Position numbers and translations under genes: made by a program. 47,758 nt of DNA from Acidobacteriota bacterium (lineage in GTDB: Bacteria; Acidobacteriota; Terriglobia; Acidiferrales; UBA7541), in the NCBI GenBank assembly GCA_003154775.1, contig PMES01000112.1, forward strand, positions 9,632 through 57,389, read 5' to 3'. Positions 1 through 47,758 of the stretch are shown piece by piece; position 1 is the stretch's first letter, and every line of letters starts with the position of its first letter. The notes beneath the pieces are model-generated. The model searched no databases, was not told the origin of the DNA, and was given only the letters and a program-made list of their open reading frames with translations.

Positions 1-900
1 ACGCCCGTTCCATCCCTCCGCGAAACTGGTGTCGCGCAGGTTGTAGTCGTCATGATGGGAGATCACGCAAATGGTCATGCGGCCGCCGGGGTCGATGGCA
101 CAGCCGTTCTGCCCGCCGCCGCAGGTGTATTTCCTGGGACCCAGGGGACCGTGTTGGGAAGCAAGTTCGTCTTGGGCAAGCTTGAGGTATTCGGCTTTTC
201 GGACGGGATCCCGAAATTCGAGATCCACGGCTTGTTCGGGAGAGAGACGCACGGCAAGAGGACCTTGGGAGCAATCGATGCGCGGATTGACGAGCGGGTC
301 GAACTTGAATTCAACGCCGATTTCTTCCTCCGCGAAACGTTTCATTTCGTAAACTTCGTGGACGTTGATGGTGGTTGGAACAGTCTTTAGTTTGAGAGGC
401 AGACCGCGCTCTTTGAGCAGACGAACTGCCCTCATGCAGCGGTCAAAGGAGCCCGGGATGCGCGTGAGGGTTTCGTAGGTTTCTCGAGTGGCGCCGTACA
501 AGGTGATTTCGATGGAGAAGGGGCGGTATTCCGCGAGGTGATCGGCAATCCGCGGAGTGATCAGGGTCCCATTGGTGAAGAGGGTGATGAGAAAGCCGCG
601 CTTTTTGGCTTCGGTATAAATATCGAGGAAATCTTTTCGGGCGAAAATTTCGCCGCCGGTATACAAAATCCAGAGGCAACCGAGACCGGCGAGTTCGTCG
701 AGCAGGCGGACGTGTTCCGCGAAGGTCATTTCCTGCCGGCGGGCAGGGGAGTCGTTCATGGGGAGATTGTTGTAACAGTGCTGGCACTCGAGCGGGCAGC
801 GGTGAGTCACCTCGATCGACACGTCGGCAGGGACGCGGCGCCCTTGCTGGCGCTGGTGGATCAGGGTGGAAAACTCTCCGTAAGTGGCTGTCTGTAGCAC
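1..900 (-). CDS. Radical SAM/SPASM peptide maturase, 3' end outside window
   Basis: Read on the minus strand from GTG at 900, the frame stays open for 300 codons to the window edge, so the C-terminus is missing. Residues 35-42 hold the CxxxCxxC radical SAM cluster motif (CPLECQHC: C35, C39, C42), followed by the TGGEI strand and TNGT, as in the family. Near residue 270 a CGGGQNGCAIDPGG stretch and a following ICV match the start of a SPASM domain that carries auxiliary Fe-S clusters. The GTG is supported by AAGG eight bases upstream and by the lack of another in-frame start. It lies 81 bases after the PqqD-like gene on the same strand, the usual pairing of RiPP maturases such as PqqE. The family modifies ribosomal peptides using SAM radicals; the substrate here is unknown. 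Confidence 0.88.
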   Translation of the reverse strand, partial: MLQTATYGEFSTLIHQRQQGRRVPADVSIEVTHRCPLECQHCYNNLPMNDSPARRQEMTFAEHVRLLDELAGLGCLWILYTGGEIFARKDFLDIYTEAKKRGFLITLFTNGTLITPRIADHLAEYRPFSIEITLYGATRETYETLTRIPGSFDRCMRAVRLLKERGLPLKLKTVPTTINVHEVYEMKRFAEEEIGVEFKFDPLVNPRIDCSQGPLAVRLSPEQAVDLEFRDPVRKAEYLKLAQDELASQHGPLGPRKYTCGGGQNGCAIDPGGRMTICVISHHDDYNLRDTSFAEGWNGR

Positions 901-929
901 GTATCTACCTTTTCGATCAAAGCTAAAAC

Positions 930-959
930 GGACTGTGCATTTGGCATGGCGGACAGTCC
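930..959 (-). promoter_or_regulatory. Short hairpin between the PqqD-like and radical SAM genes
   Basis: A 7-base inverted repeat (GGACTGT at 930-936, ACAGTCC at 953-959) with a 16-base loop lies in the spacer between the two genes. On the minus strand it is followed by GTTTTAG, so it could attenuate or protect the transcript. The stem is short and may be chance. Confidence 0.25.
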
Positions 960-981
960 TTGGCGGAATGCCCGCGCAGCC

Positions 982-1275
982 TTAGGCAACGAGCTGAACT
1001 AGTTTTCCCTCCAGCAACGAATCAAGAAACTCGCGAATGTCGTTTTGTGCCTGCGCCGCGGTGACCTCAAATTCTTCGCAGACGCGATTCATCATCTCCG
1101 GGACGGTGTGTTCTTCCTGCATGAAATCCCAGAGAACCAAGCCAACCTGATTCAGGGTATAGAGGGAATTCAGATCGCCGACGCCGTGGCGTATGGGCAC
1201 GATGATGAGCTCGCCTTCGATCTGACGCGAAACCACCTCGCGATTGCGGATGAAACGGACGTTATCGGGAAGCAT
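982..1275 (-). CDS. PqqD-family peptide chaperone (RiPP recognition element)
   Basis: This 97-residue protein has the size and pattern of the PqqD family: an N-terminal beta region (RNREVVSRQIEGELIIVPIR), a central LNSLYTLNQVGLVLWDFM stretch matching the conserved LN..a..iW motif, and a helical C-terminal half rich in Glu. PqqD-like proteins bind the leader of a precursor peptide and present it to a radical SAM enzyme. That fits the maturase just downstream on the same strand. The ATG has GGAGG 14 bases upstream, a rather long spacing. No adjacent gene for a precursor peptide is recognisable; it may be encoded beyond the left edge or elsewhere. Confidence 0.85.
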   Translation of the reverse strand: MLPDNVRFIRNREVVSRQIEGELIIVPIRHGVGDLNSLYTLNQVGLVLWDFMQEEHTVPEMMNRVCEEFEVTAAQAQNDIREFLDSLLEGKLVQLVA

Positions 1276-1692
1276 GGAAAATTGGCAAACCTCCGCCGGG
1301 GCGTATGTTCAAAACTGGAATGCCCTTTCTAAAAGTGTCCGGTACTGGGACAGAGGTGTCATGGACTGAAACAGGTGGTGTAACGTAAGGGTACTTAGTA
1401 ATAGTTAGAGCATCTTCACCAGGAGTAACGGTGTGGAAAAGTGACCTCCAAGGAGATTTGTGGCGGACGCGGAGGAGGGGGGGCTGGGTAGGTACGTATA
1501 TGCAAATGATATGCAACTGAGGACCGGCTGTGCCGCGCTCCGCAGGAGCAGAAGAAATTGCGCGAGAACCGGGAGGGAATCCCATACAATCAGGGGCGTA
1601 TACGGCCATCGTCAGGTGTTATTTAGGATGGCGAGGCTGGTGAACGCGGAGCGCGGTTCCGCGGCATTCAAAACAACTTTCAGGAAATCCAC
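1276..1692. other. Divergent intergenic region, no gene recognised
   Basis: This 417-base stretch separates the minus-strand PqqD-like gene from the plus-strand transporter and should hold both promoters. An AT-richer patch lies near 1381-1420. A minus-strand frame (1262-1609, 115 codons) is open but has irregular composition and overlaps the PqqD start; I do not call it. Confidence 0.5.
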
Positions 1693-3018
1693 GTGAAACT
1701 AAACTCGTATATTTTGCGAAGCACGATTGTGGCGGCTTTGGGCGGTTTGTTGTTTGGTTTTGACACTGCGGTGATCGCTGGGACGACGCACGCCTTGAGC
1801 GCGCTCTACAGGTTGTCTCCGGGGATGCTGGGATTCACGGTATCGGCGGCGCTCTGGGGAACAATCATAGGCGCAATGACCGCCGGAATTCCCGGAGACA
1901 AGTACGGCCGGCGGGATAGTCTGCGGCTGATGGCGATTCTCTACGTTGTTTCCGCGGTAGGTTGCGGATTTGCCTGGAGTTGGGGCGCGCTTGTTTTTTT
2001 CCGGTTCATCGGTGGCCTGGGAATTGGCGGCTCTTCGGTCCTGGGGCCGATGTACATCGCGGAGATTGCGCCGGCGAAATGGCGCGGGCGGCTGGTAGGC
2101 TTTTTCCAGTTCAACGTTGTGTTCGGGATTCTGCTGGCTTATTTCTCGAATTACGTCATCGGGATGTTTGGTCTGGGTGATCACGAATGGCGCTGGAAGC
2201 TGGCAATCGCGGCGTTTCCGGCGGCGGCGTTTCTGGGTTTGCTGTTCTCTATTCCGCGAAGCCCGCGCTGGCTGGTAAAGAAGGGGAAGATTGCAGAAGC
2301 GCGCGAAGTGCTGCAACAGACGGGAGCGACGAACTACGAAGAAGTATTGCAGGAGATTGTGGCCTCGATTGACGCGGAACACGTGCAGCACGACAGCCTA
2401 TTCACGTGGAAGTACCGGCTGCCAATTTTTCTGGCTGTGACGATCGGGATGTTCAATCAGCTTTCCGGAATCAACGCGATTCTGTATTACCTGAACGATA
2501 TTTTCGGATTTGCGGGTTATAGCAAGGTTTCCGCGGACTTGCAGGCGGTGGCCGTGGGAGCCACGAATCTTCTGTCAACGATGCTGGCGATGAGCCTGAT
2601 CGACCGCGTGGGACGCAAGAAACTCCTGCTCATTGGGTCGATCGGCACGATGCTGTGCCTGGCGGGAGTGGCCGGCATTTTCCTGACGAAGCGCCATGAA
2701 CACCTGCTGCTTTGGCTGCTGATCGGCTACATCGCGTTTTTTGCCTTTTCGCAGGGAGCGGTGATCTGGGTGTATATCAGTGAAGTGTTTCCGAACCGGG
2801 TAAGGGCAAACGGACAGAGCCTGGGGAGTTTTTCGCATTGGGCCATGAATGCGGTCATCAGTGGCACGTTCCCGCCCATGGCGGCCAGGTCGGGTGGGTA
2901 TCCCTTCGTGTTTTTTGCGGCGATGATGGCACTGCAGTTTGTGGTGGTGCTGCTGTTCTTCCCGGAAACGAAGGGCGTCTCTCTGGAGGAGATGCAGAGA
3001 AAATTGGGCATTGCGTAA
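1693..3018 (+). CDS. Sugar-porter family MFS transporter
   Basis: 441 residues, about twelve hydrophobic segments, in the size range of XylE/GalP-type proton-sugar symporters. Family signatures are visible: GGLLFGFDTAVIAG in the first membrane segment, GDKYGRR in the loop between segments 2 and 3, its counterpart DRVGRKK in the second half, QLSGINAILYY in segment 7, and PETKGVSLEEM at the C-terminal end of segment 12. It acts in the inner membrane and probably imports a monosaccharide; which one cannot be told from sequence. The GTG start is preceded by AGGA at good spacing. It stands alone on this strand, divergent from the PqqD-like gene. A GC-rich hairpin (CCCCGG 3070-3075, CCGGGG 3084-3089) follows the stop. 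Confidence 0.93.
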   Translation: MKLNSYILRSTIVAALGGLLFGFDTAVIAGTTHALSALYRLSPGMLGFTVSAALWGTIIGAMTAGIPGDKYGRRDSLRLMAILYVVSAVGCGFAWSWGALVFFRFIGGLGIGGSSVLGPMYIAEIAPAKWRGRLVGFFQFNVVFGILLAYFSNYVIGMFGLGDHEWRWKLAIAAFPAAAFLGLLFSIPRSPRWLVKKGKIAEAREVLQQTGATNYEEVLQEIVASIDAEHVQHDSLFTWKYRLPIFLAVTIGMFNQLSGINAILYYLNDIFGFAGYSKVSADLQAVAVGATNLLSTMLAMSLIDRVGRKKLLLIGSIGTMLCLAGVAGIFLTKRHEHLLLWLLIGYIAFFAFSQGAVIWVYISEVFPNRVRANGQSLGSFSHWAMNAVISGTFPPMAARSGGYPFVFFAAMMALQFVVVLLFFPETKGVSLEEMQRKLGIA

Positions 3019-3242
3019 AGGGGACCAGTCGAGGTCATTTGCCTGTGAAACCGAGTACTGGGCGGGACGCCCCGGGGACGGCACCGGGGGCCAAGTGACC
3101 AGTCAGCAAAGGTTTATCAGAAAAACCAATTGTAGAATGCGCTTGCTGCAGAAGAAGCAAGGGCGTTATATACTGGCGGCCAGAGGGTCTCGCCCAGTGA
3201 GAGAGCGTCAGGCTACTGGAGTGACTGGACCCACTGTATCCG

Positions 3243-6200
3243 ATGGACGAGCAGAAACCCAAGCCGGGTCGTAGCCAGGACTCGGGTCCAGGAGGACCTG
3301 GAGGGCTTCGCGCGCCCGCTAAGGGCGACAGCGCTCCGAGCGAGGTGCCGCTGGCCGGTGCCACCTTCATAGAGCAGCCTAAGAAACCGGCCGTGGATCC
3401 GGAAGCGACGGCCGTCGTGAGCCGCTCTTTGGATGGCAGTATCTCCCCCCAGCTTTCGACAGGGCCGCAAACCTACGGTGGCGCATACCGAGGTGTGGTT
3501 CTGCAACCGGGCGACCTCTTCGGTGGCCGCTATGAAATCCTGCAACTGCTGGGTGAGGGAGGCATGGGTTCGGTGTACAAGGCCGCCGACCGCGAAGTCG
3601 AGCGGACGGTGGCCTTGAAGCTAATCCGGCCAGACCTGGCGAGTAACCCGGCCATCCTCGCGCGGTTCAAGCAAGAACTCCTGACGGCTCATCAAGTTAC
3701 ACACAAGAACGTCATCCGCATCTACGACATGGCGGAAGCGGAAGGCGTGAAATTCATCACCATGGAGTTCGTCGAGGGCAACGACCTGCGACGTGTGCTT
3801 CTGGACTGCGGGAAGTTGCCGCCCGAGGAGGCCGTGGAGATCATCCGGCAGGTATGCCTGGCGCTGGACGCCGCCCATTCGGCGGGAATCATTCACCGCG
3901 ACTTGAAGCCGCAAAACATCATGAAGGACAAGAATGGTCGAATCCTGGTGATGGATTTCGGCTTGGCGCGTTCGGTGGAGTCGGGAGGAATGACCCAGAC
4001 GGGGGCGTTGCTGGGCACGATCGAATACATGTCTCCCGAGCAGTCGATGGGTAAGACCCTGGATCAGCGGTCCGACCTGTTTGCGGTGGGATTGATTTTT
4101 TATGAGTTGCTGAGCGGGAAGACGCCGTTCAAAGCAGAAACCGCGATGGCCAGCCTGCTGCTGCGGAACCAGGAACGAGCGGTGCCGGTGCGGGAGTTGG
4201 ACCAATCGATACCGCCGGGGTTGAGCGACATCGTGAGCAAGTGCCTGGAGCGCGACGTGAATCTGCGCTACCAGAGCGCTTGGCAAATTCTGGCCGATCT
4301 GGACGCGTGGCAGGGGAAAAGGCCAGTGTCGGCTTCGATGATTCAGATCGCGCCGGCGGCGGCAACGGCCAGGGGCATTCGGGGCGTGGCGGCGTGGAAA
4401 TGGGCGGCAGCGGGAGTGGTGGCGGTGGCGCTGGCAGTGGGAGGCTGGGTTTACCGAGGGAAGCTGCAGCCGAGTGCGCAAGGAAGACCTGCTACGGCGG
4501 CGGGGCCAGAAATCTCACTCGCAATTTTGCCTTTCCAGAACGGCTCTGGGGATGCGAGCCTGGATTGGCTGGGCACAAGTCTCGCAGAAATGCTCAGCAC
4601 CGATGTGGGTCAATCGGCGCATATGCGGACTGTTTCTCCGGATCGTATCCACCAGATTTTTGCTGACCTTCGTCTACCCCAGAATACGGACCTGGATCCG
4701 GACACGCTTCGCCGCATCGCTGAATTTGGGAATGCCGACACCGTGGTCTGGGGACGCTACGCCAGATTTGGCGACCAGATTCGAATCGACGCGACGCTCC
4801 GGGACCTGAAGCAGAATCGGATTTCCTCATTGAAAATTGATGCGGCCAATGAGAAAGAAATTCCGGGTACCGTGGACAAGCTGGCCGAACTCATTCGCAA
4901 GAACCTCTCGGTTTCCGCCGATGTGCTGAACGAGTTGAAAGCCAGCTCGTTCCAGCCCTCGTCAAAGTCCCTGCCAGCGATTAAGGCTTACAACCAGGGA
5001 ATGGAGTTGTTCCGAGACGGTAAGAATCTGGAAGCCGTGCAATCTTTGCAAAGCGCAGTGCAGGCCGATCCGCAGTTTGCGCTGGCCTATTCGCGGCTGG
5101 CGGAGGCAGATTCGGCGCTCGGTTACATGGCTGAAGCAGAGTCGAACTCTCGCAAGGCTCAAGAACTCAGTGATTCATTGCCTCCCGCCGAGAAGTACCT
5201 GGTTCAGGCAATTTATGCCCGCACTGTGAAGAACAACAAAAAGGCCATCGAGGCGTACGAAAACCTGGCAAAAATCATGCCCGATAACTCCGATGTGGAA
5301 TCAGCGCTCGGCAGCTTGTACTCCGAGAGTGGCGACTACGATAAGGCCCGAGCGCAATTTGCGAAGATACTGCGGTCGGATCCCAAGAACATGCAGGCGC
5401 TCTGGCAGATGGGCGTGGTCGAGATCACAAACAGCAATCCGCAAGGAGCTCTGGATCCGTTGAACAAAGGCCTGACTCTGGCGATCCAGGTGGACAACCA
5501 GGAGCAACGCGCCCTGATCCAGCAATCCATCGGAGTTTGTTACCGGCTTTTGAACAAGCCCGATGAGGCCATGCGAAATTACCAGGAGTCGGTCGAAGTT
5601 GCGAAGCGGCTTGGGCTGAAGCGATTACAAGCCGCCAGCCTGTCGGAGATGGCCACGTTGCAGAGTTCGCTGGGCAAACCCGATGCGGCGATGAGCAGCT
5701 ACACACAAGCGCTCCAGCTCTTGCAGGACATCGGCATGAAAAAGGAGTACGGTTCTGTCCTGCTGAACCGCGGCGTGCTGCATGAATCGCGCGGTGAGTA
5801 CGATAAGGCCTTGCAGGATTATAAAGATTCGTTGCAAATCCAGAGAGACGCCGACGACCAGAACCTTCAGGCTCTTTGCCTCAGCAACATTGGCGGAGTG
5901 TACTTACAGAAGGGAGACACGGATAACGCGCTGACCTATCTGGGTCAAGCCCTGCCGCTGCGCGAGAAACTGAACAATCCCGAATATCTGGCGCGAACTC
6001 TCGACAGCTTGGGTGATGTCTATGTGGCAATGGGCGACTTCGATAAAGCTCTCGAATCCCTGCTGAAGGCTCTCGAAATTTCGCGCAAAGCCAACATCGC
6101 CACGGAGGTGGCAAGTGCTTCGGAGTCGCTTGGCATGGTTTTCTTTTATCAGGGGCGCCTGGGAGCTGCCGTCTCTTCCATGCAAGATGCGGTAAAGGGC

Positions 6201-6911
6201 TACCGCGCGGCCAATAATTACAGCGGCGAGATGGCTGATTCACTCAATGGGTTTGCCTTTACCCTGGCCCACGCGGGCCGGGCTGACGAAGCCGGTGCCC
6301 AGCTTGTGGAAGCCCAGAATGTGGCCAAGGCATTAAAGGACGAGGGTCTCCAAGCCAAGCTCCTGCTTACCAAGGGCGATGTTGCTTTCTATCAGGGAGA
6401 TTTGAAGGGTGCCAAAGCGGCATATGAACAATCTGCAGCACTGGCAGCCAAGTCCAAGGACAAAGAAGGCGCGCTGATTGCAAAAATGAACCTAGCGCGA
6501 GTGGCGCTGTCCGAGGGAAGAACACAATCGGCGATCACCGAATTGCGCGCGGCCGTGCAGCAGGCCGAACTTCTGCACTCGAAATATTATTCGGTTCACG
6601 GCTCTGTGGATTTGGGTGCAGCCCTCATCGCCGCCAAGGACTACACTCATGCGCGCGGGGAGCTGGACCACGCCATGAGCCGCAGCGAGAAGATGGGGCT
6701 GCGGCTGGAAACGGCGCAGATCCACTATTTGACCGGCAAACTGCTCGCTCTCACGGGCAAGGCTGGCGAAGCCACCAGCCAGTATCAACAAGCAAAGAAC
6801 ATCCTCGCTGAAATCATGAAAGAAGGCGGGGCAGAAAAACTACTGCAGCGCCCTGACCTGAAGGCGATGTACGACGAAGCCACGCAAGGAACTCAGCAAC
6901 CGAAAAGTTAG
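3243..6911 (+). CDS. Ser/Thr protein kinase with TolB-like domain and TPR array
   Basis: 1222 residues. A disordered Pro/Gly-rich head (1-90) leads into a complete Hanks-type kinase: glycine loop GEGGMGSV (104-111), catalytic Lys126, HRDLKPQN (Asp220), DFG (238-240), GTIEYMSPEQ activation segment, ending near 355. One membrane segment lies at about 385-405. The outside part begins with a TolB/FlgO-like nucleotide-binding-type domain (ISLAILPFQNGSG, from 424) and continues as tandem TPRs from about 575 to 1210. The architecture, cytoplasmic kinase plus periplasmic TPR sensor or scaffold, is common in Acidobacteriota. The substrate is unknown. The ATG has no clear ribosome site, so the start within the disordered head is uncertain. 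No linked phosphatase was seen. Confidence 0.92.
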   Translation: MDEQKPKPGRSQDSGPGGPGGLRAPAKGDSAPSEVPLAGATFIEQPKKPAVDPEATAVVSRSLDGSISPQLSTGPQTYGGAYRGVVLQPGDLFGGRYEILQLLGEGGMGSVYKAADREVERTVALKLIRPDLASNPAILARFKQELLTAHQVTHKNVIRIYDMAEAEGVKFITMEFVEGNDLRRVLLDCGKLPPEEAVEIIRQVCLALDAAHSAGIIHRDLKPQNIMKDKNGRILVMDFGLARSVESGGMTQTGALLGTIEYMSPEQSMGKTLDQRSDLFAVGLIFYELLSGKTPFKAETAMASLLLRNQERAVPVRELDQSIPPGLSDIVSKCLERDVNLRYQSAWQILADLDAWQGKRPVSASMIQIAPAAATARGIRGVAAWKWAAAGVVAVALAVGGWVYRGKLQPSAQGRPATAAGPEISLAILPFQNGSGDASLDWLGTSLAEMLSTDVGQSAHMRTVSPDRIHQIFADLRLPQNTDLDPDTLRRIAEFGNADTVVWGRYARFGDQIRIDATLRDLKQNRISSLKIDAANEKEIPGTVDKLAELIRKNLSVSADVLNELKASSFQPSSKSLPAIKAYNQGMELFRDGKNLEAVQSLQSAVQADPQFALAYSRLAEADSALGYMAEAESNSRKAQELSDSLPPAEKYLVQAIYARTVKNNKKAIEAYENLAKIMPDNSDVESALGSLYSESGDYDKARAQFAKILRSDPKNMQALWQMGVVEITNSNPQGALDPLNKGLTLAIQVDNQEQRALIQQSIGVCYRLLNKPDEAMRNYQESVEVAKRLGLKRLQAASLSEMATLQSSLGKPDAAMSSYTQALQLLQDIGMKKEYGSVLLNRGVLHESRGEYDKALQDYKDSLQIQRDADDQNLQALCLSNIGGVYLQKGDTDNALTYLGQALPLREKLNNPEYLARTLDSLGDVYVAMGDFDKALESLLKALEISRKANIATEVASASESLGMVFFYQGRLGAAVSSMQDAVKGYRAANNYSGEMADSLNGFAFTLAHAGRADEAGAQLVEAQNVAKALKDEGLQAKLLLTKGDVAFYQGDLKGAKAAYEQSAALAAKSKDKEGALIAKMNLARVALSEGRTQSAITELRAAVQQAELLHSKYYSVHGSVDLGAALIAAKDYTHARGELDHAMSRSEKMGLRLETAQIHYLTGKLLALTGKAGEATSQYQQAKNILAEIMKEGGAEKLLQRPDLKAMYDEATQGTQQPKS

Positions 6912-7264
6912 ACTCGGAACCCTTCCATCACTCTCTGGAGTTCCCGCTACCGCCAATCACATTCAGCGGGACCGCTGCGGCAAAAGGGCTTTTGGCAAGC
7001 CCAGACCTGCGAATCGAACGCGCTTCCCGCGTCCTGACAAGGGCCAACTCCCTGCCATGATCGAACAAAGTGCTGGCACCACTGGATCAAGCCTCCACCG
7101 GTTGACAGTGCCCAAGCCTCCATAGTAGGACGCAGGCCCGGCTCTCTCCGGTGAGCCGGGGTTCCGCCCTTATGGAAAGAGAACCCCGGTGACACTCTCC
7201 TTTCGGAAGAGCATCACCGGGGGTTGATTGTATTCATGTTATGGTCTCGAGCCCAATCTCGACT
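6912..7264. other. Convergent intergenic region with terminator-like hairpin
   Basis: 353 bases between the kinase gene and the convergent secreted-protein gene. Apart from the hairpin at 7156-7189, listed separately, I see no gene; the 82-codon minus-strand frame at 6947-7195 lacks a ribosome site and recognisable content. Confidence 0.5.
7156..7189. terminator. Strong hairpin between convergent genes
   Basis: CCGGGGTTC (7156-7164) pairs perfectly with GAACCCCGG (7181-7189) around a 16-base loop. It lies between convergent stop codons, as expected for a bidirectional terminator, but there is no adjoining T run on either strand. Confidence 0.5.
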
Positions 7265-10200
7265 TTAGCTGCGCGTTACTTTGATGCTGACCGACACCGA
7301 ATTGTTTTTGGTATTCGGGTCCGGGTTGAGTCCGTTGATTTGAATGGTGTTCGTGACGGTGCTGGAGGCTGCAGCAGTCACCTTCGCTGTGATCTGACCG
7401 ATGTAGATGCTTCCGGTATGGGGCACCACCGGGAGATTTCCGATATTGCAGGTCACCGCGCCGGACACGTACGTGCAGGTCTCAGAGGTAATTCCATTTG
7501 TAAGCGATGCACCGACGAACGAGAGACCCGAAGGTAAGGCGTCGGTAATCGTGACGCCGTACCCCGTACTGGGGCCAAGGTTGGACGCGATGAAGCCATA
7601 GGTGATTTTTGCGCCGATCTTTACGGAAGCCCCAGGAAGGCTGCCCGCGAGAAGGACCAGATCTGCCGAGGGGTAGAAGACCTTGTAGGACACCCGCACC
7701 GATGCGGAGATATTCCCCGCACAGTCCGTCGAGTTCACAGAGAACGTGTAAGTCCCGGGGGTGGAAGTATTAATCGGATAAGAGGAACTGAACGTAAGCG
7801 GTCCGGCTGCAGGAGCCGCTAGGCAAGCGGGCGGAACGGGTGCAGCGGGTGGAGCAGGGGACGCTGGGCAAGTCGCGATACCAGAGCCGGTGTCCGCACA
7901 GGTGTAGGTGATCGAGGCGGGGCTCTGGCCGACGGTGAACGATTGGCCGTTAGGGTACGATACGCCTATACTCGGAGGCGTCGTGTCGATCGGGGTCGCG
8001 TACGGCCCCTGAGTGTTGGAGGAATTTCCAGCCAGGTCCTGGATTACTTGCGCTGGAATCGCCGCAGCCGCGGGGTTCAGGCCGACGACAGTGGATACGG
8101 GACCAATTGAAGTGGTGGAACTGCCCTGAAGCACGGCCGGGTTGGTACCGGTCACCGTGGTTACGGAAGACGCCGCCGTTCCAATCCCGAAGCCGGAGCC
8201 GGGGACAGGGTCCGTCGCCGAGCAACTGGCGCTGACATTCGCCGTCGTGTACCACCCATTAGTGCCATTGGAAGCAGGCGGCGATACCGTGCACGCCAGG
8301 GATGGCGGCACGTTGTCCCAGCCCACTGAAGTCACCTGGAAGGAAGCCCAGTTGGCTGCCGGGTTCGTGAGTTGCGAGGGCGTCGGGTTGAAGACCAGTC
8401 CTTCGGTGAGGGCGCAGTCCGTGGTGAAGTAATGCAGGTTATAAATGCCATTGCCCTGAGTCGGCGCGAAGCTGTCGTTGGCAGTGAACGATGGCAAAGG
8501 CGACCCCGAAGTGCAGTTGGCAATGGACGTAGGCAGCTGAATGGGGTCGGTGTTGTGGTACACCGTCGAATTATCAGCGTACTGTAGTGCGTCAGTCGCC
8601 ACCGGGAAGGTCGTGTCCGGAAGAGGTGTACTCAGCGGTGCGATGCCATAGGTCACGCTGTAAGGCGCAGCGGGTAGGAAACCGTTGGGTAGGGGTATGT
8701 TCCCCGTGCTCGGATAGGTCGCCTGATTGGCAACGAATTTGGCATTGAGGGACGACGTGCTGACCCAGCCGTTGGAGTTCTGGCCCGCGATGGTCGTCTG
8801 TGTGAACGGTTTCGGCATGTTCACGACAGGCACAAAAATGGAATTCGTAATAGGAGTTGTGCCACCGCCCCTTGCATCCGCAGCACCGAGGAACTGAGTG
8901 AGTACGTCAATTGGGCATAGGTTGTTGGTCAATCCACCCGACAGGGCGCAATTTGCTTGGCTATAGACTGTCGAGGAGGAGGTAGTGCTGTTCACGGTGC
9001 CGCTTATCGCCACTGGAGTGCAGGTTGTCAAATTCGCAGATGGCGCGCAGGTCCAGCCGTCGCCGCCCATAAGTAAGCCCGGGCCAATGAGCGTTTGAGC
9101 CATGGATGGTGCGCAAGTTCCGTTGTTATTCAAATAGAAGGTGCAGGAACTAGAGAGGAAGTTGGTGTTGGTGTCCGCGGGCTCATCTGGGGAAGAATAC
9201 TGCGTACTTTCCAAAATATTTCTGAGGGTGCTGGGCGTCGGTACGCAATTGCTCCCGCTCACAGTTGATCCACCGGGAGCCTGGCACTGGAGCAGGAAAG
9301 CTTTGCACAGGTAATTGGTAGGGTTGAAGGGATCGACCTCGCCCGTAATTCTCACGCAGACTGCTGGGGCTGCGGAGGTATTCGCGACTAACTGATAGAA
9401 CAGTTGTTGGGGTATGCCAATGTCGGTAACGACCGGTATCGTGCCGGATGGGATGGTTACGCTGTCGCTCTGTACCGCATTCGCGACGCTGTTTGTGAAC
9501 GAGATGTTCTGACCGCCGCCGGTGTCAAACGAGGAGGTTTGCGTCAGCGAAGCAGGATTATTCGAATTGATGGGATTGCCGGTGATGCTCCCGCCGGGTG
9601 TGACTCCCGCCAGGCTGCAGCTGGTCACCAAGTGCAGCGTCGCGGAGCCCAGGTCGCCGCCAGCGTCCTGCATCTGTACGGTCAGCGACTGAGTTCCAGT
9701 CGAAAGGAGGCTGGCAACGCTGAACGGCGCGACTCCATACTGTGCAACGAAGCTGCCTGGCCCACCGGTGCCGAGGGGATATCCAGTGATGTCGGGGTTC
9801 TGTCCGATTCCTGCAGGGGCGAGGTATGCAACGACTGCTGATTCATACGAAGATCGGAAGCAGTTTGTCGACCCCGTCGGAAAACCAGTGAACCCTTGAA
9901 AATTGGTGTCGCCGCCGTAGCACACGTTTGATGTCGTTACCGAGGTCGGCGTCGTGCCATAGGTGTTTGCCACCTGAATAGTGTTGTCCTGGAAAACGTT
10001 GCCGGATCCGTCCGGTGTGGAAGATAGGAATGCGGTCGCGCCGGCCGGGCACGAAAGATTAACCGTCGTGCTCTGGAGTGTTTGCCCTCCCGTGGGCGGA
10101 GACTGCGTCCACGTCACGTAACTAAAGAGGGAAAGATTTATATTAAGTGGGCTAAAGAGCTTGATGGCGCCATACGCCCCATTCAGCGGGACGGTGAGAG

Positions 10201-10600
10201 TCCCTGCACTGTAAGCGATTGTAAGCGTGGCCGTTTCCATCGTTCCTAAAGGGGCTATCTTGGCGATGAAGTGCAGAGTCACCTGACAGGTATTGGGAGC
10301 GGCGATCATTCCAGTGCAGGAATTTCCGTCCACGATGAAGTCGGCCGAATAGTCGGGCGTGCCTGTGGCGGCAACGGTCACGTTTGTAAAACTGACCGAA
10401 CCGGATCCGCTGAGGGTGACGGTAACAGTATCGGGCGCACTGACCGCAGGGCTGGTTCCCGTAGGCACGCCGAAGGAAAGGTCGCCCGGCGAAACCGACA
10501 GAGTGGGAGGAGTGGACTGTGCCGAAGAGTTCTGAGGAGCAAGGCCTGCAACTAGCAGAGCAAGAGCGAAAACCCGAGCTGGGGTGTAAAACTTTTTCAT
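7265..10600 (-). CDS. Secreted DUF11-domain surface protein
   Basis: 1111 residues from the ATG at 10600, chosen because GGAGAGG lies six bases upstream and the product then begins with a typical signal peptide (MKKFYTPARVFALALLVAG, cleavage near NSSAQS). Longer in-frame starts add a charged, unrelated leader. The first 120 mature residues look like a choice-of-anchor beta-sandwich (TLSVSPGDLSFG). The middle is Ser/Thr/Asn-rich with many Cys. Near residues 860-960 Ig-like bacterial repeats occur (VPPSLACTVSPPASNGTNGW, DTTPPSIGVSYPNG). The last 130 residues form a DUF11 domain (ADLVLLAG, YGFIASNLGPSTGYGVTITD). It is probably exported to the outer surface as an adhesin or matrix protein; no enzyme motif is seen. 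Confidence 0.85.
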   Translation of the reverse strand: MKKFYTPARVFALALLVAGLAPQNSSAQSTPPTLSVSPGDLSFGVPTGTSPAVSAPDTVTVTLSGSGSVSFTNVTVAATGTPDYSADFIVDGNSCTGMIAAPNTCQVTLHFIAKIAPLGTMETATLTIAYSAGTLTVPLNGAYGAIKLFSPLNINLSLFSYVTWTQSPPTGGQTLQSTTVNLSCPAGATAFLSSTPDGSGNVFQDNTIQVANTYGTTPTSVTTSNVCYGGDTNFQGFTGFPTGSTNCFRSSYESAVVAYLAPAGIGQNPDITGYPLGTGGPGSFVAQYGVAPFSVASLLSTGTQSLTVQMQDAGGDLGSATLHLVTSCSLAGVTPGGSITGNPINSNNPASLTQTSSFDTGGGQNISFTNSVANAVQSDSVTIPSGTIPVVTDIGIPQQLFYQLVANTSAAPAVCVRITGEVDPFNPTNYLCKAFLLQCQAPGGSTVSGSNCVPTPSTLRNILESTQYSSPDEPADTNTNFLSSSCTFYLNNNGTCAPSMAQTLIGPGLLMGGDGWTCAPSANLTTCTPVAISGTVNSTTSSSTVYSQANCALSGGLTNNLCPIDVLTQFLGAADARGGGTTPITNSIFVPVVNMPKPFTQTTIAGQNSNGWVSTSSLNAKFVANQATYPSTGNIPLPNGFLPAAPYSVTYGIAPLSTPLPDTTFPVATDALQYADNSTVYHNTDPIQLPTSIANCTSGSPLPSFTANDSFAPTQGNGIYNLHYFTTDCALTEGLVFNPTPSQLTNPAANWASFQVTSVGWDNVPPSLACTVSPPASNGTNGWYTTANVSASCSATDPVPGSGFGIGTAASSVTTVTGTNPAVLQGSSTTSIGPVSTVVGLNPAAAAIPAQVIQDLAGNSSNTQGPYATPIDTTPPSIGVSYPNGQSFTVGQSPASITYTCADTGSGIATCPASPAPPAAPVPPACLAAPAAGPLTFSSSYPINTSTPGTYTFSVNSTDCAGNISASVRVSYKVFYPSADLVLLAGSLPGASVKIGAKITYGFIASNLGPSTGYGVTITDALPSGLSFVGASLTNGITSETCTYVSGAVTCNIGNLPVVPHTGSIYIGQITAKVTAAASSTVTNTIQINGLNPDPNTKNNSVSVSIKVTRS

Positions 10601-10718
10601 TAGATCCTCTCCAGATAGACAGTTCTCATCAAAGAATGGCCGACCGTTCACCGCAGTAATGTGATGACACAGGGTTTGGGGACAGGGGCACGAAACCGAA
10701 CCGGGTAAAACAGGCGTG

Positions 10719-10747
10719 ATTCTGGCTTGTGCGGTTGTACAAGTCAA
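10719..10747 (-). promoter_or_regulatory. Candidate sigma-70 promoter for the DUF11 protein
   Basis: On the minus strand TTGACT (10747-10742) and CAGAAT (10724-10719) are separated by exactly 17 bases. These match five of six and four of six consensus positions. The distance to the ATG at 10600 leaves a leader of roughly 110 bases. Confidence 0.45.
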
Positions 10748-11540
10748 GAAAATAAATAGACTAAATGGGTCCATTACGGAAGGACCGGGACGGGAAGAGC
10801 AGTTGGGAGGTGGGGTGCAGAAGGTCCAGAACTACTGGTACTCACTTTGGGCGGACGGCAGCACGATTCTTGGGGCATTTCCAGGATTTGGAGAAGTAAA
10901 GCGCCAGCGGGTCCAAACTGATACACCACACTTTGTCTAGGGCCGCTATGTCGAAGTCGATCGCAGGTTAGCCTGAAAACCGATTGAAACCCTCCTACCT
11001 TTCCCGCAGGTGGGATGCGGGAGGGAATTTCTGCGATGGGGCACCGGGGTTCGATGCGAGAACTCTGAGCGGCCGCCACGGACGGCGCGGTCTTCTAAGT
11101 GGAGATGGTCGCGAAAAGTGGTCAAAAGAGAGAAAGGGGTCGCGCGGGAAATGGTGAATGCACGTTCGCTGCACAGTAAGTCAATGCGGGCGAGAAGCCA
11201 AACGCGCAGCTGCCCCTCGGATGAATCCGGCGAAGCGCTCTTTCTGAATGCTCGAACGGGATACTCTTCAGATCTCTAACCGAGTCAATTACTGGATGTT
11301 CCAAAGTTACCGATTCGCGTTATTGCACCGGTAGTTCCATTGCCATCACCCAAGAGCGGAGCCAGACTGCGTGAGTAGACGCCAAGTGGAGGTGCGCATT
11401 TTATGCCTCGCATGCAGGTCACGCGAGTCATGAAGGCTAAGTACGTTGATATGCCGATCTGCGTACGAAATAGGAAGCAGGAGTCATCCCGGCCAGGGCA
11501 AGAGGCGCCCCCGTCGCCGAAGAGTTCTGGAGGAGAGGCC
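10748..11540. other. Long divergent intergenic region, no gene recognised
   Basis: About 790 bases between two divergent secreted-protein genes. The open frames here (for example 10774-11079 minus, 11010-11279 plus) are short, arginine- and proline-rich, lack ribosome sites and resemble nothing I know. A small hairpin lies at 11002-11022 (TCCCGCA, 7-base loop, TGCGGGA). The promoter of the 11541 gene should lie in the right part, but I could not pick one with confidence. Confidence 0.45.
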
Positions 11541-13535
11541 ATGAGAAGGGCAATTTGTTTGGCGCTGTTGCTGATCGCCGCGAGTCCAGTTCTTGTCATG
11601 GCGCAACAAGTTGCAGGAACGCAGTGCTGGATAAACGGCAAATTGGTCGGTGGTTTTCCCCCTGGATACAACTGTCCTGGAACTGGCGGCGGGAGCGGTT
11701 CCGGGGGCAATTATTCGGCGGGGAATGCCCAACTGCAGCAGGCGGTGCAGCAAGCGACGACAAACTTTCTCAACTGGCTGTTCAATGCGGGGGCGAATGC
11801 GCAGGCTGCTGCGGCGCAGAGACAGCAGATGATGGCGGAGTTGCAACGCCGCCAGGCCGAAGCCGCACGGCTGCACCGAGAGGAAGAGGCACGCCGCTTG
11901 GCGGAAATGTACAACCGCTTGTCGGTAAGTCTGAAGCTGAATGGATTGCCCAATCTGCAATTGAAGAATTCGGGCACCTCGGCTGGCGGCCTGCAAATGA
12001 AACTCGGCGACAACACGCAAGGCTACGGGATACCCGGCTTGCCCGGCATCTATACCGGTGGGCCGGGACAGGGGTCTGGCATGACGCCGGTCACGGAATC
12101 GAAACTGCAATTGAAAATGGGAGACGATGCAGGTGGCGCGGGCCACGTGGGCAATCCGAACCTCCCCGGCTTGGCGCTGAATGATGGCCAGCAAGGCTAT
12201 GGAATTCCGGGGCTTCCGGGGATTTACACGGGCGGTCCGGGTTCCGGATCAGGGATGACGCCACCCGCTGGGCCGGGATTGCAGATGAAGATGGGCGACA
12301 GCAACGCCGCACCGCCGGCTCCCGCTGGCGAGGCTTTCGATCCGCGCACAGTTGACGTCAACAATATGACTCCGAAGCAGGCAGCAGACATGGCGGAGTA
12401 TGTCAGCAAGCTGCCTCCGGAGGAGCAACAGCGCCTGATGGCTGCCGCGCAGAATGGCGGAGTACCGCCTCAGCAAGCGCCCATGTTGCCTGTGGCGGAA
12501 ACTGCACCAGGGGCAGGGGCACAGGCGAGCCCCGCATCAGCGCCGGGATTTTCGCCGATGCTGACGACGCAAACGGCCGCGCAACCCGTGGCATCGTTGC
12601 AGCAGCAATCGAATGCTTCGCAGGCTGCCGCAGCGGCGACGGTGCCGGAAGATGCGTCTTCCAAAGCGCGAGGCGGCTTTGACACGGCGCTGGGGACTGA
12701 AGCGACGCCACGGGCCCTACCTACCAGTTCCGGCCAGCCGGCGTACGGTGCGCCGCAGGTTGCAGCACCGGCTGCTACTGTAAACCCACGGATGACGATT
12801 CCGGCGGCGACGCCGATGGCCTCAGTGCCGGCCACTGCTGGCCAGCCGGCACCACGAAATGCCGCAAGCTCTCCGCCGTTGAGTATGGCGCAGCCGGCAA
12901 ACCGCCAAGTCGAGGACCTGATTCGCGAGTTTCTCTTCCCGGGGAACGACTCTGCATCGCACGTGTTTCCAAAGAATCCCAACCCACAGTTGACGAATCC
13001 GCTGCGGGAAGAGGAAAGGCTGCAGGCCGAGCTTAAAGCGTGGGACGACTGGGCCCTCGAGCACGCCACGCATATTTACGACAGGCCAGACGATGACGGG
13101 ATGTTGTATCCACTAGCCACGGAACTGGCGACACTCAACGTCATTTCGGTCAAGCAGTTCGCCCCTGAGTTGCTTGGGCGGTATAGCACCGATAGCACAT
13201 TCAGGCAGAGCGTAGACGTGAGATTGCGACACGCCACGGAAGACGTCGCACTCGACTACTACCAGGGGCTGGCGGATGTACACAAGGCCACCATCCTGGC
13301 TTTTCACGTGGAACTGGACAAGCTGGCGGCCGCCGGGAAACTGGACGAGCGCGTTTCGCTTGAGGATCAGTACCGCCTGCATCCGGAACGCCGCCAGATT
13401 GTGCAGGCGGCCTGGGACCGCGCCTCCGCCAACGAAGAATCAACTCTGGCAAAGGCGCAAGCCGATGGCAGCGGCAAGCTCGACAAACAATACCAATTCG
13501 TTTTTCAGCTCATCTGCAAGGACGCAGCACAGTAA
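11541..13535 (+). CDS. Secreted repeat-containing protein of unknown function
   Basis: 664 residues from the ATG at 11541, supported by GGAGGAGAG just upstream and by the signal peptide that follows (MRRAICLALLLIAASPVLVM). The first mature segment has CWINGKLVGGFPPGYNCPG. An Ala/Gln/Arg-rich helix follows at about 60-130. A Gly/Pro repeat region at 140-255 holds two copies of GYGIPGLPGIYTGGPG flanked by LQLKMGD-type motifs. A long Ala/Pro/Gln-rich linker (260-440) leads to a charged, mostly helical C-terminal domain (450-664). No known enzyme signature is visible. It probably works in the periplasm or at the cell surface. It precedes a decayed small gene on the same strand. Confidence 0.8.
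   Translation: MRRAICLALLLIAASPVLVMAQQVAGTQCWINGKLVGGFPPGYNCPGTGGGSGSGGNYSAGNAQLQQAVQQATTNFLNWLFNAGANAQAAAAQRQQMMAELQRRQAEAARLHREEEARRLAEMYNRLSVSLKLNGLPNLQLKNSGTSAGGLQMKLGDNTQGYGIPGLPGIYTGGPGQGSGMTPVTESKLQLKMGDDAGGAGHVGNPNLPGLALNDGQQGYGIPGLPGIYTGGPGSGSGMTPPAGPGLQMKMGDSNAAPPAPAGEAFDPRTVDVNNMTPKQAADMAEYVSKLPPEEQQRLMAAAQNGGVPPQQAPMLPVAETAPGAGAQASPASAPGFSPMLTTQTAAQPVASLQQQSNASQAAAAATVPEDASSKARGGFDTALGTEATPRALPTSSGQPAYGAPQVAAPAATVNPRMTIPAATPMASVPATAGQPAPRNAASSPPLSMAQPANRQVEDLIREFLFPGNDSASHVFPKNPNPQLTNPLREEERLQAELKAWDDWALEHATHIYDRPDDDGMLYPLATELATLNVISVKQFAPELLGRYSTDSTFRQSVDVRLRHATEDVALDYYQGLADVHKATILAFHVELDKLAAAGKLDERVSLEDQYRLHPERRQIVQAAWDRASANEESTLAKAQADGSGKLDKQYQFVFQLICKDAAQ
12021..12263 (+). repeat. 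Two copies of a 23-residue Gly/Pro repeat
   Basis: Bases 12021-12089 and 12195-12263 encode residues 161-183 and 219-241 of the secreted protein. They share GYGIPGLPGIYTGGPG and GSGMTP, differing in one residue (Gln against Ser). By direct comparison 19 of the 23 codons differ, nearly all synonymously, so the duplication is old and the peptide sequence is kept. Confidence 0.85.
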
Positions 13536-13554
13536 GGCTGACGGCGGAAAATTG

Positions 13555-13745
13555 ATGAACATCAAGAAGATGTGGTGTGGGCTGCTTATTGTGTTGTTGA
13601 TCGGAGCTGCCCCCCACGCCACGCGGACAAAAAGCTACAACCATCTTTCCTTCGAAAGGTCAAGGGTCCGAGCAGGCAGCCCGACTGGAGAAGGTTGTAC
13701 CTGATGCTGCCTGCGGGCAGCAAATCTTGCGAAAACCCGACCTGT
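13555..13745 (+). pseudogene. Small secreted protein gene, probably frameshifted
   Basis: From ATG 13555 the frame gives 49 codons: a clean signal peptide (MNIKKMWCGLLIVLLIGAA) and then Arg/Ser-rich sequence to a TGA at 13702-13704. Just after the signal peptide there is a run of C at about 13610-13615. Reading one base over after this run gives GQKATTIFPSKGQGSEQAAR, which resembles the FPSKGQ..EQ motif found at the start of mature glycine-zipper-family secreted proteins in this group (from memory). I infer a frameshift in the C run followed by decay. The ATG lies 20 bases after the stop of the repeat protein. Alternatively it is a real 49-residue peptide. Confidence 0.4.
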
Positions 13746-14641
13746 TACCGCCGCTTTTTCCCGCCGCTTTGTGTTTGTTCAGCATTTTTGGTCTGTGCGG
13801 CGGCCTCGGTGGCCTTGTCTTGCCAGATCACGACCTGGTCGCGAGCGGATTGTGCATCGGGGGCATCAGGTACCAACTCAAGATAGGCGCGCATGTGCTC
13901 GACCGCCACGCCGTAGGAGTGCAACTCCGCAGCGACCAGAGCGGCGTTGAAGCGGCCCTCGGGCCACACGGGATAAAGCTCCAGGCCTCGTTCGTAGTGA
14001 TACAACGCTTTATCAAGTTTCCTTTCCTTGAAAGCAGTCTCGGCGAGCAAGCGTTGCCCGCGCACCTCTTCCGGAACCGGAGGTTTCTGGGAGAGCGCTC
14101 GCCAAGCCTCCGCGGCCTGCGGGAGATTGCGTAGGGCCATGCCCTGCTCGCCAGTCATGTCGCGCAAATGGTTTAGGGCGTTGGCAAACAATTCGGCGGT
14201 TTCCAGGTCATACCACAACAGATGGTTGAAGGGCTCGGGAAGATCCTTGCCAGCTTCGTCCTTCACTCGGTACAGTCCGCCAAAACCCTTTTGGGGGAAG
14301 AACTGCGGCAGGTCTTTCAGCTCCACCTTCTGATCCCTGTAGTCTTTGTGCCCGAAGGGCACGATAATCTTGGCACTGAATTGAAAGCTGTCAAAGTCGA
14401 ACTTGAAACTGCTGGGATTATCCACAGTTGCCATCGGGCAGCTCTGAAACCCGGCCGCTACCGCCTTGCGTGCCCGCCAGAGAGTCATCGGACTTGCAGC
14501 CGCATCCGAAGAAGCTTCCGGAGCCGCAGCCGGCTCGCGCTTTTTCACCAGGCGCTGGGCGCTTGCCAAGCACGGAAGAATCAGCACGCACATGAGTAGC
14601 AGGATTGCGGATGCCGTGAGCTTTCTGATGACCAGAGTCAT
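13745..14641 (-). CDS. Secreted TPR protein
   Basis: 298 residues with an N-terminal signal peptide (ASAILLLMCVLILPCLASAQ). The first half (70-160) is a beta-rich region mentioning PHE/LYS-rich strands (SSFKFDFDSFQFSAKIIVPF). The second half (175-275) contains TPR-type helices, such as LLAETAFKERKLDKALYHYE and the following unit with ALVAAELHSYG. The tail is Gln/Lys-rich. TPR proteins of this kind bind partners in the periplasm; the partner is unknown. Gene is convergent with the 11541 gene and its small follower. A degenerate relative of its C-terminal TPR lies just upstream (14689-14877), suggesting a former tandem pair. Confidence 0.75.
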   Translation of the reverse strand: MTLVIRKLTASAILLLMCVLILPCLASAQRLVKKREPAAAPEASSDAAASPMTLWRARKAVAAGFQSCPMATVDNPSSFKFDFDSFQFSAKIIVPFGHKDYRDQKVELKDLPQFFPQKGFGGLYRVKDEAGKDLPEPFNHLLWYDLETAELFANALNHLRDMTGEQGMALRNLPQAAEAWRALSQKPPVPEEVRGQRLLAETAFKERKLDKALYHYERGLELYPVWPEGRFNAALVAAELHSYGVAVEHMRAYLELVPDAPDAQSARDQVVIWQDKATEAAAQTKNAEQTQSGGKKRR

Positions 14642-14688
14642 AAAGGACTCCTTCTCGAGTTACACACAAATTCGGGGTTCTCACCGAA

Positions 14689-14877
14689 TTAATTACCTGC
14701 CTGCTCCTTGCGCTCGCTCTGCCAGATCATCATCTGATTCCGCATCGCTTGCACATCGGGTGAATGGGAAACCATTCCGGTGCACGCCCGCATGTACCAG
14801 ATGGCGTCAGGGTGGACTTTCTGTTCGGCATGGAGCGGGCAAATCGCGGCGGGAAGAATCAGGACCGGCGTGAATGC
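14689..14877 (-). pseudogene. Remnant of a paralogue of the TPR protein
   Basis: The minus-strand frame from 14877 to the stop at 14689 is open but has no start codon before a TAA at 14880. It reads VLILPAAICPLHAEQK, then YMRACTGMV and VQAMRNQMMIWQSE. The first part resembles the signal peptide of the neighbouring TPR protein (CVLILPCLASAQ) and the last part its C-terminus (HMRAYLELV, AQSARDQVVIWQDK). The middle of the protein, some 200 residues, is missing. This looks like an internally deleted tandem duplicate. Confidence 0.6.
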
Positions 14878-14880
14878 TTA

Positions 14881-15253
14881 TGCCTTACATCTGCGGCAAC
14901 TCGTGTCGGCCACCTCTTAACACAAACGTAGAGCCGCCAAGTCTCGACTGTCAAGAGCGAAGCGATAGAATAGTATTACCCTTATAGTATAAGTATCTAT
15001 AAATATATACGCGCTTGTGATCGAATTAAACAGCGGGCGCATCGCGCTACCCGTTCTGGCATGCGCAGGCAGCCCTGCTCGCCGAGGCAGGAGTGTCAGT
15101 CAAGGGCGCGCAGCCGCTTACAAGGCAATCCCAGGTTGGGACGACGGTGGATACTGACGTGCTCTGCGAGTCGTGCGGTCTGCAAGAATTTCGCGGGCAC
15201 TCGTTCGCCAAAGAGAAGTTAGCGTGGGAACTTGGCGCCCGTCGGACCTCTGG
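14881..15253. other. Gene-free region with an AT-rich block
   Basis: About 370 bases between two minus-strand genes. Bases 14965-15010 are strikingly AT-rich against the surroundings and carry several TATAAT-like hexamers on both strands, so a promoter is likely. Plus-strand frames after it are short and without recognisable content. Confidence 0.4.
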
Positions 15254-16753
15254 CTAGAATTTGTATCGAATTCCCTTGAGTGCTGGATACAGCTTGCGGT
15301 ACTCCGCGTATTGCAGGTTCATCAGCGAAACAGTTTTCGGGTCTGGCCGAACGGTCTTGGCAACGCGGACGACGGTCTCGCACGCTGATTCGACCGTGGG
15401 CCATGCGCCAACTCCAACACCCGCAAGCAGGGCGGCTCCGTAGGCGCCGCCTTCTTCCGCTTCAATCAATTCCACGGGCATGCCGTAAATATCGGATTGG
15501 ATCTTTTGCCACAGAGCGGATCGCGCGCCTCCGCCACCCAAGCGGATGGATTCGATAGGCACGCCAATCTCCTTGAAGAGCGTCAAGGAATCGCGAAGGC
15601 TGAAAGCCACACCTTCCAGAATGGCGCGAATCACGTGCGCGCGCGAGTGTTGCGCAGTGATTCCGACGAGCGCGCCGCGCGCATCAGGATCGAGATGTGG
15701 AGTGCGTTCACCCATTAAATAAGGCGCCCAGAGGAGGCCTTCCGCGCCTGGCGAAGTTTTCGCCGCTTCATCCATGAGGCGGTCGTAGGGATCGCGGCCA
15801 TCGTCTTTGCCAGCGCCAAATTGATCGCGGAACCATCGCAGAGAGAGCCCGGCGCCCTGCGTCACTCCCATCACATGCCAGCGACCGGGAATGGCGTGGC
15901 AAAATGTGTGAATGCGCCCCCCTGGCTCCAGCACCGGCTTGCTCGTTGCCGCGAATACCACGCCGGACGTGCCGATGGTCGCACTTACCGCGCCGGCCTT
16001 GACGATGCCCATGCCGACCGCACCAGCCGCCTGATCGCCGGCGCCCGCAACGACGGGAATGCCAGCGCGAAGTCCGGTGGCGCGAGCACCCTCTTCGGAA
16101 GTCCGCCCAGTGATTTCTGGCGATTCGTAAACTTTCGGAAGCAGTTGCTCGTCCAACCGAGAAATCTTGAGGATCGGCTGGGACCAGCGGCGGTTGACGA
16201 CATCGAGCATCAGCGTCCCGGAAGCATCGGCGACATCGATCGCGCGCGCACCGGTCAGGCGAAACCGCACGTAGTCCTTGGGCAGAAGGATCGAGCGAAC
16301 GCGTGCCCAGATTTGCGGTTCATGCCGGCGCACCCACCAGATCTTCGGAAGAGTGAAACCCGTCAGCGCCGGGTTGGCGGTAAGCTCAATCAGCCGGCGG
16401 GTGCCGACCTGCTCTGTGATTTCGCGGCATTCTTCGCCGGTGCGTTGATCGCACCAGATAATCGATGGGCGCAGCACGTTGTCGTGTTCATCCAGAAGTA
16501 CGAGGCCATGCATCTGCCCTGTCAGGCCGATCGAGTCAATCTCGCCGGGCTGCACACCGCCTTTTGCCAGGCATTCGGCGATGGCGCGGCATGCCGCCCT
16601 CCACCAGTCCTGCGGGTCTTGCTCCGCCCAGCCAATTTGCGGAGAGCTCATGGGAGCGTGCGCTGCAGTTGCGCTGCAGACGACGCGCCCCGATTGATCG
16701 ATCAATACCGCACGAGTCCCGCCTGTTCCGACGTCGATCCCTAGAAGTTTCAT
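15254..16753 (-). CDS. xylB: Xylulokinase (FGGY family)
   Basis: 499 residues from the ATG at 16753, close to the usual length. The N-terminal phosphate-binding motif GIDVGTGGTR is followed by GWAEQDPQDWW and GLTGQMHGLVLLDE, the latter typical of xylulokinases. Conserved FGGY features continue with the second half: GTSGVVFAAT, LLWAPYLMGERTPH and GGGARSALWQKIQSDI. It would phosphorylate D-xylulose with ATP in the cytoplasm, feeding the pentose phosphate pathway. A second in-frame ATG at 16771 adds six residues; the family normally begins right before the GID motif, so I prefer 16753. No xylose isomerase is present in the window. The MFS sugar porters at 1693 and 26357 could supply substrate, though they are not linked in an operon. 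Confidence 0.9.
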   Translation of the reverse strand: MKLLGIDVGTGGTRAVLIDQSGRVVCSATAAHAPMSSPQIGWAEQDPQDWWRAACRAIAECLAKGGVQPGEIDSIGLTGQMHGLVLLDEHDNVLRPSIIWCDQRTGEECREITEQVGTRRLIELTANPALTGFTLPKIWWVRRHEPQIWARVRSILLPKDYVRFRLTGARAIDVADASGTLMLDVVNRRWSQPILKISRLDEQLLPKVYESPEITGRTSEEGARATGLRAGIPVVAGAGDQAAGAVGMGIVKAGAVSATIGTSGVVFAATSKPVLEPGGRIHTFCHAIPGRWHVMGVTQGAGLSLRWFRDQFGAGKDDGRDPYDRLMDEAAKTSPGAEGLLWAPYLMGERTPHLDPDARGALVGITAQHSRAHVIRAILEGVAFSLRDSLTLFKEIGVPIESIRLGGGGARSALWQKIQSDIYGMPVELIEAEEGGAYGAALLAGVGVGAWPTVESACETVVRVAKTVRPDPKTVSLMNLQYAEYRKLYPALKGIRYKF

Positions 16754-16966
16754 TTCCTTTGCGCCTGCCATTCGGTTTGGATTGTTTTCGCGAGGATGGT
16801 CATGTCCACGTGGCTATCATCTTATGACCCTGACGAAGCGCAGACAACCTTTACAAAAAGGATTTTGCAGGCGCTTTCTGCGATGCGTTTCCTCTGAGCT
16901 CAGGAGGAAATTCTTGCTGTCCGCGGGAGTATACTGAGAGTTTGAATTCTACGTCGAAGAAACTCC

Positions 16967-17869
16967 ATGAACTTCACGGATTGCGTTCGCGGATCGCTGA
17001 CCTTGGTTGATGGGGCCTGGGGCACCGAATTGCAGAAACTCGGCGCACCCCTGGGCGCCTGCCTGGACGAATGGAATCTCATAAAACCTGAGTTAGTGCG
17101 TCAGGTGGCGGAAAGCTATATTCAGGCCGGAAGCAAGGTGATTCTGACCAACACCTTTCGCGCGAATCCGATTAGTCTTGCACCGCATGGGCTGGACGGA
17201 CAGGTCGCAGCAATCAACCGCGCTGGCGTGAGGCTCTCGCGAGAGGCAGCGGGACGCGAGGCGCTGGTATTTGCCTCGATTGGCCCGAGTGGAAAGATGC
17301 TTGTAACGAAAGAGGTCACGCCCGAGCGGCTCCATGCGGCATTTTCCGCGCAGGCCCGCGCGCTGGCAGAGGAAAGTCCCGACGCGCTTCTGATCGAAAC
17401 GATGATTGATGTGACGGAAGCCCGGATTGCAGCGGCGGCGGCTCTGGAGACAGGCTTGCCCGTGATTGTTTCGTTCGTCTACGATTCCGGCAAGAATCGT
17501 GACCGGACGATCATGGGCGCGACGCCTGAGCAAGTGGCCACCGCTCTTGTGAGCGAAGGCGTGCACGGCATCGGAGCTAATTGCGGGGTCGGGGCACGGG
17601 AGTACGTGGCGATCTGCAAGCGCCTGGTGGCGGTGTGCCGCCTGCCGATATGGATGAAGCCGAATGCGGGGTTGCCTGAAATTATTGGTGGCGTGGCGAA
17701 ATACAAGACGACGCCGGAGGAATTCGCCGAGGCGGCAAAGGAACTTGCGAACGCAGGGGCGACCTTCGTTGGAGGTTGCTGCGGAACAAGCCCGGACTTT
17801 GTCCGTGTGCTGGCCCGGGATCCGGCGTTTCGAGCGGGAAGCGGCTTGGCAAAGGCCTCAGAAGAATAG
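16967..17869 (+). CDS. Stand-alone homocysteine S-methyltransferase
   Basis: 300 residues forming only the zinc-dependent homocysteine-binding barrel, without folate, B12 or activation domains. Visible hallmarks are DGAWGTEL (15-22), TNTFRANP (61-68), and the three zinc ligands Cys206 (GANCGVG) and Cys271-Cys272 (GGCCGTSP). The family transfers a methyl group to homocysteine to give methionine; the donor may be S-methylmethionine, betaine or a methyl-corrinoid. Its 3' end overlaps the convergent RACo-like gene by 12 bases, next to a corrinoid protein and an MttB methyltransferase. I infer that the methyl-corrinoid protein is the donor, as in a split MetH. If so, the product is methionine from an N-methyl compound. 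Donor identity is not shown by sequence. Confidence 0.88.
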   Translation: MNFTDCVRGSLTLVDGAWGTELQKLGAPLGACLDEWNLIKPELVRQVAESYIQAGSKVILTNTFRANPISLAPHGLDGQVAAINRAGVRLSREAAGREALVFASIGPSGKMLVTKEVTPERLHAAFSAQARALAEESPDALLIETMIDVTEARIAAAAALETGLPVIVSFVYDSGKNRDRTIMGATPEQVATALVSEGVHGIGANCGVGAREYVAICKRLVAVCRLPIWMKPNAGLPEIIGGVAKYKTTPEEFAEAAKELANAGATFVGGCCGTSPDFVRVLARDPAFRAGSGLAKASEE

Positions 17870-19672
17870 ACTCTGCGCAAACTTGTCCTGAAAATGCGGA
17901 TGGGTGGCCAGTTCGACATATTCGATCTGTTTGGCAAGCGACTCGCCCAGGCGACGCTGAGAGCCGGAAATAAGCATTTGCCTCGCGCCAATTCCCGCGG
18001 CATTGCCAACCTGGCGGAATTTAGCAAGAGGAATTTTGGGAAATAGCCCGATGCGCAACGCGCTCTGCACATCCAGATAGCTGCCAAACGCTCCGGCAAT
18101 GATAAATTCTTCCAGAGCCGATGCGTCCACTCCACCAACTTCGAGAAGAATCTCAATGCCAGCGCGAATCGCGGCCTTGGCAAACTGAATCTCGCTGATA
18201 TCCTGCCGCGTTAAGACGATTTCGCCGCCGCTGCCGGAGTTCTCTGCGCTGACCAGAAGATACTCGCCGCCGCCGCTGTTTTGCCGCACACGTTCCGCCC
18301 CTTTGCGAAGATTCCCGCGCGACTCCAGAACACCGGCATCGAGCAGGGCTGCAATCGCGTCGAGGATTCCGGAGCCACAGATGCCGATGGGAAGGCGCCG
18401 TTCAATCGTGTAGATCTGGATAGCGCCGCGCTCGAAGAGCACGCGTTCAATGGCGCCCGGGGCGGCGCGCATGCCGTGCCCTATATGCGCCCCTTCAAAA
18501 GCAGGTCCCGACGCACACGAGCAAGTCAACAAGCGGCCGTGGACACACAGAGTGATTTCGGTGTTGGTGCCGATGTCGATCGCCAGAAACGGAGGGCCCG
18601 ATTTGCGAGAGCCGGCGCCAATGCCAATAAGCATGGCCACGTGATCTCCGCCCACATAACCGGCGATGTTAGGCGGAGTGTAAATAGCGGCACCGGGGGC
18701 AATCTCCACGCCGAGATCGCGCGCGGCCAGGTGAAGTGGCTCAGTCGTCGCAGGCAGATAGGGTGCCATGCCCAACTGCTGAACAGGCAGACCCGCAAAG
18801 AAATGGTGCATCGCGGTGTTTCCGGCGACGACCATCTCCACGATTTGCACGGGTGAGATGGCGAGATCTATGCAAAGGTTCCGCACCATCTCGTTGAGCG
18901 TCTCGATGACTCTGCGTTGCAACTGCTGCGCGGCCCCGCCAGAATGACTCGCAAAAGAAATGCGACTGATGACGTCCTCGCCGTGGGCAATTTGAGGATT
19001 CATCAATCCGCGTTGGGCGAGCGTTTTGCCTGTCTCCAAATCCACGAGATACGATGCGAGTTTTGTTGTTCCAAGATCAACCGCAAGGCCGAAGATGCGG
19101 GTCTGCTCCGGGAGAATGCTGACAATCGTGAAGGGTGAAGATTCCTTATTAACTGCAAGTCGCAAGTGTCCTGCAAAGCGCTGCGCGGTTTCCGACAACT
19201 GTTCAAAACTTCCCGCGGCCGGTAGTACATCCTGGCCCGCGGCTTCATTGATTGTTTCCCGGAGTTTGCCGGGGAGCGACGCGTCTACTGCAATATCAAA
19301 AGGCACGACCAGCGGGTCCAGCAAAACGCCGAGGTCAAGGCCATCGAGTTGAACGCGCTGAGAGGAAGTGAGAGACTCCAGCGGAATCTCCAGAGTAACG
19401 TGGCTCGTCGGCAGGGCCTGGCATGCAAGCCGGCAACTCCTTTCGAGGAGTTCCTGCCCGAGTTTTTCTCTCTCTTGCAAAGTGGGCGCGGAGAGCGACC
19501 CTGCGGTGAGGCGTACCTTGCATTGGCCACAGGTCCCAACGCCTCCGCAAACCGCCTGCAATTCCACCCCGACGGATTGCGCAGCCGACAGCAGAGTCTC
19601 TCCCGGCGAAATTTCCGCGCGTCGTCCAATGGGTTGCAGTTCGACGACAAAGCTTTGTCTGTGGTAGGCCAT
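17858..19672 (-). CDS. RACo-like corrinoid activation protein (ferredoxin + ASKHA/DUF4445)
   Basis: 604 residues. The N-terminus is a plant-type [2Fe-2S] ferredoxin domain with Cys42, Cys48 and Cys51 (CGGVGTCGQC) and the distal Cys84 (RLACQA). A linker follows, then a middle and a large C-terminal ASKHA ATPase-like domain (FGLAVDLGTTKLASYLVDL, AIDIGTNTEITL, GICGSGILDAIAALL, IIAGAFGSYLD), the COG3894/DUF4445 family. RACo and RamA use ATP and low-potential electrons to reduce Co(II) of inactivated corrinoid proteins back to Co(I). The gene starts eight bases after the stop of the MetH-activation-like gene, so they are surely co-transcribed. The N-terminal 2Fe-2S domain makes it RACo-like rather than RamA-like, whose Fe-S clusters are C-terminal. 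Confidence 0.9.
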   Translation of the reverse strand: MAYHRQSFVVELQPIGRRAEISPGETLLSAAQSVGVELQAVCGGVGTCGQCKVRLTAGSLSAPTLQEREKLGQELLERSCRLACQALPTSHVTLEIPLESLTSSQRVQLDGLDLGVLLDPLVVPFDIAVDASLPGKLRETINEAAGQDVLPAAGSFEQLSETAQRFAGHLRLAVNKESSPFTIVSILPEQTRIFGLAVDLGTTKLASYLVDLETGKTLAQRGLMNPQIAHGEDVISRISFASHSGGAAQQLQRRVIETLNEMVRNLCIDLAISPVQIVEMVVAGNTAMHHFFAGLPVQQLGMAPYLPATTEPLHLAARDLGVEIAPGAAIYTPPNIAGYVGGDHVAMLIGIGAGSRKSGPPFLAIDIGTNTEITLCVHGRLLTCSCASGPAFEGAHIGHGMRAAPGAIERVLFERGAIQIYTIERRLPIGICGSGILDAIAALLDAGVLESRGNLRKGAERVRQNSGGGEYLLVSAENSGSGGEIVLTRQDISEIQFAKAAIRAGIEILLEVGGVDASALEEFIIAGAFGSYLDVQSALRIGLFPKIPLAKFRQVGNAAGIGARQMLISGSQRRLGESLAKQIEYVELATHPHFQDKFAQSLFF

Positions 19673-19680
19673 GGAGCAAT

Positions 19681-20397
19681 TCAGCGGTCAATCGGTTTGT
19701 GGCGGCATTTCGCGGAGACACTGCATTCGTCGCAAAGATGGCCAGCGGGCTGCGCGTGGGTGCCGAACCCCGCGGCCAGGGAAAGCGATTTGCGCGGCAC
19801 CATCAGGAATGAGGGATTGAGAGCAACACCGATCGAATGCGCATCCACAAGAGAGAAGATCTGCGTCTGGCCCTCGGCGAGAGGCCATCCGCGCATGCCG
19901 GGATAGAACTGACTTGTGGCGCGCAAACCCTCCCTCGCAGCCAGTTCAGCAAAAAAACGGCAAGCGGCGTTGGAGAGAGCGCCAATCGCGGCGGTGCCAA
20001 AACCGTCCAGAGCAAACTGCCAGGGCAAATCCACGCGCGACGCCTTGTCCATTTCCTCTTCCAGCTTTTTCCCCAGAGTAGCCACGGCGAGAAAAACTCC
20101 CTGACATCCGGCGAGCTTCCGCGCAATTCCAAACCCATTCAACTCGCTGCCACCTTTCAGCGTCACGCAAGACAGAGAGACTCCACAAATGTCCAGGCGA
20201 CGAAAAGCCACCTGTGGATGAATCAAACGATTGCCTTCGGCAATGGCTCGTTCTGCCAGGACAATGAGTTGAGGCTGGCGGGCGCGGATTTTCTGCGGCT
20301 CCGCCCCCTGGCCTCGCAATACCATGTCCACCGTGATGGCAAGTTGCCAATCGCTGCGGGTCTGCGTGGGTTCGCTCGAGATGAGATTCTGTGTCAT
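19681..20397 (-). CDS. MetH activation-domain-like protein
   Basis: 238 residues related to the vitamin B12-dependent methionine synthase activation region as a free-standing protein. Recognisable parts are GYGxW-type region QFYPGMRGW (163-171), IGVALNPSFLMVPRKSLS (189-206) and a C-terminal Cys cluster (CDECSVSAKC: Cys222, Cys225, Cys231). In MetH this domain binds SAM and helps reductive methylation of cobalamin. Stand-alone versions accompany MttB-type methyltransferases. Here the usual R-x-SPGY motif reads QFYPGM, so the Arg and Tyr that contact SAM in MetH-like proteins appear changed. It lies 30 bases after the MttB stop and eight bases before the RACo-like start. No strong ribosome site precedes the ATG. 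Confidence 0.78.
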   Translation of the reverse strand: MTQNLISSEPTQTRSDWQLAITVDMVLRGQGAEPQKIRARQPQLIVLAERAIAEGNRLIHPQVAFRRLDICGVSLSCVTLKGGSELNGFGIARKLAGCQGVFLAVATLGKKLEEEMDKASRVDLPWQFALDGFGTAAIGALSNAACRFFAELAAREGLRATSQFYPGMRGWPLAEGQTQIFSLVDAHSIGVALNPSFLMVPRKSLSLAAGFGTHAQPAGHLCDECSVSAKCRHKPIDR

Positions 20398-20427
20398 GCG
20401 ACAAGCGCTCGATTCATCTCTTCGTCA

Positions 20428-21876
20428 TCAGATTCCTGGCAGATGCGCCATGCCGGTGCGTTTTGCGTGTTCGGTAACGATGGCGCGTAAATTGTTTTCC
20501 ACGTGGGGCGAGATTGCAGGGCGTTTGTAGGCCGCCAGGAGTTCTTTCACCCGGTCGCGGGCACGCGCAAAGGCATCCCGTTTTCCCGATTGTTCCCAGG
20601 AATGAAGCGAGCCGCGGTCAATCACTTTTGAGGGGAGATGCTGCTCCATCCGAAAATACTTCCGCGTTTCCGGGATTTTCAGGAAATCGCCTTGCGCGCC
20701 GGCCTTTGCGAACATTTCGAGGGCCAGCGATTCTGTTCGTGGCTGGACGCCTTGCAGAAGGCGCTGCGCCATGGCAATGGACTCCGCATCCAGCACAAGT
20801 TTCTCCGCACTGTGGCATGCCAGCGAATCCAGCATGCCTGCCCCAGAGATCATGTTAATCCCGCCGAGGGCGCCCAGGATCGCGGCAACGCCACTCTCCT
20901 GGCCCGCTTGCGCATCCAGCCATTTTGCGTCGCTGCCAATCAAGTAGCCGTGCGTGGGCAGTCCAAACGACTTCGCCACTTGCGCGGAAGCGATATTTAA
21001 CATCGCGGTTTCGACAGCGCCCATCGGGGTGATGCCACTGCGCATGTCAAAGATGGCGGGTGCACCACCCCAAACCACGGGCGCGCCGGGTTGGGCCAAC
21101 TGATGAATGGTGATGCCGCTGATACATTCGGCGGCATGTTGGACGACGGTACCAGCGAGGGTTGCGGGGGCAGCCGCGCCAGACAGCGGCATCGCGACGA
21201 TCTCCGCGGGAACCCAGGCACGCGCGAGATCAATCAGATTCTGGGCAGCGAATTCCGACATATGCAGCGGCGGCGAAGGACACACATCAAAAATCGCGCG
21301 GGGCTTCTCCCGGAGAGCGGCGGGGCTGCCGCTGTCCGCCACAAGCAGGTCGATCATGGCGGGCGCGCTATGCGGAGAAAATGCTCCGGTCACGATGGGC
21401 TTGTTCGAATACCAGAGCACCAGGAACAACCGGTACAAGTCGCCGATCTCTTTGGCGGCATCGTTGCAAACCACGGCGGTGGATTGCGCGGCGTACTGCG
21501 GCAACATCTCCGCAACCTGCACCAAGCGCACTAAATCGGCGGACTGGGTCAGGCGGTGTTCGAGAGTTTCCGGGTCCAGGATGTGCACGCAAGAGGAGCC
21601 CGGGTCGAATTGCACATTATCGCCACCGTATTTCACGACGGGTTCGCCCGCGCGATTGTGCAGTTGGAATTCTCGCGGGACGCTCTCGATGGTCCTGCGG
21701 GCCAACGATTCCGGAATGTGGGCTACCCCGTTTTCCACCCGCGCTCCCGCGGAGGCGAGCAGATCGCTCGCCTCGGGGCCCTGCACGGTCACGCCGCGTT
21801 GAAAGATGAGAGCGAAGGCTTCTGACAGGATTCGCTCGAGAAGTTCCGCATCCAGTAATCGTAGGTTCGGCTGCAT
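20428..21876 (-). CDS. MttB-family methyltransferase, non-pyrrolysine type
   Basis: 482 residues from the ATG at 21876, close to the family length. Longer in-frame starts overlap the corrinoid gene and add a basic, unrelated leader. The whole barrel is read without any in-frame amber codon, so this is a non-pyrrolysine member like glycine betaine methyltransferase MtgB. Segments typical of the family include VKYGGDNVQFDPGSSCVHIL, FDVCPSPPLHMSE, MPLSGAAAPATLAGTVVQ, and SAQVAKSFGLPTHGYLIGSD. Such enzymes move a methyl group from a quaternary amine (glycine betaine, proline betaine, carnitine and similar) to Co(I) of a partner corrinoid protein. That partner is encoded 22 bases upstream. The methylated substrate cannot be named from sequence. 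Confidence 0.9.
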   Translation of the reverse strand: MQPNLRLLDAELLERILSEAFALIFQRGVTVQGPEASDLLASAGARVENGVAHIPESLARRTIESVPREFQLHNRAGEPVVKYGGDNVQFDPGSSCVHILDPETLEHRLTQSADLVRLVQVAEMLPQYAAQSTAVVCNDAAKEIGDLYRLFLVLWYSNKPIVTGAFSPHSAPAMIDLLVADSGSPAALREKPRAIFDVCPSPPLHMSEFAAQNLIDLARAWVPAEIVAMPLSGAAAPATLAGTVVQHAAECISGITIHQLAQPGAPVVWGGAPAIFDMRSGITPMGAVETAMLNIASAQVAKSFGLPTHGYLIGSDAKWLDAQAGQESGVAAILGALGGINMISGAGMLDSLACHSAEKLVLDAESIAMAQRLLQGVQPRTESLALEMFAKAGAQGDFLKIPETRKYFRMEQHLPSKVIDRGSLHSWEQSGKRDAFARARDRVKELLAAYKRPAISPHVENNLRAIVTEHAKRTGMAHLPGI

Positions 21877-21898
21877 TTGCAATCGGCCCGGTTGATTC

Positions 21899-22567
21899 TT
21901 ATCTGACAGGCATCTCCCGCTGCTTTTTGAGCAGGCTCTTGGCCAGCGCCACGGACGCGAACGCATCTTTTCCATAACCATCCGCGCCGATCTCGTCGGC
22001 CCAACTCTGAGTGACTGGAGCGCCGCCCACAATGATCTTTACGCGTGGACGAAGACCGTGCCGCTCCAATGCTTCGACAACATCCTTCTGCCCCGTCATC
22101 GTCGTGGTCAACAGAGCAGAGACGCCGATGAGGTCGGCGTTCAGTTCCTTGGCTTTGAGGGCAAACGACTCAAAGGGAACGTCGACGCCAAGATCGAACA
22201 CTTCAAATCCATTCGCCGAAAGCATCGTTCCGACGAGGGTTTTCCCAATTTCGTGAATATCCCCCTTCACCGTTCCCAGCACAACTTTCCCAAGCGATTC
22301 GCGCGCCGCGCCCGCCTTCTGAATCTCCGGCTCCAGGGCGGAGGTCGCCGCTTTCATGGCTTCTCCGGCGAGCACCAGGTCAGGAAGAAACATCTCGCCT
22401 GCTTCGAACTGCTGCCCTACGGCGTTCAATCCGGGAACGAAGCCATGATGAATGGCATCGAGCGGAGGGATGCCTTGGGCGATTGCCTTGAAACTGAGTT
22501 CCCTGGCGTGGTCAGGATCGCCATCGATGATGGCCTGCTTCATTTCCTGGAAGAGTTGATCCTGCAT
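21899..22567 (-). CDS. Methyltransferase corrinoid (B12-binding) protein, MttC/MtgC-like
   Basis: 222 residues from the ATG at 22567, chosen for GAGG five bases upstream and for matching the length of MtbC/MttC proteins. The helical cap domain spans about 1-90. The Rossmann B12-binding domain has DxHxxG as GDIHEIG (Asp103, His105, Gly108), the Ser of VSALLTTTM (Ser150) and IIVGGAPV (178-185), all cobalamin-binding hallmarks; His105 should be the lower cobalt ligand. It carries the methyl group between the MttB enzyme and an acceptor enzyme. First gene of a minus-strand operon with MttB, the MetH-activation-like protein and the RACo-like protein. I found no cobalamin riboswitch before it. Confidence 0.93.
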   Translation of the reverse strand: MQDQLFQEMKQAIIDGDPDHARELSFKAIAQGIPPLDAIHHGFVPGLNAVGQQFEAGEMFLPDLVLAGEAMKAATSALEPEIQKAGAARESLGKVVLGTVKGDIHEIGKTLVGTMLSANGFEVFDLGVDVPFESFALKAKELNADLIGVSALLTTTMTGQKDVVEALERHGLRPRVKIIVGGAPVTQSWADEIGADGYGKDAFASVALAKSLLKKQREMPVR

Positions 22568-22873
22568 GAAGACCTCGCGTCGTCCGGGAATGAGCCGCGG
22601 GGCGTGGCAAATTCCAGACGGGTTCGACACAGACTTGGGCTGTTGTTGATGTGCGGTGGAAGAGAACTCTGTCTCTCCTCCCCATTCGGGCCGCGCAGTG
22701 CGTGGAAACAAGAGACCCGGGAGCGTGTGTCAATGATAAGTGTGGCGCGTGCTTGTGTCCATATGCCGGAGCATCGGCAACCTTCGCGATCATCCCGCAA
22801 ATGACTGAGCTCGAGTCTCAGGTCCGGAGAGCTTTCGGAATACCTCTCCGCCGCCTCGCGTGGATGCGATCTT
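22568..22873. other. Upstream region of the corrinoid operon
   Basis: About 306 bases. A perfect TTGACA on the minus strand (22733-22728) could be a -35 box, but no good -10 lies at the right distance. I looked for B12-box-like sequence and saw none that convinces. No gene recognised. Confidence 0.35.
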
Positions 22874-24376
22874 TCAATGCGCCAGCCACTGGTAACTCAC
22901 AAAGGCCAGCTTTTTGCTGTCTGGCGACCACGAAGGCACATTGATCGTTCCCTGCCCTCCAAAAAGTTTCGCCAGCACGCTGATCTTTCTGTCCGGCAGG
23001 GACATCAGCCGCAACATCACGTCCTTGTCTTCCGGGTGGCCCTTCACGCTGGCGTCATAGGAGAGAAACACCATCCATTTTCCGTCCGGCGAGATGTGCG
23101 GAAACCAATTATTGTATTCATCGGACGTAATTTGCTCCTGCTCGGCGCCGTCGGCGTGCATCCGCCAGATCTGCATCCTGCCTGTCCGCTCGGAATTGAA
23201 GTAGATGTACTTTCCGTCGGGGGAGTAATCCGGCCCGTCGTCGAGACCTGGTGCCGTGGTCAGCCGCTTTTCCTCGCCGCCGGTTACGGGAATCGTATAA
23301 ATGTCGAAATTACCGTTGCGCTCGCCGACAAACGCGAGAGTCTGGCCATCGGGCGACCATCCGTGCCAGTAGGAGGGAGAATTTTGCGTCAGCCGCTTCG
23401 GCGCGCCACCGCCGATCGGGAGGACATAGACCAGCGAGCGGTGCCCTTCCTGGGATTGATCGCTGACAGCCAACAAACGGCCGTCCGGCGAAATGCCGTG
23501 GTCGTTATTGCAGCGGTTGGCAAAGCCCGTGTCGATCGTTTCGGGCGTGCCGCCGGCGACGGCAATTCTTTCGATATGCCCATTGCGGTTGAAGAACAAA
23601 GAAGCGGCGTCGCGCGACCAGTTCGGCGCCTCAAAACGCCCCGGGGCAACGTAAACGACGCGGCGATCCGTCGAATCAATCGCGATGGTCTCCAGCGAAC
23701 TGTAAAGAACGGGCTGGCCGGACATCGCTGCCGGCGTCTGCAACGCAACATTCGTAAAGACAGCCTTTTCCACGAGGTCCTTTTCGTGCGAGCACACGCC
23801 GATGCCCACGTAGTAGGTGCCGTGGATCGGAACGCGGATCGATCCACCTGCAACCTGCACAGTTTCGCTGCCTTTTCCGAGCAGCATGTAAACGTAGTCG
23901 CCGTGTTTTTCCAGTTGCAGCTGCGGCGGCGCGGAAAGATTCGCCTGGATTTCGTGCGTAGTGGCTCCTTTCTCATCCCGATACTGCAATGACGTTAGAC
24001 CTTCTCCGTGCAAGGCCACGTCGGCATACGCCGAATCGGCGTCGAGCGTTTGCCGGATCATCAGCACGGCCTTTCGATGGGGATTCTTGCCTTGGCCCAG
24101 GAAGTTCACGTCCGCCGCCAGCGAAACATCCCCAGAGACTTTCTTCCACACGAAATGGAAAGCATCAGCGGCAAACCACATATTTTCGCCGCTGCCGGCA
24201 ATGGTAAAGCTTTGCTTTCCGGCGTCGTAATCCGCCGAGCCCGCATGGAGAACCGTGCCTACGTCTCCTTGCCCTTCGAATATTCCAATGGACTCAGCTC
24301 CCGGTCTTGCGTCGAGTTCCGCCCTCACGCCCAAGAGGAGCAGCACGCTCGCCATCAACAAAAATAGTCGCGACAT
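22874..24376 (-). CDS. Secreted PD40/TolB-like beta-propeller protein
   Basis: 500 residues from the ATG at 24376, with GGAGG five bases upstream; the listed GTG further up is part of that ribosome site. A signal peptide ([19 protein letters not shown]) is followed by a jelly-roll DUF1349-like domain (about 25-210: [38 protein letters not shown]). The rest is a six-bladed propeller made of PD40/WD40-like repeats with the signature SPDG(K/R/Q) ([57 protein letters not shown]). Such proteins bind ligands or saccharides in the periplasm; many lie beside polysaccharide-use genes, and a broken GH28-like gene is its neighbour here. Function not assigned. Confidence 0.85.
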
Positions 24377-24397
24377 TTTAGCCTCCACTTCACGATC

Positions 24398-24798
24398 TCA
24401 TTGCACCTTCGTTTCGTCCAGCTTCCGCGATCGCTCCGTAGCGCTCAGGAAAGCCCACCCATCGGGTAACCCCGCGCTCCACATCTCTCCTTTCACAGGG
24501 GTGATGGGTTTGCCGTCTATCAGCTCTGGACACTGCAGAGAAATTGTCGAGGCCACGCAGGTCAGAGTCCCTTTGCTTACGGGAAGACTACGCGGCCACC
24601 GCCTGCCGCATTGGCCGCGCGGATTGTCTTAGTGATAGCTTCCGTGTCCAGCGTTTTCCCATCTCCGGTCGCACCAAAACCCTTCACATCAAAATCCCGT
24701 TGAACGGCTGGGGCCGCGGTGACGAAACCAGGATGGCTGCAGAGCTCAATTGCCAACAGCAATGCCACCGCGGCAAATCGCTCCATCTTGAGTTTCAT
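24398..24798 (-). pseudogene. Broken GH28-like (polygalacturonase) gene
   Basis: From ATG 24798 (AGAGGA upstream) the frame gives 73 residues: a signal peptide and then DFDVKGFGATGDGKTLDTEA and AANAAGGGRVVFP, the standard N-terminal strand of GH28/pectate-lyase beta-helix proteins, then a stop at 24577. A shifted frame continues to 24398 with coherent coding (GKPITPVKGEMWSAGLPDGW, FLSATERSRKLDETKVQ). That looks like the C-terminal end of a protein. Several hundred residues of helix are missing, so I infer a large internal deletion with frame loss. It lies on the same strand as the propeller gene and is divergent from the LacI regulator. Confidence 0.65.
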
Positions 24799-25261
24799 GC
24801 GCTTCCTCTCCCCTATTTCCGGCCATCGGGCGTGCTCCGGCAGTGCCGGTGGCACGCACCAAGTCCATATTTTTCTGGAGGTTTCGACGGGTCATGGCTA
24901 CCCGGGGGCGATTATATTCCACACTTGCTGCGATTCATCTAAAATATCGTTTGTCGTTCGGGCGGGTCTGGCCAGCCGCAAGAGACGCCCGGCGACGCGG
25001 TGTCAAGTTCTGTCACTTTGCGGGGAAGTTCGCAACTTCGCACCGGAGTCGATGTGGCGTTCCGTTCAGCAGATCAGGTCCGTTAGAACAACCACCCGCA
25101 GCCTTCTCGCGCGTGCCTCCCATCACATCCTTATTTATCAGGATTGGACTACAATACAGGGACATTGAGGGTGTCGGCTCGTTGGGGCGGCGAGTCTGTG
25201 CGGTTTGCTAGTTGGCCCGGTTCTTCGAGGAGACCCCTCAAGTGAGGGTCTGAACCAAATA
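24799..25261. promoter_or_regulatory. Divergent control region before the LacI gene
   Basis: About 460 bases without a gene. Two dyads may be operators: GAAGTT-CGC-AACTTC at 25025-25039 (perfect six-base arms) and AGACCCCTCA / TGAGGGTCT at 25231-25251 (nine paired bases with one bulge), the latter just upstream of the LacI start and able to form a hairpin in its leader. LacI regulators commonly control their own divergent promoter. Confidence 0.4.
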
Positions 25262-26302
25262 ATGAAAGCGACGAAATCATCCCGCATCCGAAAATCTGGT
25301 GCCGTTACACTCCGAGCTGTTGCGGAACATCTGGGCCTGACAGCCGGCACGGTCTCCGCGGTATTGAACGATTCACCGGCGGCGCGTTCCATTCCGGCAC
25401 GTACCCGGGAGCGCGTCCTCGAGGCCGCACGTGAGCTAAACTACCGCCCCAATTTCTTCGCACGGTCGCTGCGTGTAAAGCGCAGCCTTACCGTGGGTGT
25501 CATCGCCGAGGAGATTGGGGACGCTTACGGCAGCCTGGTCTGCAGTGGTATCGAAGCCTGTCTCCGGGAGCACAATTACTTCTTCCTGACCGTCGCCCAT
25601 CGCCACGACCCGAAGCTCTTGCGGACGTACTCGCAGATGTTGCAGTCTCGCGGCGTCGAGGGAATCATCACCATTGATACGTCGATTGACGAACAGCCGC
25701 TGCTGCCCACCGTCGCTGTTGCCGGCCATCAAAAAGTGGAAAACGTCACCAACATAATTCTGGATCACCGCCGCGCTGCCGAGCTGGCCCTTGGCCATTT
25801 GAAACAACTGGGCCATCAGAACATTGCCTTTATGCGCGGCAATCCGGAGAGCTCGGACGCCGTGTCGCGCTGGGATGCCATTCAGGAAGTTACGCGCGAA
25901 TTTGGCATTCGGATCCGGCCCGAACTTATCGTCCAGTTGGAGGGCATGGAATCAGCTGCGAAGCTGGGCTATCCGTCAGGCAAGGTGCTTCTCGCGCGGA
26001 ATGTCCCCTTCACCGCGCTTTTCGCCTACAACGATATTTCCGCGATCGGGGCTATGCGGGATTTTCAGCAAGCCGGGCTGCGTGTTCCGCAAGATGTCTC
26101 GGTCGTCGGATTCGATGACATCACTCTGGCGGCGTATTCCATTCCGCCGATTACCACGGTGCGGCAGCCGCTTCTGAAAATGGGACGCATTGCCGCGCAG
26201 ACGTTGGTCGACCGCATCGAGGACCGTGCCCCGTTCCTCCCGGAGATTGCCGTTGAACCGGAGTTGGTCGTCCGCGCCTCCAGCGGGCCGCCGCGCGCGT
26301 AA
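25262..26302 (+). CDS. LacI-family transcriptional regulator
   Basis: 346 residues from the ATG at 25262. A typical LacI head-piece lies at 15-36 (VTLRAVAEHLGLTAGTVSAV), with hinge RTRERVLEAARELNYRPNFF. The periplasmic-binding-protein-like effector domain follows (LTVGVIAEEIGDAYGSLVCS, AFMRGNPESSDAVSRWDA, ALFAYNDISAIGAMRDFQ, VSVVGFDDITLAAYSIPP). It should be a dimeric repressor responding to a sugar or sugar derivative. Neighbours suggest targets: the divergent broken GH28-like gene and the propeller gene, and the convergent FucP-type transporter. A longer in-frame start at 25205 would overlap the inverted repeat and has no ribosome site. Confidence 0.92.
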   Translation: MKATKSSRIRKSGAVTLRAVAEHLGLTAGTVSAVLNDSPAARSIPARTRERVLEAARELNYRPNFFARSLRVKRSLTVGVIAEEIGDAYGSLVCSGIEACLREHNYFFLTVAHRHDPKLLRTYSQMLQSRGVEGIITIDTSIDEQPLLPTVAVAGHQKVENVTNIILDHRRAAELALGHLKQLGHQNIAFMRGNPESSDAVSRWDAIQEVTREFGIRIRPELIVQLEGMESAAKLGYPSGKVLLARNVPFTALFAYNDISAIGAMRDFQQAGLRVPQDVSVVGFDDITLAAYSIPPITTVRQPLLKMGRIAAQTLVDRIEDRAPFLPEIAVEPELVVRASSGPPRA

Positions 26303-26356
26303 CGTCAGCCGCGCACTGGCTTTTCCGAAGTGCTCCGCATAGGTGTTTAAGTGTGG

Positions 26357-27649
26357 CTACTCGACTCCCACCGGACGCGATCCTCGCAATGCATAGTAGG
26401 CAATATAGAGGTAGCAAATCACCGGCAGCACAAACGCGTGATGCACGCCGATGCGGTCCGCGATGGCGCCTTGCGCTACCGGGATGATGGCTCCGCCCAC
26501 GATCGCCATGATCAGCAAACCCGAACCATCGCCGGTGCGCGGCCCCAACTTGGCGATCCCCAGCGTAAAGATGCTCGGGAACATGATCGAGTTGAAGAAA
26601 CCCACCAGGATGATGCTCCACATGGCCACATGGCCTGTCGTCAGCATGGAAGTCAACACCAGTGCGCAAGCGCAGAACGCCGCAATTCCCAGGACGATTC
26701 CAGTTTTCGCTTTCTGGAGAATAGCCGAGCCGATAAAACGCCCCACCATCGCCCCGCCCCAGTAATAGGCCACGAACCTCGCACCCGCAACCTCCGGCAG
26801 GTTCCCGATTTCCCGCTCCTTGAAATAGTTGATCAAGAAGCTTCCAATGGAAACCTCCGCGCCAACGTACACGAAGATCGCGACACAACCCAGGATCAGA
26901 TGCCGGTACTTCCACAAGCTTCCGTCATGCCGTCCGTCGGAATGTCTCTCCACTTCCGGAATCGCCGGAAGCTTGAACAGTCCAATCAGCACGGCAAATG
27001 CGAGCAGGGCCAACCCGATCACCACATACGGCATTTTCACGGTGGCAGCTTGTTGCACACGGAAGGCATGCAAAGCTTGCGTGGACATCTTGGCGAGCAC
27101 GTCCTTGTTTTCGGCCACAGCACCCAGTATGAGCAGGCCGCCGAGGTAGGGCCCTATCGTCGTACCCAGCGAATTAAAGGCTTGCGTCAGATTCAAGCGG
27201 CTGGAAGCCGTCTCCGGCGGTCCAAGTACGGCTACATAGGGATTCGCCGCAACCTGCAGCGCGGTGATGCCCGCGGCCAGGACCATCAGCGCCGCAAGAA
27301 ACAATGGATAGGACACCGCGCTCGCCGCCGGCACGAACAGGAACGCCCCAAGCGCCATAGTCACTAGTCCCACAACCATCGTTCTCTTATAGCCGATCGC
27401 GTCGATGACCTTCGCTGCGGGGATGGAGAATATGAAATAGGCAGCGAAAAACGCGAACTGAATCAGCATCACCTTCGTGTAAGTCAACTCAAATATGGAC
27501 TTTAGGTGGGGCACCAGAATGTCGTTCAACACCGTCACAAAGCCCCAGAAAAAGAAAAGCACTGTTACCATCGCCAGCGCGGCGGGATACTTTTCGCTTC
27601 CGCCTGCCGCGGCTGTTCCTTGCGAACTGCTGGTGTTTACCATTGCCAT
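26357..27649 (-). CDS. FucP-type sugar MFS transporter
   Basis: 430 residues with about twelve membrane segments. Family signatures of the L-fucose/glucose-galactose permease group are present: FFFWGFVTVLNDILVPHLK at the first segment, YFIFSIPAAKVIDAIGYKR, the QVAANPYVAVLGP motif of segment 4 and the following LNLTQAFNSLGTTIGPYLGG. In the second half GGAMVGRFIGS and MFPSIFTLGIAKLG are typical. It imports a hexose or deoxyhexose with protons through the inner membrane. It is convergent with the LacI gene 54 bases away, a frequent pairing. An alternative ATG two codons downstream (27643) is equally possible. Confidence 0.92.
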   Translation of the reverse strand: MAMVNTSSSQGTAAAGGSEKYPAALAMVTVLFFFWGFVTVLNDILVPHLKSIFELTYTKVMLIQFAFFAAYFIFSIPAAKVIDAIGYKRTMVVGLVTMALGAFLFVPAASAVSYPLFLAALMVLAAGITALQVAANPYVAVLGPPETASSRLNLTQAFNSLGTTIGPYLGGLLILGAVAENKDVLAKMSTQALHAFRVQQAATVKMPYVVIGLALLAFAVLIGLFKLPAIPEVERHSDGRHDGSLWKYRHLILGCVAIFVYVGAEVSIGSFLINYFKEREIGNLPEVAGARFVAYYWGGAMVGRFIGSAILQKAKTGIVLGIAAFCACALVLTSMLTTGHVAMWSIILVGFFNSIMFPSIFTLGIAKLGPRTGDGSGLLIMAIVGGAIIPVAQGAIADRIGVHHAFVLPVICYLYIAYYALRGSRPVGVE

Positions 27650-27966
27650 TTTCGTAGCGTTCCATTTCCCCGCTTCTTCGCGGCACTTGTCGTGCCCATC
27701 TTCACACGCCCTTCGACCATATCAAATCCTAACGCCATTCTTCGTGCACTCCGACGGTTGGTGGCAGAAGGCATGCAGCATCGTCATTCTATTCACGAAG
27801 ACGCATTCCATCCATGAAAATCTCATTCTTCTTCCCCTTCCTGGTTCTCTTTTGCCTGCTACTCTTCTTGCCGGTTACCTTCCCTCGCTTGGCGCGGGAA
27901 TTCTCCTCCGCTGTCAGTTGGCCGGAACCCCGCTTGCCTTACCTCTTCTGCGATCTTTGCCGGGAC
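27650..27966. other. Intergenic region before the FucP-type gene
   Basis: This stretch lies upstream of the FucP-type transporter and downstream of the amine operon terminator. Plus-strand frames here (27495-28109, 27814 onward) run against both operons and through the terminator; I see no real gene. Confidence 0.45.
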
Positions 27967-27994
27967 AAAAAAAGGCGGCCCCGAACGGCCGCCT
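27967..27994 (-). terminator. Rho-independent terminator of the amine operon
   Basis: Read on the minus strand, AGGCGGCC (27994-27987) pairs with GGCCGCCT (27980-27973) around a six-base loop and runs into a T tract (27973-27967). It sits 20 bases after the GabT-like stop, so it ends the four-gene operon. Confidence 0.9.
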
Positions 27995-28014
27995 CGATTT
28001 GGAAATTGCCGGTG

Positions 28015-29376
28015 TCAGGCGTGGGAAGTCACCGCCTCTTTTTTCTCTACCACGTGCGCCAGTCCCGCTTCCAGCACATCCAGCCCTTCATCGAGCTGGG
28101 CGTCGCTGATCACCAGCGGCATGAGGATGCGCATGATGTTATTCAGAGTTCCAGCGGTAATCGTGAGGAGGCCGTGCTCATAGCAGTAGCGTGCGAGTTC
28201 CTTCGTTTCGGTACCGGCAGGTTCCCGCGTGTCGCGGTTGCGCACCAATTCGATCGCGCACATACCGCCAAGGCCGCGCACGTCGCCAATCAGTTGCCAT
28301 TTTTTCTGCCAGCCGTTGGCTCGGTCTTCAAAGCGTTTGCCGATGAACGTGGATCGCAGAAGCAATCCTTCCGTTTCGATGGTTTCCAGTGCCGCCAGCG
28401 CCGCAGCGCAGGATGCCGGATTGCCGGCGAACGTGCTGCCCAGGCCGCCGGGTTGCGGTGCGTCCATGATTTCCGCTCGCCCTGTCACGGCAGCGATGGG
28501 CAAACCTCCGCCAAGAGATTTCGCCGAAGTGATCAGGTCCGGCTCGACACCATAATGCTCGATCGCAAAATACTTACCAGTGCGGCCGATGCCGGATTGC
28601 ACCTCGTCCGCGATGAACACGATGCCGTACTTCTTGCAGATATCCTTGAGGATGGGGAAGAACTCCTTCGGCGGGGCGATGAATCCGCCTTCGCCCAGGA
28701 CGGGTTCCGCAATCACAGCGGCCACTGAGTCCGGCGACACCACGCGCTTGAATGTGTCTTCGAGATGATGCGCGCAAGCTGTGCTGCAGGACGGGTAGGT
28801 CAAGCCATACGAGCAGCGGTAGCAATAGGCATAGGGAATGCGGTAAATGTCGCTCGCAAACGGAGCAAACCCCGCCTTGTACGGATTGGTCTTGCTGGTC
28901 AAAGACAACGTCAGCAGCGTGCGGCCGTGAAACGCATCCTCGAAACAAATCACCGCGGGCCGCTTGGTGTACGAGCGCGCAATCTTGACCGCGTTCTCCA
29001 CCGCTTCGGCACCCGTATTCACAAAGAACGTCTTCTTTGCAAACTTGCCCGGCGCCAGCGAGTTCAGTTTTTCCGCGAGAGCAATATAAGACTCGTAGGG
29101 AGTCACGCCAAAACAGAGATGCAGAAACTTTCCGGCCTGATCGCGCACTGCCGCTTCCACCTTGGGAGCGCGGTGCCCCACATTCAGGCAGCCGATGCCG
29201 CCGGCAAAATCAATGTAGCGATTCCCATCAACGTCCTCGATCCACGCGCCTTCCGCCTTCGCCGCGAAGATGGGCGTCACCAGGGACGGCCCCCGCGGAA
29301 TGGCGGCTTCCCGCCGGGCCAGCAGCGCTCTGGACTTGGGGCCGGGGATTTCTGTGCGAATCTGAATCGTTTTCAT
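28015..29376 (-). CDS. gabT: Class III aminotransferase, GABA-transaminase-like
   Basis: 453 residues from the ATG at 29376, which has AAGGAA just upstream; the listed longer start has none. It is a fold-type I PLP enzyme: Asp257 in FIADEVQSGIGRTG binds the pyridine nitrogen and Lys286 in SAKSLGGGLP forms the Schiff base. AFHGRTLLTLSLTSK and the Cys-rich YCYRCSYGLTYPSCSTAC insertion are shared with 4-aminobutyrate aminotransferases. It should convert an omega-amino acid such as GABA plus 2-oxoglutarate to the semialdehyde and glutamate. It is the last gene of the operon, 47 bases after the aldehyde dehydrogenase that could oxidise the product. The exact substrate is inferred; beta-alanine or a polyamine-derived amine is possible. 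Confidence 0.85.
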   Translation of the reverse strand: MKTIQIRTEIPGPKSRALLARREAAIPRGPSLVTPIFAAKAEGAWIEDVDGNRYIDFAGGIGCLNVGHRAPKVEAAVRDQAGKFLHLCFGVTPYESYIALAEKLNSLAPGKFAKKTFFVNTGAEAVENAVKIARSYTKRPAVICFEDAFHGRTLLTLSLTSKTNPYKAGFAPFASDIYRIPYAYCYRCSYGLTYPSCSTACAHHLEDTFKRVVSPDSVAAVIAEPVLGEGGFIAPPKEFFPILKDICKKYGIVFIADEVQSGIGRTGKYFAIEHYGVEPDLITSAKSLGGGLPIAAVTGRAEIMDAPQPGGLGSTFAGNPASCAAALAALETIETEGLLLRSTFIGKRFEDRANGWQKKWQLIGDVRGLGGMCAIELVRNRDTREPAGTETKELARYCYEHGLLTITAGTLNNIMRILMPLVISDAQLDEGLDVLEAGLAHVVEKKEAVTSHA

Positions 29377-29423
29377 GGTTCCTTGTTCCTTTGTCCGAAA
29401 TTCAGCCGATCTCTTCAAACTTC

Positions 29424-30905
29424 TCAGTACCAGCCAATCGGTGTTTCATCGAGATTGACGAAAACTTGCTTGGTCTCCAGATATTCCTCGAGACCCCACG
29501 GTCCGAGTTCTCTTCCGAACCCGGATTGCTTGTATCCGCCCCACGGCGCTTCCACGTAGGTGGGTTGCATGTGATTGACCCACACGATTCCGGCGCGAAT
29601 GGACTTCACCACGCGAAACGCTTTGTAAATATCGCGCGTCCATACAGCCGCCGCCAATCCATACGGTGTGTCGTTGGAGATGCGGATGGCCTCCGCTTCG
29701 TTCTCGAAAGGAATCACGCTGGCCACCGGCCCGAAAATCTCTTCGCGGGCGATGCGCGCGGAGTTTTGCACGTCATAAAAAATAGTCGGCTCGACGTAGT
29801 AGCCCTTGGCGAACGCCTTCGCCCTTCCCCCGCCAATCGCGGTCTTGGCCTCTTTCTTGCCGATTTCGAGATACGAGGTGACCCGGTCGTACTGCTCCTT
29901 GCTGACCAGCGGCCCCATTTTCGTGTCGCGGTCCAGCGGCGGCCCCAGCTTGATGCGCTTAGCCTTTTCCGTCATGGCCTCCACAAATTTCGTGTAGATC
30001 TTCTTCTCAACCAAAACGCGGCTGCCCGCGGAGCAAACTTCGCCTTGATTGATGAACACGCCAAAAAGCGCGCCATCCACCGCCGCTTCCCAATCCGCGT
30101 CGGCAAAAAAGACGTTTGGCGATTTGCCGCCCAATTCCAGCGTCACGCGTTTCAGCGTATCGGCGGCGCTCTTCACAATGATTTTTCCGACCGCCGCACT
30201 CCCCGTGAACGCCACTTTGTCCACGCCCGGATGCGCGACCAGTGCCGCACCCGTAACTTCACCAACGCCGTTCACGACGTTGACCACGCCCGGCGGCAAC
30301 CCTACTTCCTCGAACCAGTTCGCCAGTTCCATGGCCGTCAGCGGCGTTTGCTCGGCGGGCTTGAGCACGCAGGTACAACCCGCTGCGATCGCCGGCGCAA
30401 GTTTCCACGCCGCCATCAGCAGCGGGAAATTCCACGGAATAATCTGGGCTGCAACCCCCATCGGCTCGCGCAGCGTGAAGCTCAGCGCGTTCGCGGGCAC
30501 CGGATTGACGTGGCCCGTCACCTTATTCGCAAGGCCGCCGTAATATTCAAAGCAGGTCGCCACATCGGCCAGGTCATATTCGGCTTCCACGATGGGCTTG
30601 CCACAGTTGCGCGCTTCGAGCTCCGCTAGCATCGCGGTGTTTTGCCGGATCTTGTCGGCGATCTTGAAGAGGATGCGCCCGCGATCCTGCGCCGTGGTTT
30701 GCGCCCATGGCCCGGAGTCAAACGCGGCGCGGGCCGCTTTCACAGCTATGTCCACATCCGCGGCGGTTGCCGAGGCCACGTGGGCAATCACCTCTTCGGT
30801 CGAAGGATCATAGACCGGAAACGTCTCGCCGGACGAGCTGGCTACCCACTGCCCATTGATATAGTTCTGGTAGGATTTCACCGTTGGTTTTGCCGTAGTG
30901 GACAT
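29424..30905 (-). CDS. NAD(P)-dependent aldehyde dehydrogenase
   Basis: 493 residues, a full-length ALDH. Catalytic residues are visible: Asn159 in PWNFPLLMAAWKLAPAIAAG, Glu257 in LELGGKSPN and the nucleophile Cys291 in QGEVCSAGSR, and the closing HMQPTYVEAPWGGYKQSGFG. It resembles betaine-aldehyde or gamma-aminobutyraldehyde/aromatic-aldehyde dehydrogenases rather than succinate semialdehyde dehydrogenase (GabD), but closeness to one branch cannot be set by eye. It oxidises an aldehyde to an acid in the cytoplasm. The start has GGGAGG six bases upstream. It follows the permease gene by 24 bases, in the middle of the amine operon. Confidence 0.92.
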   Translation of the reverse strand: MSTTAKPTVKSYQNYINGQWVASSSGETFPVYDPSTEEVIAHVASATAADVDIAVKAARAAFDSGPWAQTTAQDRGRILFKIADKIRQNTAMLAELEARNCGKPIVEAEYDLADVATCFEYYGGLANKVTGHVNPVPANALSFTLREPMGVAAQIIPWNFPLLMAAWKLAPAIAAGCTCVLKPAEQTPLTAMELANWFEEVGLPPGVVNVVNGVGEVTGAALVAHPGVDKVAFTGSAAVGKIIVKSAADTLKRVTLELGGKSPNVFFADADWEAAVDGALFGVFINQGEVCSAGSRVLVEKKIYTKFVEAMTEKAKRIKLGPPLDRDTKMGPLVSKEQYDRVTSYLEIGKKEAKTAIGGGRAKAFAKGYYVEPTIFYDVQNSARIAREEIFGPVASVIPFENEAEAIRISNDTPYGLAAAVWTRDIYKAFRVVKSIRAGIVWVNHMQPTYVEAPWGGYKQSGFGRELGPWGLEEYLETKQVFVNLDETPIGWY

Positions 30906-30929
30906 AAACCACCTCCCAAATTCTTTTCC

Positions 30930-32390
30930 TTAGACTACCGCAGAATTCGTTGCCAACTTGCGCGCCGCTTTGCGGCTTCCATACACATAAAAGAAAAATG
31001 CCGCCAGCCCGATGAATAGCAGGGTTCCGCCAATCATCCAGATTTCATACGAGAGCAGCGAAGTGATCTGCTGCGCCGGGAAATAGGCCAGGGCAATGCC
31101 GAGAATGGTTGTGATGAACCCGCTGACGCCCGCGAAAATGAGCGTTCCTTTGCCGTAGTGGCCGCGGACAAATTTTGCATCCACGGCGATTTTCAGCAGC
31201 GCGCCAAATATATAGAGAAATGGGATCAACTGCAGGACTACGGCGAGCGACAGCAGGCGCTGGAATGATTCCTGCACGCCGCCCGTTGCCAGGAAGTTGG
31301 CAATCACCAGGATCAGCGAAACGCTCGCATGCACAATCAACGCGGCGTAAGGCGTGGCGTATCTTGGGTGAATCTTTCCGAGCCACGAGGGCATGTAGGA
31401 GTCCAGGCCCGCCACAAACGGGATTCGCGCGGACCCGCCTAACCACGCCGAGCCTATCCCCGCGATGGACAAACTGAGCAGAAAAGCGAACGGCGCCACG
31501 ATCCAGGCGACGCCGACGCGCGAAGCCATGTGGCTGACGGCCTGAACGATGCCCTGAAGCACGCTGATGCTGTTCTTGTCCACAGCCACCAGCAGCGTCA
31601 GGGTTGCGCCGATATAAAGGAAGCCGGACAGCACGCCGCCCCACGCAACCGCGCCGGGCAATGTTTTACGCGGATTTTCGATTTCATCGCCCATGACGGA
31701 AGCGAGTTCCAAACCCACCAAACCAAAGCAAATGACCCCGAACGAATTCAAAACGAATCTCGGATTGGCGGGGATTTGAAAATCCGCCCAGTGGATGTTG
31801 GTGCCAAATTTCAGGCAGACGATGATGCCGAGACCCATAAGTAAAAAGGCCGCGATGAATGTGCCGATTCCGCCAAGATTGTTGACCCACTTGCCCACGC
31901 CAAGTCCCATGATGTTGAGGATCACCAGCAGGGCCAGCAGCACTACCGAAGCCGCCAAAGCAAAATTCTTGTTGTCGGCAAGACCCGCGTGGCTCGGGCC
32001 CAGCACAAACACGGAAACGCCGACGAAATACAACATCACCGTCGGCACGTACATCATGTTGTTCGTCCAGTAGCACCAGCCAGACAGAAAACCATGGAAA
32101 TCGCCAAACACTTCCTTGGCCCACAGATAGACGCCGCCCTCGCCAGGATAACGGTGGGCCAGTTCGATTACGGCAATTCCTTGCGGCCAGAAAAACAACA
32201 GAAGCGAGATCAGCCAGAGCCAGACTGTCACACCGCCATTGGCGGTAATCGAAGGCAATACGTTGAGGTTAAAAACGGCAACAACAAAAAGCAGCACGAG
32301 GTCGCGCCGCCCAAGCACCCGCTTTAAATGCGGCCGCTCGGGTTCCGAAGCCGGCGAAGCGGCTGGCGTTGTCGTGACCTCGTCGCTCAA
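30930..32390 (-). CDS. APC-superfamily amino acid/amine permease
   Basis: 486 residues, about twelve hydrophobic segments. The first has the family's unwound-helix pattern and VLPSITANGGVTVW; further marks are ELAHRYPGEGGVYLWAKEVF and CYWTNNMMYVPTVMLYFVG. The class imports amino acids, GABA or polyamines across the inner membrane by proton or exchange coupling. The start is TTG at 32390, with GGGAG ten bases upstream, 12 bases after the aminotransferase stop; translational coupling is likely. In the operon it should supply the substrate of the two aminotransferases or the dehydrogenase. Confidence 0.9.
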   Translation of the reverse strand: MSDEVTTTPAASPASEPERPHLKRVLGRRDLVLLFVVAVFNLNVLPSITANGGVTVWLWLISLLLFFWPQGIAVIELAHRYPGEGGVYLWAKEVFGDFHGFLSGWCYWTNNMMYVPTVMLYFVGVSVFVLGPSHAGLADNKNFALAASVVLLALLVILNIMGLGVGKWVNNLGGIGTFIAAFLLMGLGIIVCLKFGTNIHWADFQIPANPRFVLNSFGVICFGLVGLELASVMGDEIENPRKTLPGAVAWGGVLSGFLYIGATLTLLVAVDKNSISVLQGIVQAVSHMASRVGVAWIVAPFAFLLSLSIAGIGSAWLGGSARIPFVAGLDSYMPSWLGKIHPRYATPYAALIVHASVSLILVIANFLATGGVQESFQRLLSLAVVLQLIPFLYIFGALLKIAVDAKFVRGHYGKGTLIFAGVSGFITTILGIALAYFPAQQITSLLSYEIWMIGGTLLFIGLAAFFFYVYGSRKAARKLATNSAVV

Positions 32391-32402
32391 TCCTGTTGCT
32401 CC

Positions 32403-33785
32403 CTAGTTTCCCGCCGCACCGACAGATTGGGCGCCACGTTCCTGCTGCGTCTTGGCCATCCCGGGCGCGACCTCCTCAAACACCGCGAGGTGCTTGTCGA
32501 TGTCCGCTTCGGTATGCTGCACGGAGACGGTCCACTGTTCGTCCCACCAGTACGGCATCGCCAGGACGCCGCGATTGACCATGCCAAACCAGAATTGCCT
32601 CCACAGGTCCACGTCAATCTTCATCCAGTCGCGATAATTCCGGATTTCCTGCAAATAAAGCATCAGCGCGCCGTTGACCCCTGCCTGGGCCACATACGCC
32701 TTCAGGCCGGTCTTCTTGAGGATCGCGCGGTAGCCCTCCGCAAGTTTCTTGCTGAGTTTATTCACGTGGGCATAGTTTTCGCGGGTGAGAACTTCGCGGA
32801 AGGTCGCCAGACCCGCGGCCATCGCGAAGCGATTCGTGTTGTACGTGCCGCCGTGGAAAACCTTGTGCTGGACGATAAGGTCCATCACTTGGCGGCCCGC
32901 GCCAAACGCCGCCAGCGGCACCCCGCCACCAATCGATTTCGCCAGCGTGATGATGTCGGGCTTCACCCCAAAGTACTCGCTGGCGCCGCCCCAACAGAGC
33001 TTCGCGCCGGTCTTCACTTCATCGAAGATCAGCAGCGCGCCATTTTTGTTGCAGATTTCGCGCAGTCCTTCCAGGAAGCCAGGTTGCGGCATGCATATGC
33101 CGATATTCATCATGATCGGTTCCAGAATGATGGCCGCGATCTGGCCGGGAAACTGCTTGAAGCGATTTTCCACGCTGGGCAGATTGTTGAACGTGGCCAC
33201 AGTAACGTTGTCGAGGACCGCCTGGATCACGCCCAACCCGCCGGGCACGGAGTTTGGCGCATTGATGTCGCCGTAGTCCTCTTCCTTCGGCTTCACGCTA
33301 ACGAGTGCGGTGTCGTGCAGGCCGTGGTAGCCGCCCTCAAACCGCAGGATTTTGTCGCGACCCGTGGCGGCGCGGGCGATGCGGCAGGCGTGCATGGTTG
33401 CTTCCGTGCCGCTGGAGCCGAAGCGCACCATCTCGACGGGATAGCGAGCGCAAATCTCCTCGGCCAATTCGGCTTCCATGCCATGGGGCATGCCGAAGGT
33501 GGTGCCATTCTGCAGCGCCCACTGGATAGCCTTCACCACCGCCGGATGCCCGTGCCCGGCCATCAGCGTGCCAAAGCATAGGTTGTGGTCGAGATATTCG
33601 TTCCCATCCATATCCACGATCTTGCTGCCGTGACCTTCGGCCACGAAGATCGGGTAGGGATCATAGGCGCGGTAGTTGCTCGCCACGCCCAGGGGAATGC
33701 GCTTCTGCGCCTTCCTGTGAGCTTCCGCGGATTTCGGCGTGCGCTTCTCGTAAAGAGCGAGTTCCTTCTGAAGTGCTTCTTGCAT
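32403..33785 (-). CDS. Class III aminotransferase, GSA-aminomutase-like
   Basis: 460 residues from the ATG at 33785 (GGAG upstream). A fold-type I PLP enzyme with Asp255 (IFDEVKTG) and Schiff-base Lys283 (LAKSIGGGVP). Segments such as MVRFGSSGTEATMHACRIAR, FEGGYHGLHD and VFHGGTYNTNRFAMAAG are characteristic of glutamate-1-semialdehyde 2,1-aminomutase and its relatives. In this catabolic operon a role in tetrapyrrole synthesis is unlikely; relatives act on beta-amino acids or on other amines. First gene of the four-gene operon. Its substrate is unknown; it could feed an aldehyde to the dehydrogenase downstream or racemise/aminate an amine. Confidence 0.87.
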   Translation of the reverse strand: MQEALQKELALYEKRTPKSAEAHRKAQKRIPLGVASNYRAYDPYPIFVAEGHGSKIVDMDGNEYLDHNLCFGTLMAGHGHPAVVKAIQWALQNGTTFGMPHGMEAELAEEICARYPVEMVRFGSSGTEATMHACRIARAATGRDKILRFEGGYHGLHDTALVSVKPKEEDYGDINAPNSVPGGLGVIQAVLDNVTVATFNNLPSVENRFKQFPGQIAAIILEPIMMNIGICMPQPGFLEGLREICNKNGALLIFDEVKTGAKLCWGGASEYFGVKPDIITLAKSIGGGVPLAAFGAGRQVMDLIVQHKVFHGGTYNTNRFAMAAGLATFREVLTRENYAHVNKLSKKLAEGYRAILKKTGLKAYVAQAGVNGALMLYLQEIRNYRDWMKIDVDLWRQFWFGMVNRGVLAMPYWWDEQWTVSVQHTEADIDKHLAVFEEVAPGMAKTQQERGAQSVGAAGN

Positions 33786-33977
33786 TTGCGTACTCCATCC
33801 AGGCTGGCCTTCCTAAGCGGTCACCTGTGGCAGGTCTGTTCCCTGCGGTCAGTTTCAGCGAGGTAAACTACGAGGTTCGTGGGACGTGTTGCGAACCCAT
33901 TTTACGCCATCCTCTGTGTTGGAAGCCACGCGCAGGAGCGGTTCCGTGCGGCTTCGCAGTTTCGTTTGCACGCCAGA

Positions 33978-34026
33978 GCGCCCCAGCCACGCCCGGGGCG
34001 CCTGCTGCTGGTTCAAATCGAACCAG
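33978..34026. terminator. Two adjacent hairpins after the Oar receptor gene
   Basis: GCGCCCC/GGGGCGC (33978-33984, 33995-34001) and CTGGTTC/GAACCAG (34008-34014, 34020-34026) lie directly after the stop at 34033 of the minus-strand receptor gene. They may stabilise or terminate its transcript; no T run is seen. Confidence 0.45.
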
Positions 34027-34032
34027 GTGCCC

Positions 34033-37000
34033 TTAGAACATCACCTTCAATGCAAACTGCATGACGCGGGGATCGCGCGCCTTCAGGACCTGCCCGAACG
34101 TCGAGTCGCTGAAATTCCCGTCAGGATTCTCAAACTCCGCATGATTCCAGGCGTTGTAGAACTCCGCGCGGAATTCAGTAGTCCATCGTTCGTTTATCGG
34201 AGTTTTCTTGGCGATCACCAGGTCCGTGTTGCTCAGTGCAGGGCCGCAGCACATCGCATGCGGCGTGTTTCCAAAGCTGCCCAATGGCTGGGGGCACGAT
34301 GAAGGTGGGGCTCCCGTAGCAGGGAAGCCGGCAATTGGGTCGCAGAAGGTCGACGGGTCGAACCAGAAATTACCCTTCTGGGGAACTCCTCCAATCGTCA
34401 ATACATTCTTCGGGTTCACGAACTGAACCGGGCCAGCCGAGTAGGGCGTGTTCGCGTCTTCATAAAAGAAGCTGCTCTGCAACTCCGCGTCGTTCTGGTT
34501 CTGCACGCGAATCGGGAAGCCGCTCTGGTAGGTGATGATGGCGGAGACTTGCCAGCCGTTGGCGATCTTTCCGGCCATCCCTTCCTTCTTCGGAATGGGC
34601 AGTTCCCAAACCGGGCTGAACACGAAGCGGTTCTTTGCATCCAGCAGCGATAACCCGCGCGTCGCTTCGGGATTGATCGGGTTGAGTTCGTTTTCGAACG
34701 ACGCGCCTTGGTCAATCGCCTTGCTGAACGTGTACGAGGCCTGAAACAACAGTCCGTGCGAAAAACTCTTTTCCAGCGAGACCTGCAGGCCGTTGTAGTT
34801 GGAGTTAGCCACCGTGTCTTCCGCGAAGATATTGCTGAATACCGGCACACCGTCGGCTGGGCATCCCGATCCTGAGAGCGGGTTGCAATTGGGCGAGGAA
34901 TACGGACGGATACCGACCAGAGTGATCGGCGTACCTCCCGCAGCCCCCGTGATGATGCAGCCACTCGGATTACTGGGATTGCTGTACGGACAGGGAATGT
35001 TTGGTCCTGTCGGATTGGAGCCAGGAATGTATGGCATGTGAAATTGCATCCCAGCCGGCACTGTCAAGGTATACTCGTAATCCGCGCTAGCAGCGCCACA
35101 GGTTCCCGCACCCATATACGTATTTAGGTCCAAACACGTCTGCGAATTCCCGTAGTTCAAGTCGTGAATAGCGAGCAGATGGTGCGCCTGCGTGCCCACA
35201 TAGGCGACGCGCAATAGCATATCGGAAGTCAATTGCCGCTCGATCGTGAAATTGTACTGTTCGGCATATTGCGTCCGCAGATGCGGCTGGAATTCTCCGT
35301 AGAGGAGCAGCGGCCGGAACAGTGACCAGTCCACACAGCCAGCAGGCCCACCGGAATAGGGGCACGGAGTGGTTGGCGTCTGGTTGATAATCGCTCCCCC
35401 GTTGTTTGGCGATAGCACTCCGTCCTGCCCCAAAAACGGGGTGTTGAAGAGCGGGCTCGAAAGAAATGAGCTAACACCGAACGGTGGCTCGGCGCTGAAC
35501 TGTTCCATCACCAATTGCTCTATGGGGTTATAGAAAATTCCATAACCGCCGCGGATCGTGGATTTTCCCGGGCCGCTGGTAATCTTCGCCAAGGGGCCCT
35601 CGCTCCAACTGGGGCTGTAGGCCAAGCCAAATCTTGGCGCAAAGGCCTTGTAATAAGTCGAAGTCAACCCCCCCGGAACACCCTTATCGCCCGGGAACAC
35701 CAGTCCCGTCGGGAAGTAGGCATAGTTGGCTGACGTCGGGCCGCAGTCCCCTGGTGTGGTGCCTAGTGATTGGGCGCTCGATGCGGACAGCCAGCACGGA
35801 TACTGGGTTGTATCCTGTCCCGGCCGGAACGTTTGCAGGCGGTTCCCGCTGTCCACGTAAGGTGTGTTCAGCTCCCACCGAAAGCCGTAATTCAACGTAA
35901 GGTTAGGCTTGATCTTCCAGCTATCCTGCGCGAACAAATAGAGGCCGTAGTTCGTCAAGTCCTCCGCTTGCGCCGCGCCTTGCGAATAGGAATACGGCAC
36001 ACCCAGGAAATAGTTGGGATAGGCGTCGCTGGAAGAAACCGAGTTCAACGCTCCGCTGCCCTGGATGGTGAAGTACCCGTTGATGTCGTAGTACAGGAAC
36101 TGGTCGAACTTCTGATCGCGAAAGTCTCCGCCGAATTTCAGGCTATGTGTCCCCAGCACCTTGCTGTAATTGTCTGAAAACTGGTAGGTATTCCCCGTCT
36201 GCGGCAGTTCCCCCTCGTAGTTGTTCCCGATTGCAAATCCGCCGAGCACTTGCACGAACGGCACACCCTCTCGCCCCAGAATGTTCGTGGTGATCCCTGA
36301 CGTGGGATTGGTGGGATCAGCAAAACAATTCGCCGCCGCTACAAGCGATCCGCAGGCATCATGCAGGCTCGAAAGAATGTTCACGGGGTGATTCAGGCTC
36401 CCCTGCCCCTCACGGAAATAATTGAACCGCATCTCATTCACGGCCGTCGAGCCAATCGTGGAGGTCTCGCTCACGTTCAACTGCTGTACCCGCGTCTTGA
36501 ACAGCGCCCCAAATCCCGGAACGTCCGCTCCGGACGCCTGGAAGTCGGAAAAGGGATCCGTGTGGTCATCGTCATCGAAATAATAGTAGGCGGTGAAGTG
36601 CTGTGTGGTCGTGAAGTTGTGATCGAACCGCAGCGTGAACTGATCTTCGCGATCTTTCTTGTCCGGCGCATACGACACCGTCCCCGTCCCGACCGGCGCC
36701 ACATAATTCTGGTAGAGCGCCATGGCCGTGGGATCAAAACACGCCGTCGGGATAATGCCGTGCTGGAAAATCGAGTCATAACTGACTGGCTGTGCCGCCG
36801 GCGACCCGCTCGGCAAACTCGCTAGTGTCGCGAGTGCCGCTGCTCCGGGCGAAGCAGCGATAGCAGTCGAACAGCCAGTGCGGCCCTCCAACTGCTGCGC
36901 AAATGTGGGGGTCGTTACGGCTCCCCCCAGCGTCTGCGACCCACCCGCCGAAAAGTCCCCATTGGCTTCTGCTGCTGTTGGCAAGACAACCTGTCCGGAA

Positions 37001-37971
37001 GAGATGCCCTGACGCAGGCGGTCGCCCTCGTAAGAGCCAAAGATGAATGTCTTGTCTTTCTTGATCGGGCCACCCAGCGTCGCGCCAAACTGATTTTGCT
37101 TGTAGTCGGGTACCGTGGAGTCAAAAAAGCCCTTGGTGTTCAATACCTTGTTCCGGAAAAATTCGTAGAAATCACCGTGTACGGAGTTGGTTCCGGATTT
37201 CGTGACCACATTAACCACCGAACCCGAGTTGCGCCCATACTCCGCGTCGAAGGTGTTCGTCAGTACGCGAAACTCTTCGATCGCGTCAGGAGACGGCTGA
37301 ATGGCTGGTCCGTTCACAAAAATGTCGTTGCCGTCTCCGCCGTTCACCATGTAGTTGTTCGACCGGCCGCGGCCGCCGTTCACAGAAACAACCCCGGGGT
37401 TGCTGCTGCCGTAGAACAAATCCGCGCCCAACTGCGACTGCACTCCCGGCTGCAATTGCAGCAACTGATAGGTATTGCGTGAATTGAGAGGGAGTTCGCG
37501 CACGGACTGGTCGGTCATCACCGCCCCGAGTTGCGTTGTCGTGGTGTCAATTACCGGCGGCGCTCCGGTTACCTCGACCGTGTCAACATTCGAACCGACC
37601 TGGAGCGTAATGTCGACCGTGGCAATCTCGTTCAAAACGAGAACGATTCCCTTGCGGGCAGACTTCTTGAATCCTTGTTGATTTACATCCACCTCGTAAC
37701 TGCCAACCGGCACTTCGAGGAAAAAATACTCACCTGTGGCCGAAGTCTGCACTTCACGCGAGACATTCGTGCCCTCATTGATCAAGGTCACTTTGGCGCC
37801 GACAATTGCGCCGCCGCTTTCATCCGTGACTGTCCCGCGGATGCGCCCGCCCGTGCTCTGCGCGCTCGCATACGGTGCTGCCAGCAGAAACATCACCGAA
37901 AAGAGGAACGCGAGAAAAACACTCCGGCAACAGACGGACTTCACTTGCGCAAGGCGCGATGCTTGATTCAT
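34033..37971 (-). CDS. Oar-type TonB-dependent receptor with carboxypeptidase-regulatory domain
   Basis: 1312 residues, the expected size. A signal peptide (cleavage about residue 38, ...PYASAQ) is followed by a CarboxypepD-regulatory beta-sandwich (42-125: GRIRGTVTDESGGAIVGAK, GEYFFLEVPVGSYEV) and a TonB plug (LPLNSRNTYQLLQLQPGVQS, VVNVVTKSGTNSVHGDFYEF). The rest is a large outer-membrane beta-barrel ending in the aromatic Phe expected for BAM recognition (QFALKVMF). Acidobacteriota often carry many such receptors, which import polymers, siderophores or oligopeptides. The gene starts 115 bases from the divergent MerR-XRE-cupin regulator and is followed by the amine operon on the same strand, so a shared substrate is possible. 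AGGAG precedes the ATG. Confidence 0.92.
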   Translation of the reverse strand: MNQASRLAQVKSVCCRSVFLAFLFSVMFLLAAPYASAQSTGGRIRGTVTDESGGAIVGAKVTLINEGTNVSREVQTSATGEYFFLEVPVGSYEVDVNQQGFKKSARKGIVLVLNEIATVDITLQVGSNVDTVEVTGAPPVIDTTTTQLGAVMTDQSVRELPLNSRNTYQLLQLQPGVQSQLGADLFYGSSNPGVVSVNGGRGRSNNYMVNGGDGNDIFVNGPAIQPSPDAIEEFRVLTNTFDAEYGRNSGSVVNVVTKSGTNSVHGDFYEFFRNKVLNTKGFFDSTVPDYKQNQFGATLGGPIKKDKTFIFGSYEGDRLRQGISSGQVVLPTAAEANGDFSAGGSQTLGGAVTTPTFAQQLEGRTGCSTAIAASPGAAALATLASLPSGSPAAQPVSYDSIFQHGIIPTACFDPTAMALYQNYVAPVGTGTVSYAPDKKDREDQFTLRFDHNFTTTQHFTAYYYFDDDDHTDPFSDFQASGADVPGFGALFKTRVQQLNVSETSTIGSTAVNEMRFNYFREGQGSLNHPVNILSSLHDACGSLVAAANCFADPTNPTSGITTNILGREGVPFVQVLGGFAIGNNYEGELPQTGNTYQFSDNYSKVLGTHSLKFGGDFRDQKFDQFLYYDINGYFTIQGSGALNSVSSSDAYPNYFLGVPYSYSQGAAQAEDLTNYGLYLFAQDSWKIKPNLTLNYGFRWELNTPYVDSGNRLQTFRPGQDTTQYPCWLSASSAQSLGTTPGDCGPTSANYAYFPTGLVFPGDKGVPGGLTSTYYKAFAPRFGLAYSPSWSEGPLAKITSGPGKSTIRGGYGIFYNPIEQLVMEQFSAEPPFGVSSFLSSPLFNTPFLGQDGVLSPNNGGAIINQTPTTPCPYSGGPAGCVDWSLFRPLLLYGEFQPHLRTQYAEQYNFTIERQLTSDMLLRVAYVGTQAHHLLAIHDLNYGNSQTCLDLNTYMGAGTCGAASADYEYTLTVPAGMQFHMPYIPGSNPTGPNIPCPYSNPSNPSGCIITGAAGGTPITLVGIRPYSSPNCNPLSGSGCPADGVPVFSNIFAEDTVANSNYNGLQVSLEKSFSHGLLFQASYTFSKAIDQGASFENELNPINPEATRGLSLLDAKNRFVFSPVWELPIPKKEGMAGKIANGWQVSAIITYQSGFPIRVQNQNDAELQSSFFYEDANTPYSAGPVQFVNPKNVLTIGGVPQKGNFWFDPSTFCDPIAGFPATGAPPSSCPQPLGSFGNTPHAMCCGPALSNTDLVIAKKTPINERWTTEFRAEFYNAWNHAEFENPDGNFSDSTFGQVLKARDPRVMQFALKVMF

Positions 37972-37996
37972 CTAAAATCACTCCTAATTTCACGAT

Positions 37997-38010
37997 AACG
38001 GCAATCCGTT
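37997..38010. promoter_or_regulatory. Palindrome in the divergent Oar/regulator promoter
   Basis: AACGG-CAAT-CCGTT is a perfect dyad with five-base arms in the 115-base region between the two divergent genes. It is a reasonable operator for the regulator encoded at 38087, but short enough to arise by chance. Confidence 0.4.
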
Positions 38011-38086
38011 TTCTGCGATTCTTCGTGGTTGCTAGCGGCCCGGGAACCTTACTATAATCCAGCAAACTTAGAGAAAGCCGGGAGCC

Positions 38087-38917
38087 GTGTCAAACAGAAA
38101 GAATTTCTCCAAGCCATCGGAATCTTTGGCCGGACCAAGCCTCCTGCGCATCTCGGAGGTCGCGCGCCATTTGAAGATTTCTTCCTCGGCGTTGCGCTCC
38201 TGGGAAGCACTGGGGCTGATTGCCCCGCAGCGTACCAAAAGCCGGTACCGCATGTATACGGAATCCGATGTGCGCCTGTTGCAGCGCGCCATCTTCCTGC
38301 GCCGGGCCCGCGGCCTCAATCCTCCCGCCATCGTCCACATCCTCAAAAAACAAGGCCGGGTCAACAGCCCCGTGGACGCGCCGCAACTCCCCGGCCAGCG
38401 ATTCCGCCGTTTGCGCGTGCGCCGCGGGCTTTCGCTCGCGCAAGTGGCCCGCGCCACGGGCGTCTCCGTTGGCTTCCTAAGCGCGCTGGAACGAGGCCAA
38501 ATGCACTCCTCGGTCGCCACGCTGCGGCGCATCGCGCGCTACTATAAAACCAGCATCATGTCGCTAGTTGATACCAACGGCGAGACCCAGCACCTCGTTC
38601 GCCCCGAGCACCGTAAAATCCTCGAAACCTCTCCCGGCGTCCGCATGGAACTCCTCGCCTGGGGCAATACCGCCATGGAGCCGCACCTCTTCCGCATCAA
38701 ACCCGGCGGGGGCAGCGGCGAATCTTACGTTCACGAGGGCGAGGAATTTCTCCACGTCCTGCGCGGCGAGTTTGAGATCTGGCTGAGCAAGCAGGAACAC
38801 TACGTTCTCAAACCCGGCGACAGCCTCTATTTCCAGAGTTCCACGCCCCATCGTTGGAAGAACTCGGGGCGCTCCGAAACCTGGGTTTTGTGGGTGAATA
38901 CGCCACCGACTTTCTGA
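38087..38917 (+). CDS. Three-domain regulator: MerR head, XRE HTH, cupin
   Basis: 276 residues. Residues 19-92 form a MerR-type winged helix (LRISEVARHLKISSSALRSW, RMYTESDVRLLQRAIFLRRA). Residues 103-162 form an XRE/HTH_3 domain (RVRRGLSLAQVARATGVSVG, LSALERGQMHSSVATLRRIA). Residues 195-275 form a cupin barrel with metal-ligand-like His/Glu residues (SYVHEGEEFLHVLRGEFEIW, LKPGDSLYFQSSTPHRWKNS). XRE-cupin proteins such as PuuR control amine and amino-acid use; the additional MerR domain gives two DNA-binding modules in one chain. GTG start, with GGGAG just upstream. Divergent from the Oar receptor, and near the amine operon, which I infer it regulates. Confidence 0.87.
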   Translation: MSNRKNFSKPSESLAGPSLLRISEVARHLKISSSALRSWEALGLIAPQRTKSRYRMYTESDVRLLQRAIFLRRARGLNPPAIVHILKKQGRVNSPVDAPQLPGQRFRRLRVRRGLSLAQVARATGVSVGFLSALERGQMHSSVATLRRIARYYKTSIMSLVDTNGETQHLVRPEHRKILETSPGVRMELLAWGNTAMEPHLFRIKPGGGSGESYVHEGEEFLHVLRGEFEIWLSKQEHYVLKPGDSLYFQSSTPHRWKNSGRSETWVLWVNTPPTF

Positions 38918-38935
38918 GTTTTTGACGCCGCCCAG

Positions 38936-40063
38936 TTATTTGATTACCTGACCATCAACGATGATTGTTTGAAGCGGAAATACCAATACGGAAAACGTTA
39001 CGTGTAGTGCATCTGTGCCTGACAGTTCCTCTTGCACTGCAACTTCGGCCAAATGGTCGTTCTTTACAAATGCTTTTCTCAGGTAATTGGCACAGTCAGT
39101 TGCGGCAGAATGTGAAAAAAAGTCGCCAGTTTTCAGACTGAGATTCTTAAGGAGGCTCGGGTCGCTGTCTTCAAGATGAGATGGAACGTCTCCAAAGCCG
39201 CGGAGATTGATTTGCTCAACCTTTAGTGGTTTCGCTTTGAGTTTATATTCGATTCTTCGATCCCCGAAAGGGCCCGAGTAGTCCACGACAGCTTTGGACA
39301 GGATCGATAATTTGGAGAGATAGGTTTTATCTCGCCCAGCAAGTTCATCAGAAAAACACGTAAAGGGGGTCGCCAAAGCGAGGCCGGACTCAATCAGTTC
39401 GACAGGAACCCCATCATCGGTCTCGTACCAACTGATGTGACTAGTATGATCACTACAAGCCTTACCGTACGGCGGAACTAACGGGTGTGGTAGAGTCGTT
39501 GGCCCTTGTACCACCTTGAAATAAACCCAGGCTCTTCGTTGTTTGTAGTCCAAGTTCACTTTGGTGACCATTGCCACCAATCGTCCTTGGGCTCGATAGA
39601 ACTGCTTAATACTTTCATAGGTCACCAACTCGGCTTCCCAGCTATACATCCCTCCCACATGTAGGTTGCCATCGCCCAGAGAGAGGAATTTCCATATATC
39701 GGCCTCCTGTTTGTCGAAGGTCTCAATTGTAAACTCATCGACTGTCAACGGTTCTCCACTCAAGACGAACTCAATGTCTACCCATCTACCCTCAACTTTC
39801 TCTTCCTGAATGTGCACCTCCACATCTCGAATAAAATAATTGGCACGAAGTTTCCCAACACAATCTTTGATTTGCGGGTCGGAAAAAGGTTTGTTGTCCA
39901 GTTCGTGGATGCATGCCAAGAGCATTCGACCTGGCGGAACAGAACCCTCGGACAGTACGGTCGTTCTCATCTTCTTGGTCCCCAAATCAGCGCAGAGGGT
40001 CATGTGGGAAAACCAAATGGCTAACAAACAAAAGAAAACAAGAACTCTATAGATTCGATGCAT
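38936..40063 (-). CDS. Secreted protein with POTRA-like repeats
   Basis: 375 residues from the ATG at 40063, with GAGG eight bases upstream; signal peptide MHRIYRVLVFFCLLAIWFSH. The body has two or three POTRA-like beta-alpha-alpha-beta-beta units: one around FIRDVEVHIQEEKVEG, one around VTYESIKQFYRAQGRLVAMV and one around NLRGFGDVPS. POTRA domains occur in BamA and FtsQ, but no C-terminal barrel follows, so it is not a complete Omp85 protein. It has few relatives I know and its base composition is noticeably more AT-rich than its neighbours, suggesting acquisition. It may act in periplasmic assembly, or be a degenerate BamA-like protein. Function unknown. Confidence 0.6.
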   Translation of the reverse strand: MHRIYRVLVFFCLLAIWFSHMTLCADLGTKKMRTTVLSEGSVPPGRMLLACIHELDNKPFSDPQIKDCVGKLRANYFIRDVEVHIQEEKVEGRWVDIEFVLSGEPLTVDEFTIETFDKQEADIWKFLSLGDGNLHVGGMYSWEAELVTYESIKQFYRAQGRLVAMVTKVNLDYKQRRAWVYFKVVQGPTTLPHPLVPPYGKACSDHTSHISWYETDDGVPVELIESGLALATPFTCFSDELAGRDKTYLSKLSILSKAVVDYSGPFGDRRIEYKLKAKPLKVEQINLRGFGDVPSHLEDSDPSLLKNLSLKTGDFFSHSAATDCANYLRKAFVKNDHLAEVAVQEELSGTDALHVTFSVLVFPLQTIIVDGQVIK

Positions 40064-40168
40064 GAATATAACCTCGCGGGTGGCGCAGCCTTTGGCTTGA
40101 ATTCGGGTTGCACACGGGCAGGATACCACTTTAGAAAATAACTGGGGAGTGATGAAAGGCAGAGAAGT

Positions 40169-40199
40169 GGGTGGCCTTCGATAAGAGCGAAGGCCACCC
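40169..40199. other. Twelve-base-pair hairpin with an alternative partner
   Basis: GGGTGGCCTTCG (40169-40180) pairs perfectly with CGAAGGCCACCC (40188-40199) around a seven-base loop. A second CCTTCG at 40207-40212 could compete for the CGAAGG arm. It lies between divergent genes, so it is not an ordinary terminator; an attenuator-like or repeat-derived element is possible. Confidence 0.5.
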
Positions 40200-40338
40200 G
40201 AAGTTACCTTCGCGCACTAAGGCCGCGCCGGCAGCCCTTTCTCTTGGCGCAGCGTGGTGAGGAATGCGGGCGAAGCGACTCATGGAAACATACGTGCGAA
40301 GCGCACCGCGTGAGGTAGAATGGTCACCTGACCAGCCT

Positions 40339-40989
40339 ATGAGCACGACCCCTACGGCCATCGCTCCTACCAGCCACGAGAACCTTTTTCAAAAGGCAAA
40401 GGCGTTCTTGGGTGCAGCGATCTTTCTGATCATTCACCGCTTCCCCAGGCTGCTGCAACTGCACCGCAACGAAAAGTCCTGGACGCTGTTTCGCGTGGCC
40501 CTGGCCTGTCTTGGGGCCGCGATTGTCGTTCTTCCGTTAAGCTTGTGGAACGGCTGGATCACCGCTAGTTTCGGTTTGCTCCTCTTTGTCGTGGCCATAT
40601 TGCTTCCGCCCGCCGAACTCGAATCAGGCACCGACCGCAAGGCGCATGAACTCGGCGCTCAGACCGTCGTCAGTGGCGGCGAATACCAACCCGGAAACGC
40701 ACCGGCCGCGGAGGTGCACCTGTTCATCTCCCCCGCGCATATCTGGGCCCTGGACGCTCATTTCGACCCGCGCCTGGTGATGTCCGCGCCGGAAATCTCC
40801 AGTCTTCGCGTGGAAGAGAAAGAGCAGCGCTGGCTCCTGCAAATCGGCTGGGCCGATCACAAGGCGGAATTCGCATTTGCCGGTTTCTTCGCCGAACGTT
40901 TCGCGCGTCTCGCCGAAGAATCCATCCGCGCCGCCTTGCCGCAGGTGTTGCCTGCTACCCCGAAGCGCCGCGCGGTCAGCGCCGGATGA
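40339..40989 (+). CDS. Two-TM membrane protein, unknown function
   Basis: 216 residues from the ATG at 40339. Two hydrophobic segments are close together (FRVALACLGAAIVVLPLSLW and ITASFGLLLFVVAILLPPAE), followed by a soluble C-terminal domain (GEYQPGNAPAAEVHLFISPA, SLRVEEKEQRWLLQIGWADH). I do not recognise the family; it looks like an inner-membrane protein with a cytoplasmic or periplasmic beta domain. Alternative in-frame starts at 40264 and 40282 add up to 25 residues; none of the three has a clear ribosome site, so the start is uncertain. Alone on this strand, followed 61 bases later by a small conserved-looking gene. Confidence 0.6.
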   Translation: MSTTPTAIAPTSHENLFQKAKAFLGAAIFLIIHRFPRLLQLHRNEKSWTLFRVALACLGAAIVVLPLSLWNGWITASFGLLLFVVAILLPPAELESGTDRKAHELGAQTVVSGGEYQPGNAPAAEVHLFISPAHIWALDAHFDPRLVMSAPEISSLRVEEKEQRWLLQIGWADHKAEFAFAGFFAERFARLAEESIRAALPQVLPATPKRRAVSAG

Positions 40990-41050
40990 ATCCAGGAAAT
41001 TTCTTCCAGCAATCTCCGTAATGCCTCGAAATGTGTGTCAAAATAGGGGT

Positions 41051-41296
41051 ATGGCACGTGGTTGGGAAAGCAAAGATGTGGAATCCCAGGTGGAAGCGAA
41101 AACATCAGTGACCGAATCCGAAGGAAAAGGCCCTAAGACCGCTGAGCAAGTCCTACGGGAACAGGAACGCCGCGGCTTGCAGCTCTCTCGTACCCGCATC
41201 TTGAACGATCTCCAGAACGCTACAAACGCGAATCACCGCAAGTCTCTGGAAGCCGCTCTCGCGCACCTCGACAAGAAGATCGCCGAATTCAGCTAA
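41051..41296 (+). CDS. Small charged helical protein
   Basis: 81 residues from ATG 41051, preceded by AGGGG. It begins MARGWESKDVESQVEAK and is highly charged with a likely helix near LSRTRILNDLQNATNANHRK and EAALAHLDKKIAEF. No known family. Proteins beginning MARGWESK are, as I recall, frequent unnamed proteins in Acidobacteriota; that is from memory. Probably a cytoplasmic small protein; possibly a coiled-coil dimer. Confidence 0.65.
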   Translation: MARGWESKDVESQVEAKTSVTESEGKGPKTAEQVLREQERRGLQLSRTRILNDLQNATNANHRKSLEAALAHLDKKIAEFS

Positions 41297-41347
41297 ATTC
41301 TTCTTGGAAAGTCGCACACATTCGCGCGCCTCACGCTGCGGGAAACC

Positions 41348-42517
41348 TCAATCTGTAAAGACGACCCCGACAGCCGTCGTACCTCGTTCCGCGCCCTCTT
41401 CCAGACGCACCACGTAGCCTCGCAGCCGCATCTCCTGTACCCCCTCGGCCCCTGGCGTTTCCATGGTGACTTGAAGTTCGGACTGGATGCGCGGGCTGTG
41501 CTTCAGGGAGATCAGCGCGCCCTGCAGAGAGAGGTCGCGTACGACCGTTTCTTCCTCGAATTTCTGGCCATCCGCGGTGACGCCGCTCACGCAAGCGCGG
41601 AATTGCGCTTCCCGCCGCAACGCCGTGCGTGAACCGGGCATGTGCGCCTGCACCGGCTCGCCGGCAGCACCCAGCGTAATCACCATGCCCTCGCTTGCAG
41701 CGAACACGGAGTCGAACTCCTCGCGCGCATCGCGGAGAATCTCGTCGACGATGCGGTCGGTGGAATCCGGGTCGTGGTGAAACAGCACCAGCGTCTTGGC
41801 ATTCACCTGGCGCGCCACGTTCACACCCTCGCGCCACGAAGAATGTCCCCAGCCTTTACGCCTGCTGTCCAACTGCGCAGGAGTGAATTGCGCATCATTA
41901 ATGAAGATGTCCGCATCAGTGGCTAGGTCACGCAGGCTTTTCTCCAACGCCTGGTCGCCGGGTTCGTTGTCCGTGGCATACGCCACGATTCCGGCGGGAG
42001 TTTCAATGCGAAATCCCAGGCAGCCCTGGGGGTGGTGCAGCCAGCGCGCGATCACCTTGTTTTTGCCAATCTGGAAGCTCTCTCCGCCGTCCACTTCGCG
42101 GAATTTCCTGCGCGCGCTCATGGCCGAAAAATCCACGGGGAAATACGGCAAAGCCATCTGCGCTTCAAAAACCTGCCGAAGGGAATCGCGGCCAAGAAAT
42201 TTCGAGCGGAAACTGTAGAATTGGAAGTGATTCTTCTCCACGTAGAACGGCGCAAAAAAGGGCAAGCCCTGAATGTGGTCCCAGTGGTAGTGGGTGACCA
42301 GAATGTGTGTTTCCGCCGGCGCTCCGTTTTTTCCTTCCGCCCAGCGGTTTCCCAGCATGCGCAGTCCGGTACCGCAATCTAGAATAAATTGCGTACCATC
42401 CGGCGAAACCAGTTCCAGGCATGGCGTATTTCCGCCGTAGCGCCACGTCGCGGGATCGACGGTGGGCGTGGAACCGCGCACGCCCCAGAAACTCAGTTTG
42501 GCGATAGGACTGGTCAT
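41348..42517 (-). CDS. Metallo-beta-lactamase-fold hydrolase fused to PilZ domain
   Basis: 389 residues from the ATG at 42517, where homologues of this type begin (SPIAKLSFWGVRGSTPTVDP). The metal site is clear: THYHWDH (His76, His78, Asp80, His81), then a later His, Asp in ATDNEPGD and FINDAQF, and LVLFHHDP. The phosphodiesterase-like MBL domain ends near 280; residues about 290-389 are a PilZ domain with RREAQFR and the DxSxxG motif (RDLSLQGALI). PilZ binds cyclic di-GMP in many proteins, so hydrolase activity might be controlled by it. In-frame starts at 42601 or 42616 (TTG) add a low-complexity leader and have no ribosome site. Divergent from the metal exporter gene. Confidence 0.83.
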   Translation of the reverse strand: MTSPIAKLSFWGVRGSTPTVDPATWRYGGNTPCLELVSPDGTQFILDCGTGLRMLGNRWAEGKNGAPAETHILVTHYHWDHIQGLPFFAPFYVEKNHFQFYSFRSKFLGRDSLRQVFEAQMALPYFPVDFSAMSARRKFREVDGGESFQIGKNKVIARWLHHPQGCLGFRIETPAGIVAYATDNEPGDQALEKSLRDLATDADIFINDAQFTPAQLDSRRKGWGHSSWREGVNVARQVNAKTLVLFHHDPDSTDRIVDEILRDAREEFDSVFAASEGMVITLGAAGEPVQAHMPGSRTALRREAQFRACVSGVTADGQKFEEETVVRDLSLQGALISLKHSPRIQSELQVTMETPGAEGVQEMRLRGYVVRLEEGAERGTTAVGVVFTD

Positions 42518-42698
42518 CTCCGCCGGTGCTGCGACCCGGTACCCCTGCCGTGAACTGCTTGTTGCCGATGGTTTCTTGCCATTTCTGATAGTGGCAGTCA
42601 TGGCTAGGGGCGTCAACGAAATCGCGGGCCTGTGTTGTCATACTTTCCAATAACGCGGCTGTTCCCAAGGGCTGCGTTTCGCTCTCGAAGCTCGTAGA

Positions 42699-43676
42699 AT
42701 GAAAAAGATGCACGTCCACGAACCGCATCACGGGCAGGAACATGGCCACGAACACGGCCATGCGCACAGCCATGGCCATGCGCACCCGCCTATGCGGCCA
42801 TCCGTCTTGGCCTGGGCCATGGTGGCCACTCTGGGCCTGGTTGTCGCGGAGGTCTTCGGCGGCATCCTGGGACATTCCGTGGCGCTGCTGAACGATGCGG
42901 TCCACAACCTCTCCGATGTTCCCGCGCTGGGGATTTCCTGGCTGGCCATGCGCTGGGCGCAGCGCCCGGCCGATTCGGAGAGAACCTACGGGTATCACCG
43001 CGCAGGCACGCTTGCGGCGTTCACCAATGCGGTCCTTCTTGTCCTGCTTTCCTTGTGGCTCGGCTACGAAGCCATCCAGCGTTTGCGCGCCCCGGTGGAA
43101 GTCGTCGAGAGCTGGATGATCTGGACCTCGCTCGCAGGCCTGCTTGTCAACGGCGGCATCACGCTGGCCCTGGTTCGCGGGCACGCCGACCTGAATCTTC
43201 GCAGCATCCTTGTGCATAACTTTGGCGATGCCCTCTCCAACATTGCCATCATCGCCGGCGCGGTCATCATGAGTTACACCAACGCGCACTGGATCGATCC
43301 CCTGCTTGGGCTCGCCATCGGTTTGCTCGTCCTCTATTCCTCGTCCGGTATTTTACGCGAGTCCACGCACATCCTGTTGGAAGGCCGGCCGCGTGAAACG
43401 CGGATCGAAGAGGTCGCTCGCGCCATCCTCGCCGTCGAATTTGTGCAGGAAGTCCACGACGTGCATATCTGGTCCCTCGGCGGCGGCCATAACGCCATGA
43501 GCTGCCATGCGCGCATTCCGGACATGCACATGGACGAATGCGAGAAAATACTTGCCGCGATCCAGAAAAAGGTCGCGGAAGAGTTCGGGATCGAGCACAC
43601 CACCGTTCAGCTCGAACGCGCGGGATTACCGGCCGTTTCGGGCTACGTTATGCCGCAACCCCTGCGCAGGGGTTGA
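42699..43676 (+). CDS. Cation diffusion facilitator (CzcD/ZitB-like metal exporter)
   Basis: 325 residues. The N-terminus is His-rich (HVHEPHHGQEHGHEHGHAHS), a zinc-binding cytoplasmic tail. Six membrane segments follow; segment 2 has the metal site LNDAVHNLSD (DxxxD pattern with His), and segment 5 has MSYTNAHWIDP. The soluble C-terminal domain (VEFVQEVHDVHIWSLGGGHN, MSCHARIPDM) is the family's dimerising metal-sensing fold. It exports Zn2+, Co2+ or Cd2+ from the cytoplasm by proton antiport. The stop codon lies inside a 20-base perfect palindrome. Confidence 0.95.
   Translation: MKKMHVHEPHHGQEHGHEHGHAHSHGHAHPPMRPSVLAWAMVATLGLVVAEVFGGILGHSVALLNDAVHNLSDVPALGISWLAMRWAQRPADSERTYGYHRAGTLAAFTNAVLLVLLSLWLGYEAIQRLRAPVEVVESWMIWTSLAGLLVNGGITLALVRGHADLNLRSILVHNFGDALSNIAIIAGAVIMSYTNAHWIDPLLGLAIGLLVLYSSSGILRESTHILLEGRPRETRIEEVARAILAVEFVQEVHDVHIWSLGGGHNAMSCHARIPDMHMDECEKILAAIQKKVAEEFGIEHTTVQLERAGLPAVSGYVMPQPLRRG
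43656..43675. repeat. Perfect 20-base palindrome across the exporter stop
   Basis: CAACCCCTGC (43656-43665) is followed directly by its exact complement GCAGGGGTTG (43666-43675). It covers the last codons and stop of the metal exporter and lies 41 bases before the convergent secreted-protein stop. Bidirectional terminator, protein-binding site or repeat element are all possible. Confidence 0.6.
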
Positions 43677-43716
43677 CGCAAGCCCGGCCAGAGCTGGGAT
43701 TTTCCGAAAATAACCG

Positions 43717-44502
43717 TCAGGAAGGAAGGCGCGGAGACAACCCGCGCTGTTCGTTGAACTGTTGCGTGGCCGCAAGGTCAAGGCTCGCCAGGGGCGCGGT
43801 CTTGCGAAAGCCATCCCGGGTTATGTAGCGAAGATTCGCGCTATCGAAAGTGAACGCCACGGCAAAGAAAACCGTGCCGTCCTGCCGCACGAACACATAT
43901 TGAGAATCCGGCTCCGCCGGCGCGCGTGAATTCGCATACGGCCGGACGGGAGTCTCCACTGGGTTTGCCGCGGCTTCCTGTACCGGTTGCTCGGTTTCCG
44001 CCGGGCTGCTTTCCACGGCGGGTTCCGTAGGCGCCCCACCCTCCATGTAAACGGGGTAAGGAACATAAATGCCGCCGCCCACGAAGGGCACCACGCCTCC
44101 CTCGAAGTGATGCCGTCCGGCATTCGGGTGGGTGGCGAAATAATCCACGTAGTCAAACCCCAGTCCAGGCACGCCGAGGTCATTCTCAGCAACGGGTGCA
44201 CCCACAAAAATTGGGTTTGACGGGACATTCCGAGGCTTGACAGGAGGCTTTGGCGAAGACACCGGGCGCATCGTGCCGCGAGCAGAGGATCCCGAGTGAA
44301 CGCGCGTCACGGGGCGCGAGTTGAGATGCGCGGGCGCTACGCCCGGCGCTGGCGCCATAGGCAAGGCGTGAGCTGCCGGAGCAATCATCATGGGACGCAT
44401 GGCCGGCGCCGCCGGGGCCACTGCCGGCCCTGCCGCGCGTTGTGCATCTGCCGCAAACGGAGTGAAGAGAAGAACCAGTACCAAGGGAAGTGATTTACGC
44501 AT
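43717..44502 (-). CDS. Secreted Ala/Pro-rich protein, unknown function
   Basis: 261 residues with signal peptide MRKSLPLVLVLLFTPFAADA. A long Ala/Pro/Met-rich segment (25-110) is followed by a short structured stretch (NDLGVPGLGFDYVDYFATHP, VPFVGGGIYVPYPVYMEGG), another Pro/Glu linker and a C-terminal beta unit (PDSQYVFVRQDGTVFFAVAF, RYITRDGFRKTAPLASLDL). It is probably periplasmic or surface-exposed. Convergent with the metal exporter. No family recognised. Confidence 0.65.
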   Translation of the reverse strand: MRKSLPLVLVLLFTPFAADAQRAAGPAVAPAAPAMRPMMIAPAAHALPMAPAPGVAPAHLNSRPVTRVHSGSSARGTMRPVSSPKPPVKPRNVPSNPIFVGAPVAENDLGVPGLGFDYVDYFATHPNAGRHHFEGGVVPFVGGGIYVPYPVYMEGGAPTEPAVESSPAETEQPVQEAAANPVETPVRPYANSRAPAEPDSQYVFVRQDGTVFFAVAFTFDSANLRYITRDGFRKTAPLASLDLAATQQFNEQRGLSPRLPS

Positions 44503-44647
44503 GGGGTTACCCTGAATTCCCGCTGCCTTACCCTACACCATATTAGACGCACGCGCGCCTTACAATGTTACCGGAGTTTGGCGGCACTGATCCCCGGGGC
44601 CGTCTGCGCTTTCCCCCGCACTGGGGTTGTGCTATAACCAAAAGGCC

Positions 44648-44869
44648 GTGAAGGATACCGGGAAGCAGGAACCAGCTCCGGCGGATGTGCGGGGCGAAGC
44701 GGTTGTGGCGTCCGCGAGCAGTGGCGATCCCGCGGCCAAAACGTCCGGAAGCTCCCGGGAAGATGCCTCACGGTTTTGCCCGATTTGCTCGCAGCGGCTG
44801 GAGTCGCGGCGTTGCAAGCTTATCTGCAACGTGTGCGGTTACTATATGTCCTGCGCGGACTACTATTGA
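44648..44869 (+). CDS. Small zinc-ribbon protein
   Basis: About 73 residues. An Ala/Ser/Glu-rich head is followed by a C-terminal zinc ribbon: FCPICSQRLESRRCKLICNV then CGYYMSCADYY, giving CxxC and CxxC pairs plus two further Cys. Such tiny ribbons are often nucleic-acid or protein binding. The start is uncertain: GTG 44648 has AAAGG only two bases upstream; an in-frame TTG at 44627 would add seven residues. It stands just before the STAS gene on the same strand. Confidence 0.65.
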   Translation: MKDTGKQEPAPADVRGEAVVASASSGDPAAKTSGSSREDASRFCPICSQRLESRRCKLICNVCGYYMSCADYY

Positions 44870-44986
44870 TCGCAACGCGGTTTAGCCGGTAAAAGACCGC
44901 TTTGCGAATTACTCGAAAGCGGATATGCTTTGCGGTTGCGGCCCGGGTTGCCGCCGGATCAGTTGATGGATGAGGAGGAAAGTAAA

Positions 44987-45334
44987 GTGGCCTTAAAGCT
45001 GACGACTCGCGAAGTGGACGGCGTAACAGTTGTGGCGTTGGATGGCCGAATCGTTCTGGGCGAAGAGAGTAGCGCCCTGCGCGAAAAGGTGAAATCTCTG
45101 GTGGCCGAGGGGAAAAAGAAAATCGTGCTGAACATGGACAATATCACGTTCATCGACAGCGCCGGCCTTGGAACACTCGTGGCCTCGCATCACAGCGCAA
45201 AAAACCAGGGCGCATCGCTCCGTCTTTGCCACCTGGGCGCCAAATTTACGGAAGTCCTGCAAATCACGAAGCTGATGACTATCTTCGATGTCTCCAACAC
45301 CGAAGCCGAAGCAGTCGCCAGCTTCTCCAAGTAA
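44987..45334 (+). CDS. STAS-domain anti-sigma factor antagonist
   Basis: 115 residues from the GTG at 44987, chosen because GAGGAGG lies eight bases upstream. It is a single STAS domain: GVTVVALDGRIVLGEESSAL, KIVLNMDNITFIDSAGLGTL with the phosphorylatable Ser in DSAGLG, and LGAKFTEVLQITKLMTIFDV. These proteins, like SpoIIAA/RsbV, bind an anti-sigma kinase in a partner-switching system, or act in related signalling. No linked anti-sigma kinase or phosphatase is in the window. A rho-independent terminator follows. Confidence 0.92.
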   Translation: MALKLTTREVDGVTVVALDGRIVLGEESSALREKVKSLVAEGKKKIVLNMDNITFIDSAGLGTLVASHHSAKNQGASLRLCHLGAKFTEVLQITKLMTIFDVSNTEAEAVASFSK

Positions 45335-45371
45335 GCTCCCATAGACTTCTCGACTTGCCGGGAATTCTCAA

Positions 45372-45403
45372 AAGGGCAGGCTCACGCCTGTCCTTTTTGT
45401 TTT
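45372..45403. terminator. Rho-independent terminator after the STAS gene
   Basis: AAGGGCAGGC (45372-45381), four-base loop, GCCTGTCCTT (45386-45395), one G-T pair, followed by a T-rich run to 45403. It lies between convergent genes and could serve both. Confidence 0.88.
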
Positions 45404-46750
45404 CTAATCCGCGACGCGGTACATCGTGATTCCGCTCAGCAGCTTGGGATAGAAGTCCGTGGACTTCTGCGGCATCACTTCGCCGGCGGTCGCCACCCGC
45501 ATCACCAGATCCACTTCCACGGGATTCAGCAGAAAAGCCGCTTGCGCCTCCCCGCGATCGACCGCCGCCAATGCCATCGCGGCTTCGCGCTCGTAGGTCA
45601 AGTTGGCTTCCGACGCCACGGCGTGCGCCGTGATCCCCAGCGCCGGCTCCAGAATGCCCTGGTGCAACAACACTACATCCAGCTGCCGCTGCAACGCCGA
45701 CATTCCCGGCAGCACTTGCGTGATATCCGCTTCCGGCCGGAGCGTCAGCACATAGAAGGCGCGGCTTGCCGCATCGGCCGCCGGGTAAACGCCAATCGCA
45801 TGTTGGGGTTTGCCGGCCGCCAGGCACGCCAGGAACTTCTGCTCCGTTTCATGGCGCTGCGCGTCCGTCGCGAACGAAAACACTTCCGTGGCCAACCAGG
45901 GCTCCAGGAAGCGGCGCACCGCGCTCCAGGAAAAGTCCGGCAGCCGGGAAACTACACGGTGCGTCGGCAGAATCGTCAACCCCTCGCTGAGCGTGTTGAT
46001 GAATGTCATCAGCGTGGATTCGTAGGGCGCATTGGAGATCATCTTGCCGGCGCGCGTCCGCGACTCGTTGCGGAAATTCAGAGAGGTTTCATAGCGGTGA
46101 TGGCCATCGGCAATGACGAGCTTCTGATCCGCCATGGCTTGCTGAATCGCGGCGATCCGCTCCGGCTCGGCAATCGGCCACAAGCGGTGAATCACGCCGT
46201 ACTCATCGGTCAGTTGCGTGACCGGGGGTTGCTCGCTTTCGACCGCGCCCAGAATCGTATCCACTTGCCTGCGTGGATCGGCGTAGAGCATGAACAACTG
46301 CCCCGTGTGCGTGCGCGTGTGGCGCAGCAGCTCCAGCCGGTCCGCCTTCGGCCCAGAAAGTGTGTGCTCGTGCCGGAAGATCACCCCGGCGGAATAGTCT
46401 TCCAACTTCCCCAGGCCGATGAAACCTCGCCGCGTCCGCCGCAGGGAAGTCCCCGGCACGCCGTACTCCTGCGTATACGCATAAAACGAGGGGGCGTCGT
46501 CCTGCACCACGGCCTTCTCGGCGATCCACTTCTTTAGCGTGACCGCCGCACGCGTGTAGACATTGTGTTCCCGTGTGTCGCCTTCAAGGGTGCGGCCTTT
46601 TTCGATGCTGATCAGATTGTGCGGATCGGCGGCGTAATACTTCTCCTGCATCGCGGGGGTGATCTTGTCGTAGGGCTGCGTCAGCACGCGGTCGAAGGCG
46701 GCGACACTCGGGTTATAGCGGTACGCGCGAAACGGATAAACCGTAGCCAT
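45404..46750 (-). CDS. DUF1015 family protein
   Basis: 448 residues from ATG 46750 (GGGAG five bases upstream). It shows the DUF1015 hallmarks: YPFRAYRYNPSVAAFDRVLT, QPYDKITPAMQEKYYAADPH, the ADGHHRYETSLNFR motif in the centre and LLHQGILEPALGI near the C-terminus. The family is widespread and uncharacterised; it is sometimes placed near serine or amino-acid genes. Cytoplasmic. Alone in its unit and convergent with the STAS gene. Confidence 0.9.
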   Translation of the reverse strand: MATVYPFRAYRYNPSVAAFDRVLTQPYDKITPAMQEKYYAADPHNLISIEKGRTLEGDTREHNVYTRAAVTLKKWIAEKAVVQDDAPSFYAYTQEYGVPGTSLRRTRRGFIGLGKLEDYSAGVIFRHEHTLSGPKADRLELLRHTRTHTGQLFMLYADPRRQVDTILGAVESEQPPVTQLTDEYGVIHRLWPIAEPERIAAIQQAMADQKLVIADGHHRYETSLNFRNESRTRAGKMISNAPYESTLMTFINTLSEGLTILPTHRVVSRLPDFSWSAVRRFLEPWLATEVFSFATDAQRHETEQKFLACLAAGKPQHAIGVYPAADAASRAFYVLTLRPEADITQVLPGMSALQRQLDVVLLHQGILEPALGITAHAVASEANLTYEREAAMALAAVDRGEAQAAFLLNPVEVDLVMRVATAGEVMPQKSTDFYPKLLSGITMYRVAD

Positions 46751-46932
46751 GGGAACTCCCAAGAAGTTCTTTGCTGAGCGGACAGCTTTCTAGTTTACGT
46801 GATGTCCCGCCATTTCCGGAAACACCATGTCCATGCGTGATTCGGTAGTAGGGCAGCTTCCGATAGGCGGGTTTGAACGAAGCCTGTTCGCCATATATCA
46901 AATTCAGTTACTCTTAGTTGCAGGTGCTCGGT

Positions 46933-47670
46933 ATGCTCCGTCGGCGGGGTGGATCGTTGACTGACGAGTTGAAAAACCAAGATTTGTCCTGCAAATCCTT
47001 TGACCAATTCGTAGAGTTCTTTTTCGCTCGAGAAGTTGTACCGGATAAAGAACAGTTTGATTATTTCCTGACCGACATAGCGGGTGAGCAGTATGACGAA
47101 GCTGTTCCCTCGTCACCCACAATCTTGGTCAAACATATGACCAAGTTGTTCTCGGAATTTGGTCGAATTGCAATCAAGTATTCATTAGCTCAGGTTGACC
47201 AAGGGGTTTGGGGCATTCTTGGTGCGAATCTGCGATTGTATGAGTTTTTGTTTGATGCCTCAGTTCCTCTGCCAAACCGTTTGGAATGCGTTCGCTCCAT
47301 GTACTGCGTCTATTCTGACTTTGTTGCCAAGTCGGAAGCGGACCCAGACCCAGACTTGAGCGGTTTCTGGATGTGGTGGGACCTGGTATTGGACGGCTTC
47401 TGGACGCCACCTAAGCCATTCGTTGCTGGTACTTATCGGGGCGATGCATCGAAACTGGATTCAGAGTCACGTATTTTGCTGGATGTAATGTTTGAGACTC
47501 TGACGCGCATTCTCGATCTGCCGCACCCTGAAACTCAACGCTGCGCGCTGCACGGTCTCGGCCATCTCCACCACCCTAAGGGCAACACTGTTCAGCATTA
47601 CATAGATGCCAATAACTCAGAGTTCCGTTTGGCATGGCTTGAACAGTGCCGCGATGGAACTGTGCAGTGA
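46933..47670 (+). CDS. Unknown soluble protein, AT-richer than neighbours
   Basis: 245 residues from ATG 46933 (a TTG at 46918 and later starts are also in frame; none has a good ribosome site). No signal peptide or membrane segment. It is mostly helical, with FDQFVEFFFAREVVPDKEQF, VDQGVWGILGANLRLYEFLF, a Trp-rich PDLSGFWMWWDLVLDGFW, and near the end ETQRCALHGLGHLHHPKGNT, a helical repeat-like stretch. I do not recognise the family. Codon use and base composition are less GC-rich than nearby genes, suggesting recent gain. An immunity-type or orphan gene is conceivable, not shown. Confidence 0.6.
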   Translation: MLRRRGGSLTDELKNQDLSCKSFDQFVEFFFAREVVPDKEQFDYFLTDIAGEQYDEAVPSSPTILVKHMTKLFSEFGRIAIKYSLAQVDQGVWGILGANLRLYEFLFDASVPLPNRLECVRSMYCVYSDFVAKSEADPDPDLSGFWMWWDLVLDGFWTPPKPFVAGTYRGDASKLDSESRILLDVMFETLTRILDLPHPETQRCALHGLGHLHHPKGNTVQHYIDANNSEFRLAWLEQCRDGTVQ

Positions 47671-47758
47671 TTCGGAAGATGTCAGAGATGCTCCCCGAAT
47701 AGTCTTCGCTACTCTGTGCGAGTGGCTGGCTAGCTGTGTGGGCTCAGACGGTCGATGC

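Follow-up and report, generated by a model that had tools for sequence, protein, structure and literature searches.

Within the window, the 47,758-nucleotide stretch of DNA from a Candidatus Acidiferrum-type MAG that we analyzed, positions 16967 to 22567 hold a set of five genes that we read, with somewhat better than even confidence, as a split methionine synthase that works without folate and draws its methyl groups from an MttB-type demethylase. The locus is best explained by direct methyl transfer to homocysteine, although this is unproven. We infer the methyl route, the substrate, the docking of the corrinoid protein with the homocysteine enzyme, and the chemistry of reactivation. An MttB-type demethylase would supply the methyl group to the corrinoid protein, which, once methylated, would dock with a zinc homocysteine methyltransferase to yield methionine. 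Corrinoid that had slipped to Co(II) would be restored by a MetH-type activation protein in a SAM-dependent reductive methylation; this genome and one other have an ATP-driven RACo-like protein that may also restore it.

Composition of the locus

Four of the genes follow one another on the minus strand, with gaps of 22, 30, and 8 bases. The first encodes a corrinoid methyl carrier (21899 to 22567; 222 aa) that is MtgC/MtbC-like, with domains PF02607 and PF02310. It scores 246 bits against the MtgC profile NF047995, under the cutoff of 310, and contains DxHxxG, which we take to be a corrinoid-protein motif. The second encodes the presumed methyl-donor enzyme, an MttB-superfamily methyltransferase (20428 to 21876, minus strand; 482 aa; PF06253, 294 bits). 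As originally predicted, this gene has no amber codon, its frame being open and free of TAG. A pyrrolysine-containing MttB was considered and rejected, since there is no in-frame TAG at the catalytic position, where the control L160 does have one; a Gly aligns to the X of 7xcl, which we take to be pyrrolysine. Its best matches among solved structures, at 189 bits for the trimethylamine methyltransferase 7xcl and 182 bits for the glycine betaine methyltransferase 9yce, are so nearly tied that similarity fixes neither compound as the substrate.

The third gene encodes a stand-alone MetH-type activation (AdoMet-binding) domain protein (19681 to 20397, minus strand; 238 aa), assigned by the match of its AlphaFold model. 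No Pfam or NCBIfam family matched at an E value of 0.001, and phmmer gave 1j6r at 9.6e-5. The top model reached a pLDDT of 85 from a 6-row alignment (the five models spanned 85 to 39), and all 19 of its PDB matches at E values of 0.001 or below were methionine synthase. Where the AdoMet motif of MetH, presumably RxxxGY, is expected, the protein reads Q-F-Y-P-G-M; we counted this loss of RxxxGY against the main reading. A stand-alone activator of the MetH type would be expected of a corrinoid protein that serves homocysteine as in MetH. The fourth gene encodes a RACo/RamA-like ATP-dependent reductive activator of corrinoid proteins (17858 to 19672, minus strand; 604 aa) with an N-terminal 2Fe-2S domain. 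It matches PF00111, PF17651, and PF14574, has Fer2, RACo middle, and RACo C-terminal domains, and aligns to the iron-sulfur cluster binding protein 3zyy, which we take to be RACo, at an E value of 2e-104.

The fifth gene, on the plus strand (16967 to 17869), encodes the presumed acceptor module, a stand-alone zinc homocysteine S-methyltransferase of 300 aa (Hcy; PF02574, 223 bits), and its 3' end overlaps that of the RACo gene by 12 bases. Pfam domains and the AlphaFold match bear out the predicted five-gene set and its positions. The prediction that the set forms an operon stands for the four minus-strand genes and fails for Hcy, which, being convergent, adjoins the operon rather than belonging to it; that Hcy is not cotranscribed with the operon was also counted against the main reading. 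No riboswitch was found at the Rfam gathering level within the window.

The homocysteine enzyme and its clade

The best PDB match of Hcy is the MetH fragment 1q7m, presumably from T. maritima, at 144 bits versus 60 for BHMT and 63 for 5dml. Cys206, Cys271, and Cys272, which from MetH and BHMT we take to be the zinc ligands, are invariant in an 18-sequence alignment that includes the window's protein. In a FastTree phylogeny of 105 of the 116 domain hits (a duplicate MetH row from L005 and identical rows were dropped), six own-genus proteins nest within a corrinoid-linked clade, while S. meliloti MtgE, MetH, the Hcy-MTHFR fusion, and MmuM fall outside it.

We read the neighborhoods of the best 80 of 571 Hcy relatives, which makes this a set of nearest relatives rather than a fair sample, and many of the loci were cut by contig ends. 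Of these 80, 41 had a corrinoid gene within 5 kb of Hcy, in 36 cases on its strand, and 24 had a RACo gene within that distance. MttB stood by Hcy in 4, a rarity that we counted against the main reading; URO-D methyltransferase, DUF1638, and RACo were far commoner neighbors. Thirty loci extend 8 kb or more in both directions from Hcy; corrinoid genes lay within 5 kb in 20 of these and at greater distances in 2. The Hcy clade is corrinoid-linked in many phyla.

Alternatively, Hcy may work alone as a betaine-, DMSP-, or S-methylmethionine:homocysteine methyltransferase, the MttB/corrinoid operon being a separate demethylation system. The convergent orientation of the gene is consistent with this, as are the relatives that lack a partner gene within 5 kb (22 of the best 80 of 571; 10 of the 45 flanked by 3 kb or more on each side). 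Also, Phaeobacter Bmt, the homocysteine part of a split synthase, is reported to need no cobalamin when it forms methionine in vitro with betaine or DMSP as the donor (PMC12366255). However, the sequence of Hcy is nearer to the homocysteine domain of MetH than to BHMT or 5dml, its length is far below the 406 to 407 residues of solved BHMT chains, and its clade keeps company with corrinoid genes. Moreover, within the genus, Hcy occurs only where MttB does or, in genome G146, beside a corrinoid-gene remnant. We consider independent action by Hcy unlikely.

Distribution of the module and the fate of the methyl group

The corrinoid gene, MttB, the activation gene, and a convergent Hcy occur together in 5 of 36 genus genomes. 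MttB was found in these 5 of the 36, the activation gene in the same 5, and Hcy of the window's clade in these and in G146. In G146 the frame of the corrinoid gene is interrupted by stops, there is no MttB or activation gene, and Hcy lacks its zinc site. The activation gene was sought with one query protein at an E value of 1e-5, a search that passed over this genome's own MetH activation domain and so would miss distant activators. The RACo gene is present in only 2 of the 5 locus-bearing genomes, the window's and one other. For the module genes compared in two genome pairs, dN/dS was 0.08 to 0.23; these genes are under purifying selection, and the association of the corrinoid gene, MttB, the activation gene, and Hcy is more than chance.

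The predicted absence of a folate enzyme was borne out, in that no known type of folate:corrinoid methyltransferase turned up in the window or the genome. Over the genome, PF00809 matched only DHPS and MetH, PF02007 (MtrH) matched nothing, and the MtgD profile NF005719 found only the MetH domain (143 bits against a cutoff of 259); these searches found no MtgA-, MtgD-, or MtrH-type enzyme elsewhere in the genome. Nor is an MtgA-like enzyme the consistent partner of the module, MtgD being missing in 4 of the 5 locus-bearing genomes. The exception, G022, has an MtgD-like gene with an aberrant C terminus near a contig end, and the activation gene of this genome is broken between two reading frames; the MtgD-like gene and the broken activation gene were counted against the main reading. 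The genome also encodes a complete MetH, with all five Pfam domains, and an Hcy-MTHFR fusion, so methionine synthesis as such does not depend on the module, and the full MetH was likewise counted against the main reading. The proposal of a split MetH gained partial support, from the absence of a folate enzyme and from the linkage of the Hcy clade to corrinoid genes across phyla.

Conserved linkage of MttB and Hcy, proposed as a check of the original prediction, had a divided outcome: it is kept in the genus genomes noted above, and elsewhere in the class MttB occurs without Hcy among the loci read. It is accordingly seen in one genus and two Desulfobacterales loci only. An independent case of adjacency, which speaks for the main reading, comes from a Desulfobacterales chromosome on which Hcy directly follows MttB on the same strand, with 137 bases between them. 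MtgD is also present in both Desulfobacterales genomes with MttB near Hcy, which we counted against the main reading.

Family f11 holds corrinoid-MttB pairs closely related to the window's, with MttB identities of 63 to 68%. Linked Hcy is absent at all seven complete loci, which was counted against the main reading, and no neighbor is conserved beyond the pair itself (clusters shared by at least three loci). Among the nine f11 genomes with MttB, MtgD is absent in eight, and RACo and an activation-gene match are absent in all nine. Another acceptor must therefore exist there, and the window's pair may use it as well. A partial f11 sequence (L048) was placed among the own-genus MttB proteins, so that the own group is not strictly one clade. 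In the corrinoid tree (69 of 83 rows kept; those below 150 bits, identical, or above 330 residues were dropped), the window's protein groups with corrinoid proteins of another family's MttB pairs at a support of 99; this tree and the MttB tree were short searches with several long branches. Judged by sequence, the corrinoid protein belongs to the MttB lineage and not to the lineage that accompanies Hcy elsewhere, so its docking with Hcy is not guaranteed. Because the Hcy clade is itself corrinoid-linked, the locus looks like a hybrid of an MttB/corrinoid pair, a split-MetH homocysteine enzyme, and a MetH-type activator.

It is also conceivable, at a probability just below that of Hcy acting alone, that MttB and the corrinoid protein feed tetrahydrofolate, whether via an unrecognized methyltransferase or via the folate domain of the cell's MetH. 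The f11 pairs argue for such a route, as does the presence of MetH in all nine MttB-bearing f11 genomes versus 2 of 9 f11 genomes without MttB, the latter nine being picked genomes, six of them from one genus. D. hafniense MtgA is described as having no sequence identity to known structures (PMC7154762), so a divergent acceptor could escape detection; a divergent MtgA could sit outside the PF00809, PF02007, and NF005719 profiles. Against this route, the PF00809 and PF02007 enzymes of the genome are DHPS and MetH only. In addition, we know of no case in which the folate domain of MetH serves a free corrinoid protein. That the locus methylates another thiol, or is a relic without a fixed acceptor, is quite improbable given the purifying selection and the retention of the corrinoid protein, MttB, and Hcy together in five genomes, even though RACo is missing in three of them, the activation gene is split in G022, the locus has decayed in G146, and URO-D/corrinoid/reactivase clusters without a folate enzyme have been proposed to salvage methyl-sulfur and methyl-selenium (PMC10418091).

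Related loci and known systems

Loci with a different donor were found in other groups. Genus g5, of the same family, has the order corrinoid-URO-D-activator-RACo in 4 of the 6 genomes read (L206, L207, L208, and L212); four of these six genomes lack MetH and have a single stand-alone PF02574 protein. We counted these g5 genomes in favor of the main reading. Operons of corrinoid, Hcy, DUF1638, URO-D, and RACo genes occur in Bryobacterales, Verrucomicrobia, Chloroflexi, and others. Their Hcy is of the same clade as ours, and they too include a corrinoid protein and a RACo-like protein; they differ in their URO-D donor, DUF1638, and corrinoid lineage. Nine of the f7 genomes read combine corrinoid, Hcy, and RACo genes; all nine lack MtgD and have DUF1638, and a URO-D methyltransferase fills the donor slot in six. 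The URO-D protein scanned (L058) matched the MtaA/CmuA family under the cutoff. The extra PF00809 proteins of f7 genomes G109 and G029 are DHPS-like, falling just under the DHPS cutoff, and none of the extra PF00809 proteins of the f7 genomes reaches the MtgD cutoff (NF005719).

Taken together with the preferred reading of direct transfer to homocysteine, these loci raise the possibility, which we put forward tentatively and at less than even confidence, of widespread split methionine synthases in which a free corrinoid protein, a stand-alone zinc homocysteine enzyme, and a reactivase stay constant while the donor is exchangeable. The donor would be MttB in Candidatus Acidiferrum, a MtaA/CmuA-like URO-D protein in groups such as Bryobacterales and Verrucomicrobia, and a pterin protein elsewhere, and many of the bacteria would make methionine directly from environmental methyl compounds, bypassing folate. 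The compounds would be methylated amines or, with URO-D, perhaps O-methyl, S-methyl, or halomethyl compounds. If direct transfer is true, soil acidobacteria can make the methyl group of methionine, and hence of SAM, from that of a plant- or microbe-derived amine. Two B12 steps would suffice, at a saving of serine, folate, and reducing power. Cobalamin methionine synthase would then be shown to have a replaceable cartridge as its donor part, and dozens of unexplained corrinoid-Hcy operons in uncultured bacteria would have a ready reading.

Like the MtgABC system of Desulfitobacterium hafniense and the MttB systems of Eubacterium limosum, the locus pairs a non-Pyl MttB-family enzyme with a corrinoid protein. 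The E. limosum MttB-superfamily systems pass the methyl group to tetrahydrofolate. D. hafniense does so through MtgA (PMC7154762), whereas no MtgA-type folate enzyme was found in the window's genome. Of the features of a split cobalamin methionine synthase, separate homocysteine, cobalamin, and activation proteins are present here and the pterin-binding module is absent. The split MetH of Phaeobacter inhibens (Price et al. 2018, PMC5764234) likewise has separate homocysteine and cobalamin modules and a RamA-like reactivase; its third module is a pterin-binding protein, in whose place MttB stands here. Core methionine synthases MesA to MesC (Price et al. 2021, PMC7857596) are described, partly by prediction, as taking the methyl group directly from a corrinoid protein without folate. 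They are MetE-type enzymes of strict anaerobes, whereas the same shortcut logic would here join a MetH-type PF02574 enzyme to an MttB donor.

In MtgBCDE of Ruegeria pomeroyi and Sinorhizobium meliloti, demethylation and methionine synthesis share a corrinoid protein, and neither function can do without the pterin protein MtgD (Mausz et al. 2025, PMC12478193); this related wiring in marine bacteria includes a folate enzyme. An MttB-family donor, a free corrinoid protein, a stand-alone homocysteine methyltransferase, and a RamA-type reactivase are common to MtgBCDE and our locus. However, MtgBCDE comes with MtgD, DUF1638, and MetF genes, while the locus has neither MtgD nor DUF1638 and has a MetH-type activation protein instead; its Hcy is 33% identical to the MtgE of the S. 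meliloti stretch compared and belongs to a different clade. The general idea is already published, in MtgBCDE of Ruegeria (2025) and in the folate-independent "shortcut" synthases (2021); the version without MtgD is new.

Composition of the module

All five genes of the original prediction are real and lie where it had placed them. Four are on the reverse strand and encode a corrinoid protein (22567-21899; Pfam PF02607 and PF02310), an MttB-family enzyme (21876-20428; PF06253), a MetH-activation-like protein without a Pfam family (20397-19681), and a RACo-like protein with Pfam Fer2 and RACo domains (19672-17858), with intergenic gaps of 22, 30, and 8 bases. The gene of the stand-alone homocysteine methyltransferase (Hcy; 16967-17869, forward strand; PF02574) overlaps the end of the RACo gene by 12 bases with its own end. 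Elsewhere in the window, a class III aminotransferase, an aldehyde dehydrogenase, an amino acid permease, and a second class III aminotransferase (28015-33785, one strand) look like an amino acid degradation operon.

The MttB reading frame contains no amber codon; as a control, a Desulfobacterales MttB (L160:6291-7838, reverse strand) has TAG at the pyrrolysine position, where the solved MttB has its X residue. The window's enzyme scored almost alike against trimethylamine methyltransferase (189 bits) and glycine betaine methyltransferase (182 bits). The best of five AlphaFold models of the activation-like protein had a pLDDT of 85 (the others 84, 62, 48, and 39), and its 19 PDB matches (E <= 0.001) were all methionine synthase, led by 1j6r from Thermotoga maritima. 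As a yardstick, an annotated stand-alone activation protein from Peptoclostridium only just passed the Pfam cut-off (26.4 bits versus 25), and it was picked up by the profile built in the present analysis. The window's protein does not keep what we take to be the MetH form of the AdoMet motif.

Distribution in the genus and folate enzymes

Across the genus sample (the identical 36 genomes in the class sample and the family scan), MttB occurred in five genomes, or 5 of 89 in the family, and the activation gene in the same five. Hcy of the window's clade was found in these and in a sixth genome, G146. Carriers of the locus include Candidatus Acidiferrum typicum UBA7541 (locus L106). The order corrinoid-MttB-activation with convergent Hcy is kept in 5/5, and RACo lies inside the locus only in the window's own genome (G000) and G196; G214, G005, and G022 gave no RACo match. 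The activation gene of G022 is split across two frames. The corrinoid gene of G146 is interrupted by in-frame stops and continues into an Hcy gene without its zinc-site end; neither MttB nor the activation gene was found in this genome. Between G000 and G196, dN/dS was 0.13 for Hcy, 0.14 for RACo, 0.20 for the activation gene, 0.08 for MttB, and 0.16 for the corrinoid gene; between G214 and G005, it was 0.16 (Hcy), 0.23 (activation), 0.13 (MttB), and 0.18 (corrinoid).

The source MAG (4.63 Mb, 98.2% complete) encodes three PF02574 proteins: a complete MetH in which each of the five Pfam domains is present, an Hcy-MTHFR fusion above its NCBIfam cut-off that adjoins cystathionine beta-synthase, and the window's Hcy. 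Its only MTTB match is the window's copy. PF00809 matched twice (DHPS and MetH) and MtrH (PF02007) nowhere in the genome, so that searches with these two families found no folate:corrinoid methyltransferase of known type. There is a small risk that MAG incompleteness accounts for this, lowered because three further genomes gave the same result. Of 54 genomes searched with the profile for the pterin-binding corrinoid methyltransferase MtgD (NF005719), 11 gave a score above its cut-off; G022 was the only one of these among the five with the locus. That gene (L192:8186-9193, reverse strand, near a contig end) covers profile positions 1-219 of 268, which leaves its C-terminal part unmatched to the family, and it is broken, misassembled, or divergent.

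Relatives of the module in other families

Family f11 has an MttB match in nine genomes, seven complete (63-68% identity) and two partial. The seven complete loci (L041-L047) hold a corrinoid-MttB pair with no additional conserved neighbours and neither reactivase nor Hcy nearby; L048 is cut, and the ninth is known from its MttB match. RACo and the activation gene were each found in 0/9 of these genomes, and MtgD in one (G251), adjoining an MTHFR-like gene. A second MttB group (42-48% identity; L049-L055 and L194) showed no corrinoid gene within the stretches read.

For the Hcy clade, we considered the nearest named loci, the best 80 of 571 relatives. Within 5 kb of Hcy, a corrinoid gene was present at 41 of these 80 loci, at 36 of them on the strand of Hcy. 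The other partners at this distance were URO-D (30 loci), DUF1638 (26), RACo (24), the activation gene (6), MtgD (5), and MttB (4), and 22 loci had no such partner. Thirty of the 80 had 8 kb or more of sequence to each side; a corrinoid gene was within 5 kb in 20 of them and beyond in 2. The four MttB-linked loci are two from the own genus (L106 and L107) and two from Desulfobacterales, L160 (MttB 2.1 kb from Hcy, opposite strand) and L132. On the L132 chromosome, two ABC transporter permeases are followed by MttB and, immediately downstream, Hcy on one strand (5905-10852). Both Desulfobacterales genomes have an MtgD copy, that of L132 elsewhere in the genome.

MtgD was absent from all nine family f7 genomes read in which genes for corrinoid protein, Hcy, and RACo occur together, one of which (G109) is a single contig; six of the nine have a URO-D gene at the locus. 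A corrinoid-Hcy-DUF1638-URO-D (MtaA/CmuA-like)-RACo operon is widespread (L058, L060, L062, L063, L067, and L068) and recurs in named loci (e.g., L110, L116, L156, L158, and L183); the six f7 genomes read with it gave no MtgD match (NF005719). In family f6, 7 of 12 genomes searched carry MtgD, which in six lies no more than 2 kb from Hcy, and these loci look like the published split MetH.

Within the own family, four of six genus g5 genomes read (L206, L207, L208, and L212) share one arrangement, in which a corrinoid gene precedes URO-D, the activation gene, and RACo in turn and a pterin-binding protein comes next wherever the contig continues; L210 is cut and L213 is without URO-D. The activation-RACo arm is thus common to g5 and the own module. 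MetH is absent in five of the six, four of which have a single stand-alone PF02574 protein. A corrinoid-URO-D-MetH-type activator-RACo operon likewise occurs in genus g8 (L215).

In trees from short or approximate searches, the own corrinoid proteins and those of the f11 pairs form one group (support 99), apart from those of Hcy operons, and the Hcy proteins of the own genus cluster together (support 99) inside the corrinoid-linked Hcy clade, outside which fall S. meliloti MtgE, MetH, the Hcy-MTHFR fusion, and MmuM. On these groupings, the locus is probably a hybrid in which an MttB-corrinoid pair has been combined with an Hcy of split-synthase lineage and with the kind of activation gene that occurs in the own family.

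Proposed route and known systems

The methyl group would pass from a methylated substrate through MttB to the corrinoid protein and from there, via Hcy, to homocysteine, yielding methionine; the activation protein (with SAM) and RACo (with ATP) would act as reactivators. In MetH, the activation domain serves the corrinoid that methylates homocysteine. By analogy, the SAM-type activator may serve a homocysteine-methylating corrinoid here as well, which points to homocysteine as the acceptor. In the five genomes with the locus, an MtgA-like enzyme was not a consistent partner (MtgD above cut-off in one), and the direct route survives this first refuting condition of the original prediction. Against it stand the convergent orientation of Hcy, the lack of Hcy at the f11 pairs, the complete MetH in the genome, the MtgD-like gene of G022, and the fact that this Hcy clade seldom has MttB as a neighbour. 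The main rival, Hcy acting alone, is supported by Phaeobacter Bmt, which is reported to use betaine and DMSP directly (PMC12366255). The folate-free, MttB-fed split MetH originally predicted is partly supported: folate-free direct transfer to homocysteine is the most likely route. In a broader possible reading, the donor would be exchangeable.

Several published systems are related. A split MetH with a RamA-like protein and DUF1638 has been described (Price et al. 2018, PMC5764234), and the case for a shortcut has been made for core synthases of the MetE type (Price et al. 2021, PMC7857596). Folate-free URO-D/corrinoid clusters have been proposed for methyl-sulfur/selenium metabolism (PMC10418091), haloalkanes have been shown to be substrates of a URO-D-superfamily donor enzyme (PMC13222342), and MtgA is treated in PMC7154762. 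A search that lay mostly outside subscription papers gave no description of MttB, corrinoid protein, and Hcy as a set that lacks a pterin enzyme. The general idea behind the direct route is already known from marine bacteria, and in that published version a folate enzyme is part of the loop (Mausz et al. 2025, PMC12478193).
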